From an uncultured Chlorobiaceae bacterium (GTDB lineage Bacteria > Bacteroidota > Chlorobiia > Chlorobiales > Chlorobiaceae): a stretch of DNA of 41,250 bases. Location of the stretch: positions 1 through 41,250 of the forward strand of contig CAIJPS010000094.1 in the NCBI GenBank assembly GCA_903822595.1. Direction: 5' to 3'. Position numbers and translations under genes: made by a program. Position 1 is the stretch's first letter; the number at the start of each line of letters is the position of its first letter. The notes beneath the pieces are model-generated. The model was not told where the DNA came from and did not search any database. It worked only from the letters and a program-made list of their open reading frames with translations. Below are positions 1 to 41,250 of this stretch, in pieces.

Positions 1-413
1 ATCTGATCGACAGCATGCCAATCAAGCTTAAGGATATTTGAGGCCGCTTGCACACTGGCACAGTGCTGAAGTAGAGCAACGGCAAAGCCTTCAAACAGGA
101 GTGTAAAACGGGAATGGGGGGCAGCCCAAGGAACGGCTATGGTCTTTACTCCACATGCTTCACACTGACACCGGGGAATGCGTGCTATAATGATTGTTTC
201 AAATTGCATGGTATCAAGATGCCGCCAACGTTGTTCGGGGGCCTTGTCATAGGCTTTCCTGCGCGCCCCACATTGAGGGCATACTACTTCATCTCCTACA
301 AAACGGAGGTGAACTTCTATCTTCAGACCAGAGACGGAAAGGTTGACATCATCGACCTCCCAGATGGCAGGAAATCCCAGTAATTGCTGGTAATGCTCGG
401 TTAGTTTTTGCAT
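1..413 (-). CDS. ISL3-family transposase, N-terminal part (window-truncated)
   Basis: Reading the minus strand from an ATG at 413 gives an open frame to the window edge, about 137 residues. It begins MQKLTEHYQQLLGF and carries two zinc-finger-like pairs (CPQCG and CQCEACG) followed by VPWAAPHSRFT. This is the typical N-terminal layout of ISL3-family transposases: a zinc-binding region, then helix-turn-helix DNA binding. The DDE catalytic core would lie to the left of the window. No clear Shine-Dalgarno site precedes the ATG, so the start could differ slightly. The gene points away from the disrupted restriction gene on its right. Family assignment is from motif recognition. Confidence 0.8.
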   Translation of the reverse strand, partial: MQKLTEHYQQLLGFPAIWEVDDVNLSVSGLKIEVHLRFVGDEVVCPQCGARRKAYDKAPEQRWRHLDTMQFETIIIARIPRCQCEACGVKTIAVPWAAPHSRFTLLFEGFAVALLQHCASVQAASNILKLDWHAVDQ

Positions 414-485
414 CTTGGAGGTTAGGATTGAAATACTGCGGTCTACGATTTTATCCTCTCATTCCACTAAATTATGCGGAGACCC
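1..485 (-). mobile_element. ISL3-family insertion sequence, transposase-proximal end
   Basis: This is the transposase gene plus about 70 bp of leader. On the minus strand a sequence beginning GGGTCTCCGCATAATT starts at 485. Its GGGTCT opening fits the terminal inverted repeats of this family, which typically start with GG(G/C)T and make 8-bp target duplications. Immediately right of 485 an open reading frame with restriction-endonuclease homology begins abruptly. This supports 485/486 as the element boundary. The other end and the second copy of the target duplication lie outside the window, so the exact boundary is inferred. Confidence 0.6.
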
Positions 486-1255
486 AAGAAAACTGGGCAA
501 AAACGGTGTCACATTACCCTGTGAAGCTCCTAATTGTGGCGGGATGACACTCGAAGCAGAACTTGATATTCTTCCCAACAGCCGTTCAGAGCCTGACTAT
601 CTTGGCTACGAGGTAAAACAGTACAGCGTCAGCAACTTTCAGCGTATCAACAGTGGTGTACTGACTCTTATGACCCCTGAGCCAACAGGCGGGTACTACA
701 GGACAGCGGGCATTGAAGCGTTTATTCGGAAATTCGGTTATCCCGATATGACGGGTGCCTCTGACCGTACAGATCGGTTCAATGTTGGAGGTATTCACAA
801 GGTTGGCGAGTATCATCGTCTGACAAACCTTCAGATTGTGCTGAAAGGGTTTGACAGGGCCACGGGAAAGATCATTGATGCAACGGGAGGAATAACTCTG
901 ATGAACCGCGAAGGTGAAGAGGCTGCGGTTTGGGGATATGACGCACTTATGACCAAATGGAACCGGAAGCACAACAAGGCGGTATACATCCCAAGCCAAT
1001 GCGTTCAGTTACCGGAACGAAAATACTGGTACGGAAACCCGGATACGCATAGGCACCGGAACGGATTTTATAAAGTACCTGCAAGCTATGGCAGAAGGCA
1101 AGGTATATTATGACCCAGGCATCAAACTTGAGAATGCCTCAACACGGCCACGCACGAAACAGCGCAGTCAGTTTCGCATAAAGTCAGCCAATTTACCTGC
1201 GCTCTATCACAGTATGGATATTGTTGACTTGCGCGAGGGACAATCGGTATCATAG
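486..1255 (+). pseudogene. MvaI/BcnI-family restriction endonuclease remnant
   Basis: From 486 the frame reads RKLGKNGVTLPCEAPNCGG, then EPDYLGYEVKQY at about 595-630. The latter is the D...ExK catalytic signature of PD-(D/E)xK nucleases, in the arrangement I recognise from MvaI/BcnI-type type II restriction enzymes. Later landmarks include FNVGGIHKVGEYHRL and ITLMNREGEEAAVWGY. Two lesions are visible. The N-terminus is missing at the insertion-sequence boundary. There is also a +1 frameshift near 1036-1048: the first frame ends at 1113, while the expected C-terminus (GTDFIKYLQAMAEGKVYYD, then DPGIKLENAS) continues in another frame to TAG at 1253-1255. No companion methyltransferase is in the window. 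The gene is almost certainly inactive. Confidence 0.75.
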
Positions 1256-1350
1256 TGATTTCCCTGCATCGCAAGGTGGTACAGGAATAACGGAAAGGCG
1301 TTCATTCATCTCTGCCATGATGAGTTTTGCCGTAACAGCGCAGACAATGA

Positions 1351-2187
1351 GGTATCCGTAAAGCTTCGGTCAAGGAGAAGAGTAACGAGGAGCTGCTGGT
1401 CAATGCGCTGGTGCATCGTCCCTACACCCAGCGGGGCGACATCTATCTTAATCTGCGGGATGATCAGTTTGAAATTGTCAATCCTGGTTTGCTGCCGTTG
1501 GGTGTGACTCCTCAAAATATCCTGCACAAGTCCGTCAGACGCAATAATGAGTTGGCGAGGGTTTTTCACGACCTCGGTCTTATGGAGCGTGAAGGGAGCG
1601 GCTATGATTTGCTCTATGAGGTGCTTCTCTCTCAAGGGCGTCAGTTGCCGAAATTGCGTGAGGGGATGGATTCTGTCACGGTTATTATTGAAAAACGTAT
1701 TGTAAAACCGGAGATTATTGATTTTCTGACCAAGGCTGACCAGACCTACTCTCTCAGGCAAAGAGAAAAGATTGTGCTTGGTTTACTTGCCCAGCATGAA
1801 TCTCTTTCTGCAAGCGAGTTGCTTGGTATGCTTGAACTGGTTGACACTGAAGAGATAAAAGTATGGATTGGCCGTTTGCTGGAATGGGATCTTGTGCGGC
1901 AGACGGGCAAAACCAAAGGGACTCGTTACTATGTGGCCCCGGATTTGTTGAGGAGATTGAATTTCCCCGCTCAGACAAGTTTGGCACGAATTGAATCGTA
2001 TAGACTTGATGCTCTTGTTTTGGAGGATATTGGCCGCTATCCGGGCTCTTCGATTGGCGAAATTCATGCAAGAATAGGCAAGGAAATCAATCGGCGTCAG
2101 GTTCGGTTTGCGTTGAATCGCCTATGTAAAAAGGGCGAATTGCGTATTGAGGGAGAAAAACGTGGATGTATATATTGGAAACTGTAG
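1351..2187 (+). pseudogene. AlbA_2/RecG-like transcriptional regulator, 5'-truncated
   Basis: The frame is open from a stop at 1348-1350 and contains EELLVNALVHRPYTQRGDI, then EIVNPGLLPLGVTPQNI. These match the GHKL-ATPase-like half of COG2865 'ATP-dependent DNA helicase RecG-like' regulators. The C-terminal 150 residues look like tandem winged-helix segments, for example the stretch ending in KKGELRIEGEKRG. Family members normally have an additional N-terminal AlbA_2 domain of roughly 200-300 residues, and nothing like it precedes 1351. The first ATG (1411) falls inside the conserved domain. The piece is therefore a decayed remnant rather than a complete gene. Such regulators commonly sit inside type I restriction loci, which fits the hsdR downstream. 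Confidence 0.7.
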
Positions 2188-2326
2188 AAAGTTATTGACA
2201 CAATTGGCCCGAATAAAGGGTGTTACGTCCATAACTTGTGTCCATAACTCCTGGGATAAATCTCTAAGCTATTGTTTTAAAGTATTTTGCAATATTGACG
2301 TTGTTTGTCAAAATGTCAATAAAGTG

Positions 2327-2348
2327 TCAATAGATGGTCAATAGATGG
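2327..2348 (+). repeat. Two exact tandem 11-bp repeats in an intergenic spacer
   Basis: TCAATAGATGG occurs twice head to tail, within a stretch where GTCAA recurs about every 8-11 bp (2308-2350). Another short direct repeat (TCCATAACT) lies near 2229-2250. The 2188-2359 spacer contains no gene. The repeats could be a binding array or slippage debris; nothing in the sequence decides between these. Confidence 0.5.
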
Positions 2349-2359
2349 TCGATATCTTG

Positions 2360-2884
2360 TCACTCCTTCTCCTTCGTTCCCCTCGACGAAAGAGCCCTAT
2401 TCACCATTTTCTCAACGTTTGCTTCCATATTTACTGGCAACAACTCAATGTCAGGATGATTTTGGGCATAAACACGAAAAATTTCGTCGGCAAATGACTG
2501 GCCGATAGCCGAAACTCCGTCAAAGTCAAAAATGACATGCTTGAACCTCTCTATGCGAGACAACAGCCTTTTCGCCTGGGATCGAGAGACAAGTTTCTCA
2601 TTTTCATATTGCGCTAACCGAACAGGAATAACTGTTTTGTTAAACTGAAATTCATCCGGCCCGGCATAATCATCAAAAACCGCCTGGATATCACGCGTTG
2701 AATCACGCTTGATAAGCATATATACCGTAGTGCCAGATTCATTTTCAGAAAAATCGGTCTCTACAATAAAATCAAATGCTGATTGATCATCATGACGAAA
2801 ATTCATCCCTTTTGAATCGATTCGAAATTCATCAAATACACGCGAAGTAAAGAATCCCGGTGTAAACGATAAATATGTGATGCT
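2360..2884 (-). pseudogene. DUF4325 (STAS-like) protein, 5'-truncated
   Basis: The minus-strand frame is open from a stop at 2885-2887 down to 2360. It includes GFFTSRVFDEF upstream of the first ATG (2806). The remainder holds VPVRLAQYE-like and LVSRSQAKRLLSRIE segments, then FDFDGVSAIGQSFADEIFRVY, which is characteristic of DUF4325 STAS-like domains. Full-length relatives have an N-terminal winged helix and an HSGEGIFFTSR-type ATPase-like region. Here homology stops at GFFTSR with no start codon upstream, so the 5' portion has been lost. If translation starts at 2806 a 148-residue product could be made, but it would lack the front of the conserved region. Confidence 0.6.
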
Positions 2885-2971
2885 TTATTCGGTCAGATAC
2901 GTTAATTTCAGGGCAAACATGCCAGCAAGAGTAATTACTGAAAAGGTGGCGACATTGAAACCGCAGAGCCT

Positions 2972-5900
2972 GTGACCCCATCGCCCTACACCGAAGACTC
3001 TCTCGTCCAGCAAACGACGGCGGACTATCTGGAGCGGCAACTGGGCTGGAAGTCGGTCTATGCCCATAACCGCGAGGATTTTGGCCCCGACAGTCTCTTG
3101 GGGCGTAGGGATGACCGGGAGGTGGTGCTGACGCGTATTCTACGGGCGAAGTTGATTGAGCTGAATCCGGGGCTGCCTGATACGGCTTATGACGACGGAT
3201 TGCGGCAGATTGTGACAACGACGGCGACGCAGACGTTGCTGGCGACGAACCGTGAGAAGTACACGCTCTTCCACGACGGGGTGCTGGTCACTTACCAGAA
3301 TGAAAAGGGGGAGCGCCTGAAGCAGCGGTTGCGGGTGTTCGACTTTGATGAGCCGTTGAACAACCATTTTCTCTGCGTGCGGGAGCTCTGGATTCGGGGC
3401 GACCTCTACCGGAGGCGTCCTGATATTGTGGGCTTTGTCAATGGCTTGCCGCTGCTTTTCATGGAGTTCAAGAACATCGGCAAGGATATTCGTTCGGGCT
3501 ACGAGAGGAATTTCAAAGATTATACTGATACCATCCCGCATATTTTTCATCACAACGCCCTGCTTATTTTTGGCAATGGTCACAAGGCGAAGCTTGGTTC
3601 CATTACCAGCCGGTGGGAGCATTTTCATGAGTGGAAGCGGCTTGCTGAGCGTGAGAAGGGGGTTGTGGAGATGGAGACCTTGCTCAGGGGGTTGTGCCAG
3701 AAGGGCAATTTTCTGGATCTCTTTGAGAATTTTATTGCCTTCGATGACTCTTCGGGAGCGACCAAAAAGATTGTTGCCCGCAACCACCAGTTTTTGGGGG
3801 TGAACCGTGCCCTTGATGCGGTTGTGGAGCGCAGAGAGCGCAAGGGGAAGCTTGGCGTCTTCTGGCATACCCAGGGGTCGGGGAAGAGCTATTCGATGCT
3901 CTTTTTTACGCGCCAGGTGCATCGCAAGCTTGGCGGTAACTTCAGCTTTCTGATTCTCACCGATCGTGACGATCTCGATACGCAGATTTACAAGAGTTTT
4001 GCCGGTTGCGGTGTGGTGGATAACGACCGCGACCCCTGCCGTGCTTCGAGCGGGCAGAACCTTTGCGCGTTACTTGGGCAGCACAAGAAGTATGTTTTTT
4101 CGCTGATCCAGAAGTTCAACATCGAGGTGAAGCCGGAGGAGAGTTATACCAGCCGGGAGGATATTATTGTTATTACCGATGAGGCGCATCGGACGCAGTA
4201 CGGGATGCTGGCGCTCAATATGCGCAATGCGCTGCCGAACGCCAGTTTTATCGGCTTTACCGGCACGCCGCTTTTCAAGGATGATGAGCTTACCCGTCGT
4301 GATTTTGGCGATAATGTTTCGACCTACGATTTTCAGCGGGCAGTGGACGACAAGGCGACGGTGCCGCTCTATTATGATGCTCGTGGTGAAAAGCTTGGCT
4401 TGGCGCTGGGTGACCTGAATGAGCGCATTGCCGCGAAGCTTGAGAGCCTTGAAATTGACGATATCAATGTTACTGAGCGGCTTGAGCAGGAGCTTCGGCG
4501 CGATTATCACATCATCACGGCTGAAAAGCGCCTCAACCAGATTGCGCGTGATTTTGTGCATCACTACTCCAACGGCTGGGAGTCGGGCAAGGCGATGATG
4601 GTCTGTATCGACAAGATCACCTGTGTCCGCATGTATCTGCTGATTGAGTTCTACTGGCAGGAGCGGATCGGGGAGCTTGAGCGTGAGCGGCCCTCGGTTG
4701 TCGATGAGCAGGAGGAGATTCAGCTTCAACGGAAGATTGCATGGATGCGCGAAACGCTGATGGCGGTTATGGTGAGCGAGGAGCAGGGGGAGGTGGAGAA
4801 GTTCCGCAAGTGGGATCTTGATATTCTGCCTCATCGGCGGTTGATCAAGGAGGGGATGGAGCTGCCGGATTCGATGAAAACGAAGCCCCGTTTCCGGAAC
4901 ATGCAGCGCATGGCTCTTGACGACGCTTTCAAGGAGGCGGAGCACCCTTTTCGCGTTGTTTTTGTCTGTGCGATGTGGCTGACCGGGTTTGATGTGCCGA
5001 GCCTGGCCACCATCTATCTCGACAAGCCGCTCAAGGCGCATACGCTAATGCAGGCTATTGCGCGGGCCAATCGGGTCAACGAAGGGAAGAACAACGGCCT
5101 GATTGTGGACTATTGCGGTATTCTTCGCCACCTGCGCAAGGCGCTGGCCACCTTTGCCGGCGTTGGTGACGATGGCCATCAAGGCGGCGGGGGAGAGAGT
5201 GATCCCACCAGACCAAATGAGGAGCTGCTTGCTGATCTTGTTGAGGCGATAATGGTTATCCGCTCCTTCCTCGTCGGGCGCGGCGCCTCTCTCGATGATG
5301 TTATCACCAAAAGCGGTTTCGACCGTAACGCAGCTCTTCTTGCAGCCAAGGAGGCGGTCAATGAAAACAATGAGAGCCGCAAGCGCTTTGAGGTGATGTG
5401 CCGGGAGCTGTTCAAAAAGTTCAAGTCCTCTATCAACATCGATGGAATCAATGGAGTTCGAGCCGATTACAACGCCATCAACGCCCTCTACAAAAGCCTG
5501 CAGGAAGATCGCGAGCAGGCCGACATCACCGATATTATCCGACAGTTCCATAGTCTTGTAGATGCGGCCATCGAGGTGGTTCCGGGCAGGCTGGGCGAGA
5601 CACAGGAGCCTTTTGATATCAGCAAAATCGACTTTGAGCGGCTTCGTCTGGAGTTTGAGCGGAGCAGGGTCAAGCGAAGTGCTGTCCAGAATCTTAGTCA
5701 GGCGATTGACGGGAAACTGAGGCGACTGATAGAGCGGAACCCGCTCCGCACCAACTTTCAGCGCCACTATGAGGAGATTGTCGAGGCTTATAACCGGGAG
5801 AAAGATCGTCCCTCGATTGAGGGTACCTTTGAGGAGTTGGTGCGCTTGGTGCAGGAACTTGATCAGGAAGAGAGCCGGGCTATGCGCGAAGGGCTCGACG

Positions 5901-6226
5901 AGGAGTCGCTCGCTATTTTTGATTTGCTGAAAAAGGAGGAGTTGACTCCGCAGGAGAGGGGCCGAATCAAGAGTGTGGCGAAGGAGTTGCTTGAAACGCT
6001 GAAGGCTGAAAAGCTGAGGATTGACCACTGGCAGGAGAAAGAGTCAACACGCGATGCGGTGCGCACGGCAATTGAAAATTTTCTTTGGAGCGATGATACT
6101 GGACTTCCGGTGGAGTGTTATACTGAAGAGGAGGTGAAGGGGAGAGCGGAAGAGATTTTCCGTCATGTCTACCGTGTCTATCCGACCATTCCTTCGCCGT
6201 TTTATGAAAAAACAGTTGCGGCATAA
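2972..6226 (+). CDS. hsdR: Type I restriction enzyme R subunit (HsdR)
   Basis: The 1084-residue product is the ATP-dependent translocase/nuclease subunit of a type I restriction complex. An N-terminal PD-(D/E)xK nuclease is visible (RPDIVG near residue 150, then MEFK at 163-166). The SF2 motor follows with TQGSGKS near 300-306, DEAH near 403, FIGFTGTPL and QAIARANRV. The C-terminus matches the HsdR C-terminal domain (DUF3387-like). The length is normal for the family. The listed start is GTG. A better-placed AAAGGTGG Shine-Dalgarno at 2942-2949 precedes an in-frame ATT at 2954, which would add six residues. No hsdM or hsdS is present in the window, and the sequence upstream is pseudogene debris. 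Activity depends on partners elsewhere. Confidence 0.93.
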   Translation: MTPSPYTEDSLVQQTTADYLERQLGWKSVYAHNREDFGPDSLLGRRDDREVVLTRILRAKLIELNPGLPDTAYDDGLRQIVTTTATQTLLATNREKYTLFHDGVLVTYQNEKGERLKQRLRVFDFDEPLNNHFLCVRELWIRGDLYRRRPDIVGFVNGLPLLFMEFKNIGKDIRSGYERNFKDYTDTIPHIFHHNALLIFGNGHKAKLGSITSRWEHFHEWKRLAEREKGVVEMETLLRGLCQKGNFLDLFENFIAFDDSSGATKKIVARNHQFLGVNRALDAVVERRERKGKLGVFWHTQGSGKSYSMLFFTRQVHRKLGGNFSFLILTDRDDLDTQIYKSFAGCGVVDNDRDPCRASSGQNLCALLGQHKKYVFSLIQKFNIEVKPEESYTSREDIIVITDEAHRTQYGMLALNMRNALPNASFIGFTGTPLFKDDELTRRDFGDNVSTYDFQRAVDDKATVPLYYDARGEKLGLALGDLNERIAAKLESLEIDDINVTERLEQELRRDYHIITAEKRLNQIARDFVHHYSNGWESGKAMMVCIDKITCVRMYLLIEFYWQERIGELERERPSVVDEQEEIQLQRKIAWMRETLMAVMVSEEQGEVEKFRKWDLDILPHRRLIKEGMELPDSMKTKPRFRNMQRMALDDAFKEAEHPFRVVFVCAMWLTGFDVPSLATIYLDKPLKAHTLMQAIARANRVNEGKNNGLIVDYCGILRHLRKALATFAGVGDDGHQGGGGESDPTRPNEELLADLVEAIMVIRSFLVGRGASLDDVITKSGFDRNAALLAAKEAVNENNESRKRFEVMCRELFKKFKSSINIDGINGVRADYNAINALYKSLQEDREQADITDIIRQFHSLVDAAIEVVPGRLGETQEPFDISKIDFERLRLEFERSRVKRSAVQNLSQAIDGKLRRLIERNPLRTNFQRHYEEIVEAYNREKDRPSIEGTFEELVRLVQELDQEESRAMREGLDEESLAIFDLLKKEELTPQERGRIKSVAKELLETLKAEKLRIDHWQEKESTRDAVRTAIENFLWSDDTGLPVECYTEEEVKGRAEEIFRHVYRVYPTIPSPFYEKTVAA

Positions 6227-6245
6227 CTTTAAACAGATTGAAACG

Positions 6246-7211
6246 ATGATGCAGAAAAAACAGTTGGGCAATACGGATATGCAGATCACTCCGGTCGGCT
6301 TTGGCAGTTGGGCTATCGGTGGCGCTGATTGGGCTTATGGGTGGGGCACTCAGGATGATGGCGATGCGATAACGGCAGTTGAGCGTGCGGTTGAGCTTGG
6401 CGTCAACTGGATTGATACTGCGGCGGTGTACGGGCTTGGTCATTCGGAGGAGCTTGTGGGGAAGGCTGTTGGCGGCATGAAGCAGAAGCCTTATATTTTC
6501 ACCAAATGTTCTATGGTTTGGGATCGTGTTTCCCGCCAGGTTGGATTCAGTCTCAAGCCTGATTCGATACGGCGAGAGTGCGAAGCGAGCCTGAAACGGC
6601 TGCAGGTTGATGCTATCGATCTTTACCAGATTCACTGGCCAAATCCTGATAATGACCTTGAAGAGGGGTGGCAGGAGATGGCCCGCCTGAAGGAAGAGGG
6701 GCTGGTGCGTCATATCGGTGTTTCAAATTTCAGTGTTGATCAACTGCACAGGATTATCTCCATTGCGCCTGTTGCCTCTTTGCAGCCGCCTTATTCAATG
6801 TTGCGGCCTGCTGTTGAAAAAGAGCTGTTGCCCTTTTGTCTTGAGAAGAACATCGGTGTTATTGTCTACTCTCCGATGCTCTCAGGCATGTTGACCGGGG
6901 CGATGAGCCGTGAACGGGCCGCCAACTTTTCGGTGGATGACTGGCGTCGCCAGAACAAGGAGTTTCAGGAGCCGCGTCTCTCTCTGAACCTTGAGTTGGT
7001 TGAGTTGCTCAAGCAGATTGGTGCCCCACATGGACGATCTGCCGGGGAGGTTGCTATCGCATGGACCTTGCGCAACCCGGCGGTAACCGGCGCAATTGTC
7101 GGCGGGCGCAATGCTGCGCAGGTTGAGGGAATTATCGGGGCAGGGGAGTTCAGGCTCAGCGAGGAAGAGATTGATGCGATCGGGCTCTTTCTTGCCGGTA
7201 TGCAGAAATAG
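6246..7211 (+). CDS. Aldo/keto reductase
   Basis: This is an NADPH-dependent oxidoreductase of the aldo/keto reductase superfamily, expected to be cytoplasmic, about 321 residues. It starts MMQKKQLGNTDMQITPVGFG. The catalytic tetrad is visible: Asp and Tyr in NWIDTAAVYGLGHSEE, Lys in IFTKC, and His in YQIHWPNP. IGVSNFSVDQL and the C-terminal AIVGGRNAAQVEGI nucleotide-binding loop are also present. The reading frame is open further upstream (from 6165), but that stretch overlaps the end of hsdR, and homology begins at the ATG pair at 6246/6249. The gap to hsdR is 19 bp, so co-transcription is possible though functionally unrelated. The substrate cannot be told from sequence. Confidence 0.9.
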   Translation: MMQKKQLGNTDMQITPVGFGSWAIGGADWAYGWGTQDDGDAITAVERAVELGVNWIDTAAVYGLGHSEELVGKAVGGMKQKPYIFTKCSMVWDRVSRQVGFSLKPDSIRRECEASLKRLQVDAIDLYQIHWPNPDNDLEEGWQEMARLKEEGLVRHIGVSNFSVDQLHRIISIAPVASLQPPYSMLRPAVEKELLPFCLEKNIGVIVYSPMLSGMLTGAMSRERAANFSVDDWRRQNKEFQEPRLSLNLELVELLKQIGAPHGRSAGEVAIAWTLRNPAVTGAIVGGRNAAQVEGIIGAGEFRLSEEEIDAIGLFLAGMQK

Positions 7212-7234
7212 GCATGCATTTTTGGTGCTGTTGT

Positions 7235-7270
7235 TATTATTTTTTTTATCAGTCGTCAAAAAAAATAATA
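7235..7270. repeat. Perfect 13-bp all-AT inverted repeat after the reductase gene
   Basis: TATTATTTTTTTT (7235-7247) and its exact complement AAAAAAAATAATA (7258-7270) flank a 10-nt loop, 24 bp after the aldo/keto reductase stop. It may act as a weak transcription end or protein site. With no GC in the stem it is not a standard terminator. Confidence 0.45.
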
Positions 7271-7401
7271 TTGCAGTCGAGTCATCAGCGTCTTTAAGAT
7301 CAGCAAGTGCTTTAAAATAATTACATTGCACTTACGCTTTGAATCGTGTAAATTGTTTCTGAATCAAGTTGAATTTTGTATAACGAGAGTGTTAAAAAAA
7401 G

Positions 7402-8424
7402 ATGAGTTTTTTCAGTAATTTGTACCGTGATATTGCTATTGATTTTGGAACAACGAACACGTTGATTTATATCCACGGTTTGGGTATTGTTCTCAATGAG
7501 CCATCAATTGTTGCCCGAGAGTGTGATACGGGGAAAGTTCTGGCTTTCGGGACTGAAGCTCTTATCATGCATGATAAACTTCATCCAGGCATTGTCACTG
7601 TTCGACCGCTTTTCAATGGTGCCATTGGAGATTACCAGGCGATGCAGGAGTTGATCAAGGGACTGATCAACAAGACGAGAACCCGCTTTTCATACGGAAT
7701 TCACCATATGGTTATCAGTATTCCATCGGGTATTACTCCGGTTGAAAAAAGGGCTGTGCGCGACTTTGCCCAACACGTCGGTGCCAAAAAAATCTACCTG
7801 GTCACAAACCCTATGGCGGCGGCTATCGGTATCGGGCTTGACGTAAAGGAGCCTGTAGGGAATATGGTTGTCGATATTGGTGGCGGTACAACGGAAATTG
7901 CTGTTATTTCACTCAATGGTATAGCATCCGGCGATTGCGTGAAGGTGGCCGGGGCAGATATAAGCGATGTGATTGTCCGGCACCTCCGCGAGGAGTACAA
8001 TATGGCAGTTGGCGAAATGACAACTGAACATATTAAAGTACAAATTGCTTCGGCCTACAAGCTGGAAAAGGAGCTGACCATGGATGTCAGGGGCATCAAT
8101 CTTGAGACCGGACTTCCTGAAATCCGGAAGGTCAGTTCGGTCACTATCAGGGAAGTTATTTCTGTGCCGATCAACCAGATTATAACATCGATTAAAAAAA
8201 GCCTCGAAGCGTTGGTCATCAAGCCGGAACTTTCGGTGGACATTTTTGATCGAGGCCTTTTTCTTGTTGGAGGTGGAGCGCTGATCAAGGGAATTGACAA
8301 AAAAATCCATGAGGAAACCAATGTTCCCGTCCATATCTGCGATGATCCCCAGACTATCGTTGCCAGGGGGGCTGGTGAGATTCTGGAAAACCTTGAGAAA
8401 TATCGTGCTCTTTATTCTACCTGA
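7402..8424 (+). CDS. mreB: Rod-shape-determining protein MreB/Mbl
   Basis: This is an actin-like cytoskeletal ATPase that organises cell-wall elongation beneath the membrane; 340 residues, the usual size. It begins MSFFSNLYRDIAIDFGTTNT, with phosphate-1 motif DFGTTNT, phosphate-2 MVVDIGGGTTEIAVIS near residues 155-170, and the adenosine motif FLVGGGALIKGID near 293. No mreC or mreD follows; the next gene is convergent. Its own promoter must lie in the 190-bp AT-rich spacer upstream, where a TATAAC hexamer occurs at about 7379 without a well-spaced -35. Confidence 0.94.
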   Translation: MSFFSNLYRDIAIDFGTTNTLIYIHGLGIVLNEPSIVARECDTGKVLAFGTEALIMHDKLHPGIVTVRPLFNGAIGDYQAMQELIKGLINKTRTRFSYGIHHMVISIPSGITPVEKRAVRDFAQHVGAKKIYLVTNPMAAAIGIGLDVKEPVGNMVVDIGGGTTEIAVISLNGIASGDCVKVAGADISDVIVRHLREEYNMAVGEMTTEHIKVQIASAYKLEKELTMDVRGINLETGLPEIRKVSSVTIREVISVPINQIITSIKKSLEALVIKPELSVDIFDRGLFLVGGGALIKGIDKKIHEETNVPVHICDDPQTIVARGAGEILENLEKYRALYST

Positions 8425-8462
8425 CCTCAGTATGGAAAACTGTTTTATCCCCGGGGGTCAGG
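8420..8462. terminator. Possible shared hairpin between convergent mreB and nifA
   Basis: CCTGACC (8420-8426) pairs with GGTCAGG (8456-8462), enclosing a GC-rich CCCCGGGGG stretch. It overlaps the mreB stop codon and the 3' end of nifA. There is no T-tract, so a terminator role for both genes is only suggested. Confidence 0.3.
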
Positions 8463-10059
8463 GGCGGAATTTTCGGTAGTCTATATCGAACTTTTTTATG
8501 CGAAGTCCCATGATTCTATCTGAAAGTCCGAGTTGTAGTGCCGCTCGTGACATGTTTCCCTGGGTTCGTTTTAGTGCCTCCATAATCATCTCTTTCTCTA
8601 TCGCATCAAGTTTTTGCTGAAGAGAACCGGTATAGGGCGTACCGCTGGATTCGGCAGTCTGGAGTGTCGGAGGGAGATGATAGCCGTGGATAACGTTATC
8701 TTCGCTTAAAATGACCGCCCGTTCGATGCAGTTCTGCAGTTCGCGGACGTTGCCTGGCCAGTGATACCGCATCAGCATGTCGATTGATGTTGTCGATATT
8801 CGCCTGATTCCTTTATGGTTAGCCGCATTGTATTTTTCAACAAAATAATCGGCAAGCAGCAAGATGTCTGTTTTGCGTTCGCGGAGCGGGGGAACGGTTA
8901 TCGGAAATATATTCAGTCGATAATAGAGGTCTTCACGGAAGAGTCCGCTTTTTATTAACTCTTCAAGGTTACGGTTTGTTGCGGCAATGACCCGTACATC
9001 AACCTTGATGGTTTTTGATCCTCCTACCCGTTCAAACTCCTTTTCCTGTATAATTCTGAGCAGTTTTGCCTGCACTGACAGGCTTAGTTCGCCAACTTCA
9101 TCAAGAAAGATGGTGCCGGTATGGGCAAGTTCAAATCTCCCTTGCCGGGTCGATAACGCTCCGGTGAAAGCCCCTTTTTCATGCCCGAAGAGCTCGCTTT
9201 CGACAATGCTTTCCGGCAATGCTGCGCAGTTGAATTTGATGAACGGGTTCTCGTTCCGGCGACTTTTAAAATGAATAGCGCTCGCAACCAGCTCTTTTCC
9301 AACCCCGCTCTCACCCAGCACCAGCGTGGTCGCATTGGTTTTTGCGATCTTGTCAATCATTTTATAGAGCGATATCATTGGTTTCGTATTACCAATGATA
9401 TTTGCCGGGCGTTCGGCTTCTGAAAGAGTCTCCTCGTCGTGCTCTTCCGCATGATGCTTATTCCTTGAAGGCAATCCTTCGATTCTTTTCTCCGGAGATT
9501 TTTTTTCGCTCTCCTCGTGTGCCAGTTGCTTGATACGCACAGCCTGTGATATCATGGAGGCTATGATGGAGAGTTGGTCAACATAGTACTGGAGCATCTC
9601 TGTGCGCTTGTCTGCAACTGTGGGTTCCAGTTGACGGTCTGCGCTCAGGGTGCCGATGATTTCTGTTCCCGCCTTGATAGGTATGCAGATAAAACAGAGA
9701 CTCTCTTTTTTCGTTTTGCTTCGTGATCGGGTTCGGTCGAGAAAGAGCGGCTCGTCGTTAATACAGGGAACAATAAGCGCTTTGCCGCTTTTAACTACTT
9801 GGCCAATAACTCCTTCGCCAATCTGATAACGTCCCCTCTCCTTCTCTTTTTCCGTCAGTCCAAATGATTCGTTGATAACAATTTCACCGCTGTCACGGTT
9901 AAGAATCGTGATCATGCCCCTGAGCATGTTCATGTTTTCTGACATGATGAAAAGAACAAGCCTTAAAACCTTGTTGATGTCATCTTCGTTGGTTATGGTC
10001 CTGCTGACTTCAGCAAGGAGAGTGATGCTGCTGTGGTCCTGTTCCTGGGCTATGAGCAT
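8458..10059 (-). CDS. nifA: Nif-specific sigma-54-dependent activator NifA
   Basis: A 533-residue bacterial enhancer-binding protein. The N-terminal GAF domain spans roughly residues 10-170 and is followed by a charged linker. The AAA+ domain has Walker A GESGVGKE near 245-252, GAFTGA near 294-299 (the sigma-54 contact loop), and FLDEVGEL as Walker B. The Fis-type helix-turn-helix at the C-terminus (AALQLGLSDRIMGLRIKKF) is the NifA-type ending. It should activate nitrogenase promoters with RpoN. The linker between AAA+ and DNA-binding domains has no cysteine pair, unlike oxygen-sensing rhizobial NifA proteins. It sits 19 bp behind nifV in the same direction. No nifHDK genes are in the window. 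Confidence 0.9.
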   Translation of the reverse strand: MLIAQEQDHSSITLLAEVSRTITNEDDINKVLRLVLFIMSENMNMLRGMITILNRDSGEIVINESFGLTEKEKERGRYQIGEGVIGQVVKSGKALIVPCINDEPLFLDRTRSRSKTKKESLCFICIPIKAGTEIIGTLSADRQLEPTVADKRTEMLQYYVDQLSIIASMISQAVRIKQLAHEESEKKSPEKRIEGLPSRNKHHAEEHDEETLSEAERPANIIGNTKPMISLYKMIDKIAKTNATTLVLGESGVGKELVASAIHFKSRRNENPFIKFNCAALPESIVESELFGHEKGAFTGALSTRQGRFELAHTGTIFLDEVGELSLSVQAKLLRIIQEKEFERVGGSKTIKVDVRVIAATNRNLEELIKSGLFREDLYYRLNIFPITVPPLRERKTDILLLADYFVEKYNAANHKGIRRISTTSIDMLMRYHWPGNVRELQNCIERAVILSEDNVIHGYHLPPTLQTAESSGTPYTGSLQQKLDAIEKEMIMEALKRTQGNMSRAALQLGLSDRIMGLRIKKFDIDYRKFRP

Positions 10060-10078
10060 AATGATTACCCTATGATGA

Positions 10079-11242
10079 TCAGTATTTGACTAAAAGTGCG
10101 TTGTTGTAGATGCGCTCAAGTTCTTCCGGCTTCAGCGCCCGTTTCTTTTCAGTGGCCGTTTTGCGGACAAGAGCAAGAAGATGGTTCGCTTCGCTTCTTG
10201 TCATGATGATTCCTCTGCCTGAAAAAAAATGTTGTAATGATGCGCTTCCCGAGTGCTTTCCGATCACCAGTTCGTATCTGTCGCGTCCAATCTGATCCGG
10301 GAGAAAGGGTTGATAGGAGAGCGGATGTTTCAAAAGCGCTGCGCAATGAATGCCTGATTCATGCTGGAATGCCGATTTGCCTACAACCGGCTTCTGATCC
10401 ACGATATCTCTGCCCGCCGCTTTGCTTACAGTGGTGCAGAGATGGGAAAGCTTTCTTGTATCCATGCCGGTTTCGTAATTTCCTGATAACTTCAGTGCTA
10501 TGGCAAGCTCTTCAAGCGCGGCATTTCCTGCCCGCTCGCCAAGTCCTGTTACTGAAACGCTGACCGCATGGCATCCCGCTTCCAGAGCTGTATAGGCATT
10601 GGCCGTTGCCATACCGAGATCATTATGGGCATGAAATTCCAGAGCGATATGGCATGCGGATTTCAGACGGCTTACCAGCTCGATCACTGATGTCGGTGTT
10701 GCGATGCCGACTGTATCGGCAATTCTTACCCTGTCCGCGCCGCATGCTTCGGCATCGAGAATAAAACTTTCCAGCAATGCGGCATCTGCCCTTGTGGCAT
10801 CCTGTGCTCCAACGCTCACAAAATCAAAATATTTTTTAGCTTTTGGAATGAGCTCCATCAACTGCTCCTGTACCCATGCATAATCTCTTTCCATAAGCTC
10901 CAGATATAACGCAGAAACAGGAAAGCTGATATGAACGGCTTCGGTGCCGCAGAGGCAGGCATCTTCAATATCCTGCCATTTTGCCCGTGCCCAACTGGTA
11001 AGGCGTACCGGCAGCTTTTGTGCAACTATTTTTCTGATCGTGTTTCGTTCCTCATCGCTGATGGCCGGGTACCCGATTTCCAGTTCGTTGACCCTGACAT
11101 CGGCAAGCAGGCAGGCAATTTCCATTTTTTCGTCGCCACTGAAAACTACACCCGGTGCCTGCTCTCCGTCTCTCAGCGTTGTGTCTATGATCCAGGGCCT
11201 GATCATGGAATGAGAAGTTTTGTGGTGGCTCTCTATGCGCAT
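10079..11242 (-). CDS. nifV: Homocitrate synthase NifV
   Basis: Condenses acetyl-CoA with 2-oxoglutarate to give homocitrate, the organic ligand of the nitrogenase FeMo-cofactor. The 387-residue product has the HMGL-like TIM barrel signature WIIDTTLRDGEQAPG, the AHNDLGMATANA and GERAGNAALEE metal/active-site segments, and the C-terminal VGKSAFQHESGIH and GKHSGSASL regions typical of the LeuA/NifV group. WIIDTTLRDGEQAPGVVFS is the NifV variant. The listed start adds 12 residues before an internal ATG at 11206 (MIRPWIID), which gives the more usual N-terminus; neither has a clear Shine-Dalgarno. It probably forms an operon with nifA downstream. Confidence 0.9.
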   Translation of the reverse strand: MRIESHHKTSHSMIRPWIIDTTLRDGEQAPGVVFSGDEKMEIACLLADVRVNELEIGYPAISDEERNTIRKIVAQKLPVRLTSWARAKWQDIEDACLCGTEAVHISFPVSALYLELMERDYAWVQEQLMELIPKAKKYFDFVSVGAQDATRADAALLESFILDAEACGADRVRIADTVGIATPTSVIELVSRLKSACHIALEFHAHNDLGMATANAYTALEAGCHAVSVSVTGLGERAGNAALEELAIALKLSGNYETGMDTRKLSHLCTTVSKAAGRDIVDQKPVVGKSAFQHESGIHCAALLKHPLSYQPFLPDQIGRDRYELVIGKHSGSASLQHFFSGRGIIMTRSEANHLLALVRKTATEKKRALKPEELERIYNNALLVKY

Positions 11243-11468
11243 ATTATGGCGGTTTCTTCAGTGAACAAGGAACCCTGTCGGGCAATGCGTTATATTTTGT
11301 TATTTAAGTCAGATTGATTTATAGTCCTAAAAAAATAAGGCTTATTATGCTGAATATAATAATAATTCAGACATTTATGTGTTTTTTCTCGATCTTTTGC
11401 CATAAAAGTGGCGCGGCATACTTTTTCTGCTGCGGGAAAGGTGGTGTGCGAGGGTGTTTCTGCTCCGG
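11243..11468. promoter_or_regulatory. hpt-nifV spacer with two AT-rich palindromes
   Basis: This is the upstream region of nifV and the downstream region of hpt, both on the minus strand. AATAAG-G-CTTATT lies at 11334-11346, followed on the minus strand by a T run, so it could be a weak hpt terminator. CTGAAT-N9-ATTCAG lies at 11350-11370 and could be an operator. I found no convincing TGGC-N7-TTGC sigma-54 promoter or TGT-N10-ACA NifA site here. Confidence 0.35.
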
Positions 11469-12011
11469 TCAGGAGTTGAGCACCCCTATGGAGGGGAGTT
11501 CACGGTAGCGTTCGTTGTAGTCAACACCATAACCTACAATAAAGGTATCAGGTACAATAAATCCGGTATAGGCAATTTCGACCGGGTGTTTTCGGGCTTC
11601 CGGCTTGTCGAGCAGTGAGCATATCTTCAGTGATACAGGTTTCAATGCCGTCAGTTCGGCGGTTATCTGCTGCATGGTAAGCCCTGTGTCAATAATATCC
11701 TCAACCAGAAGGATATTCCACCTTTCAACCTGGAGGTTGTGGCGGATGGCGACGTTTCCAGAAGAGTGTTTTTGAGATCCGTAGCTTGATGCATGAATAA
11801 AGTCAACAGTGCAGGGTACCGTTATGGTGCGGACAAGATCAGCGGCAAAGATAAAGGCCCCTTTAAGAACCACAATAAGGTGAAGAGGATTCTGGGGTGT
11901 TGCCCCTGCATAATCGTCTGATATTTCCTTGCCGATCTCCCTGATACGATTTCCGATTGTTTCTGCCGAAAAAAGCGGGGTTATGGTGGAGCTGGTATGC
12001 TGTTCGCTCAT
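11469..12011 (-). CDS. hpt: Hypoxanthine phosphoribosyltransferase
   Basis: A purine-salvage enzyme that joins hypoxanthine (or guanine) to PRPP, giving IMP or GMP, in the cytoplasm. The 180-residue product has the PRPP-binding motif ILLVEDIIDTGLTM near residues 103-116, VVLKGAFIFAADLVR near 47-61, DFIHASSYGS (flexible loop) and the C-terminal FIVGYGVDYNERYRELP segment of Hpt enzymes. It follows the adenine deaminase gene by 19 bp on the same strand. Together they convert adenine to hypoxanthine and then to IMP, so the pair is likely a salvage operon. Confidence 0.93.
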   Translation of the reverse strand: MSEQHTSSTITPLFSAETIGNRIREIGKEISDDYAGATPQNPLHLIVVLKGAFIFAADLVRTITVPCTVDFIHASSYGSQKHSSGNVAIRHNLQVERWNILLVEDIIDTGLTMQQITAELTALKPVSLKICSLLDKPEARKHPVEIAYTGFIVPDTFIVGYGVDYNERYRELPSIGVLNS

Positions 12012-12030
12012 TGGAAAAAAGTGAGATGGT

Positions 12031-13050
12031 TCAGTAGCTCTCTTGCTCGATGTAACGGTCGATCTCCTTCAGGTAGAACTCTTTGTGAACGGTACTGATA
12101 GAGGAAGCAACAAATGAATTTTGTGCAAGGCGGATAATGTCATTACGGTCAAGGTCAAGAGCGTTTGCCGCTTCGATATAGTTTTCGTTAATATAGCCAC
12201 CGAAATAGGCCGGGTCGTCCGAGTTGATGGTAACGCACAAACCTTTCCGCAGCATGTTTTTTAAGTTATGTTCTTTCATGCTTTTGAAGACCCTTAACCT
12301 GACGTTGGAAAGTGGGCATACGGTCAGTGGAATCTGGCGGCGTACCAGTTCATCGATCAGGGCCTCATCTTCCATACAGTGAACACCATGATCAATCCGG
12401 CTGATATGCAGAATATCAAGCGCGTTCCTTACTGAAGCTGCGCTCCCTTCCTCGCCCGCGTGGGCGACGGTCAGAAACCCTTCTTGATGAGCACGTTCAA
12501 AGAGCTTTCTGAATTTTTCTGGCGGATTATCCCGTTCGGAAGAGTCAAGGCCGATCCCTGCTATCCATCGTTTCCATGGAAGGGCTTTTTCAAAAATTTC
12601 CAGCCCCTCCTGTTCGCTCAGATGACGCAGGATACACATGATGAGCTTTGTCGAGATATTGAGGGAGCTGTTTGCCTCTTCAAGCGCCCGTTCGATGCCC
12701 CGGATAACCGTTTCAAACGCAATGCCGCGTGCCGTATGGCTCTGTGGGTCGAAAAAAATTTCCGTGTGCCGGACATGCTGCGATGCTGCCTTGCGCAGGT
12801 AGGCGATGGTAAGGTCGTAGAAATCCTCCTCGGTTATCAAAACAGAGGTGGCCCGGTAGTAGATGTCGAGGAATGATTGGAGGTCTGTGAAGTTGTAAGC
12901 CTTTCGGGCGGCTTCGCCGTCAGGGTAGGGAAGCGAGACCCCGTTACGTTTTCCGATGAGAATCATCAACTCCGGTTCAAGAGTCCCTTCGATATGCAGG
13001 TGCAGTTCTGCTTTCGGCATCCCTGCAATAAAACAGGCAAGCAAGTCCAT
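12031..13050 (-). CDS. Adenine deaminase (adenosine-deaminase superfamily)
   Basis: A zinc amidohydrolase, 339 residues. Metal and catalytic motifs are visible: AELHLHIEGTLEP (HxH), TVAHAGEEG, RIDHGVH and INSDDPAYFGGY. The segments LDSSERDNPPEKF, CPLSNVRLRVF and the YFGGYINENY ending are those of the ADA-like adenine deaminases (yeast Aah1 and Pseudomonas types) rather than classical adenosine deaminase. I therefore favour adenine to hypoxanthine plus ammonia as the reaction, but adenosine activity cannot be excluded. The gene immediately downstream (hpt) uses hypoxanthine, which supports this reading. The 13051-13235 spacer is a divergent promoter region shared with the methyltransferase gene. 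Confidence 0.85.
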   Translation of the reverse strand: MDLLACFIAGMPKAELHLHIEGTLEPELMILIGKRNGVSLPYPDGEAARKAYNFTDLQSFLDIYYRATSVLITEEDFYDLTIAYLRKAASQHVRHTEIFFDPQSHTARGIAFETVIRGIERALEEANSSLNISTKLIMCILRHLSEQEGLEIFEKALPWKRWIAGIGLDSSERDNPPEKFRKLFERAHQEGFLTVAHAGEEGSAASVRNALDILHISRIDHGVHCMEDEALIDELVRRQIPLTVCPLSNVRLRVFKSMKEHNLKNMLRKGLCVTINSDDPAYFGGYINENYIEAANALDLDRNDIIRLAQNSFVASSISTVHKEFYLKEIDRYIEQESY

Positions 13051-13235
13051 AGTGAAAAGGGCTAAAGAATACTCTCAGACTTTTCTTTCTCCAATCTATG
13101 GAAATTTTGGCAATAGCGTTATGGAGAACATGATGTTTTCTGTATGAAAAATGACATCAACGGAGTTAATGTGATGCAACTGAGGGAGAATCTTTATATT
13201 GGAACACTTGAAGGATAGTTTCAGGATAAGTGTCT

Positions 13236-14078
13236 ATGCAGAAAGATCCCATTCATGCTGTTTGGAGAAGCCATTCCACAAAATGGAGCCGGGTAGGCTC
13301 CCCACTTCGTCCAACGAAAGAAGATCAACGCATCATGATGATGCTTTCGACTCCGGCATTATCTCATAGCAAAGAGAATTCCGTTGTCGTTGTTCTGGGG
13401 GTTACTCCTGAACTTGTTCAGCTCTCCTGGCCGAAAAATACCCGATTACTGGCTTTTGATCACAGCGCAGACATGATTGCCTCAGTCTGGTCCCCGCATT
13501 CCCGGAATCCCTCTTCTGTTCAGCAGGTATCCTGGCAAAAGATGCCGTTGTCTGATCAATCGGCAGATCTGGTTATTGGTGATGGCTGTTTTACCGTGTT
13601 ACCATGCGCGGATGACTACCGGAATGTGCTTGCGGAGTCGGCACGCGTACTGAAGCGGACTGGTCTTCTTGTGTTGCGGTGTTTTATTCGACCGGAGAGA
13701 TCGGAATCCCTGGAAGAGGTTCTTGCCGAGGTACTTGCAGGTCAGATCGGAAGTTTTCATGCTCTGAAGTGGCGGGTGGCGATGGCAATTATTCCGGATG
13801 AAGAGTTGAGTGTTGCTGTAACAGATATCCATGCCACATTTGAAAGGCTTTTTCCTGATAGAGATCAATTGGCAAAAAATACCGGGTGGCCCCGCACAGC
13901 CATTGATACCATCGATGCTTATCACGAAATGGATACCCGGTACACGTTTCCGACAATGTCAGCGTTTAGGAAGCTGGCTTTGCCGTTTGTTAATGTTGTG
14001 GATATTCGACAGGGCCATTATGAATTGGCTGAGCGGTGTCCAATTTTCTGTTTTAAACCAATTTATTCTCCAAGATGA
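13236..14078 (+). CDS. Class I SAM-dependent methyltransferase
   Basis: A product of about 280 residues with a Rossmann-type methyltransferase core: VVVVLGVTPELVQLSW (motif I region, with an unusual VTPE in place of GxGxG), LLAFDHSADMIASVW (acidic motif II), DLVIGDGCFTVLP (motif IV) and SARVLKRTGLLVLRCF (post-motif strand). The frame also permits GTG at 13230, but the AGGAT at 13223-13227 is better spaced to the ATG at 13236. The stop codon overlaps the start of the ATP-grasp gene by 4 bp, so the two are translationally coupled and probably act on the same small molecule. The substrate is unknown. Confidence 0.75.
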   Translation: MQKDPIHAVWRSHSTKWSRVGSPLRPTKEDQRIMMMLSTPALSHSKENSVVVVLGVTPELVQLSWPKNTRLLAFDHSADMIASVWSPHSRNPSSVQQVSWQKMPLSDQSADLVIGDGCFTVLPCADDYRNVLAESARVLKRTGLLVLRCFIRPERSESLEEVLAEVLAGQIGSFHALKWRVAMAIIPDEELSVAVTDIHATFERLFPDRDQLAKNTGWPRTAIDTIDAYHEMDTRYTFPTMSAFRKLALPFVNVVDIRQGHYELAERCPIFCFKPIYSPR

Positions 14079-16081
14079 GCAATGAATTGAAAAGCATCGA
14101 AGATACCGTCGCAATCAAGGTGGAAGGAAATTCTTTGGTGATCAAGGGTTTTATGTATGGTTTGCAGCACCCTTCTTTGATTGTACGTTTGTCGATAACT
14201 ATCGATAACTGTCAAGAGTGGTTGACCCGAGTTGATCAAGTGCTTTCTGACCTTCTTGGCGAGGTTCCAGGCGATATTGCCAGGCCACACAGGGTATCCG
14301 GTCATACTGATGAGCTGTATGCCATCAACTTTCTGCTTTTCTGGATGAGCAGATTAGAGCGGTCGATCAGGGTTCCTGTTTTTGAGCAGGGAAAGGTTCT
14401 TGGTTTTTTCCCAGAAACTCGCTCTGCACTCATTGCGATTCCAACAATTCCCTCATCGCATCAAACGACGGGCAAGTTGTTGTCCTGGCTTCTGCATGTT
14501 ATGAACAAGCTTTATGCCGAAAGGGATATTCATGCTTTAATCGAGGAATTCCCCGCTATTGTAAAGCAACTCAAGCGGATGGGGCCAAAAATTGCCAATA
14601 TGCCCCTTTTTGTAAGAACAGCGTTTGATTTGGGGATTCCTTGCTCTGAAATTGCCGGGCAGGTTTATCAGTTTGGTTACGGATCCCGATCAAGATTGCT
14701 CGACAGCTCTTTTACCGATCAAACCTCCCAGATTGGAACCCGTTTAGCCCGAATAAAGACCCTGACGGCGGCGGTTTTGCGACGTGCGGGTATTCCTGTC
14801 TCCGATCATATTATGGTTACAGAGAGTAGTGGCGCAGAGAAGGCTGCAGGTGATCTTGGATTTCCTGTTGTGGTAAAACCGGCTGATCTTGATGGTGGTG
14901 TAGGTGTTGCCGCAGGCTTGACCACGCAGGATGAAGTGCGTGAGGCTTTTGCTGTAGCTCAAAAGAGCTCTCGTAGCATTCTGGTAGAGAAGCACTATGA
15001 CGGGCGCGACTACCGGTTAACGGTCTTTCAGGGGGAGCTGATCTGGGCTATTGAACGGTTGCCGGGTGGTGTAACCGGTGACGGAAAAAGCTCGGTACAG
15101 ACACTGGTTGAACTTCTCAACGCTGATCCCCGTCGTGGAGAGGGCCCTCATGCATCACTCAAACGAATTGTGCTTGATGATGAAGCGCAATCGTTGCTCT
15201 CGAAAGCAGGTATGGGTTTCGGCACTGTTCCCGGAGAGGGTGAGTTTGTTCGACTTCGCCGTAGAGCCAATGTGGCTTGTGGTGGTATGCCTGTAGCGGT
15301 GTTTGAGCATGTTCATCCTGATAACAGATTGCTTGCCGTTCGCGCTACGGCTGCTTTGCGGCTTGATCTTGCCGGGGTTGATGTGTTGATACCCGATATC
15401 AGCCGTTCCTGGCGTGAAAGTGGTGCTGTGGTTTGCGAAGTCAATGCTCAGCCGAATCTGGGAGAGATAACATCGGCACATATCTATCCGCAGATTCTTC
15501 GCAAACTGGTGCAGGGTAGCGGGCGCATTCCGATTACTGTCATTGTTGGCTCACCTCAGGAGTTGGATGTGGCCGCAGCAGTTGCACTCCGATTGGGTAG
15601 CGCAGGTCTCGTCACCGGAAGAGGAGATCATGAAGGTGTTTCGATTGGGACCACAACAATCACTGCCGGGGTCGTTGACCCGTATAACGGAGGGCGAATT
15701 CTCATGGGAGACAAAAGTGTTGATGCGGCGATCCTGTGCATCAATGATCTCCGTGTGTTGCACACCGGTCTGCCGTTTGAGCGATTTGATCTTTTGGTGC
15801 TTGCAGGTACACATCTTTTACCAGACGCGAAGGACAGGGCGTCAAGAGTGGTTCAATTGCGCACTCTGTTCAACGCACTTTCTCCCTGTTGTGACGGCAA
15901 GGTGATCGTTGTTGAGGGATCCAGAATAGCAGTTCACGCACTGCTTTCATCGTCATCAGCGGAACTGTTGAAAGAACCAGTCGCCCAGGATGCGCTTGTT
16001 GAGACAATTGCTGAAGCGATGATTGCGGCAGACGACAACCATCGCATTGGACGACCTGCATTTTTGTCTGATCAAGCCTGA
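14075..16081 (+). CDS. Cyanophycin-synthetase-like ATP-grasp ligase with degenerate Mur-ligase domain
   Basis: A 668-residue protein with the domain order of cyanophycin synthetase. An N-terminal CphA-like region spans about 1-200, an ATP-grasp domain about 220-470, and a shortened Mur-ligase-like domain about 475-668. In the ATP-grasp part, YQFGYGSRSRLLDSSFTDQT, FPVVVKPADLDGGVGVAAG and VVCEVNAQPNLGEI are recognisable as lid, ATP-binding and metal-binding segments. The third domain begins like CphA (GRIPITVIVG), but the GTNGKTT P-loop is replaced by VGSPQELD, and the product is about 200 residues shorter than CphA. It should still make an ATP-dependent amide bond through acyl phosphate. Cyanophycin synthesis itself is unlikely. 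The 3' end overlaps the convergent BKACE gene by 10 bp. Confidence 0.8.
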   Translation: MSNELKSIEDTVAIKVEGNSLVIKGFMYGLQHPSLIVRLSITIDNCQEWLTRVDQVLSDLLGEVPGDIARPHRVSGHTDELYAINFLLFWMSRLERSIRVPVFEQGKVLGFFPETRSALIAIPTIPSSHQTTGKLLSWLLHVMNKLYAERDIHALIEEFPAIVKQLKRMGPKIANMPLFVRTAFDLGIPCSEIAGQVYQFGYGSRSRLLDSSFTDQTSQIGTRLARIKTLTAAVLRRAGIPVSDHIMVTESSGAEKAAGDLGFPVVVKPADLDGGVGVAAGLTTQDEVREAFAVAQKSSRSILVEKHYDGRDYRLTVFQGELIWAIERLPGGVTGDGKSSVQTLVELLNADPRRGEGPHASLKRIVLDDEAQSLLSKAGMGFGTVPGEGEFVRLRRRANVACGGMPVAVFEHVHPDNRLLAVRATAALRLDLAGVDVLIPDISRSWRESGAVVCEVNAQPNLGEITSAHIYPQILRKLVQGSGRIPITVIVGSPQELDVAAAVALRLGSAGLVTGRGDHEGVSIGTTTITAGVVDPYNGGRILMGDKSVDAAILCINDLRVLHTGLPFERFDLLVLAGTHLLPDAKDRASRVVQLRTLFNALSPCCDGKVIVVEGSRIAVHALLSSSSAELLKEPVAQDALVETIAEAMIAADDNHRIGRPAFLSDQA

Positions 16082-17433
16082 CTTGGCAATCCCATCATTT
16101 GCCTTGTTTCCGTTACTGTTGCAAGCGGGCGCTGCATCTCTTCAGCGATGCGGGCGATTCTGCTGACGAGATTTTTATTGGTAGCAGGAACCTCCTTGGC
16201 ATAATCGAAATAGATCGCATCTTCTATCCCTACGCGCACATGGCCTCCGGCTACAATCGCGGCAACATTCATGGGAAGCTGAAACTGTCCAAGACCAGCA
16301 CCTGCCCAGAGAGAGTTTTCAGGCAGCGACTCCGTCATAACCGCAAGATTTGTAAGGGTTGCTGGCGCTGTATTAATATTGCCAAAAAGAAGATTGAAAT
16401 ATTTTTTCCCAGTAATAATATTATTCCGCTCGAGATATTTGGCCAGATTGATCATTCCGGTATCAAAAGCCTCTATTTCAGGCCTGATATTCTTCTCTTT
16501 CATGGTCATGGCAAGATGTTCAATCACTTCGATTGAGTTAACACTTGGGCCCGTATAAAAATTCAGGGAACCAAGTGTCAGACTTGCCATATCCGGTTTA
16601 GCCTGGCCGGTTAAATGAAGTACTTCCGAACGTTGCTCAAACCCCTGACCGTTTCTGCCCGATGTGGTGACACAACAGACCATTCCGGGCCTCTCTTTTC
16701 TTATGCCGGAAATAATTTTTTCATACTGTTTTGCATCTGAAGTCGGAATACCTTGTTTATCTCGCGCATGAAGATGCACAACCCTTGCGCCTGCGTCAAA
16801 GACCCGTAAAGCATCCTCAATGATTTCATCAGCATGGATCGGCACATGAGGATTACTGAATTTTGTCGGAACCATCCCTGTCAGGCATGCATTGATGATC
16901 AGGGGTGGATAGGTTGAAAGCGGATGGGGATCATTCAGTTCCATATAGGCTTTTCGAGACGCCTCTTGAGCAGGTTTTGAGAGCATATACGATTCAAGAT
17001 CCATCTCAAGAGTGCTCCAGTGATCGACATCAGAAAGGCTGAAATCACATATTTTTTTCAGTATTCCAATCTGGTAATAACCGTAATGCTTTTTATACCA
17101 GAGAATGGTTTCCGGCCTGTCCGCGTTGGTCAAGACTCTTCTGACCCCGGCTTCATACATCGCTTCAAGCCGTGCATCCTGGAGAGCTTTGCCAATTCCC
17201 ATACCCGAAAATTCCGGACGAATTCCGAGAAGTGTTGTTTTTCCTTCTCCCGGCGACAACAGTTTATACCCGGCAGCTCCTGCAATATGACCGGCAAGCC
17301 GCGCTACAAAAAAACACGAAAGATCAAGCTCTTCCATCTCCGCCGAAGGCACATGATGCATGTTCCAGGGTTCCATGACGCTCAGGATAGCCGCATAATC
17401 ATCGAGAGTGGCTCTTTCAATCGTATAATTCAT
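16072..17433 (-). CDS. GNAT acetyltransferase-BKACE (DUF849) fusion protein
   Basis: A 453-residue two-domain enzyme. Residues 1 to about 145 are a GNAT acyl-CoA-dependent N-acyltransferase (LLGIRPEFSGMGIGKALQDA is the acetyl-CoA loop, and LWYKKHYGYYQIG is the C-terminal strand). Residues of about 175-453 are a beta-keto acid cleavage enzyme: INACLTGMVPTKFSNPHVP, VVHLHARDKQG (Zn-binding His pair), EAFDTGMI and GGHVRVGIEDAI (Zn/catalytic Glu region). BKACE enzymes transfer acetyl-CoA to a beta-keto acid, releasing acetoacetate and a new acyl-CoA. Fusion to GNAT suggests the new acyl-CoA is passed to an amine. It lies 71 bp behind the cupin gene on the same strand. The natural substrate is not identifiable. 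Confidence 0.85.
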   Translation of the reverse strand: MNYTIERATLDDYAAILSVMEPWNMHHVPSAEMEELDLSCFFVARLAGHIAGAAGYKLLSPGEGKTTLLGIRPEFSGMGIGKALQDARLEAMYEAGVRRVLTNADRPETILWYKKHYGYYQIGILKKICDFSLSDVDHWSTLEMDLESYMLSKPAQEASRKAYMELNDPHPLSTYPPLIINACLTGMVPTKFSNPHVPIHADEIIEDALRVFDAGARVVHLHARDKQGIPTSDAKQYEKIISGIRKERPGMVCCVTTSGRNGQGFEQRSEVLHLTGQAKPDMASLTLGSLNFYTGPSVNSIEVIEHLAMTMKEKNIRPEIEAFDTGMINLAKYLERNNIITGKKYFNLLFGNINTAPATLTNLAVMTESLPENSLWAGAGLGQFQLPMNVAAIVAGGHVRVGIEDAIYFDYAKEVPATNKNLVSRIARIAEEMQRPLATVTETRQMMGLPSQA

Positions 17434-17504
17434 GTTACCTATGTCCGGTTGTAAAAAAATTGAACAAATTACTTTCAGGCTCTCTTTTGAAGAAGCCTTA
17501 TGAC

Positions 17505-17912
17505 TCAGGACTGTCCGGTTAGCGATTCATAGGTTACGTTTGCGCTTTCTTTAAAAATAATACATATATAATATCCGGAACCGTTTACGGCTACGATGAA
17601 GTGATCCATTCCAGCAGGAATCCAAATGGTTGATGGTGATTTAACCTGATAAACATTGGTTCCAAGGTGGACTTTAAACTCGAATGCCTCATCGTCACCA
17701 AGGATAATATTGAGTTCAGGATAAGAGTGGTTATGCATCTCCACATATTCCACAGGCGTTTCCTTTGCTGCTGTAATCTTATGTACAGCCAGATGAAATG
17801 GAACATTATGTGCCACCAATCGTTCAATCCAGTTTACTTGCGAATGAAATGGCACTGCATCCAGGGATTCAGGAATCAATTTATGGATATATTCTGAAGC
17901 CGGTGTATTCAT
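17505..17912 (-). CDS. Small cupin-domain protein
   Basis: A 135-residue single-domain protein. Its cupin motif 1 is VEMHNHSYPELNIILGD and motif 2 is IWIPAGMDHFI, giving His/Glu/His metal ligands. It could be a small metal-dependent isomerase, a dioxygenase-like enzyme or a ligand sensor; the family is too broad for a firm function. It lies directly upstream of, and in the same direction as, the GNAT-BKACE gene and probably belongs to its pathway. The spacer to the divergent SDR gene (17913-18074) has a CCGGAAT/TTCCGG-rich stretch near 17955-17970 that might hold a shared regulatory site. Confidence 0.65.
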   Translation of the reverse strand: MNTPASEYIHKLIPESLDAVPFHSQVNWIERLVAHNVPFHLAVHKITAAKETPVEYVEMHNHSYPELNIILGDDEAFEFKVHLGTNVYQVKSPSTIWIPAGMDHFIVAVNGSGYYICIIFKESANVTYESLTGQS

Positions 17913-18074
17913 AAATCGAATGCATTACATGCTTGATAATACAGGAAGCTTATTCCGGAATTTCCGGTCTAACGGTTCAATATAGGGAATATCCAACGCT
18001 TTGCAGTCTATCATGAAGCGCGGCTTACGCCTTACGACTTAATTCCCCTTGGGAAAACTTCGAATGATAACGCC

Positions 18075-18917
18075 ATGAAAAAATACTGGGAAGGTAAAAG
18101 TGCCGTCGTGACCGGAGCTGCTTCCGGTATCGGACTGGCACTCGCAAGGGCGCTGATCGCCCGTGGCGCGGAAGTCTGGGTCACCGATATTGACAGTGCA
18201 GGAATCCGACTGGCTGCTCAGGCACTTGGTTCAAAAGCCCATTCTGTGGTACTTGATGTTCGCGATGCTTCCGCAGTGCGGGAGGTTATCGAGAGCGTAG
18301 CAGAAGCGTTTGGCCGTATTGACTTTCTGTTTAACAATGCGGGAATCATTATGGCCGGTGAGTTCCATGATTTTGACACTGAACATCTTGACCGGATCAT
18401 TGACGTCAACATCCGCGGAGTAGTGAACGGTACGGTTGCAGCTTACCCGTTGATGATCCGGCAGTGTGGCGGCCATATCGTGAACATGGCTTCTCTGGCA
18501 GGCCTCGCTCCTTCACCGCTGCTCTCACCCTATGCCATGACAAAGCACGCTGTCGTGGGACTTACGTCAAGTCTTCGCTTCGAGGCTGCCCGCTATGGCA
18601 TTCGTGTCAGTGCCATTTGTCCTGCAGCCGTTGATACTCCTCTTCTCGATGCAGGGATACCTCCTGACCTGCACGAGCTTCCCTGGCGACCAAACGTCCG
18701 TCGCTATCTCGAAAGGCTTGCCGGTACTCCCTGTCTGGCGGACAAGATGGTTCATGCCGCCCTGCGGGGTGTGGAACGTAACCAGGCACTTATCCTTGTC
18801 CCTGCCCGTGCCCGTCTGACAGCGCTGGTCTATCGCATTGCTCCCGGCCTTGTCCATGCGATTGGCCGCCAGGTTGTTGCTGCCGAATTAAAGGAGCGCC
18901 TGTCCGGATCAGTTTGA
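18075..18917 (+). CDS. Short-chain dehydrogenase/reductase
   Basis: A classical SDR of 280 residues. The NAD(P)-binding TGAASGIG is at about residues 14-21, followed by VLDVRDASAV, NNAGI and the catalytic NMASLAGLAPSPLLSPYAMTKHA (Ser...Tyr-x3-Lys). A C-terminal extension of about 50 residues (VPARARLTALVYRIAPGLVHAIG) is like that of longer SDRs that act on lipids or alcohols. The Asp in WVTDID after strand 2 hints at NAD rather than NADP preference. The gene is divergent from the cupin and GNAT-BKACE genes, so it may share their regulation. The substrate is unknown. Confidence 0.88.
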   Translation: MKKYWEGKSAVVTGAASGIGLALARALIARGAEVWVTDIDSAGIRLAAQALGSKAHSVVLDVRDASAVREVIESVAEAFGRIDFLFNNAGIIMAGEFHDFDTEHLDRIIDVNIRGVVNGTVAAYPLMIRQCGGHIVNMASLAGLAPSPLLSPYAMTKHAVVGLTSSLRFEAARYGIRVSAICPAAVDTPLLDAGIPPDLHELPWRPNVRRYLERLAGTPCLADKMVHAALRGVERNQALILVPARARLTALVYRIAPGLVHAIGRQVVAAELKERLSGSV

Positions 18918-18991
18918 GGCAATCGTTAGATGTTTATTGGTCCTCAAAAAAGCTTGTGGATGATCTGTCTGTAAAAAAAGTTACCAATCAA

Positions 18992-19155
18992 CTACTCCGC
19001 AGCAGAGTTATGGGGTATGAGGGCAAAAACGGCTTTTGCCAACGTTGTTTTTCCTGATTGACGAGGCCCGGTTATCGTAATAACAGAAAATGTTTTGGCC
19101 AACTGCGGAAGTGTTGCTGTCAGTTTACGGTAGAGTGTTTTTTCCCTACAAATTG
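18992..19155 (-). pseudogene. Remnant of an AAA ATPase N-terminus (DUF4143/COG1373 type)
   Basis: The minus-strand translation reads LYRKLTATLPQLAK, then ITITGPRQSGKTTLAKAVF, an unmistakable Walker A of the 'GPRQxGKTT' ATPase group. It stops at a TAG (18992-18994) about 15 residues later, with no credible continuation or start codon. It is debris of a toxin-antitoxin-like or transposon-borne ATPase gene within an otherwise empty 18918-19476 spacer. Confidence 0.6.
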
Positions 19156-19357
19156 CGAATTGAAAGTGCTGATTGTATAACTTTTTTTACAGCATCATCA
19201 GCATGGAAGAGAGAAAAATGGATCGATAGATGCTTCATGTCAATGTGCATGTTGGAAATCTGCAGGATAACTTTTGTAATGCAACGTAACCAAAGGATCT
19301 CCTGACATTGATTGCGGCTGTGGTATTCTTCCTGTTTTCCGTTAAATTTCGCGAAAG

Positions 19358-19450
19358 GGCAGGTGCCGTCAATATGGCGAGGATATGCCGGAAATCAGGA
19401 ACTGGCAATGGTCGCGGGGCAGGGGGGAGACGGGATTGTTCAGGTATTGA
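19358..19450 (+). pseudogene. Probable 3' remnant of a phosphoketolase gene
   Basis: A short frame ending at TGA (19448-19450) reads CRQYGEDMPEIRNWQWSRG. Xylulose-5-phosphate/fructose-6-phosphate phosphoketolases end with a very similar 'Y..HGEDMPEI.(N/D)W.W' tail. Upstream of 19358 the frame is closed, and a neighbouring frame has only KFRE, so the rest has been deleted or scrambled. The identification rests on about 15 residues. Confidence 0.4.
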
Positions 19451-19476
19451 GCAATGCATAACAAGAACAGTGTTTT

Positions 19477-20604
19477 ATGAGAGCTAAAAAGAGTAGACAG
19501 CACCATGCAAAGGCATCTCATGTACCTCCTAAGCCCATGAAAAAGGTGATGCGCAACCTATCAAGGACGGTAGGGCAGCCAGCAGGGACATTGCTTCACA
19601 TCGGTGAAAAGAAAACAGCGGATTGCATTATTACGGTTTATGGTTACGATGAAGAGCGTGAGTTTCACATGCCGGTGAAGAGTATTGCCGAATGTGCGGA
19701 ATGGATAGATCATCAGCGGGTTCTCTGGATCAACATTGACGGACTGCATGATGTGTCGGTTATTGAGGATGCGGGGAAGCTGTTTGGTATGCATCCGCTG
19801 ATCCTCGAAGATATCCTGCATACCGATCAGCGCTCCAAACTTGAGGATTTTGAGGGCTATCTCTTTCTGGTGCTCAGAACGCTTGAACTTGAAGAGATAA
19901 CCAATGATGTTGTCGATGAGCAGTTGAGCATGGTGATCGGAAAAAATTATGTTCTCACCTTCCAGGAAAAACCGGGAGATATGTTTGATGCGGTAAGGGA
20001 GCGGATCAAGAGCCCTGGGACAGGGATAAGAAAACGGGGAGCAGACTATCTTGCCTACGTCCTCATTGATGCCATTGTCGATAGTTATTTTACTGTTCTT
20101 GAAGAGCTTGAAGGCCGTATCGAACTGCTCGACCAGGAGCTTTTTACAACATCCGGCAGGGAAACCTTTGAATCGATCTATACACTGAAAAAGGAGCTTA
20201 TTCTTTTAAGGAAATCGGTAAGGCCTATGCGGGAGATCATCAACAGCATAAGCCGTGACCATTACAAGGTCATCGATGATGAAGCAACCTGGCCTTTTTT
20301 CAGGGATGTATACGACAACGTCATCCTTATCAACGAAACCATAGAAACCTACCGTGATATTGTTCTCGGCATGTACGATACCTGGCTGGCCATAGTCAAC
20401 AATCGGATGAACGAGATCATGAAGGTGCTGACCACGATCGCAACCATTTTCATGCCTCTCTCCTTCCTTGCCGGAGTTTACGGTATGAATTTTCGTTATA
20501 TACCGGGTCTTCAGCGGGAGTGGGGATTTTTTGCACTGCTTGGATTTATGGGGCTCACTGTTGCTGGCATGATGGCTTATTTTCGCACGCGAAGGTGGTT
20601 TTGA
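19477..20604 (+). CDS. corA: CorA magnesium/cobalt transport protein
   Basis: An inner-membrane Mg2+/Co2+ channel of 375 residues, close to the family's normal length. A large cytoplasmic N-terminal domain (TGERIDHQRVLWINIDGLHD-type beta/alpha part, then acidic helices) leads to two C-terminal transmembrane helices. The first ends with the signature GVYGMNF near residue 340; the second is FFALLGFMGLTVAGMMAY before the basic tail RTRRWF. The N-terminal 30 residues are Lys/Arg/His-rich. It starts at ATG 19477 without an obvious strong ribosome site and is transcribed alone. Confidence 0.93.
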   Translation: MRAKKSRQHHAKASHVPPKPMKKVMRNLSRTVGQPAGTLLHIGEKKTADCIITVYGYDEEREFHMPVKSIAECAEWIDHQRVLWINIDGLHDVSVIEDAGKLFGMHPLILEDILHTDQRSKLEDFEGYLFLVLRTLELEEITNDVVDEQLSMVIGKNYVLTFQEKPGDMFDAVRERIKSPGTGIRKRGADYLAYVLIDAIVDSYFTVLEELEGRIELLDQELFTTSGRETFESIYTLKKELILLRKSVRPMREIINSISRDHYKVIDDEATWPFFRDVYDNVILINETIETYRDIVLGMYDTWLAIVNNRMNEIMKVLTTIATIFMPLSFLAGVYGMNFRYIPGLQREWGFFALLGFMGLTVAGMMAYFRTRRWF

Positions 20605-20613
20605 GGGCATTGT

Positions 20614-20656
20614 AACCAGCCAGGGAAAGAATGCATACGCACCGGGCTGGTTTATT
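20614..20656. terminator. Possible terminator between convergent corA and FISUMP gene
   Basis: AACCAGCC (20614-20621) pairs with GGCTGGTT (20645-20652), followed on the plus strand by a T-rich tail. The 23-nt loop is long for an intrinsic terminator. Confidence 0.4.
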
Positions 20657-20688
20657 TTGTGAAGGTGAGTAAGAAAGTTGCCTGATAT

Positions 20689-21351
20689 TCACTCTTTGAC
20701 ACACCTCACGGCAAAGCCCTGTGTTTTGCTGCTCGATATGCGGTACACGGCCGAATAGCTGTTGTACATCTCGCGGTACCATGCCGACCAGGCGTTGTTT
20801 TCTGTTGATGTCCAGAAGCCGCTGTTGTTGCCGAGAAGCGCAAAATTGCCGTTGCTGCTGCGGTAGCCTGAAGGAATAGCTGTAAATCCGCTACTGTTGT
20901 CTGCACCAACAAGCGGCTCTTTCCAGAGTATCTTGGATTTCAGTTTTGAGCCTGCTGCTTTCTCCCCGCCCAGCGTCGTCACCAGTTCCTGCCATTCGCC
21001 GTCTGAAGCGACATGCCACCCTTCGGGCGCAAGTCCCCTTGGATCGTTGACGGCATACCAGTTGTACAGTTTTCCGTAGGTCATGTTGTTCTCGCTCTTG
21101 TTTTCGTAATAACACCAGGCGCCTGTTGTGAGTTTGCTCCACGCTTCAGGGTTATCTACCTGGGGTATCGGGTCGCCGTTGCGGTAATTGCTGGTGTTGA
21201 GGTTTTCAGCCATCCATGCATGAGCAGCGATTGAGACGGTTTCAAAAGAATTGGTACCGGCAGAGAGCTCTTTTGCTGTTATAAAAAGGGCAAATACAGC
21301 GAAAACAATGAAAATTGCCGCTGTCCAAGGTGTTTTGTGGCTACTTTTCAT
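20689..21351 (-). CDS. Secreted FISUMP-domain protein
   Basis: A 220-residue exported protein with a 'Fibrobacter succinogenes major paralogous' domain. The N-terminus (MKSSHKTPWTAAIFIVFAVFALFITAKELSAG) is a signal peptide or single anchor. The domain follows: WMAENLNTSNYRNGD, WCYYENKSENNMTYGKLYNW, GLAPEGWHVASDGEWQEL, GFTAIPSGYRSSNG, FWTSTE and the terminal FAVRCVKE. These domains are related to the C-type-lectin-like or DUF1566 folds and sit on cell surfaces, but their ligands are generally unknown. The gene stands alone, convergent with corA. Two DUF1566 genes of similar architecture lie at 24171 and 33861. Confidence 0.85.
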   Translation of the reverse strand: MKSSHKTPWTAAIFIVFAVFALFITAKELSAGTNSFETVSIAAHAWMAENLNTSNYRNGDPIPQVDNPEAWSKLTTGAWCYYENKSENNMTYGKLYNWYAVNDPRGLAPEGWHVASDGEWQELVTTLGGEKAAGSKLKSKILWKEPLVGADNSSGFTAIPSGYRSSNGNFALLGNNSGFWTSTENNAWSAWYREMYNSYSAVYRISSSKTQGFAVRCVKE

Positions 21352-21642
21352 TATGTTGAAAGTCTAAAGTTTCATTCAAGACCTTATCTATTGACAGAAC
21401 TTCCCTGAAACAGGAAATTAACCTTTTTGCCGTTACTTATTTTCTTCAACGCGCCGGTTTTTTCCCCTTGCATTCGCATCATCATGAGTTTCAAGCATGT
21501 TCATTGTCCGTATTGCTGATTTTTTGCTGAAGTATTCTGATGTTATTAACTTTCAGAAATCTCAAAAGGTTTTGCTTGAACAGAGCGGGGTATTGTGCAA
21601 TGGTGCATGGTTCCAGGAAAAATGGAATGCTAACATAAACGA

Positions 21643-24024
21643 TTGAATGTAGTGGCAAGAGAACGTTTTAAACGAAAATCAAGACCCTCCGGTAACAAGG
21701 CACATAAGCCTTCGGTGCAGTTTACCGGGGAGAGGGTGAAGCCGAATGATCATATTCTTATCAACGAGTTTCTTTTCAGGCGGGGTGAGAGCTCCCTTGC
21801 GGCTGAAATTGTTACCTTTTTTGCTGATCACGATGGCGAGCGCTTCAAGTCGGTAGAGCTGGCACAGGCTCTTGGGTATACCGAATCAAAACAGTTACCC
21901 GGTTTCTGGTATGTGCTGCACAAATTGCAGGAGGAGGGAACTGTTGACAAGGACTCCAACCGCTGTTACGGCATATCGGGTACGGATGCCACCACCTACG
22001 AAGCTCATCTTGAGCAGGCCAAGCCCTTTCCTCTTCCTGGCAAAAAGCAGTACACGGTAAAGAGCTATACCGGCCATATCACAACGCATCCCAATGGCTA
22101 CGGCTTTGTTGATGTTGAGGGTTTCGATGATGATATCTTCATCAAGGCTGGCGATATGGGTCTCGCCATTCATGGTGACGAAGTCGAGGTACTTGTTTCG
22201 AAGGTGCCGGATACCTATTCTTCAAAATCGACCCCCCATCAGCGCTGTGAAGGCGCGGTGCAGAAGGTTCTTTCCCGCCGCATCACCACTATTGTCGGTA
22301 CGCTGACCAAGGCAAACCGCAAGTTTGTTCTCAAGGCTGACGACAGGAAGATTTTGCCAGAAATCATTGTGCCGATCAGAAATTCCCTCAAGGCGGTTGA
22401 TGGCCAGAAGGTGCTTGTCGGGGAGCTTGATTTCAGTAAGGAGGGGCAGATTCAGGCCAAGGTGCTTGAGATACTGGGTATTGCTGGCGACTCGGCTGTT
22501 GAGGTAAGCGCCATTGCCCGGAGCCGTGGCATTGACGAAACCTTCGACAAGCAACTGCTTGATTTTGCGGCCTCCATTCGTGAGGGTATTACCGAAGAGG
22601 ATCTCAAAGGCCGTCTCGATATTCGCGACAAGGTTGTCTTTACGATTGATCCTGTCGATGCAAAGGATTTTGATGATGCACTGTCGATTGAGATGCTTGA
22701 TGACGGTCAGTATAAAATAGGCGTCCATATTGCTGATGTATCGCACTATGTGCCTGAAAATTCTCCCCTCGACCGCGAGGCGCTCAAAAGGGCCACCTCG
22801 GTCTATCTCGTTGACCGGGTGATTCCGATGCTGCCTGCACGACTTTCTGAACAGATATGCAGCCTCAACCCCGGTGTTGACCGGATGGCATTTTCGGTTT
22901 TCTTGACCATCACGGACGCTGGTGAAGTGAGCAAGCATGAGTTTAACAAAACGGTTATTCACTCCAAGCGTCGTTTTGCCTACGAAGATGTCGAGGAGAT
23001 TCTGAAACGGGGAAAGGGAGATTTTGTTGATGAGTTGCAGGCGCTTGACCGCCTCAGTGTTATTTTGCGGGAGAAGCGTTTCAAACATGGCGGACTCGAT
23101 TTTGAAACGGAGGAAGTTCGCTTCAAGCTTGGCAGCAAGGGCGAGCCGCTTGAGGTTATGAAGAAAGAGCGTCTCGGCAGCCATCGTCTCATTGAAGAGT
23201 TCATGCTGCTTGCCAATCGCAAGGTGGCCAAATATCTCACCAAAACCTTCAAGGAGAACAAGAAAGAGCCACAGCCGATTATCTACAGGGTGCATGGCGC
23301 TCCACAGCAGGAAAAGGTGCTCATTCTTGCCAATTTCGTCAAAAGACTCGGATTTGACCTCAAGCTGAACCGTGGCAAAGAGGGACCGATTGTTTCCGCT
23401 TCAGCACTTCGCCAGCTCTTGCAGCAGGTGAAGGGATCCAATATTGAATTTTTGGTCAGCGAACTGGTGCTGCGCTGTATGTCGAAGGCGGTCTATACCG
23501 GCGACAATGTAGGCCATTACGGCCTCGGTTTTGAGCATTACACCCACTTCACCTCGCCGATCAGACGTTATCCCGACCTGATTGTCCATCGCATGCTCTT
23601 TGAGTATGAGAACCTCCGGAAGAAACGCCGGAAAATCTCCGCAACACGCCTTGCTGAGCTGACCGGCAAGATTCAGACGGTCTGCCAGATATCCAACGAG
23701 CGAGAAAAAAGTGCCGTCGAGGCAGAGCGTGAGTCGATCAAGCTCAAGCAGGTCGAGTATATGGCCAGCCATGTCGGCAAGGTCTATCCCGGCGTTATTT
23801 CAGGCGCGACCGATTACGGTATCTATGTGAGAATGGTTGATTTTGCCATCGAGGGGATGGTGCACATGCGCAACCTCACCGACGACTATTACGAATATGA
23901 TGAGGCAACTTACTCCCTGGTCGGAAAACGCCGCAAGAAACGGTTGCAGATTGGCCAGCGGGTCAAGGTCAAGGTGAACAGCGTGGATCTGCAGCGCCGC
24001 ACCATCGATCTTGTTTTAGAATAA
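21643..24024 (+). CDS. rnr: Ribonuclease R
   Basis: A processive 3'-5' exoribonuclease that degrades structured RNA; 793 residues, normal for the family. Domains in order are a basic N-terminal winged-helix region (about 30-110), two cold-shock domains ([19 protein letters not shown] near 150), the RNB catalytic core ([14 protein letters not shown] near 340, [32 protein letters not shown]) and a C-terminal S1 domain ([15 protein letters not shown]). The listed start is TTG; a GTG at 21652 is the next in-frame option, and neither has a strong Shine-Dalgarno. It is monocistronic and ends at a strong hairpin terminator. Confidence 0.93.
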
Positions 24025-24037
24025 GAGGTCGAAACTT

Positions 24038-24097
24038 TTCCCCTGACGGGCGTAAGCTTTCAGGGGAAGAGGTACTGCCTGGCAGTGCCTTTTTTTG
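24038..24097 (+). terminator. Double-hairpin intrinsic terminator of rnr
   Basis: A 9-bp stem (TTCCCCTGA 24038-24046 with TCAGGGGAA 24060-24068) is followed at once by GGTACTG (24071-24077) pairing with CAGTGCC (24083-24089), allowing one G-T pair. An eight-T run follows. The second hairpin plus T-tract is a classic Rho-independent terminator. Confidence 0.85.
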
Positions 24098-24170
24098 TAG
24101 ATGGTTAATGAGTACCCGATCTAAAGAGAGATTGTATAACCCATGATCAAACAGCAAAATGAGGAGTACT

Positions 24171-25130
24171 ATGGATGGCAAGCAGGACAATCAGGATAGG
24201 CAGCAGAAGCCGTTAACCCGGCGGGAAGCTATAAAAATGCTGGCTCTCGGAGCAGCGGGTGCAATAACCTCCCTTACCTTGGGACGAGATGCATTTGCCT
24301 GGGACAACCGCTATTACTCTAACCCTTATTTATCCGTGTACTCTCCCCCTTACTATGGATCGTACGCCTATTCTTCCTCTTCCTACTCTTCCAGTTCCGG
24401 CTATTTGTCGTCCTACCGCACATCTGGCTATTCTTATTCCTCCTCTGGTGGCTACTCATCCAGTTATTACAATTACAGCTCCTACAGCTCTTATAGATCT
24501 TATAGCTCTTACTCCTCCTTATACAGTTCGTACTCTTCCTTGTATAGCTCATACAGCCCCTATTCGTCACATAACTCAAATGCTCCGGGGCAGAGCAGGA
24601 TTGGGGAGGCTTATGGAGGAGGAATTATCTTTTATGTCGACGGTTCTGGCCAGCACGGCCTTATTGTGGCAAAGGAAGATATCAACAAGAAGTATAAAGA
24701 CAGGTGGAATGGAGAAAAATATGACAGCCGGTTTCGATGGTGTACGGGCCGCAGTGAGGGAGATGTATCGAGAGAAGATTATGCTTACGGAGACATAGGA
24801 ACATATACATGGATCGGAGCTGGAGGGATAAATACGCAACAGATTCTGTTGAGATATCCAGTATCAGACTATCCGAACAGTGCAGCGGCAGTGGTCAGTG
24901 CCTACAGGGGGGGAGGCTATAGCGACTGGTTTTTGCCGAGTAGGGACGAACTGTATGAGCTTTGCAAGCAATACAAAAAAAGTGTTTTTGGTGGTTTTGC
25001 TCCCAGCCATTACTGGAGTTCTTCGGAGTATAGTGCAGTTGTCGCATGGAATCAAAATATTGGCAATGGGTCACAGTTTGTCGACAACAAGGTCAACGAG
25101 TGGCGGGTGCGGCCTGTCCGGGCGTTTTGA
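24171..25130 (+). CDS. Tat-exported Ser/Tyr-rich protein with DUF1566 domain
   Basis: A 319-residue protein with three parts. A twin-arginine signal (LTRREAIKMLALGAAGA, cleavage likely after DAFA near residue 43) is followed by about 95 residues made almost only of Ser and Tyr with some Gly (SSYSSLYSSYSSLYSSY and similar). A DUF1566 domain comes last (IGEAYGGGIIFYVDGSGQHG, GYSDWFLPSRDELYEL, HYWSSSEYS, ending RVRPVRAF). The frame opens at 24159, but GAGGAG at 24161-24166 places the start at ATG 24171. Tat export implies folding or modification in the cytoplasm before transport. A tatA gene follows at 25274, and a radical SAM/glycosyltransferase cassette comes after that. Function unknown; probably cell-surface. 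Confidence 0.85.
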   Translation: MDGKQDNQDRQQKPLTRREAIKMLALGAAGAITSLTLGRDAFAWDNRYYSNPYLSVYSPPYYGSYAYSSSSYSSSSGYLSSYRTSGYSYSSSGGYSSSYYNYSSYSSYRSYSSYSSLYSSYSSLYSSYSPYSSHNSNAPGQSRIGEAYGGGIIFYVDGSGQHGLIVAKEDINKKYKDRWNGEKYDSRFRWCTGRSEGDVSREDYAYGDIGTYTWIGAGGINTQQILLRYPVSDYPNSAAAVVSAYRGGGYSDWFLPSRDELYELCKQYKKSVFGGFAPSHYWSSSEYSAVVAWNQNIGNGSQFVDNKVNEWRVRPVRAF

Positions 25131-25159
25131 ACAATTTATCAATTTAACCATTTGGGGGT

Positions 25160-25179
25160 ACAGGGGGCTTGCCCCCTGT
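25160..25179. repeat. Perfect 9-bp GC-rich hairpin followed by an A-tract
   Basis: ACAGGGGGC-TT-GCCCCCTGT lies between the DUF1566 gene and tatA, followed by eight A (not T). On the plus strand it is a stable hairpin that could slow transcription or protect the upstream mRNA 3' end, but it lacks the U-tract of a terminator. It may be a dispersed repeat family member. Confidence 0.55.
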
Positions 25180-25273
25180 CAAAAAAAAGTAAAGCAGGTT
25201 GCTGCGCGGGAAAATGGATTGCTTCCATAATGGATCTGGCAGATATTAATCACGTAAACCCAGAGGAGAGAGG

Positions 25274-25462
25274 ATGTTTGGAATAGGTGGTCAGGAGCTT
25301 CTTCTTGTTTTTCTTATCATTTTGCTGTTGTTCGGTGCCCAGAAGCTTCCAGAGCTTGCCAAATCGCTGGGCAAAGGGATGAAAGAGCTGAAGAGAGCGC
25401 AGAGCGAGATTGAGGAAGAGGTTAACAAGGTGGTTGATGCGCCCTTGAAAAAGGAGAAATGA
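25274..25462 (+). CDS. tatA: Twin-arginine translocase subunit TatA/TatE
   Basis: A 62-residue inner-membrane protein that multimerises to form the passage for folded Tat substrates. One N-terminal transmembrane helix (LLLVFLIILLLFG) precedes the conserved FGAQKLPELAKSLGKGMKELKRA amphipathic-helix region, and a charged tail follows. The ribosome site is strong (GAGGAGAGAGG just before ATG). No tatB or tatC is adjacent. It lies between a Tat substrate gene and the radical SAM cassette; 82 bp separate it from the first radical SAM gene, so it may be dedicated to this locus or simply be the general TatA. Confidence 0.92.
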   Translation: MFGIGGQELLLVFLIILLLFGAQKLPELAKSLGKGMKELKRAQSEIEEEVNKVVDAPLKKEK

Positions 25463-25544
25463 TTGGTTGTTCATCTTGACAATGGTGTTGTTGTAACCGT
25501 GCTTTTCGCCATGCAAAAGGCAGCGCATAAAAAAGTGAAGCGAT

Positions 25545-26558
25545 ATGGCTAATCTGCTGTTAACCCGTCGGTGCGTCCGAAGTTGTCCTTACTGTTTTGC
25601 GAGTGAGCAGATGAACATGAATGATCTCTCCGCAGAGGTGAGTTGGGAAGATTTGATCTATGTCACTGACTTTTTTGAATCATCGGGCGAGAAGCGACTG
25701 TCGTTGCTGGGCGGCGAACCTTTGCTGCATAAGCACTTTCCCGACATGGTGCTCTATCTGCTCAAACGGGGGTTTCATGTCACCGTTTTTACCAGCGGGG
25801 CGATACCGCAGGAGCTGACCGATACCATAAAGAGTTTTTTACCGGTTGATCTGCTCATGCCTCTCGATTTTGTCTGCAATCTGAATGAGCCCTCATGCTC
25901 TCCGAAGAAGGAGAACGAGCGTGTTGAATATTTTTTGAAGCAATTTGGCCCAAAGTGCGGGCCGGGGTTCAATATCTACCGTCCTGATTTCGATCTTCTC
26001 TTTCTTTTTGATTTGATCAATCGTTTTGGCCTCAAGCGTCATCTGCGCCTCGGTCTTGCTGCTCCCATTCCCGGTGCGGTCAATCAATGCCTCTCTGTAA
26101 GTTCAATTCGTCCAGCGATGCAGCGGCTGCTTTCGTTTGCCGCTGATTTTGCCCGTAACCGGTTGCAGATGGAGCTTGATTGTGGCTTTACGCTCTGCTC
26201 TTTTACCGATGAAGAGCTGGGCACGCTTTTCAGGATTGCAACTCCGCTGCATTTCGGGTGTGGACCGGCGGTGGATATTGGCCCAGACATGATGGTCTGG
26301 TCCTGTTTTCCGCTTTCACGGCTTGCGCCCCGTTCGCTCTATGAGTTTGCCTCTCTTGGCGAGTTGCTTGACCATTTTCGTGCGCGGTTGGGCGATCTTC
26401 GAGCTGAATCGGGGGGCATTCATTATGAGTGCGATGAGTGCCAGCATCGCGAAATCGGGCGCTGTCAGGGTGGCTGTGCGGCCCATATTCTTGCAGCCAT
26501 GAAAGATGAACCTTCTATCCGTCTTCCGGAGATCAATACATGCCTGCAGAACCTGTAG
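25545..26558 (+). CDS. Radical SAM/SPASM-type protein (first of cassette)
   Basis: A 337-residue protein with the radical SAM cluster motif at the extreme N-terminus (LTRRCVRSCPYCFAS, Cx3Cx2C), a GGEPLLHKHF motif binding the SAM amino group, and a C-terminal Cys set (FGCGPAVDI, WSCFPLS, YECDECQHREIGRCQGGC). The latter resembles SPASM auxiliary iron-sulfur ligation. Such enzymes modify peptides or proteins by radical chemistry. Its 3' end overlaps the next gene by 19 bp, implying coupled translation. No known maturase subfamily is recognisable to me. Confidence 0.85.
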   Translation: MANLLLTRRCVRSCPYCFASEQMNMNDLSAEVSWEDLIYVTDFFESSGEKRLSLLGGEPLLHKHFPDMVLYLLKRGFHVTVFTSGAIPQELTDTIKSFLPVDLLMPLDFVCNLNEPSCSPKKENERVEYFLKQFGPKCGPGFNIYRPDFDLLFLFDLINRFGLKRHLRLGLAAPIPGAVNQCLSVSSIRPAMQRLLSFAADFARNRLQMELDCGFTLCSFTDEELGTLFRIATPLHFGCGPAVDIGPDMMVWSCFPLSRLAPRSLYEFASLGELLDHFRARLGDLRAESGGIHYECDECQHREIGRCQGGCAAHILAAMKDEPSIRLPEINTCLQNL

Positions 26559-27004
26559 ATTTTTCCTGCCGTCCGGCAGAGTGGATCATGCGAACCGCTA
26601 CGCAGCATGAAGAGATACCCTTGCTTCCGGTGTCCGGTGAATTCCTGACGAAGGCGAGGATTCTCTCTTCATTAGGCGTTCGTGTATCGCTCGATCTCTC
26701 CACCGGCCTGATTGACTGGGAGGCGTTAAGTGATCTCCTCTCTTACGCGGTGTATGGCCGTTGCCCTCATGCGCCCATCGAGCTGTTTGAAACCATGATT
26801 GCACAGCCGCCTCCTGAACAGGAAACGTTGAACGAGCAATTTGTCACTCGTGACTCCTGCGTTAATTGCCAGGGTTGGCGGGCCTGTTTTGGTGAGTGGA
26901 AGGCGCAGTGCACACCGGCCTGCCAGGATTTTTTTACTGAAATTATTGATGCCCGTCTCTACCGGCTCAAGCAGTTCGGAGAAGGGAAGCCATGCCCACA
27001 CTGA
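26540..27004 (+). CDS. Cys-rich partner protein of radical SAM cassette
   Basis: A 154-residue protein of no family I recognise. Its C-terminal part has SCVNCQGWRACFGEW followed by QCTPACQDFF (Cx2Cx5Cx7Cx3C). This looks like a detached SPASM or metal-binding knuckle, followed by a short helix (EIIDARLYRLKQF). The N-terminal half may be an alpha/beta region (ARILSSLGVRVSLDLSTGLIDWEAL) reminiscent of a substrate-recognition fold, but this is a guess. It overlaps both neighbouring radical SAM genes (19 bp and 13 bp), so it is part of the same translational unit. It might be an electron-transfer or substrate-handling subunit. Confidence 0.7.
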   Translation: MPAEPVDFSCRPAEWIMRTATQHEEIPLLPVSGEFLTKARILSSLGVRVSLDLSTGLIDWEALSDLLSYAVYGRCPHAPIELFETMIAQPPPEQETLNEQFVTRDSCVNCQGWRACFGEWKAQCTPACQDFFTEIIDARLYRLKQFGEGKPCPH

Positions 27005-28104
27005 TTGTAAAACCAACCGAGCGCTGTACCTCACATTGCGCCTATTGTGATGTGGTTGCCAAAAAGAAGCGTTTCGATGATATGACGGTGGAGACCTTGC
27101 GGTTGATTTTTCAGCGCGTGGACGAGTATCTGAAAGCGCACCCTGAAAGCAGAGTCAACTGGATATGGCATGGCGGTGAACCGCTCCTGATGGGCAAGCA
27201 TTTCTATACGCAAAGCCGTGAACTGCTTCATACGCTCTGTAAAACGACCGGTGACCGGATTCAGTTTGCCATGCAAAGCAATCTGATGCTCATGGATGAT
27301 GCATGGGCAAGTGTTCTCAGGGAGTTGCGGATAACCTCGCTCGGATCCAGCTATGACCCGCTTGATGGCGCCCGGGGAGCGGGGGAGCTTTGTGATACGG
27401 TGGCCTATAACAGGGCATTCCTGCGGGGAAAAATGGTTGCGGAACGCAGTGGTATCGGTGTGGGAATCATCTATGTGCTGACCAGGCCAGCCCTTGATCG
27501 ATCTCGTGAAATTTTTCATCATCTTGTCAATGTTACGGGTGGCAGTTTCAACATTCATCCCGTTCTTCTGTACTGTGACCGGCGACCTGATCTTGCGGTC
27601 ACTCCGGATGAATATGCCGACTTTCTGGGAGAGATTTTTCCGGAATGGTGGCAGCATCGTGAACGATATGGCAGGGTTGAACCATTTTCGTCACTTGTTT
27701 GCAATATCATGGAACAGAGTCATTCGCTTGGTTGTGTTTTCAGCGGGAACTGTATGCGTGAACATATTTCGATAGCCCCTGACGGCCATCTTTCGCACTG
27801 TGGCCGGTCGGAAGATTGGGATTTGCTTGATTATGGTATGCTTCATGACAAAACCTTTGAGACGGTGCTGCATGATGCACAGCGGATGGCGCTGGAAGAT
27901 CGTAATGCGCATCTTCTGAAAAATGAGTGTGCTGACTGTCGCTTTTGGGGTCTGTGCCATGGGGGTTGCCCTCTGGATGGATGGGCTGTTCAGGGCAATC
28001 TTCTTTCGAGCAGTCCATGGGGATGTGCTCAAAAAAAATTCATTGTCGAATATTTTGAACCGATTACCGGAGTGCGTTATGAAGGAATCTCCCATCTGGA
28101 TTAA
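26992..28104 (+). CDS. Radical SAM/SPASM-type protein (second of cassette)
   Basis: A 370-residue enzyme. The N-terminal TERCTSHCAYCDVV (Cx3Cx2C) binds the radical cluster, WHGGEPLLMG is the SAM-contact motif, and a C-terminal SPASM/twitch region carries LGCVFSGNCMREHISIAPDG, SHCGRSEDW, CADCRFWGLCHGGCPLDGW and a last Cys in PWGCAQ. This Cys pattern is that of anaerobic sulfatase-maturase-like (anSME/PqqE-like) enzymes, which act on peptides or proteins. The start overlaps the Cys-rich gene by 13 bp, and the end overlaps the glycosyltransferase gene by 26 bp. Confidence 0.88.
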   Translation: MPTLIVKPTERCTSHCAYCDVVAKKKRFDDMTVETLRLIFQRVDEYLKAHPESRVNWIWHGGEPLLMGKHFYTQSRELLHTLCKTTGDRIQFAMQSNLMLMDDAWASVLRELRITSLGSSYDPLDGARGAGELCDTVAYNRAFLRGKMVAERSGIGVGIIYVLTRPALDRSREIFHHLVNVTGGSFNIHPVLLYCDRRPDLAVTPDEYADFLGEIFPEWWQHRERYGRVEPFSSLVCNIMEQSHSLGCVFSGNCMREHISIAPDGHLSHCGRSEDWDLLDYGMLHDKTFETVLHDAQRMALEDRNAHLLKNECADCRFWGLCHGGCPLDGWAVQGNLLSSSPWGCAQKKFIVEYFEPITGVRYEGISHLD

Positions 28105-28912
28105 TCCGGTCGGCGGACTCGGTGACACGTTGATGCTTTCCGGAGTGCTGAAGTTCGTTCTTGACCGTGAGCCAGGCACTCGTTTTCAGCTTGTTCGCCG
28201 AATGAAATATCTTCCGTTTCTTGCCAATCATCCGGCGATCAGCGGGATTGGCCATCCGCCAAAAGATGCAACACTGATTGGCACTGACTATTGGAGCACT
28301 GAGCGCTATCGGCAGGGGGGCAGGGCATTTCACTCTCTTGCCGAAAAGTTTGATCTGCCGTTGCCTGTTGCTGAACAACTGTGGTTACCTGATATGGAGA
28401 AGTTAACGTACAGATGGCCCTCGTTGCCTCCTTTGCGTCCCCGTGTTGTTTTTTCAGCCAGCACCGACTCGCCACGCAAAAAGTGGGAGATGAGAGAGTG
28501 GGCCGATCTGGTGGCGAGGTTTCAACAAAATGGCTGGAGCGTTATACAAACCGGACGGATTCATGAACCCTATATTCCGGGCGCATTTTCCCTGCTGGGT
28601 CTTACCTCTCCACTCGAATTGATCGCCTTGCTGAAGGAGACGGATCTGCTGATATCGACAGACAGTTTTGCCATGCATGCGGCAAAGTTGGTTGGAACGC
28701 CCGCCATTATCCTGTGGGGTCCGACGCTTTCATCGGTTTATGGGTATAAAGAGCATCTTCATGTTTCAGCAGCAAAACGGTGTGAGCCAGCCTGTATCGG
28801 TCCTGATCAATCTATCCAGTATGGAACGCCCTGCACTCAGGAAACTCCATGTATGACATCGATTAAGGCCGATCAGATATGGGATGTGGTAACGGCAGCA
28901 AATTGCCTGTAA
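28079..28912 (+). CDS. Glycosyltransferase family 9 (heptosyltransferase-like)
   Basis: A 277-residue GT-B fold enzyme of family 9. It starts MKESPIWINPVGGLGDTLML (the GGLGD acceptor-side loop typical of heptosyltransferases), and the donor-binding half contains GLTSPLELIALLKETDLLISTDSFAMHAAKLVGTPAIILWGP. The frame is open from 27923, but homology begins at ATG 28079. It overlaps the preceding radical SAM gene by 26 bp, so it belongs to that cassette rather than to a lipopolysaccharide cluster; no other LPS genes are near. It may glycosylate the product of the radical SAM enzymes. It ends 5 bp before the convergent photolyase gene. Confidence 0.85.
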   Translation: MKESPIWINPVGGLGDTLMLSGVLKFVLDREPGTRFQLVRRMKYLPFLANHPAISGIGHPPKDATLIGTDYWSTERYRQGGRAFHSLAEKFDLPLPVAEQLWLPDMEKLTYRWPSLPPLRPRVVFSASTDSPRKKWEMREWADLVARFQQNGWSVIQTGRIHEPYIPGAFSLLGLTSPLELIALLKETDLLISTDSFAMHAAKLVGTPAIILWGPTLSSVYGYKEHLHVSAAKRCEPACIGPDQSIQYGTPCTQETPCMTSIKADQIWDVVTAANCL

Positions 28913-28917
28913 AAGTT

Positions 28918-30300
28918 TTATGCGGTAATTGAAGGTTTCGGTTGAGCATAGCGGGCTATGTACCGGTTGACATCGAACTTTCGTGCACATCCTGAGGCGT
29001 TCATGTAGCGGATTTTTCCATAGACCGGCCTGTCAAACCAGGGACGGTCATGGAGTCCCCCGATTGACCATGCAACACCGGCGTAGCCGTTCGGCTCCCT
29101 TCCGTCAAGGGCGAAGCGGTCGTTCAGGAAGATGGCGCTCTCAAATGCCTGCTCAGGGGTTTCACTCCACTCAAGAATTTTTTTTGCCCAGTACATCCTC
29201 ATGTAGCCGTGCATTACCCCTGTTGTTATCAGTTCGAGCTGTGCGGCATTCCAGAGCCTGTCGTGCGTTGTAGCGGAGGCAAACTCTTGCGGAGTATAGA
29301 GGTACTCACGCCGGTCGCCCGCATGCTGCTTCAGGCTCTCCCGGGCCCATGCCGGGATCCCCTCAAAAGAGTCATAGTGATCATTATAGCAGCAATAGTT
29401 ATCTGACAGCTCCCGCCGTACAATCAGCTCTTCAAGAAAGGCTTTTTTGTCAGTTTTCGGTGCTTCGCTTTTCCGGGCCTGCATGGCAATAAACTGTGCA
29501 CTGATCTGGCCGAAATGCAGATAGGCCGAAAGATGTGAGGTTGCCCCTGCATTGGGATCATTGTGCTTTTCTGCATACGAGGCAAGGCGGTTTCGCAGGA
29601 AGCTCTCAAGGCACTGCTTTGCCGCCTTTTCTCCCGGTTTCAGCCACTCAACAGGCGGCACATCCGGGTCAGCATGCACGTTACGGTATACATCGCTCCA
29701 GTCGATCGGCTGGCATGCAGAGGGCGAAGCAAGTGGCTCAAGCTCGGGAAAGTCGGTCAGGAACTCACCAAGCAGGGCATTGATTTTCGGACGGAGCGTT
29801 CTGGCAGAATATTCCTGTTTACCGGAAGCGATCCAGCAGGGCACGATGTTATGGGCATCGACCTCATAGAGTGGAGCGGTGAGCTGTCGGGCAACCTCCT
29901 TTTTCCATTTTCCGGAAATGTTCTGTGGTGAAAAATCGGTGACCACCACTCCTGCCTTTATCTTTTCAGCAAAGCGGGGAAGTTCTGTTTTCGGTTTGCC
30001 CTGAAGGAGTACAAAGGGAATGTTGAGCGTTTTGAGATCAGTTTCAACCTCCTGCAGCCCTTTGAGCATGAAATCGTAATGGCGGAGTGGAGCGTGGAGA
30101 AAAGAGGGCGCAAGCGTAAAAAGCACCACAAGAGGCTGCTGCAGGAGTTCGGCTTTTCTGCGGGCAAAGAGCAGTGCCCAGTTCTGGCGGACTCTCTGGT
30201 CGCGTGACATCCAGTAGATCACGGTTCCTTTGCCGTCACGGTTCTCGTTCAGGAGGCGGATGCGCCGTGGATCGATCATGAAGCGCTGCGGTTCAGACAA
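28918..30300 (-). CDS. phr: Class II CPD photolyase
   Basis: A 460-residue FAD enzyme that splits cyclobutane pyrimidine dimers using light. The N-terminal VIYWMSRDQRVRQNWALLFA is the class II signature, and the C-terminal block NGYAGVAWSIGGLHDRPW followed by GKIRYMN is the conserved flavin/DNA-binding end. The middle region (ATSHLSAYLHFGQIS, RRELSDNYCCYNDHYD) matches the FAD-binding helices. Length is normal. Its start overlaps the end of the glutamine amidotransferase gene by 8 bp. A light-repair enzyme suits a phototrophic organism. Confidence 0.93.
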   Translation of the reverse strand: MSEPQRFMIDPRRIRLLNENRDGKGTVIYWMSRDQRVRQNWALLFARRKAELLQQPLVVLFTLAPSFLHAPLRHYDFMLKGLQEVETDLKTLNIPFVLLQGKPKTELPRFAEKIKAGVVVTDFSPQNISGKWKKEVARQLTAPLYEVDAHNIVPCWIASGKQEYSARTLRPKINALLGEFLTDFPELEPLASPSACQPIDWSDVYRNVHADPDVPPVEWLKPGEKAAKQCLESFLRNRLASYAEKHNDPNAGATSHLSAYLHFGQISAQFIAMQARKSEAPKTDKKAFLEELIVRRELSDNYCCYNDHYDSFEGIPAWARESLKQHAGDRREYLYTPQEFASATTHDRLWNAAQLELITTGVMHGYMRMYWAKKILEWSETPEQAFESAIFLNDRFALDGREPNGYAGVAWSIGGLHDRPWFDRPVYGKIRYMNASGCARKFDVNRYIARYAQPKPSITA

Positions 30301-31009
30301 GGCCGGAAATCCGCAGGAAGTTGTGCAGGAGTTTCAGACCGGTCGAATGGTACTCCTCCCTGATTGTTTCAAACTGTTCCAGGAGGTCGTGGCGATTCAT
30401 ACCCTTCAGGTCAGTATCGATATCGCACCAATTCGAAAACATTGCATCGGTCAATTCAAAATGGCATTGCAGGCCATAGCCGTTTTTTCCAACCCTGACA
30501 GCTTGTACTGGACAGTGTTTGCCGGTTGCAAGCAGCTCCATCCCTGATGATGCAAGCTCCACCGTCTCTCCATGAAGCTGAAAGACCGGAAAGCTCTTGC
30601 CAAGTCCGCCAAAGAGAGCCTCCTTTTTGCCTGCAGAGGTAAGATCAATGCGGTACGGATTCCCTTCGGGGTCAATAAAACCAATCTCTTTTACCGGAGA
30701 TTTTACCACTTTTCCTCCACCCGCTTTTACAAGGCACTGTATGCCAAGGCAGATTCCAAGACAGGGGATCTCCTCATGGAGCGCCTGCTCAATACGGCGG
30801 AGCTGTAGCAGCATGGCAGGGGTCTCATCGTTGGCACTCTGGGGTCCTCCAAGCACCACAAGAGCACTGTAGCCCCGTGGATCGGGAAAGGTTCCGCCTG
30901 CTGAAAGATCCTCACTGTGCCATGCGATACCGTGCTCGCAGAGCAGTGTTTCAAGAAGTCCCGGCCCTTCGTGGGTGATGTTTTTGACGATCAGTATTTT
31001 TCTGCTCAT
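30293..31009 (-). CDS. Class I glutamine amidotransferase (GMP-synthase-like)
   Basis: A 238-residue protein with a class I amidotransferase fold. VVLGGPQSAND and the nucleophile elbow CLGICLGIQCLV (Cys) are visible, as is YGLQCHFELT (His) followed by a Glu-less variant region. The frame extends to 31063, but the N-terminus that matches the family starts at MSRKILIVKN (31009). Stand-alone proteins of this type hydrolyse glutamine-like amides or gamma-glutamyl compounds; the partner or substrate is unknown. The 8-bp overlap with phr indicates an operon. The usual His-x-Glu of the triad reads HFE here, so it is plausibly active. Confidence 0.85.
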   Translation of the reverse strand: MSRKILIVKNITHEGPGLLETLLCEHGIAWHSEDLSAGGTFPDPRGYSALVVLGGPQSANDETPAMLLQLRRIEQALHEEIPCLGICLGIQCLVKAGGGKVVKSPVKEIGFIDPEGNPYRIDLTSAGKKEALFGGLGKSFPVFQLHGETVELASSGMELLATGKHCPVQAVRVGKNGYGLQCHFELTDAMFSNWCDIDTDLKGMNRHDLLEQFETIREEYHSTGLKLLHNFLRISGLV

Positions 31010-31066
31010 GGATTGTTGCTGGATGATGGTCAAGAATCGAACGGAGAATATAATATGATACAAATG

Positions 31067-31109
31067 CCCCTCCCATAAAAGGATGAAAGTTCTGTTTTAC
31101 CGGGAGGGG
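31067..31109. repeat. CCCCTCCC/GGGAGGGG inverted repeat
   Basis: An 8-bp perfect stem (31067-31074 with 31102-31109) with a 27-nt loop lies between the Spy-like gene and the amidotransferase gene. Its right arm also forms a GGAGG ribosome-site-like sequence just before an ATG at 31112 that opens a 36-codon frame. Confidence 0.45.
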
Positions 31110-31189
31110 AGATGTTCAAAGATAATTCGATTGCTCTATGGATCGACAACGCAGTGAACGATCCACGGACAATTCATCATCTGGTTTTC

Positions 31190-31777
31190 CTATTCAAAGG
31201 ATCTGCCACAATGTTGCCGTAACTCCCGGGCATCTCGTATTGTCTGTAGTTTCGTACGCTGAGCGGGAGTAAGTATCGAAACAAGTTCTATAAGATGATT
31301 GCTTTTCAGTTTGGCAAGCGATGCATGTTTTTGTCCTATTTTGTCGGAAAGCTCATCAACCTTCTTTCGGTCAGGAGTTGTTTTCAATGACTCCTCTTCA
31401 AGCTCTCGTTGAAACACCACCAGTTCCTTCCCTTCGGCAACAACAAGCGTAAACTGTTTTTCGCGAAGACCCTTGACTTGAGCACTCTGATGTGCGTTCA
31501 ATCCAAGTCGTTCCTGTAATCCATTTATTCTGCAGCGTTCTTCTCTTCCTTCTGAAGGTCTGTTAAAGTGTTCTCGTGCATCCGGTCCACATTCCGAACG
31601 TTTTTCCTGCCATTCATGGCGACAGGTGTTTCTCTCTTCGGCGGGAGCTTTACATACTTTCGCTCGGCATCCGGCAAATTCTTTATCTGAATAGTGCCTG
31701 TAATCAGTTGCCGCTGAAGCAATACTTCCGAATCCAAGCAGTGTTGTGGTGAACACCAGCATCATTCTTTTTTTCAT
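31190..31777 (-). CDS. Spy/CpxP-like periplasmic LTxxQ protein
   Basis: A 195-residue exported protein with a clear signal peptide (MKKRMMLVFTTTLLGFGSIASA, cleaved after ASAA or ASA). A Cys-containing segment (about 35-75, with several Cys and many Arg/Glu) is followed by a long helical region carrying RLGLNAHQSAQVKGLREKQF and LTPAQRTKLQTI. These are two LTxxQ-type motifs of the Spy/CpxP/CnrX-like fold, which bind unfolded proteins or metals in the periplasm. It ends HCGRSFE. Monocistronic; the specific role (chaperone or metal sensor) is not decidable. Confidence 0.75.
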   Translation of the reverse strand: MKKRMMLVFTTTLLGFGSIASAATDYRHYSDKEFAGCRAKVCKAPAEERNTCRHEWQEKRSECGPDAREHFNRPSEGREERCRINGLQERLGLNAHQSAQVKGLREKQFTLVVAEGKELVVFQRELEEESLKTTPDRKKVDELSDKIGQKHASLAKLKSNHLIELVSILTPAQRTKLQTIRDARELRQHCGRSFE

Positions 31778-32066
31778 CGTGTTATCAGGTTATTCATTAT
31801 AAAAGAAATGGATGTAAGACCACCCACCCCGTCATCTTCTTCAGGTTATCAGATTCGACGGCAGATTGCAGGAAAACTTGTGCTTAAAAAAGAACTATTT
31901 TCTATGAAGAGAGGATGGTCTGTTCTTACGCCAAACTACCGGGTCTTGATTTTCGAAATTTGCTGTTTATTTACTTTGCAAAAATATCATTACACATGCA
32001 TTGATCTGGCCGGTCGGTTTAGTAACTATTTACATTGATAATAATCAAATCAGCAGTGACAGCATC

Positions 32067-33269
32067 ATGACAAATAACCATAACCTTGACATCAATCGTC
32101 TTAACGCATTCGCTGAAAAAATCGTGAACGAGAAGAAGACGGCTGTCGGGTTTCCTTGTAACCAAAACGTCAAACTGGCTGATTTCTATCACTGGTATGC
32201 TGTTTCAGGACTTGCAGATGTGGCCATGAACAACGTGGGTGATCCGCGTAAGCCAAGCCTGTTTTCCCTTAACACCCACGAATTCGAAAACGAAGTCATT
32301 GATTTCTTTTCGCCGCTTTACGGATTTTCAGCGGGAGAAGCATGGGGTATTGTCACCAATGGCGGCACCGATGGGAACAACCACGGTATTTACTTTGGCA
32401 TCCATGTCCTGAGCTCACAGAGCGAAATCAAGCCTGTTCTCTATGTTTCGGAAGAGGCTCACTACTCCATCATGAGGCTCAGCGACCTTCAGGGCCTGGA
32501 GATGCGCCAGATACCGACGAACATCAGAGGTGAAATGGAGGTGGCTGCGTTCGAGCAGGCACTCGACCCAAATCGTCCGGCCTTGATCGTTATTGCTGTC
32601 GGCACCACCTTTAAGGGAGGTATCGACAATCAGGGCGCGATTGATGAGGTACTAACAAGAAAACGGCCTGTCGCAGTTTATCGTCATGTCGATGCAGCGC
32701 TTTTTGGAGGGTACCTGCCTTTTACAGAACATGCCGATTTGGTCAGTCACTCTGCGCGAAAGTATGATTCCATTGCTGTCAGTGGACACAAATTCTTCGG
32801 TTTCGACGAACCCTTGGGCCTCTTTCTTACAACAAACGAAGTTCTCACCACGCAAAATCCGTTTCGCGTCTCTTACCTGAACGCTGCGGTTCCTACAATC
32901 ACTTGCTCGCGTTCAGCGCTGGCTCCCTTGAAGTTCTGGTGGCAAATCCACAAGACCGGTGTGGAAGGTTACCGGCGCCAGGCAGAGTTGATTCTGAAAA
33001 ATGCACTCTATCTGAAACAGCAACTCGACGAAATCAACTATCCAGCATGGAAGAACGATATTTCAAATACCGTCTATTTTCAGCGACCCGGTGACTGGGT
33101 CATGAAAAAGTGGAGTCTTGCACCTTATGAGGATGAGCGCCTTGGCGGAAAACTGGCGCACGACATTGTCATGCGGCATGAGGGAATGCACACAATCGAT
33201 CATTTTGTGGACGATCTTTTGCTGGATCGGAGAGGGGAAAGTACTGATGGAACGCCTGAGACAGGATGA
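32067..33269 (+). CDS. hdc: PLP-dependent histidine decarboxylase
   Basis: A 400-residue group II decarboxylase converting histidine to histamine and CO2. Visible landmarks are GIVTNGGTDGNNHGIYF (cofactor phosphate site), SEEAHYSIM (ring-stacking His), HVDAALFGGYLPF (Asp to the PLP nitrogen) and the Schiff-base Lys in SGHKFFGFDEPLGLF. The ORF is open from 32001, but an ATG at 32067 (MTNNHNLDINRL) gives the normal family N-terminus. It is transcribed alone and ends at a strong terminator. Related serine or other amino-acid decarboxylases of this group exist, so the substrate is inferred from overall resemblance. Confidence 0.85.
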   Translation: MTNNHNLDINRLNAFAEKIVNEKKTAVGFPCNQNVKLADFYHWYAVSGLADVAMNNVGDPRKPSLFSLNTHEFENEVIDFFSPLYGFSAGEAWGIVTNGGTDGNNHGIYFGIHVLSSQSEIKPVLYVSEEAHYSIMRLSDLQGLEMRQIPTNIRGEMEVAAFEQALDPNRPALIVIAVGTTFKGGIDNQGAIDEVLTRKRPVAVYRHVDAALFGGYLPFTEHADLVSHSARKYDSIAVSGHKFFGFDEPLGLFLTTNEVLTTQNPFRVSYLNAAVPTITCSRSALAPLKFWWQIHKTGVEGYRRQAELILKNALYLKQQLDEINYPAWKNDISNTVYFQRPGDWVMKKWSLAPYEDERLGGKLAHDIVMRHEGMHTIDHFVDDLLLDRRGESTDGTPETG

Positions 33270-33300
33270 AATGGAGGCCGAGCCGTATTTCATAAACGGG

Positions 33301-33326
33301 GAAGCCCGCATGGTGCGGGCTTCTTT
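33301..33326 (+). terminator. Intrinsic terminator of the histidine decarboxylase gene
   Basis: A perfect 10-bp stem GAAGCCCGCA/TGCGGGCTTC with a TGG loop, followed by a short T-run (TTT), lies 31 bp after the stop. Confidence 0.75.
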
Positions 33327-33369
33327 GCGGTCAAACTGTTCTTTTGTGACAGTTTATTTAGACTACTGC

Positions 33370-33457
<88 letters not shown>

Positions 33458-33860
33458 GTATATTCTCGTCTCCGACTTTTTGAACTGTTCCTGACAGGCT
33501 GACTAACACAGGACATGTTCATTACCTGGACTGAAGGCAGTGAATTTAAAAAAATATCCCTCCTTTTCCTCATCGTTCTTTTTTTTGTGTTTTTTATTCA
33601 TGATTTTGCTTTAAACACAACAAAAGTACGCTCAATATTCTCTCTGTAATGGGTTGCCCTTGTCAATATGGCAGGAGGTTTTCTGATGTGCCTGCAGCGT
33701 GCAGGGGGGGAATAAAGTTAGTCAACAACGATCAGGCTGTTTGTTTTATAAAAAAACATATATTATTCGTATATTTATTGTGAAAGGATGTAGGCGAGGT
33801 GTTGGGTCAGTTTTCGTGCTTTCTCGACTCTTTTTCTGTAAACCCATTAAAAATTTCTTT
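33458..33860. other. Spacer without a convincing gene
   Basis: About 400 bp, partly T-rich (33560-33600). It holds a short CCTGCA-GCG-TGCAGG palindrome at 33691-33705. A frame open from 33699 could extend the DUF1566 remnant upstream, but its residues are not family-like. I see no other gene. Confidence 0.4.
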
Positions 33861-34429
33861 ATGAGCTACACGAATTCCATCCGGCAATTGGCTCATGTAT
33901 TTCACAAGAAAGAGTATCAGAATACCGATGAACATGAAGGTGTTTATGGGAAGCTGTTTGCCGATGAAAACCAATCAGAAGCAAAGAACCGAAACAATCA
34001 GTCGCAATTGCTGCATGAGCAGGGGCGGGTTACCGTAGGTGACGAGTATGGCGGTGGCATTGTTTTTTATGTTGATGGTACCGGAATACATGGACTTGTT
34101 GTCGCCAAAGCAGATATGCCGACTCTTTCATCTGACAAGGAGGAGGGGGGCTTTACCTGGTGTGATGCCAAAGCCGCATGCACTACGCTTGAGAGCAATG
34201 GCTATCGTGACTGGTTTTTACCAAATAAGGAGCAGTTGAATCAGCTCTATCTCATCAGCTCTATCTCAACAAGCTTGCTGTTGGAGGTTTTGCCGATAAC
34301 CATTACTACTGGAGTTCGACGGAGTACAATGAGAATATTGCATGGTTACAGAACTTTACCAATGGAACCCACTATGTGATCAGCAAGACGTATGGCCTCG
34401 ATCGTGTACGGGCTGTTCGGGCTTTTTAA
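33861..34429 (+). pseudogene. DUF1566 protein gene, frameshifted
   Basis: The first frame carries GDEYGGGIVFYVDGTGIHGL, FTWCDAKAAC, GYRDWFLPNKEQLNQLYL, then loses homology. The expected ending (KLAVGGFADNHYYWSSTEYN, then RVRAVRAF and stop at 34429) continues in another frame. The break coincides with a 14-bp duplication at 34242-34269; removing one copy restores an unbroken domain. It closely resembles the DUF1566 half of the Tat-exported protein at 24171 but lacks its Tat signal and Ser/Tyr tract. The N-terminus is uncertain: ATG 33861 has no clear ribosome site. Confidence 0.8.
34242..34269 (+). repeat. 14-bp tandem duplication causing a frameshift
   Basis: CAGCTCTATCTCAT is followed immediately by CAGCTCTATCTCAA. 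Thirteen bases are identical at a 14-bp period. In the single-copy form the frame would read NQLYLNKLAVGGF, as in the family. Confidence 0.85.
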
Positions 34430-34461
34430 ACGGTTTACATTCGGTTTTACGTTGTAAAAAC

Positions 34462-34494
34462 AAAAAAGCCTCGTTTCAGTTACGAGGCTTTTTT
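34462..34494. terminator. Bidirectional intrinsic terminator
   Basis: Perfect 13-bp stem AAAAAAGCCTCGT (34462-34474) with ACGAGGCTTTTTT (34482-34494) and a 7-nt loop. The A-run on one arm and T-run on the other make it usable from both strands, separating the DUF1566 remnant from tRNA-Gly. Confidence 0.88.
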
Positions 34495-34505
34495 GTTTTC
34501 TATCT

Positions 34506-34579
<74 letters not shown>

Positions 34580-34660
34580 TTAATGAGTGCAAATATAAAG
34601 ATATTTTTTTTCTGTGCAACTTCTTGGTGAACTTTTTTTAAGCTTTTTTTTATGTCCTCT

Positions 34661-35860
34661 TTACAAAGAAAGTTCCCGCATGATCGTCTCCATATCCTTG
34701 TCTCCCCGTCCAGAGAGATTGACAACAATGATGGCATCTTTTGGCATTGACGGAGCCCTTGTGATGGCATAGTGCATGGCATGGGCCGATTCAAGCGCAC
34801 AGATGATGCCTTCGGTTTTTGCCAGTGTTTCGAGCGCACCAAGAGCTTCGCTGTCGGTGACTGATGTATAGGTCACCAGTCCGAGTTCCTGGAGGTAGCA
34901 GTGTTCAGGGCCGACGCCGGGATAGTCGAGACCTGCGGAGATGGAGTGTGCTTCCTGAACCTGCCCGTCCTCATTCTGGAGAAGTTTTGTGAGCGCTCCG
35001 TGAAGCACTCCGGGTTTTCCGAGGGTCAGTGAGGCTGCATGTCGCTTGTCGAGTCCTTCTCCGGCCGCTTCCACACCAACCAGTTCTATTTCTCCGGCAT
35101 TCTTGAGGAATTCATAAAACATGCCGACTGCATTGCTGCCGCCGCCAACACAAGCGGTGATGACATCGGGCAGCTTTCCTGCCTGTGCAAGAATCTGTGA
35201 ACGGCTCTCTTTTCCTATGATGGCCTGGAAGTCACGCACGATCATCGGGTAGGGATGCATGCCGACCACTGAACCGATAATGTAAAAGGTCTCTTCCGGA
35301 TTATTCATCCAGTCGCGGATTGCTTCGCTTGTCGCATCTTTCAGGGTTTTTGAACCGCTCCCAACCGGCCGTACCTCTGCGCCGAGCAGTTTCATTCTGG
35401 CGACGTTCGGTGCCTGCCGCCTGATATCTTCCTCACCCATATAAACCACACATTCCAGATCAAAAAGGGCGCAAACGGTTGCGGTGGCCACCCCGTGCTG
35501 TCCGGCTCCGGTCTCCGCAATCACCCTCTTTTTGCCCATGCGACGCGCGAGCAGCACCTGGCCGAGTGCGTTGTTGATTTTATGGGCTCCGGTATGGCAG
35601 AGATCCTCCCGTTTGAGATAGATCTGCGCTCCATTCAGCGTTCTGCTGAGCCGTTCGGCATGATAGAGGGGTGTCGGTCTGCCTACATAATCACGGAGCA
35701 GGTGGTCAAGAGTTGCCTGAAAGGTCGGGTCGTTTTTAGCTTTGAAATACTCCGATTCAAGATCGGCTGCATTTTTAACGAGTGTTTCAGGGATAAACTT
35801 GCCGCCGAAACAGCCGAAATGACCGGCTGAATCGGGTGCGGAATAATCAGACGGCACCAT
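34661..35860 (-). CDS. trpB: Tryptophan synthase beta chain
   Basis: Joins indole and serine to make tryptophan with PLP, as the beta part of the alpha2beta2 enzyme. The 399-residue length is normal. Landmarks are [26 protein letters not shown] (PLP Lys), [28 protein letters not shown] (phosphate-binding loop) and [10 protein letters not shown] at the C-terminus. It stands alone: trpA and the rest of the pathway are not in the window. About 220 bp separate it from the next gene upstream, with no obvious attenuator-like Trp leader seen. Confidence 0.96.
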
Positions 35861-36080
35861 GGAGTGAGAAAAGGTTAAAGAATTATGAACAGAGTGGTTA
35901 CCAGATTCACATGGAAATATACAGGTTTTTCTGTAAACCGGGTTACATCAGGGAACCAGAATAACGCTAATATACCATCTCATAAACCCAATCCAACAGT
36001 TCGGGGTGCACCCGTACCCAGAAATACCGTCCTCTCACCATTCTGCGCGTCGTAATCCCTTTGCATTACGGCAAGAATTC

Positions 36081-37214
36081 TCAGTTTGCGCAGACGGATC
36101 CCCCATGATAAAAAGCTTTAATCCTGTCAACGACCTTATCCACATCGTCATCACTCATTCTCGGATGTATCGGAATATTGAGCGCATCCTGATTCAACTG
36201 CTCACAATTGGGTAGTCGCACATTCGTTTGTCCGTAAAGCGGGTTCAAATGCAGGGGGTGATAACGCAGCGTGGAGTAGATTTGCTCGCGGAGCAGGTAA
36301 TGTGCCAACTCATCGCGTTTGGGTACACGAATGCAGTAGGTGAAATAAGAGTGGCGATCGCCAGACTCAGCGTCAGGTGGTGTTATCAAGTCAGGCACGC
36401 AGGAAAGTTCCTGCTGATACGTTTCCCAGATTGTTCGGCGGCGGGCTTGTAAGGCGTCGATTCGCTCCAACTGGGCCAGCCCGATGCTTGCCGCCAGATT
36501 GGTCGGCAACATTTTGATAAATGGTTCCTGAATATTGTACTCCCACCATCGGCTCTCGCTGCCTGCGGGATTCAAAGCGGCATCAAAGCCGGATTTACCG
36601 ATGCCGCAGTAGCGCATCACTTTGGCACGCTCAATTCGAGCTGGCAGACGGGCTGTAATACCGCCACCCTCACCAACGGTCAGGTTTTTTACTGCGTCGT
36701 AACTGAAAATGCCAATATCTCCAATGGTTCCACAGGGTCGGGCTTTGTAGGTGCTGTCGATCGCATGAGCGGCATCCTCAATGACGGGATACCCAAGTGC
36801 AAGAATCGGATCCAGATCGACAGAGAGCCCCGCATAGTGGACAACCATGATGGCGGCAGTTTTATCGGTGATGTGTGACAGGATATCCCCAACCCGAACA
36901 TTCATGGTTCGCAGGTCGTTGTCACAAAACACCGGTTTGTGCCCGGCGAGCATAATTGCCTGGGCACAGGAAACCCAGGTGAAACTCGGCAGAATAATCT
37001 CGGCTCCGGGGGGCAAGTCGAGCAGAGTAACGGCCATAAACAAGGCATTGGAGCCGCTGTCTACCATAGCGAAGGTGGGCAGTCCATATTTTTCCTGATA
37101 CTTTTTTTCAAACAGGTCGACATTTTTACCAAAACCCATCCATTGGCTCTTCATACATGCCGTGACGTTGGCAATTTCTTCATCGCCGACAATGGAGCCG
37201 AAAACAGATATCAT
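36081..37214 (-). CDS. DegT/DnrJ/EryC1/StrS family sugar aminotransferase
   Basis: A PLP aminotransferase that adds an amino group to a nucleotide-linked keto-sugar, 377 residues. Visible motifs are CMKSQWMGFGKNVDLFE, VDSGSNALFMAV, ILPSFTWVSCAQAI, VIEDAAHAID (PLP Asp) and FSYDAVKNLTVGEGGGI (Schiff-base Lys). It is 11 bp downstream of a GNAT gene on the same strand. The pair (amination, then N-acylation) is typical for making N-acyl amino sugars of surface glycans. The exact sugar cannot be given. Confidence 0.9.
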   Translation of the reverse strand: MISVFGSIVGDEEIANVTACMKSQWMGFGKNVDLFEKKYQEKYGLPTFAMVDSGSNALFMAVTLLDLPPGAEIILPSFTWVSCAQAIMLAGHKPVFCDNDLRTMNVRVGDILSHITDKTAAIMVVHYAGLSVDLDPILALGYPVIEDAAHAIDSTYKARPCGTIGDIGIFSYDAVKNLTVGEGGGITARLPARIERAKVMRYCGIGKSGFDAALNPAGSESRWWEYNIQEPFIKMLPTNLAASIGLAQLERIDALQARRRTIWETYQQELSCVPDLITPPDAESGDRHSYFTYCIRVPKRDELAHYLLREQIYSTLRYHPLHLNPLYGQTNVRLPNCEQLNQDALNIPIHPRMSDDDVDKVVDRIKAFYHGGSVCAN

Positions 37215-37225
37215 CTACTCTCCCG

Positions 37226-37726
37226 TTAACCGTTGTTTGGTTGATAAGCCATTGAAAAATGGTCGCTGTGCTCTCCGGTAATCACAAACCCGTTTTTTTT
37301 ATACCATGCGACAGCAGGATTGGATTGAAGAACCTGAAGGGTCATGGGGCAATGGTTTCCCGATTGTGCAAAGTTCAGCATTGCCTGAAGCGCTTTTCCC
37401 ATGTACCCCTTTTTACGGTAATCTGGCAGGCCAAGGATGACATTATAAATATCCCAGACTTCGCCAAGCAGCCTGATGCCCATACAACCAATAGCGGAGT
37501 GGTTGACTTCAACGATAAACATAAAGTCGTCGCTACGGGTTTTGAATGTATTAAACCATGCGCGCTGTTGTTCCGGGGAAATTACCATTTTATGAAAAAA
37601 GAACGCTCGATGATCATTTTTCCATTGACGAAGATTTTCAAGGTCATCCTCGTTTGCCGCCCGTAGCCGCAGAGAAAGGCCTTCTCCATCGATGGTAATG
37701 CTCTCGTTTTTCTTGAAGCTATCCAT
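37226..37726 (-). CDS. GNAT family N-acetyltransferase
   Basis: A 166-residue acyltransferase: LRLRAANEDDLENLRQWKN (N-terminal strand-helix), VNHSAIGCMGIRLLG, then the acetyl-CoA loop LGLPDYRKKGYMGKALQAML and the C-terminal NPAVAWYKKNGFVITGEHSD. It resembles the amino-sugar N-acetyltransferases related to RimJ/RimL. It precedes the DegT aminotransferase by 11 bp, so it most likely acylates the amino group that enzyme installs. Confidence 0.85.
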   Translation of the reverse strand: MDSFKKNESITIDGEGLSLRLRAANEDDLENLRQWKNDHRAFFFHKMVISPEQQRAWFNTFKTRSDDFMFIVEVNHSAIGCMGIRLLGEVWDIYNVILGLPDYRKKGYMGKALQAMLNFAQSGNHCPMTLQVLQSNPAVAWYKKNGFVITGEHSDHFSMAYQPNNG

Positions 37727-38764
37727 AACTCATAAAGATCCGCATTTGAAGCAGTGAACTCTTTTTGACAGCAGTTAAACTCAAATGCCCCTGTTTTTAC
37801 TTTAAGAATACGGTGCCTGCATCGCAATAAGCACTCATTAAAAAGTTTTACCGAATACATGATCGTTACAGCCAACAATACCCTGGCCTGCAAACAATGA
37901 AATTGATATCAGCTTAAAAAGCAGGCAACAATGATATATAAATTGTACAGATGCAATTGACGATGATTTACGCTAAGATATATAAGTCTCCTATTTTTTT
38001 ATATAACGCATATACACAAAAAACCATAAATACATATTAAGAGCTGTTAAACATAAGCGGTCAGCAATAAGTAATTTCTTAATCCCAGGTTATCAGTTAG
38101 CTAAGTCTTTGGCAGTTTGTCTTTACCTTATTGCAGAATCAATTCCTGTGGATCGCTTATCAACCAGGCAGGTAGTACTTGGCGCAACTCCATTGATTGT
38201 AATAAAATACAATGTCCTCACAATTCTGCAATTAAAATTTTTGCATCTGATGTATGGCTTCAGAAAGTGATGGTATGTTCGAATACGTTTTTTTTAATAC
38301 ACCATTGGCATTTTCACGAATTAATGTAATATATTGCGGTGTGGTGCTTTGTGACTGTCTTTTGGATTGATAAAAGAAAGTGTGATATGCTGCCTGACGG
38401 GGATTGGTAATGATAAGATATGACCAAAATGCTCGTGATTATTCGCAAAATGATTGATGCACCAGTGCCCATTGCTGCATCTTGTTATCGGGGTGGTTGT
38501 TTTTCGCAATTGCCCAAGGTATGTCTCCGATGTTTATTGCTGCCCAACAGGATGATTCACTTGTCCAGTTCTCATGATATCCCGAAAACGCCTCTCTGCC
38601 GATCCCAAGGAACCTTTTTAAAAGGTTATGAAAGGGTGTTGGATAAGTATCAGCATAATTCAAATTGATTGCGGCTGGCAATCTTCCAAGGCTTTCTATC
38701 GTAATTAGTTGGGATTTTTTTTTACCAAATTGCAAGTGACTTTTCAATTATAACGGAGAATAAA
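37727..38764. other. 1-kb AT-rich stretch without a convincing gene
   Basis: Short frames exist on both strands (for example 38420-38668 plus, 38439-38747 minus), but none resembles a known family or has a good ribosome site. The stretch likely holds promoters for the GNAT gene (left) and the RTX gene (right). It could also hold decayed genes or an ncRNA that I cannot recognise. Confidence 0.4.
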
Positions 38765-41250
38765 ATGGCAATAGATCCGAGCATTTATGGCACTCCCGGC
38801 CCTGATTCGTTAGGTGGCGGTGGTACTAACGATACTTTATATGGATATCCTTTAGGTCAAGCATTGTTCCCTTCAGGTAACGACACTCTCGTTGGCAGCG
38901 GAGGTAATGATACCTTGTTTGGTGGAGATGGTAATGATAGTCTTGATGGCGGAAGTGGTACTGATTTGATGTACGGTGGCCCAGGTGATGATATCTATGT
39001 CGTTGGCACTGGAGCTGACCTTGTGTTTGAACTTGTTGGTGAGGGGACTGATCTGGTGCAATCCAGCGTCAGCTACACGTTGCTGGATAATGTCGAGAAT
39101 CTGACACTGACTGGCTCCGGAAACCTGAATGGTTCGGGTAATATCTCGAATAACTACATCACCGGAAACGGCGGCGAAAATACGTTGATAGGCCTTGATG
39201 GTAACGATACGCTGGATGGCGGCAGCGGTAACGATGTGCTGGATGGCGGCAATGGTGATGACTCGCTGATTGGTGGTGCTCAACATGACGTTATCACTGG
39301 TGGTGCTGGTAATGACACCCTGGATGGCGGCAGTGGCAATGATTCTATGACTGGTGGTTCCGGTGATGACGTCTATGTCGTTGATACAGGAAGCGATGTG
39401 GTAACGGAGAGCTCAAATCAAGGCACTGATCTTGTCCTGTCGAGCATTGACTACACGTTGGGTACTAATGTAGAAAACCTGACGCTGACGGGGACAGGAA
39501 ACATTGATGGGACGGGTAATAACTCGAATAATTATATCACCGGAAACAGCGGCAGCAACAGGTTGTCCGGCGATGATGGTAATGATACGCTGGATGGCGG
39601 CAGTGGTAACGATACGCTGGATGGCGGCAGTGGTGATGACTCGCTGATTGGTGGTGCTGGCAATGATTCGCTGATTGGCGGCAGTGGTAACGATACGCTG
39701 GATGGTGGTAGTGGCAATGATTCGATGACTGGTGGTTCAGGCAATGACGTCTATGTCGTTGACAATGCAAACGACCACGTAACGGAAACTTCTGGTTCCG
39801 GTGGTATTGATCTTGTCCTGTCGAGCATTACGTATTCGTTGGGAAGTGGCAGTCGTGTAGAAAACCTGACGCTGACGGGGACAGAAGATATCAATGGCAC
39901 GGGTAATGAGCTGAATAATTACATCATCGGCAACAGCGGGAACAATTTCTTGTTGGGGAGCGGTGGTAATGATACACTTGATGGTGGCAGTGGTAACGAT
40001 ACGCTGGATGGCGGTAGTGGCATTGATTCGATGCTCGGTGGTGCTGGTCATGATTCGTTGTATGGTGGCGAGGCCAATGATATGCTGAATGGTGGTGCCG
40101 GCAATGATACGCTTGATGGCGGCATCGGCAATAACACTATGATTGGTGGTGATGGAGATGATGTCTATATCATTAATGGGACTGGTGTTAACGTAGTAAC
40201 GGAAGGTTCAGGTACAGGAGCGGGTATTGATCTTGTATTATCAAATATTACCTACACGTTGGGAAATAATGTAGAAAACCTGACGCTGACGGGGACTGAG
40301 AACCTTGATGGTACGGGTAATGAGCTTGATAACGTCATCACCGGCAACAGCGGAAACAATTTCCTGTCCGGCCTTGCAGGTCAAGATACGCTCTCTGGCA
40401 ACGGCGGAAACGATACGCTCTCTGGCGGTTCCGGTAATGATTCACTTGATGGTGGAAGTGGCAACGATAGTCTGGATGGCGGCGGTGGAGATGACTCCAT
40501 GAGTGGTGGTGCGGGTAATGACATCTATGTTGTCGACAGCTCAGGCGATGTGGTAACGGAAGGCTCCGGTGAAGGCACCGATCTTGTCGAGTCGAGTATC
40601 ACCTATTCGTTGGGAGATAATGTGGAAAACCTGACGCTGACGGGTACCGGCGATCTGGGTGGTACGGGTAATGAGCTTGGTAACGTCATCACCGGAAACA
40701 GTGGGAACAATTACTTGTCCGGCCTCGGAGGTGATGATACGCTGGTTGGTGGAGCCGGCGATGATACGCTTGATGGCGGAAGCGGAAGCGGCTCCGGGCC
40801 TGGTTATAGCCTGCTCACCCTCGGAACCGCAATTATTGTCACGGGTGACTCCATGGCTGGTGGTATCGGCAATGACACCTATATTGTCGACAGCTCAGGC
40901 GATGTGGTAATCGAAGGTTCCGGTGAAGGCAATGATAGTGTCCTTTCGAGCATCGACTACACCCTGACAGCAAATGTCGAAAACCTGACGCTGACGGGTT
41001 CCGGCGATCTGAGTGGTACGGGTAATGATCTTGATAACGTTATCACCGGAAATAGCGGGAACAATACGCTTGATGGCGGCATTGGCAATGATACGCTGAT
41101 TGGTGGTGCGGGTAATGACACCTATGTTGTCGACAGTTCAGGCGATGTGGTAACGGAAGGATCCGGTGAAGGCAATGATAGTGTCCTGTCGAGCATCGAC
41201 TACACCCTGACAGCAAATGTCGAAAACCTGACGCTGACGGGTTCCGGTGA
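38765..41250 (+). CDS. Giant RTX (hemolysin-type calcium-binding) repeat protein, 5' part
   Basis: From ATG 38765 (ribosome site GGAG 38753-38756 region) an uninterrupted frame of at least 828 codons runs off the window. It has no signal peptide, as expected for type I secretion substrates whose signal is C-terminal. The product consists of GGxGxDxLx nonapeptides (calcium-binding beta-rolls) alternating with a conserved block: NDxYVVDxxGDVVTEGSGEG, VLSSIDYTLGxNVENLTLTG, TGNxLxNxITGNSGNN. Block starts are at 38987, 39365, 39743, 40157, 40517, 40871 and 41114. It may be an adhesin or surface-layer-like protein. Transporter genes are not in view. Confidence 0.92.
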   Translation, partial: MAIDPSIYGTPGPDSLGGGGTNDTLYGYPLGQALFPSGNDTLVGSGGNDTLFGGDGNDSLDGGSGTDLMYGGPGDDIYVVGTGADLVFELVGEGTDLVQSSVSYTLLDNVENLTLTGSGNLNGSGNISNNYITGNGGENTLIGLDGNDTLDGGSGNDVLDGGNGDDSLIGGAQHDVITGGAGNDTLDGGSGNDSMTGGSGDDVYVVDTGSDVVTESSNQGTDLVLSSIDYTLGTNVENLTLTGTGNIDGTGNNSNNYITGNSGSNRLSGDDGNDTLDGGSGNDTLDGGSGDDSLIGGAGNDSLIGGSGNDTLDGGSGNDSMTGGSGNDVYVVDNANDHVTETSGSGGIDLVLSSITYSLGSGSRVENLTLTGTEDINGTGNELNNYIIGNSGNNFLLGSGGNDTLDGGSGNDTLDGGSGIDSMLGGAGHDSLYGGEANDMLNGGAGNDTLDGGIGNNTMIGGDGDDVYIINGTGVNVVTEGSGTGAGIDLVLSNITYTLGNNVENLTLTGTENLDGTGNELDNVITGNSGNNFLSGLAGQDTLSGNGGNDTLSGGSGNDSLDGGSGNDSLDGGGGDDSMSGGAGNDIYVVDSSGDVVTEGSGEGTDLVESSITYSLGDNVENLTLTGTGDLGGTGNELGNVITGNSGNNYLSGLGGDDTLVGGAGDDTLDGGSGSGSGPGYSLLTLGTAIIVTGDSMAGGIGNDTYIVDSSGDVVIEGSGEGNDSVLSSIDYTLTANVENLTLTGSGDLSGTGNDLDNVITGNSGNNTLDGGIGNDTLIGGAGNDTYVVDSSGDVVTEGSGEGNDSVLSSIDYTLTANVENLTLTGSG
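38987..41250 (+). repeat. Composite RTX module array (seven copies visible)
   Basis: Modules start at 38987, 39365, 39743, 40157, 40517, 40871 and 41114, giving spacings of 378, 378, 414, 360, 354 and 243 bp. The last two are nearly identical at the DNA level over their shared length, suggesting recent duplication. The spacing differences come from the number of GGxGxD nonapeptides between the fixed blocks. The final copy is cut by the window. Confidence 0.85.

Follow-up and report, generated by a model that had tools for sequence, protein, structure and literature searches.

Published three-residue cyclophane enzymes link Trp, Phe, Tyr or His at position i to the C-beta of the residue at i+2, for example Asp, Asn, Ser or Arg (PMC11002830); Tyr-Asp, Tyr-Arg, Phe-Ser and Phe-Asn links have all been published (PMC11002830). 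Most of what is known about radical SAM systems that crosslink peptides concerns small secreted products, and DynA and DarE, the maturases of dynobactin and darobactin, act on short antibiotic precursors. The His-Xaa-Ser system consists of HxsA, HxsB, HxsC and HxsD. Variable proteins of diversity-generating retroelements with a DUF1566 domain have also been described (PMC4159848). A Tyr-repeat protein that is modified by radical SAM enzymes and exported by Tat was undescribed in the open-access literature that we searched, with most subscription journals outside its scope, and no such system appeared in the relevant passages of PMC11002830, PMC10352776, PMC8326336, PMC4159848 and PMC8144416.

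We analysed a window of 41,250 nucleotides from an uncultured Chlorobiaceae bacterium. The genes described below lie on the + strand, in the places given by an earlier note made from the sequence alone, whose gene set is thereby confirmed. The substrate gene (24171..25130) encodes 319 aa comprising a Tat signal, a Ser/Tyr repeat tract and an Lcl_C (DUF1566) domain, and its orthologues adjoin the same cassette in two further genomes, G229 and G230. The twin-arginine signal (24171..24299, +; RREAIKM, ending AFA) was identified by its sequence and scored 13.6 bits with TIGR01409, below the cut-off of 16.7. The tract with its Y-x-S repeats (24300..24584, +) is the predicted modified region. It had been called nearly pure Ser/Tyr, which is too strong: Ser and Tyr account for 67 of 96 residues (70%), making it Ser/Tyr-dominated. 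The domain called DUF1566 was identified as Lcl_C (24882..25121, +; PF07603, 44.9 bits, cut-off 34.9), which we take to be the former DUF1566. Downstream lie tatA (25274..25462; PF02416, 65.7 bits, cut-off 21), the third TatA/B/E gene of this genome, and, 82 bp after it, rSAM1 (25545..26558), a radical SAM enzyme whose C-terminal cysteines are SPASM-like, as judged by PF04055 (51.4 bits), conserved Cys and a structure model. It is followed by a Cys-rich partner (26540..27004), by rSAM2 (26992..28104), which profile and sequence matches placed in a dynobactin/cyclophane/anSME-like radical SAM/SPASM group, and by a GT9 glycosyltransferase (28079..28912; PF01075, 50.9 bits, cut-off 22). These last four genes overlap by 19, 13 and 26 bases; the GT9 start at 28079 is our choice, the listed frame beginning at 27923.

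Like the triceptide or three-residue cyclophane systems (XncB, OscB, MscB, YxdB and YhhB; PMC11002830), the cassette places a SPASM radical SAM enzyme beside an aromatic-X-polar precursor. It differs from them in having two radical SAM enzymes with a predicted pseudo-radical-SAM partner and long repeat tracts, in using a Tat signal for the leader and in the optional presence of GT9. Matches of rSAM2 to the DynA, DarE, GrrM and YhhB models were low-scoring. The window protein, the only one compared with the 3-CyFE cut-offs, stayed under all of them (GrrM/OscB 75.6 of 310; YhhB 66.5 of 445; FxsB 57.7 of 370; XyeB 50 of 450). DynA was the best NCBIfam model for rSAM2 and matched near full length, but the score was far under its cut-off (137 of 450). 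The His-Xaa-Ser system likewise combines a protein of triplet repeats with two radical SAM maturases, and one precursor (L078) matched HxsA4 weakly (22.1 bits, cut-off 55). However, the repeats of the cassette are Tyr-based, not His-based, and the HxsB cut-off of 370 was reached neither by the window's rSAM2 (53.1) nor by rSAM1 (18.1). Weak HxsC matches were seen in 9 of 34 rSAM1 sequences (best E 1.9e-6), and the HxsD models matched no partner member.

With the Cys-rich partner as sole query, none of 59 pattern matches in the species genomes was confirmed, a phylum sample of 198 returned the window's own genome alone, and no relative was found in plasmids. Because the short partner diverges too fast, rSAM1 was chosen as the query. 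Its broad matches, mostly generic radical SAM proteins, covered 54 of 86 genomes of the family, with true relatives in four (the window's own, G229, G230 and G232). A total of 37 loci with rSAM1 relatives were obtained from about ten phylum-level names; 32 of them also contained the partner, 31 rSAM2 and 18 GT9, with tatA nearby in five and tatC in three. An exported-type Tyr-repeat protein was found near the cassette in 33 of the 37, upstream in some loci and downstream in others, and 30 of these proteins had a clear twin-arginine motif. As a linkage control, all 32 Tyr-rich ORFs that one fixed criterion recovered were no more than 2.5 kb from the cassette, and the other 213 kb of the same loci contained none; a further 58 Chlorobiaceae loci (229 kb, with some overlap between them) also contained no Tyr-rich precursor-type ORFs. 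These computations show that the cassette rSAM1-partner-rSAM2-(GT9) is conserved and linked to Tat Tyr-repeat proteins, and the same association in unrelated genomes indicates a widespread yet sparse system and no local accident. The earlier note would have been refuted by a cassette that occurs widely without a Tat Ser/Tyr-rich gene nearby; we looked for this and found the opposite. Its inclusion of GT9 in the cassette needs refinement, GT9 being optional.

Alternatively, the cassette could have another substrate, with the Tyr-repeat protein merely a frequent neighbour. Two loci with rSAM1 in which no Tyr-repeat protein was detected speak for this: L102 has the complete rSAM1-partner-rSAM2 set, and in L107 the partner and rSAM2 were not found either. 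Against it stand the frequency of the Tyr-repeat protein, on either side of the cassette, and neighbour clustering, in which only the cassette genes, GT9 and the precursors recurred in more than four loci. In addition, precursor type (Ser, Asn/Asp or other) tracked the rSAM2 tree, needing 5 changes where 300 shuffles gave a mean of 12.5 and a minimum of 9. We give this alternative very little credence.

The precursors presented the features of Tat substrates, namely a twin arginine, a hydrophobic stretch and a cleavage site or lipobox. An RR[DEN]A motif was present in 31 of 34 precursors, including that of the window, and a clear RR was missing from 3 of 33 (L079, L082 and L103). TIGR01409 scored slightly under its cut-off wherever it matched, a lipobox pattern was present in 9 of 33 precursors, and 9 or 10 of the 33 look lipid-anchored. 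Precursor start codons were picked by a simple script. Within the tracts, 648 of the 697 residues other than Tyr at Y+2 were polar, where 1000 shuffles gave a mean of 479 and a maximum of 509; repeats inflate these counts within each precursor. Counted by precursor, 29 of 34 had a polar excess at +2 over +1, three showed the reverse and two were tied. The window tract cannot separate the two positions, as Ser is abundant at each of them (19 of 23 in both cases). There were exceptions: G232 has YGVS/YVAS repeats with a polar +2 residue in 3 of 10, and L094 departs from the polar rule. The Y-x-polar rule is shown computationally, and it shifts the emphasis that had been placed on Ser: the common feature is Tyr with a polar +2 residue, not Ser. 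The pattern Y-x-[S/N/D] agrees with the motif at which known radical-SAM enzymes form three-residue cyclophane crosslinks, and aromatic-X-X motifs with a C-beta-bearing third residue were present in the precursors. Gly was depleted at Y+2 (13 observed, still, of 697; 62 expected), suggesting a bond at the C-beta of that residue.

The model of rSAM1 had a pLDDT of 89.7, and its nearest solved folds were SuiB, BlsE, SkfB, anSME and PqqE. The SPASM domain of rSAM2 scored 40.5 bits with TIGR04085 (cut-off 27), a model that matched all 33 rSAM2 sequences at E 0.001. A less likely possibility is that the cassette modifies the Tyr-repeat protein by other radical chemistry, such as ether or thioether formation, epimerisation, Tyr oxidation or conversion of Ser to formylglycine. 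In favour of this, the window's rSAM2 is nearly as near the anaerobic sulfatase maturase model (TIGR03942, 126.1 bits, cut-off of 349.45 not reached) as it is to DynA, 126 against 137 bits being about equal; at E 0.01, anSMEcpe and ChlB were the only proteins of solved structure that a sequence search related to it; and two radical SAM enzymes permit a second reaction. Against it, Cys is rare in most tracts, and the avoidance of Gly at Y+2 points to a C-beta bond there. Formylglycine as the common product is ruled out, because some Asn-type tracts are nearly Ser-free (3% Ser in L097 and L109).

The Cys-rich partner of the window is a short form of a protein of about 280 aa. We modelled one member (L079) with a pLDDT of 94.6; the model aligned with anSMEcpe over 259 residues (Z 14.4, rmsd 3.5) and matched 5why, which we take to be CteB, at a Foldseek E of 1.4e-4. 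The fold predicted by this model is of the radical SAM/SPASM type without CxxxCxxC, and conserved Cys were C-terminal only. The model thus predicts that the partner is a pseudo-radical-SAM/SPASM protein.

Two other loci (L097 and L099) carry an rSAM2-GT9 fusion. In the rSAM2 tree, GT9 accompanied all 12 rows of Ser type and 7 of the 18 others (Fisher p 0.0006), with L086 excluded because its contig ends. This association supports another alternative, in which GT9 and general lipopolysaccharide enzymes glycosylate a Ser-rich surface protein and the radical SAM enzymes make or modify the sugar. However, 19 of the 37 loci had the radical SAM genes with no GT9 detected (several contigs end early), and the link between Ser and GT9 cannot be separated from kinship, because only 5 independent pairs were available, too few for significance. 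The established substrates of SPASM enzymes of this kind are peptides. We regard the glycosylation alternative as highly improbable.

The explanation that we favour, with moderate confidence, is tandem crosslinking of Tyr-X-Ser/Asn/Asp in the cytoplasm, sometimes with glycosylation, followed by Tat export. In the precursor, the twin-arginine signal precedes a repeat tract whose unit is Tyr-X-(Ser/Asn/Asp or other polar). rSAM2, possibly with rSAM1, would act in the cytoplasm, docked via the non-catalytic pseudo-radical-SAM partner, and would connect the ring of Tyr with the C-beta of residue +2, repeatedly down the tract. Small cyclophane rings in series would turn the tract into a stiff rod, to which GT9, if present, would attach a sugar, probably on Ser. 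The rod would exit by Tat because threading it unfolded would no longer be possible. The crosslink chemistry, the enzyme roles, the glycosylation and TatC-dependent export are all inferred, and no chemistry has been shown. The proposed link between modification and Tat export is supported in so far as modification before export fits well; the modification itself has not been shown. If true, conserved stiffening of long repeat tracts combined with Tat export would be a structural use of crosslinking chemistry, and the use of Tat would be explained, because a crosslinked chain cannot unfold for Sec. Mass spectrometry could test the sharp prediction of the Y-x-polar rule cheaply.

The Lcl_C domain of the window contains a retroelement-derived variable region (24987..25122, +) whose present activity is unknown. 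As in known DUF1566 retroelement proteins (PMC4159848), the variable region is C-terminal, template differences are A-specific and, in G229, a reverse transcriptase is adjacent (RVT_1, 73.5 bits, cut-off 29.6, directly after the template). Unlike in those proteins, the domain that varies here is borne by a proposed Tyr/Ser stalk, which is exported by Tat and has a maturase cassette of its own. In the G229 orthologue, changes were found at 23 of 47 template adenines and at 1 of 89 other positions; between the window and the template of G230, differences were found at 17 of 44 A and 15 of 102 non-A positions (p 0.002). Adenine-specific variation is therefore shown computationally in the G229 orthologue and only in part in the window. 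For a reverse transcriptase of this type, the nearest match in the genome of the window spans 151 residues, and no clear template was found there: two pattern matches with 2 mismatches each (C20 and C74) are not shown to be templates, the C20 match having 24% A against 33% A in the template of G229. An inverted repeat, reported earlier as a hairpin at 25160, is present (25160..25179, GC-rich, no strand assigned) 3' of the variable region, and similar ones follow other variable regions. As a terminator it is unsupported, being absent from the terminator scan output and followed by A's instead of T's. In such retroelements the variable region is followed by a GC-rich stem, and the hairpin fits this retroelement better than it does a terminator. 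We conclude that the tract-borne Lcl_C domain of the Chlorobiaceae precursors is a target of a diversity-generating retroelement.

In Chlorobiaceae, the rod would be the stalk of a hypervariable DUF1566 binding domain rewritten by the retroelement, a role that is likewise inferred. Adding a stalk to a hypervariable surface receptor would make its ligands and presentation testable. A bolder reading, which we hold tentatively and with rather more doubt than belief, is a new class of exported tandem-cyclophane Tyr rods, which a pseudo-radical-SAM scaffold and two radical SAM enzymes would make in the cytoplasm, which Tat would carry out in folded form (with their own tatA/tatC in some genomes) and which would serve in Chlorobiaceae as a rigid stalk for the retroelement-diversified binding domain. 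The earlier picture of a Ser/Tyr-rich DUF1566 substrate is refined in one respect: the Lcl_C part was seen only in Chlorobiaceae precursors. Lcl_C matches were present in 68 of 86 genomes of the family, mostly as a bare domain. Among 30 Lcl_C loci that we fetched, 29 of which were resolved, a Tat signal with a Tyr tract occurred only in the three cassette loci (the window, G229 and G230).

The window's precursor (24171-25130, + strand) is a 319-residue protein with a twin-arginine signal, a 96-residue Ser/Tyr tract (41 Ser, 26 Tyr) and a C-terminal Lcl_C domain (PF07603, DUF1566). It is followed by tatA and then by four overlapping genes encoding the radical SAM enzyme rSAM1, a 154-residue Cys-rich partner, a second radical SAM enzyme (rSAM2) and a GT9 glycosyltransferase. 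The gene content claimed by the earlier note was confirmed.

Relatives of rSAM1 and rSAM2 of the cassette kind were found in 4 of 86 Chlorobiaceae genomes, namely the window's own, G229, G230 and G232, and rSAM1 occurred in the same four genomes of a 394-genome phylum sample. In G229 and G230 the order was rSAM1-partner-rSAM2-GT9 and then the Tat Ser/Tyr-Lcl_C protein, with no tatA between GT9 and precursor. Because this order differs from the window's, the cassette-precursor association survives rearrangement. The G232 locus has a small GYGVSGDY-repeat Tat protein ahead of rSAM1 and a full-length partner (282 residues); rSAM2 was on a separate 5.2-kb contig, which overlaps the first at its end by 141 bases and on which GT9 was not found. 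Among the family's Lcl_C loci (30 fetched, 29 resolved), a Tat signal with a Tyr tract occurred only in the three with the cassette. A DDE transposase (PF01609, 35.6 bits; L024 5481-6584, - strand) near the G229 cassette suggests mobility. Multi-radical-SAM clusters with weak rSAM1 matches were seen in other family genomes (L008-L015; G224:C227, G177:C43, G219:C46, G044:C114, G185:C2, G209:C19 and others), which we take to be possibly the SynChlorMet cassette; ScmF was weakly matched by 27 of 34 rSAM1 rows.

An rSAM1-profile scan of species genomes gave 37 loci, among them those on the G229, G230 and G232 contigs. Going by the titles of their records, the others came from Nitrospirae, Ignavibacteria, Bacteroidota, Gemmatimonadetes, Syntrophaceae and other Deltaproteobacteria, Elusimicrobia, Nitrospinales, Spirochaetes, Zymogenus and one Gammaproteobacterium, mostly as metagenome-assembled genomes. 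The partner was present in 32 loci, rSAM2 in 31, GT9 in 18, tatA in 5, tatC in 3 (all reaching the Pfam cut-off) and a Tyr-repeat precursor in 33. Contig ends explain several missing genes (L094, with rSAM2 on another contig, L096, L110 and L111), and rSAM1 was truncated in L108. L102 had rSAM1, partner and rSAM2, and no precursor was found in the available sequence, which ends just past rSAM2. Neighbour clustering revealed no family in more than 4 loci besides cassette genes, GT9 and precursors. In L107 (Bacteroidales, 155-4372), an rSAM1 relative (41%) stood without partner, rSAM2 or precursor; the adjoining upstream ORF weakly matched an ATP-grasp-type model (the MvdD pre-ATP-grasp domain, below cut-off), and the downstream ORF resembles, by eye, a gene of L100 (10951-11613) between rSAM2 and precursor. 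A second rSAM2-like paralogue followed rSAM2 in the Syntrophaceae and Gemmatimonadetes loci L087 (11015-12118) and L086 (9084-9821).

Precursor linkage was examined with a fixed criterion: a twin-arginine-like motif, then six or more Tyr within 40 residues. It was met by 32 ORFs within 2.5 kb of a cassette (259 kb searched) and by none in the remaining 213 kb of the same loci (binomial p about 5e-9). None occurred in 58 other Chlorobiaceae loci (229 kb, some overlapping). L091, L105 and L106 had two precursors each.

The tracts shared a pattern. A Tyr spacing of 3 was enriched (524 versus 314 by shuffling; 33 precursors). When not Tyr, the Y+2 residue was polar in 648 of 697 cases across 34 precursors, the window's included (1000 shuffles with Tyr fixed: mean 479, maximum 509). 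The polar contrast between +2 and +1 had the same direction in 29 precursors, was opposite in 3 and equal in 2, the window's being one of the latter, and the G232 precursor did not fit the rule. The Elusimicrobia precursors (L088, L101) are little repetitive, which we regard as telling: all 6 counted Tyr in each had N, Q, K, D or R at +2. Enzymes known to form three-residue cyclophanes link the ring of residue i to the C-beta of the residue two positions on (i+2); the pairs described include Tyr-Asp, Tyr-Arg, Phe-Ser and Phe-Asn (PMC11002830). Gly, which lacks a C-beta, was avoided at Y+2 (13 observed, 62 expected), which fits such bonding.

The top model for the window's rSAM2 was DynA (136.6 bits), followed by TIGR04083, anaerobic sulfatase maturase, DarE, DarW and then GrrM, all far under cut-offs. 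Matches of rSAM1 to radical SAM models lay mainly in its first 100 residues; its structure model (pLDDT 89.7) had SuiB, BlsE, SkfB, anSME and PqqE as nearest folds. The partner had no match in Pfam; of its 32 members, 2 matched the NCBIfam SPASM model and 1 an unrelated NCBIfam family (E 0.006). The L079 partner model (pLDDT 94.6) resembled anSMEcpe (Z 14.4, rmsd 3.5, 259 residues), as well as ChlB and 5why. Since only the C-terminal C-x2-C-x5-C-..-C cysteines are conserved despite this fold, the partner is predicted to be a pseudo-radical-SAM scaffold. In L097 and L099, rSAM2 and GT9 were fused into a single reading frame of 688 and 702 residues, respectively (both domains reach the Pfam cut-offs in L097), and therefore GT9 is tied to the pathway. 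Precursor type (Ser, Asn/Asp or other at Y+2) tracked a quick rSAM2 tree with 5 changes (shuffled mean 12.5, minimum 9 of 300).

The hypothesis of modification before Tat export was well supported by this comparative evidence and can be sharpened, with no biochemical step shown. The conserved radical SAM pair and its pseudo-enzyme scaffold would crosslink Tyr-X-polar units of the precursor, glycosylation would be optional, and Tat would then export the product; the Chlorobiaceae version would add a hypervariable display domain. We lean modestly towards this form, in which crosslinking, glycosylation and export are all inferred.

An RR[DEN]A motif was present in 31 of 34 precursors. A script found a lipobox pattern after the signal in 9 of 33, and L078 likewise has Cys at that place. 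Where the product is lipid-anchored, it would remain surface-bound, an argument against a diffusible antibiotic. The window's genome carries 3 TatA/B/E genes, and each of its three relatives with the cassette carries 2; the number was, however, 5 in G010, where the cassette was not found, and 1 in G075.

The G229 and G230 precursor copies were near-identical apart from a tract deletion and a differing 3'-terminal block. A template repeat in G229, on a different contig from the cassette gene, differed from that gene at 23 of 47 template A and 1 of 89 non-A positions and was followed by a reverse transcriptase (RVT_1, 73.5 bits). Given the A-specific changes and the adjacent reverse transcriptase, this is the signature of a diversity-generating retroelement, an element whose known target domains include DUF1566 (PMC4159848). 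Compared with the G230 template, the window has changes at 17 of 44 A and at 15 of 102 non-A positions (p 0.002); its variable region is likely retroelement-derived, but no fresh copy of that template. The window's own genome yielded no clear template; there the closest match to the G229-type reverse transcriptase spans 151 residues and other reverse transcriptases are present. Counterparts of the inverted repeat at 25160 follow other variable regions. At 34276-34345 a stretch of 70 bases in the window matches the retroelement template (74%) and could be a second variable-region fragment. At 20689-21351 (- strand) the window encodes a Fib_succ_major protein (PF09603, 164.9 bits), a domain reported to be similar to DUF1566 and likewise a retroelement target (PMC4159848). 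Another retroelement, with variable region, template and reverse transcriptase (RVT_1, 67.9 bits), lies beside Lcl_C genes in L069 (2240-4394; G224:C142).

Follow-up and report, generated by a model that had tools for sequence, protein, structure and literature searches.

A radical SAM gene cassette paired across many phyla with tyrosine-repeat proteins bearing a Tat-type signal

Based on the analysis of a 41,250-nucleotide stretch of DNA (the window) from an uncultured Chlorobiaceae bacterium, a cassette of four overlapping genes centred on radical SAM enzymes has been recognized beside a gene for a tyrosine-repeat protein with a Tat-type export signal. The cassette is probably the maturation machinery of this protein, a RiPP-type product that would be crosslinked, sometimes glycosylated, and exported by Tat.

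Organization of the cassette

An ORF check of the window confirmed the four overlapping genes of the initial annotation, which occupy positions 25545–28912 on one strand with overlaps of 19, 13 and 26 bp, the start of the last ORF being taken at 28079. All four lie on the plus strand: rSAM1, a radical SAM enzyme (25545–26558; PF04055, 51.4 bits); ORF2, a shortened pseudo-radical-SAM/SPASM protein, as judged from its alignment and the predicted fold of a full-length homologue (26540–27004); rSAM2, a radical SAM/SPASM enzyme that matches PF04055 and, above its cut-off, the SPASM model TIGR04085 (26992–28104); and a GT9 glycosyltransferase (28079–28912; PF01075, 50.9 bits against a cut-off of 22). 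A tatA gene (25274–25462, plus strand; PF02416, 65.7 bits) lies between the precursor gene described below and the cassette, and a photolyase-family gene lies on the minus strand at 28918–30300. In a cross-phylum scan, loci of many phyla showed this order of genes again, with junctions that are tight or overlapping, and thus the arrangement is more than a matter of chance. The core kept across loci consists of rSAM1, ORF2 and rSAM2; in a neighbourhood comparison of the loci, no gene family other than the core, GT9 and the precursors was present in more than six. The initial annotation was right that the genes form one functional unit, that two SPASM-type radical SAM enzymes are paired in it, and that their target is probably a ribosomal product.

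The precursor protein

It had also been claimed that no precursor accompanies the cassette, but such a gene lies a short distance upstream, at 24159–25130, outside the interval then considered. From a putative start codon it encodes, on the plus strand, a Tat-type signal (residues 1–47, ...TRREAIKMLALGAAGAITSLTLGRDAFA; 24159–24299), a Tyr/Ser repeat region of the form YSSYSS..., which is the proposed modified core (residues 52–138; 24312–24572), and a C-terminal region with an Lcl_C domain (24573–25130; PF07603, 44.9 bits against a cut-off of 34.9). The same association is present in three other Chlorobiaceae, and it was noticed and recorded from Chlorobiaceae loci before the cross-phylum scan tested it. 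In that scan, a Tat-like Tyr-repeat ORF adjoined the cassette in 34 of the 38 loci. A near/far control gave 33 such ORFs near the cassette and one far from it, the latter being a false positive, a TatC gene. Because the precursor is found in so many loci although it stands upstream of the enzymes in some and downstream in others, a functional pairing is argued, and the pairing with the cassette is strong. Short precursors also occur, for example of 83 residues in L061 and 86 residues in L073. A SPASM-type enzyme with conserved Cys sets is thus encoded together with its own precursor, as in radical SAM-modified RiPPs. The Lcl_C region is particular to the Chlorobiaceae version, and as a defining trait it was ruled out, being common in Chlorobiaceae without the cassette and absent from the precursors of other phyla.

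Alternatively, the enzymes might modify something else, for instance a glycan or a protein of the envelope, and the Tyr-repeat protein would then be no more than genetically linked or would serve as an effector of what they make. The shifting position of the precursor would suit such an arrangement, as would the family annotation of GT9, since enzymes of this kind such as heptosyltransferases normally act on lipopolysaccharide. However, the association holds despite the shifting position, two precursors stand in tandem in three loci (L059, L073 and L074), and the precursor is retained where GT9 is dispensable, so that this explanation appears improbable.

The radical SAM enzymes and ORF2

In rSAM1, the CxxxCxxC motif and seven more Cys residues are invariant in 35 homologues. 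Its AlphaFold2 model (pLDDT 88.8) best matches the folds of SuiB (Z 21.6), anSME (Z 20.5) and ChlB (Z 18.9), all peptide-modifying enzymes. The residues invariant in 32 homologues of rSAM2 are Cys 12, 16, 19, 83, 248, 254, 270, 313, 316, 322 and 326, and its best NCBIfam models, namely DynA, TIGR04083 and anSME, are peptide or protein maturases, every one scoring under its cut-off. The absence of a match to any named maturase family, already suspected in the initial annotation, was borne out by the NCBIfam system-level models, all of which score far under their curated cut-offs. No RRE domain came up among the domain matches.

Relatives of these enzymes such as PqqE and MoaA raise the question of a small cofactor or a modified amino acid as the product. 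Weak N-terminal matches of rSAM1 to the MoaA, PqqE and viperin models point in this direction, but all are far under cut-off, the folds of SuiB and anSME, with Z of about 20 to 22, rank above that of MoaA (Z about 15.5), and cofactor-pathway genes do not recur among the loci. The initial annotation had named assignment to a known non-peptide family as what would speak against its reading; for both radical SAM proteins, all cofactor-biosynthesis models stay below cut-off. Cofactor biosynthesis is thus disfavored by family models and predicted folds alike, and we consider it most improbable. A defense system was likewise ruled out, the viperin-like matches being only weak ones of the radical SAM core.

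The second gene, left unnamed in the initial annotation, belongs, in shortened form, to a conserved family of about 285 residues with a predicted radical SAM/SPASM-like fold. A C-terminal CxxC-x5-C...C motif is invariant in this family (four invariant Cys in a 29-row alignment), and CxxxCxxC is lacking. The model of a full-length homologue (pLDDT 91.7) matches anSME across 263 residues (Z 14.4, 3.7 Å). On the basis of the alignment and the fold, the idea that ORF2 is a precursor, or a small protein standing alone, was ruled out.

The repeat motif and the likely chemistry

The repeats follow a directional rule, Tyr-x-[Ser/Asn/Asp]. When L062 is excluded from the count, Ser, Asn or Asp makes up 82% (n = 279) of the +2 residues after Tyr that are not themselves followed by another Tyr, compared with 33% (n = 250) of residues before Tyr that are not at +2 and 48% (n = 487) of residues that are at +1 only. 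In the repeat region of the window precursor, the value at +2 is 73% of Tyr. The rule is weakly followed in L056, L058, L064, L066 and L069, and the precursor of L062 (GYGVSGDYVASG) obeys it at just 30% of its Tyr. The crosslinks made by triceptide enzymes run from residue i to i+2, the beta-carbon partner being Asn, Asp, Ser, Arg or Ala, and they include a Tyr-Asp link (PMC11002830). The aromatic-x-x motif with a beta-carbon partner at i+2, as defined in that work, is present here at the frequency of 82%.

These features suggest three-residue crosslinks; the same precursor could, however, be modified by other chemistry, such as epimerization, Tyr-Tyr or ether links, or beta-carbon oxidation, the +2 rule being a by-product of the repeat structure. 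Structural constraint on period-3 Tyr repeats could by itself produce the motif, L062 violates it, the presence of two radical SAM enzymes and a pseudo-enzyme suggests more than one reaction, and rSAM1 is nearest to SuiB and anSME, whose chemistries differ. Against this, the rule is directional (the 82% versus 33% above) and fits the published triceptide geometry, and cyclophane-forming maturases are among the nearest models of rSAM2. We therefore regard other chemistry as rather unlikely, and crosslinking between Tyr and the residue at i+2 remains the preferred reading.

GT9

GT9, which the initial annotation rightly called an odd partner, has a homologue in 19 of the 31 testable loci and is missing from the other 12; in L065 and L067, it is fused to rSAM2. 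The Ser content of the repeats is higher where GT9 occurs (median 0.28 versus 0.09, p = 0.003, uncorrected for relatedness). Shared ancestry may be the source of this trend, and L065 and L067 have little Ser in their repeats in spite of carrying GT9.

The Tat-type signal

The apparent export route of the precursor is Tat, a route absent from the initial annotation. The leaders of 37 precursors have the consensus [ST]RR[ED]A[LI]KR, with RR in at least 34 of them, and the twin-arginine motif is followed by a hydrophobic stretch, as in Tat substrates. Scores on Tat-signal models lie at or under cut-off (13.6 bits for the window precursor on TIGR01409, cut-off 16.7), and so the assignment rests on the motif and on gene linkage. 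The tatA beside the cassette in the window is one of three TatA-like genes that genome searches found in the genome, the single TatC gene being located elsewhere. In L061, L073 and L074, tatA and tatC immediately follow the precursor, and the cassette-linked tatC of L074 is the sole tatC found in its genome. A genome search found no TatC in the L048 genome, which is perhaps incomplete.

Insertion and distribution

In BLASTN comparisons, one near relative (G048) aligns to window positions 21622–24067 and then to 30287–31038, with a 48-base gap, and a second (G044) behaves likewise. The segment 24068–30286, which holds the precursor gene, tatA, the cassette and nearly all of the photolyase-family gene, is therefore missing in both. 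Because the RNase R flank runs directly to 30287 in these two relatives, the precursor gene, tatA and the cassette lie within one insertion of about 6.2 kb. An old neighbourhood of tatA and RNase R was ruled out for these two relatives, in which tatA is absent beside RNase R. Genes like rSAM1 are present in 4 of 394 genomes of a phylum, 2 of 42 of one class and 7 of 393 of one order; by contig numbers and coordinates, these matches are mostly loci already included in the comparison rather than an independent set, and one (in G580) belongs to a different, PqqD-associated system. The spread over many phyla suggests an unrecognized envelope function.

Proposed maturation and export

In the maturation scheme that we prefer, rSAM1, ORF2 and rSAM2 would modify the repeats of the precursor in the cytoplasm. 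The likeliest reaction would join Tyr(i) to the beta-carbon of Ser/Asn/Asp(i+2) and so yield strings of three-residue cyclophanes, and GT9, where present, would probably glycosylate the repeats, perhaps on Ser or Thr. The modified product would then cross the membrane via Tat and be kept or anchored in the envelope, as is suggested by a lipobox-like Cys in some precursors and by Lcl_C in Chlorobiaceae, where it might serve as a stiff surface or periplasmic polymer. RiPP precursors that bear export signals pose the question of how export is held back until modification has taken place, which has been raised for Sec signals (PMC12452194). Tat carries folded proteins (PMC10924467), and thus a leader of the Tat type could help to link export to maturation. 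Repeated crosslinking could also be studied here on a long, regular substrate, together with a pseudo-enzyme partner of the radical SAM kind and a GT9 for which peptides may be the acceptors. Tentatively, and with somewhat less than even confidence, we propose a first class of Tat-exported RiPPs, in which Tyr repeats would be stapled at each Tyr-x-[S/N/D] by a radical SAM trio including a pseudo-enzyme, glycosylated by GT9 in some lineages, and displayed on the envelope in many phyla.

Comparison with known systems

No description of the cassette was found in family models or in openly searchable full text; one may exist in the subscription literature. The HxsABCD (His-Xaa-Ser) system, as the NCBIfam names indicate, combines paired radical SAM enzymes with a repeat protein, and the cassette shares this pairing. 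However, its precursors have Tyr-x-[S/N/D] rather than His-Xaa-Ser repeats, and rSAM2 reaches only 53.1 bits on the HxsB model (cut-off 370). Among the darobactin and dynobactin maturases, rSAM2 scores highest on DynA, yet the 136.6 bits fall short of the cut-off of 450, as do the 99.6 bits on DarE of the cut-off of 650, and the cassette precursors differ in being long Tyr repeats. The anaerobic sulfatase maturase model TIGR03942 (126.1 bits, cut-off 349.45) was not reached either. The SynChlorMet model ScmE gave 35.0 bits (cut-off 400) for the rSAM2 homologue of L067 and was not among the best 25 models listed for the window protein. GeoRSP, by its NCBIfam name, resembles the cassette in pairing a radical SAM enzyme with a SPASM-domain protein; five ORF2 homologues compared with its model TIGR04304 yielded nothing at E values up to 1. 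Bufferins and other RiPPs made by MNIO enzymes have Sec signals and are modified mostly on Cys, whereas here the signal is of Tat type, the enzymes are radical SAM proteins and the repeats are of Tyr.

The triceptide/3-CyFE systems (XncB, OscB, GrrM, YxdB, YhhB and FxsB) likewise have a SPASM radical SAM enzyme beside a repeat precursor, and the aromatic-x-[N/S/D] units of the cassette fit their known i/i+2 crosslink. None of the 3-CyFE models scores above cut-off (GrrM/OscB 75.6 bits against 310, YhhB 66.5 against 445, XyeB 50 against 450 and FxsB 57.7 against 370). The cassette differs from these systems in its Tat-type leader, in GT9, and in having both a second radical SAM enzyme and a pseudo-radical-SAM partner.

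Cassette and precursor in Chlorobiaceae

The four ORFs at 25545-28912, all on the forward strand, do form an overlapping row, their coordinates giving overlaps of 19, 13 and 26 bp: rSAM1 (25545-26558) and rSAM2 (26992-28104), both matching PF04055; ORF2 (26540-27004), a shortened copy of 154 residues without a match to any family among the Pfam and NCBIfam models; and GT9 (28079-28912), matching PF01075. The initial annotation had recognised no precursor, but a Tat/Tyr-repeat protein of 323 residues is encoded just upstream (24159-25130, forward strand), in which TRREAIKMLALGAAGAITSLTLGRDAFA precedes Tyr/Ser repeats and an Lcl_C domain; tatA (25274-25462, forward strand) separates it from the cassette. 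Of the NCBIfam models, rSAM2 scored best against DynA (136.6 bits; cut-off 450), TIGR04083 (129.6 bits; cut-off 300) and the anaerobic sulfatase maturase model (126.1 bits; cut-off 349), none of them above cut-off.

Among 86 genomes of Chlorobiaceae, rSAM1 is present in four. In genomes G241 and G311 a homologous Tat/Tyr protein directly follows GT9, and in G237 a Tat-leader protein of 120 residues with GYGVSGDYVASG repeats lies upstream of rSAM1; there, an identical stretch common to two contig ends places rSAM1, ORF2 and rSAM2 in one row. The window precursor protein is matched in 63 of the 86 genomes, mostly through its C-terminal part and with up to 14 matches per genome. Lcl_C or similar proteins are abundant in the family, and the window holds further examples at 20689-21351 and 33699-34379. 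One match, from residue 42 onwards, in a genome without rSAM1 (G197, contig C60, 24215-25078) contains three internal stops and may be a decayed precursor.

Other genes were noticed in the same genome. By eye only, a 668-residue ATP-grasp, cyanophycin-synthetase-like protein (14075-16081) overlaps a methyltransferase-like gene (13230-14078) in the window. On contig C6 (L002, 106-2553), an 815-residue protein with two radical SAM/SPASM-like halves, unrelated to the cassette, adjoins a HEAT-repeat-like protein (by eye).

RNase R of genomes G048 and G044 is 97% and 96% identical, respectively, to that of the window, and their alignments with the window end at 24067 or 24014 and resume at 30287. 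Within this 6.2-kb difference lie the precursor and tatA, together with the cassette and nearly all of a photolyase-family gene (28918-30300, reverse strand), for which no link to the cassette was seen in other loci; the difference may reflect either a gain in the window's lineage or a loss in G048 and G044. Transposase-like ORFs were seen by eye near the cassette in loci L005 and L036.

Association across phyla

The precursor pairing was recorded from the Chlorobiaceae loci ahead of a scan of genome contigs by rSAM1 alignment, which yielded 37 loci (38 with the window) in Chlorobi, Bacteroidetes, Nitrospirae, Ignavibacteria, Deltaproteobacteria, Spirochaetes, Elusimicrobia, Gemmatimonadetes and others. 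In 34 of the 38, an ORF that is Tat-like and mostly Tyr-rich lies near the cassette; two of the other four end at contig edges (L070 and L079), and two are without a complete cassette by this search (L075 and L076). By a stricter count, 33 Tat-like Tyr-rich ORFs are found at most 1.5 kb from the cassette (219 kb) versus one beyond (294 kb), and that one is a TatC gene. This gene association strongly supports the Tyr-repeat protein as the substrate of the cassette.

Of the 38 loci, 32 were found to have rSAM2 and 30 to have ORF2-type proteins (by clustering), and GT9 was found in 19 of the 31 where its presence could be judged; rSAM2 and GT9 are one protein in L065 and L067. No other neighbour family occurs in more than six loci. 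L054 (9084-9821) and L055 (11015-12121) each carry a further rSAM2 paralogue, in tandem behind the first. A Bacteroidales locus (L084 of G580, 5232-7398) carries two rSAM1-like genes and a PqqD-like ORF, with a further neighbour at 7409-7921, and is a related but different system, which probably modifies a peptide.

The leaders share the consensus [ST]RR[ED]A[LI]KR[IM][AS], near the Tat motif, and score at or under the Tat-model cut-off; five have a strict lipobox-like pattern with Cys, and several more have, by eye, a Cys in a comparable place. L061, L073 and L074 have both tatA and tatC after the precursor; Pfam identifies TatC in L061 and L073 and TatA in L061, and the remainder were identified by sequence. 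In G318 (L074) no tatC other than the linked one was found; G317 and G319 have two each, and the window's genome carries three TatA-like genes and a single TatC, which lies elsewhere.

Predicted structure of ORF2 and rSAM1

At full length, homologues of ORF2 (about 285 residues) have a C-terminal CxxC-x5-C...C region with four invariant Cys, and CxxxCxxC is absent from those aligned. Because the predicted model of the L060 homologue (pLDDT 91.7) aligns with anSME (Z 14.4; 263 residues, 3.7 A), ChlB (Z 13.1) and sactipeptide maturase structures (Z about 13), the predicted fold of the ORF2 family is pseudo-radical-SAM/SPASM. For the rSAM1 model (pLDDT 88.8), the nearest folds are those of SuiB (Z 21.6), anSME (20.5) and ChlB (18.9), with MoaA lower (about 15.5). 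In both rSAM1 and rSAM2, the conserved Cys include those of the SAM site and others at further sites.

Tyr repeats and proposed maturation

The precursors analysed contain 994 Tyr in 2,762 core residues, and Tyr recurs at +3 from Tyr in 60% of cases versus 40% in shuffles. Ser, Asn or Asp occupies 82% of the +2 positions that do not precede another Tyr, versus only 33% of residues that precede a Tyr but are not at +2, and 48% of +1-only residues; the L062 precursor, an exception to the +2 rule, was excluded from this count. Ser in the repeats is higher at GT9 loci (median 0.28 vs 0.09; p=0.003, uncorrected for relatedness). The precursors of L051, L054, L055 and L078 have in common a Cys-containing C-terminal block resembling YYSQYCSGxGSxYYYSYxCSxRYSS, which hints at a separate conserved module.

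As to chemistry, glycosylation, export and role, we infer that the Tyr-repeat protein most likely undergoes maturation by the cassette in the cytoplasm, where Tyr(i) would probably be crosslinked to the i+2 residue; GT9 would add a sugar in some lineages, and the matured product would then be exported via Tat. In triceptides, Asn, Asp, Ser, Arg and Ala are among the i/i+2 partners, and the aromatic residue can be Tyr (PMC11002830); the restriction of the +2 position to Ser, Asn or Asp in the precursors matches this i/i+2 geometry.
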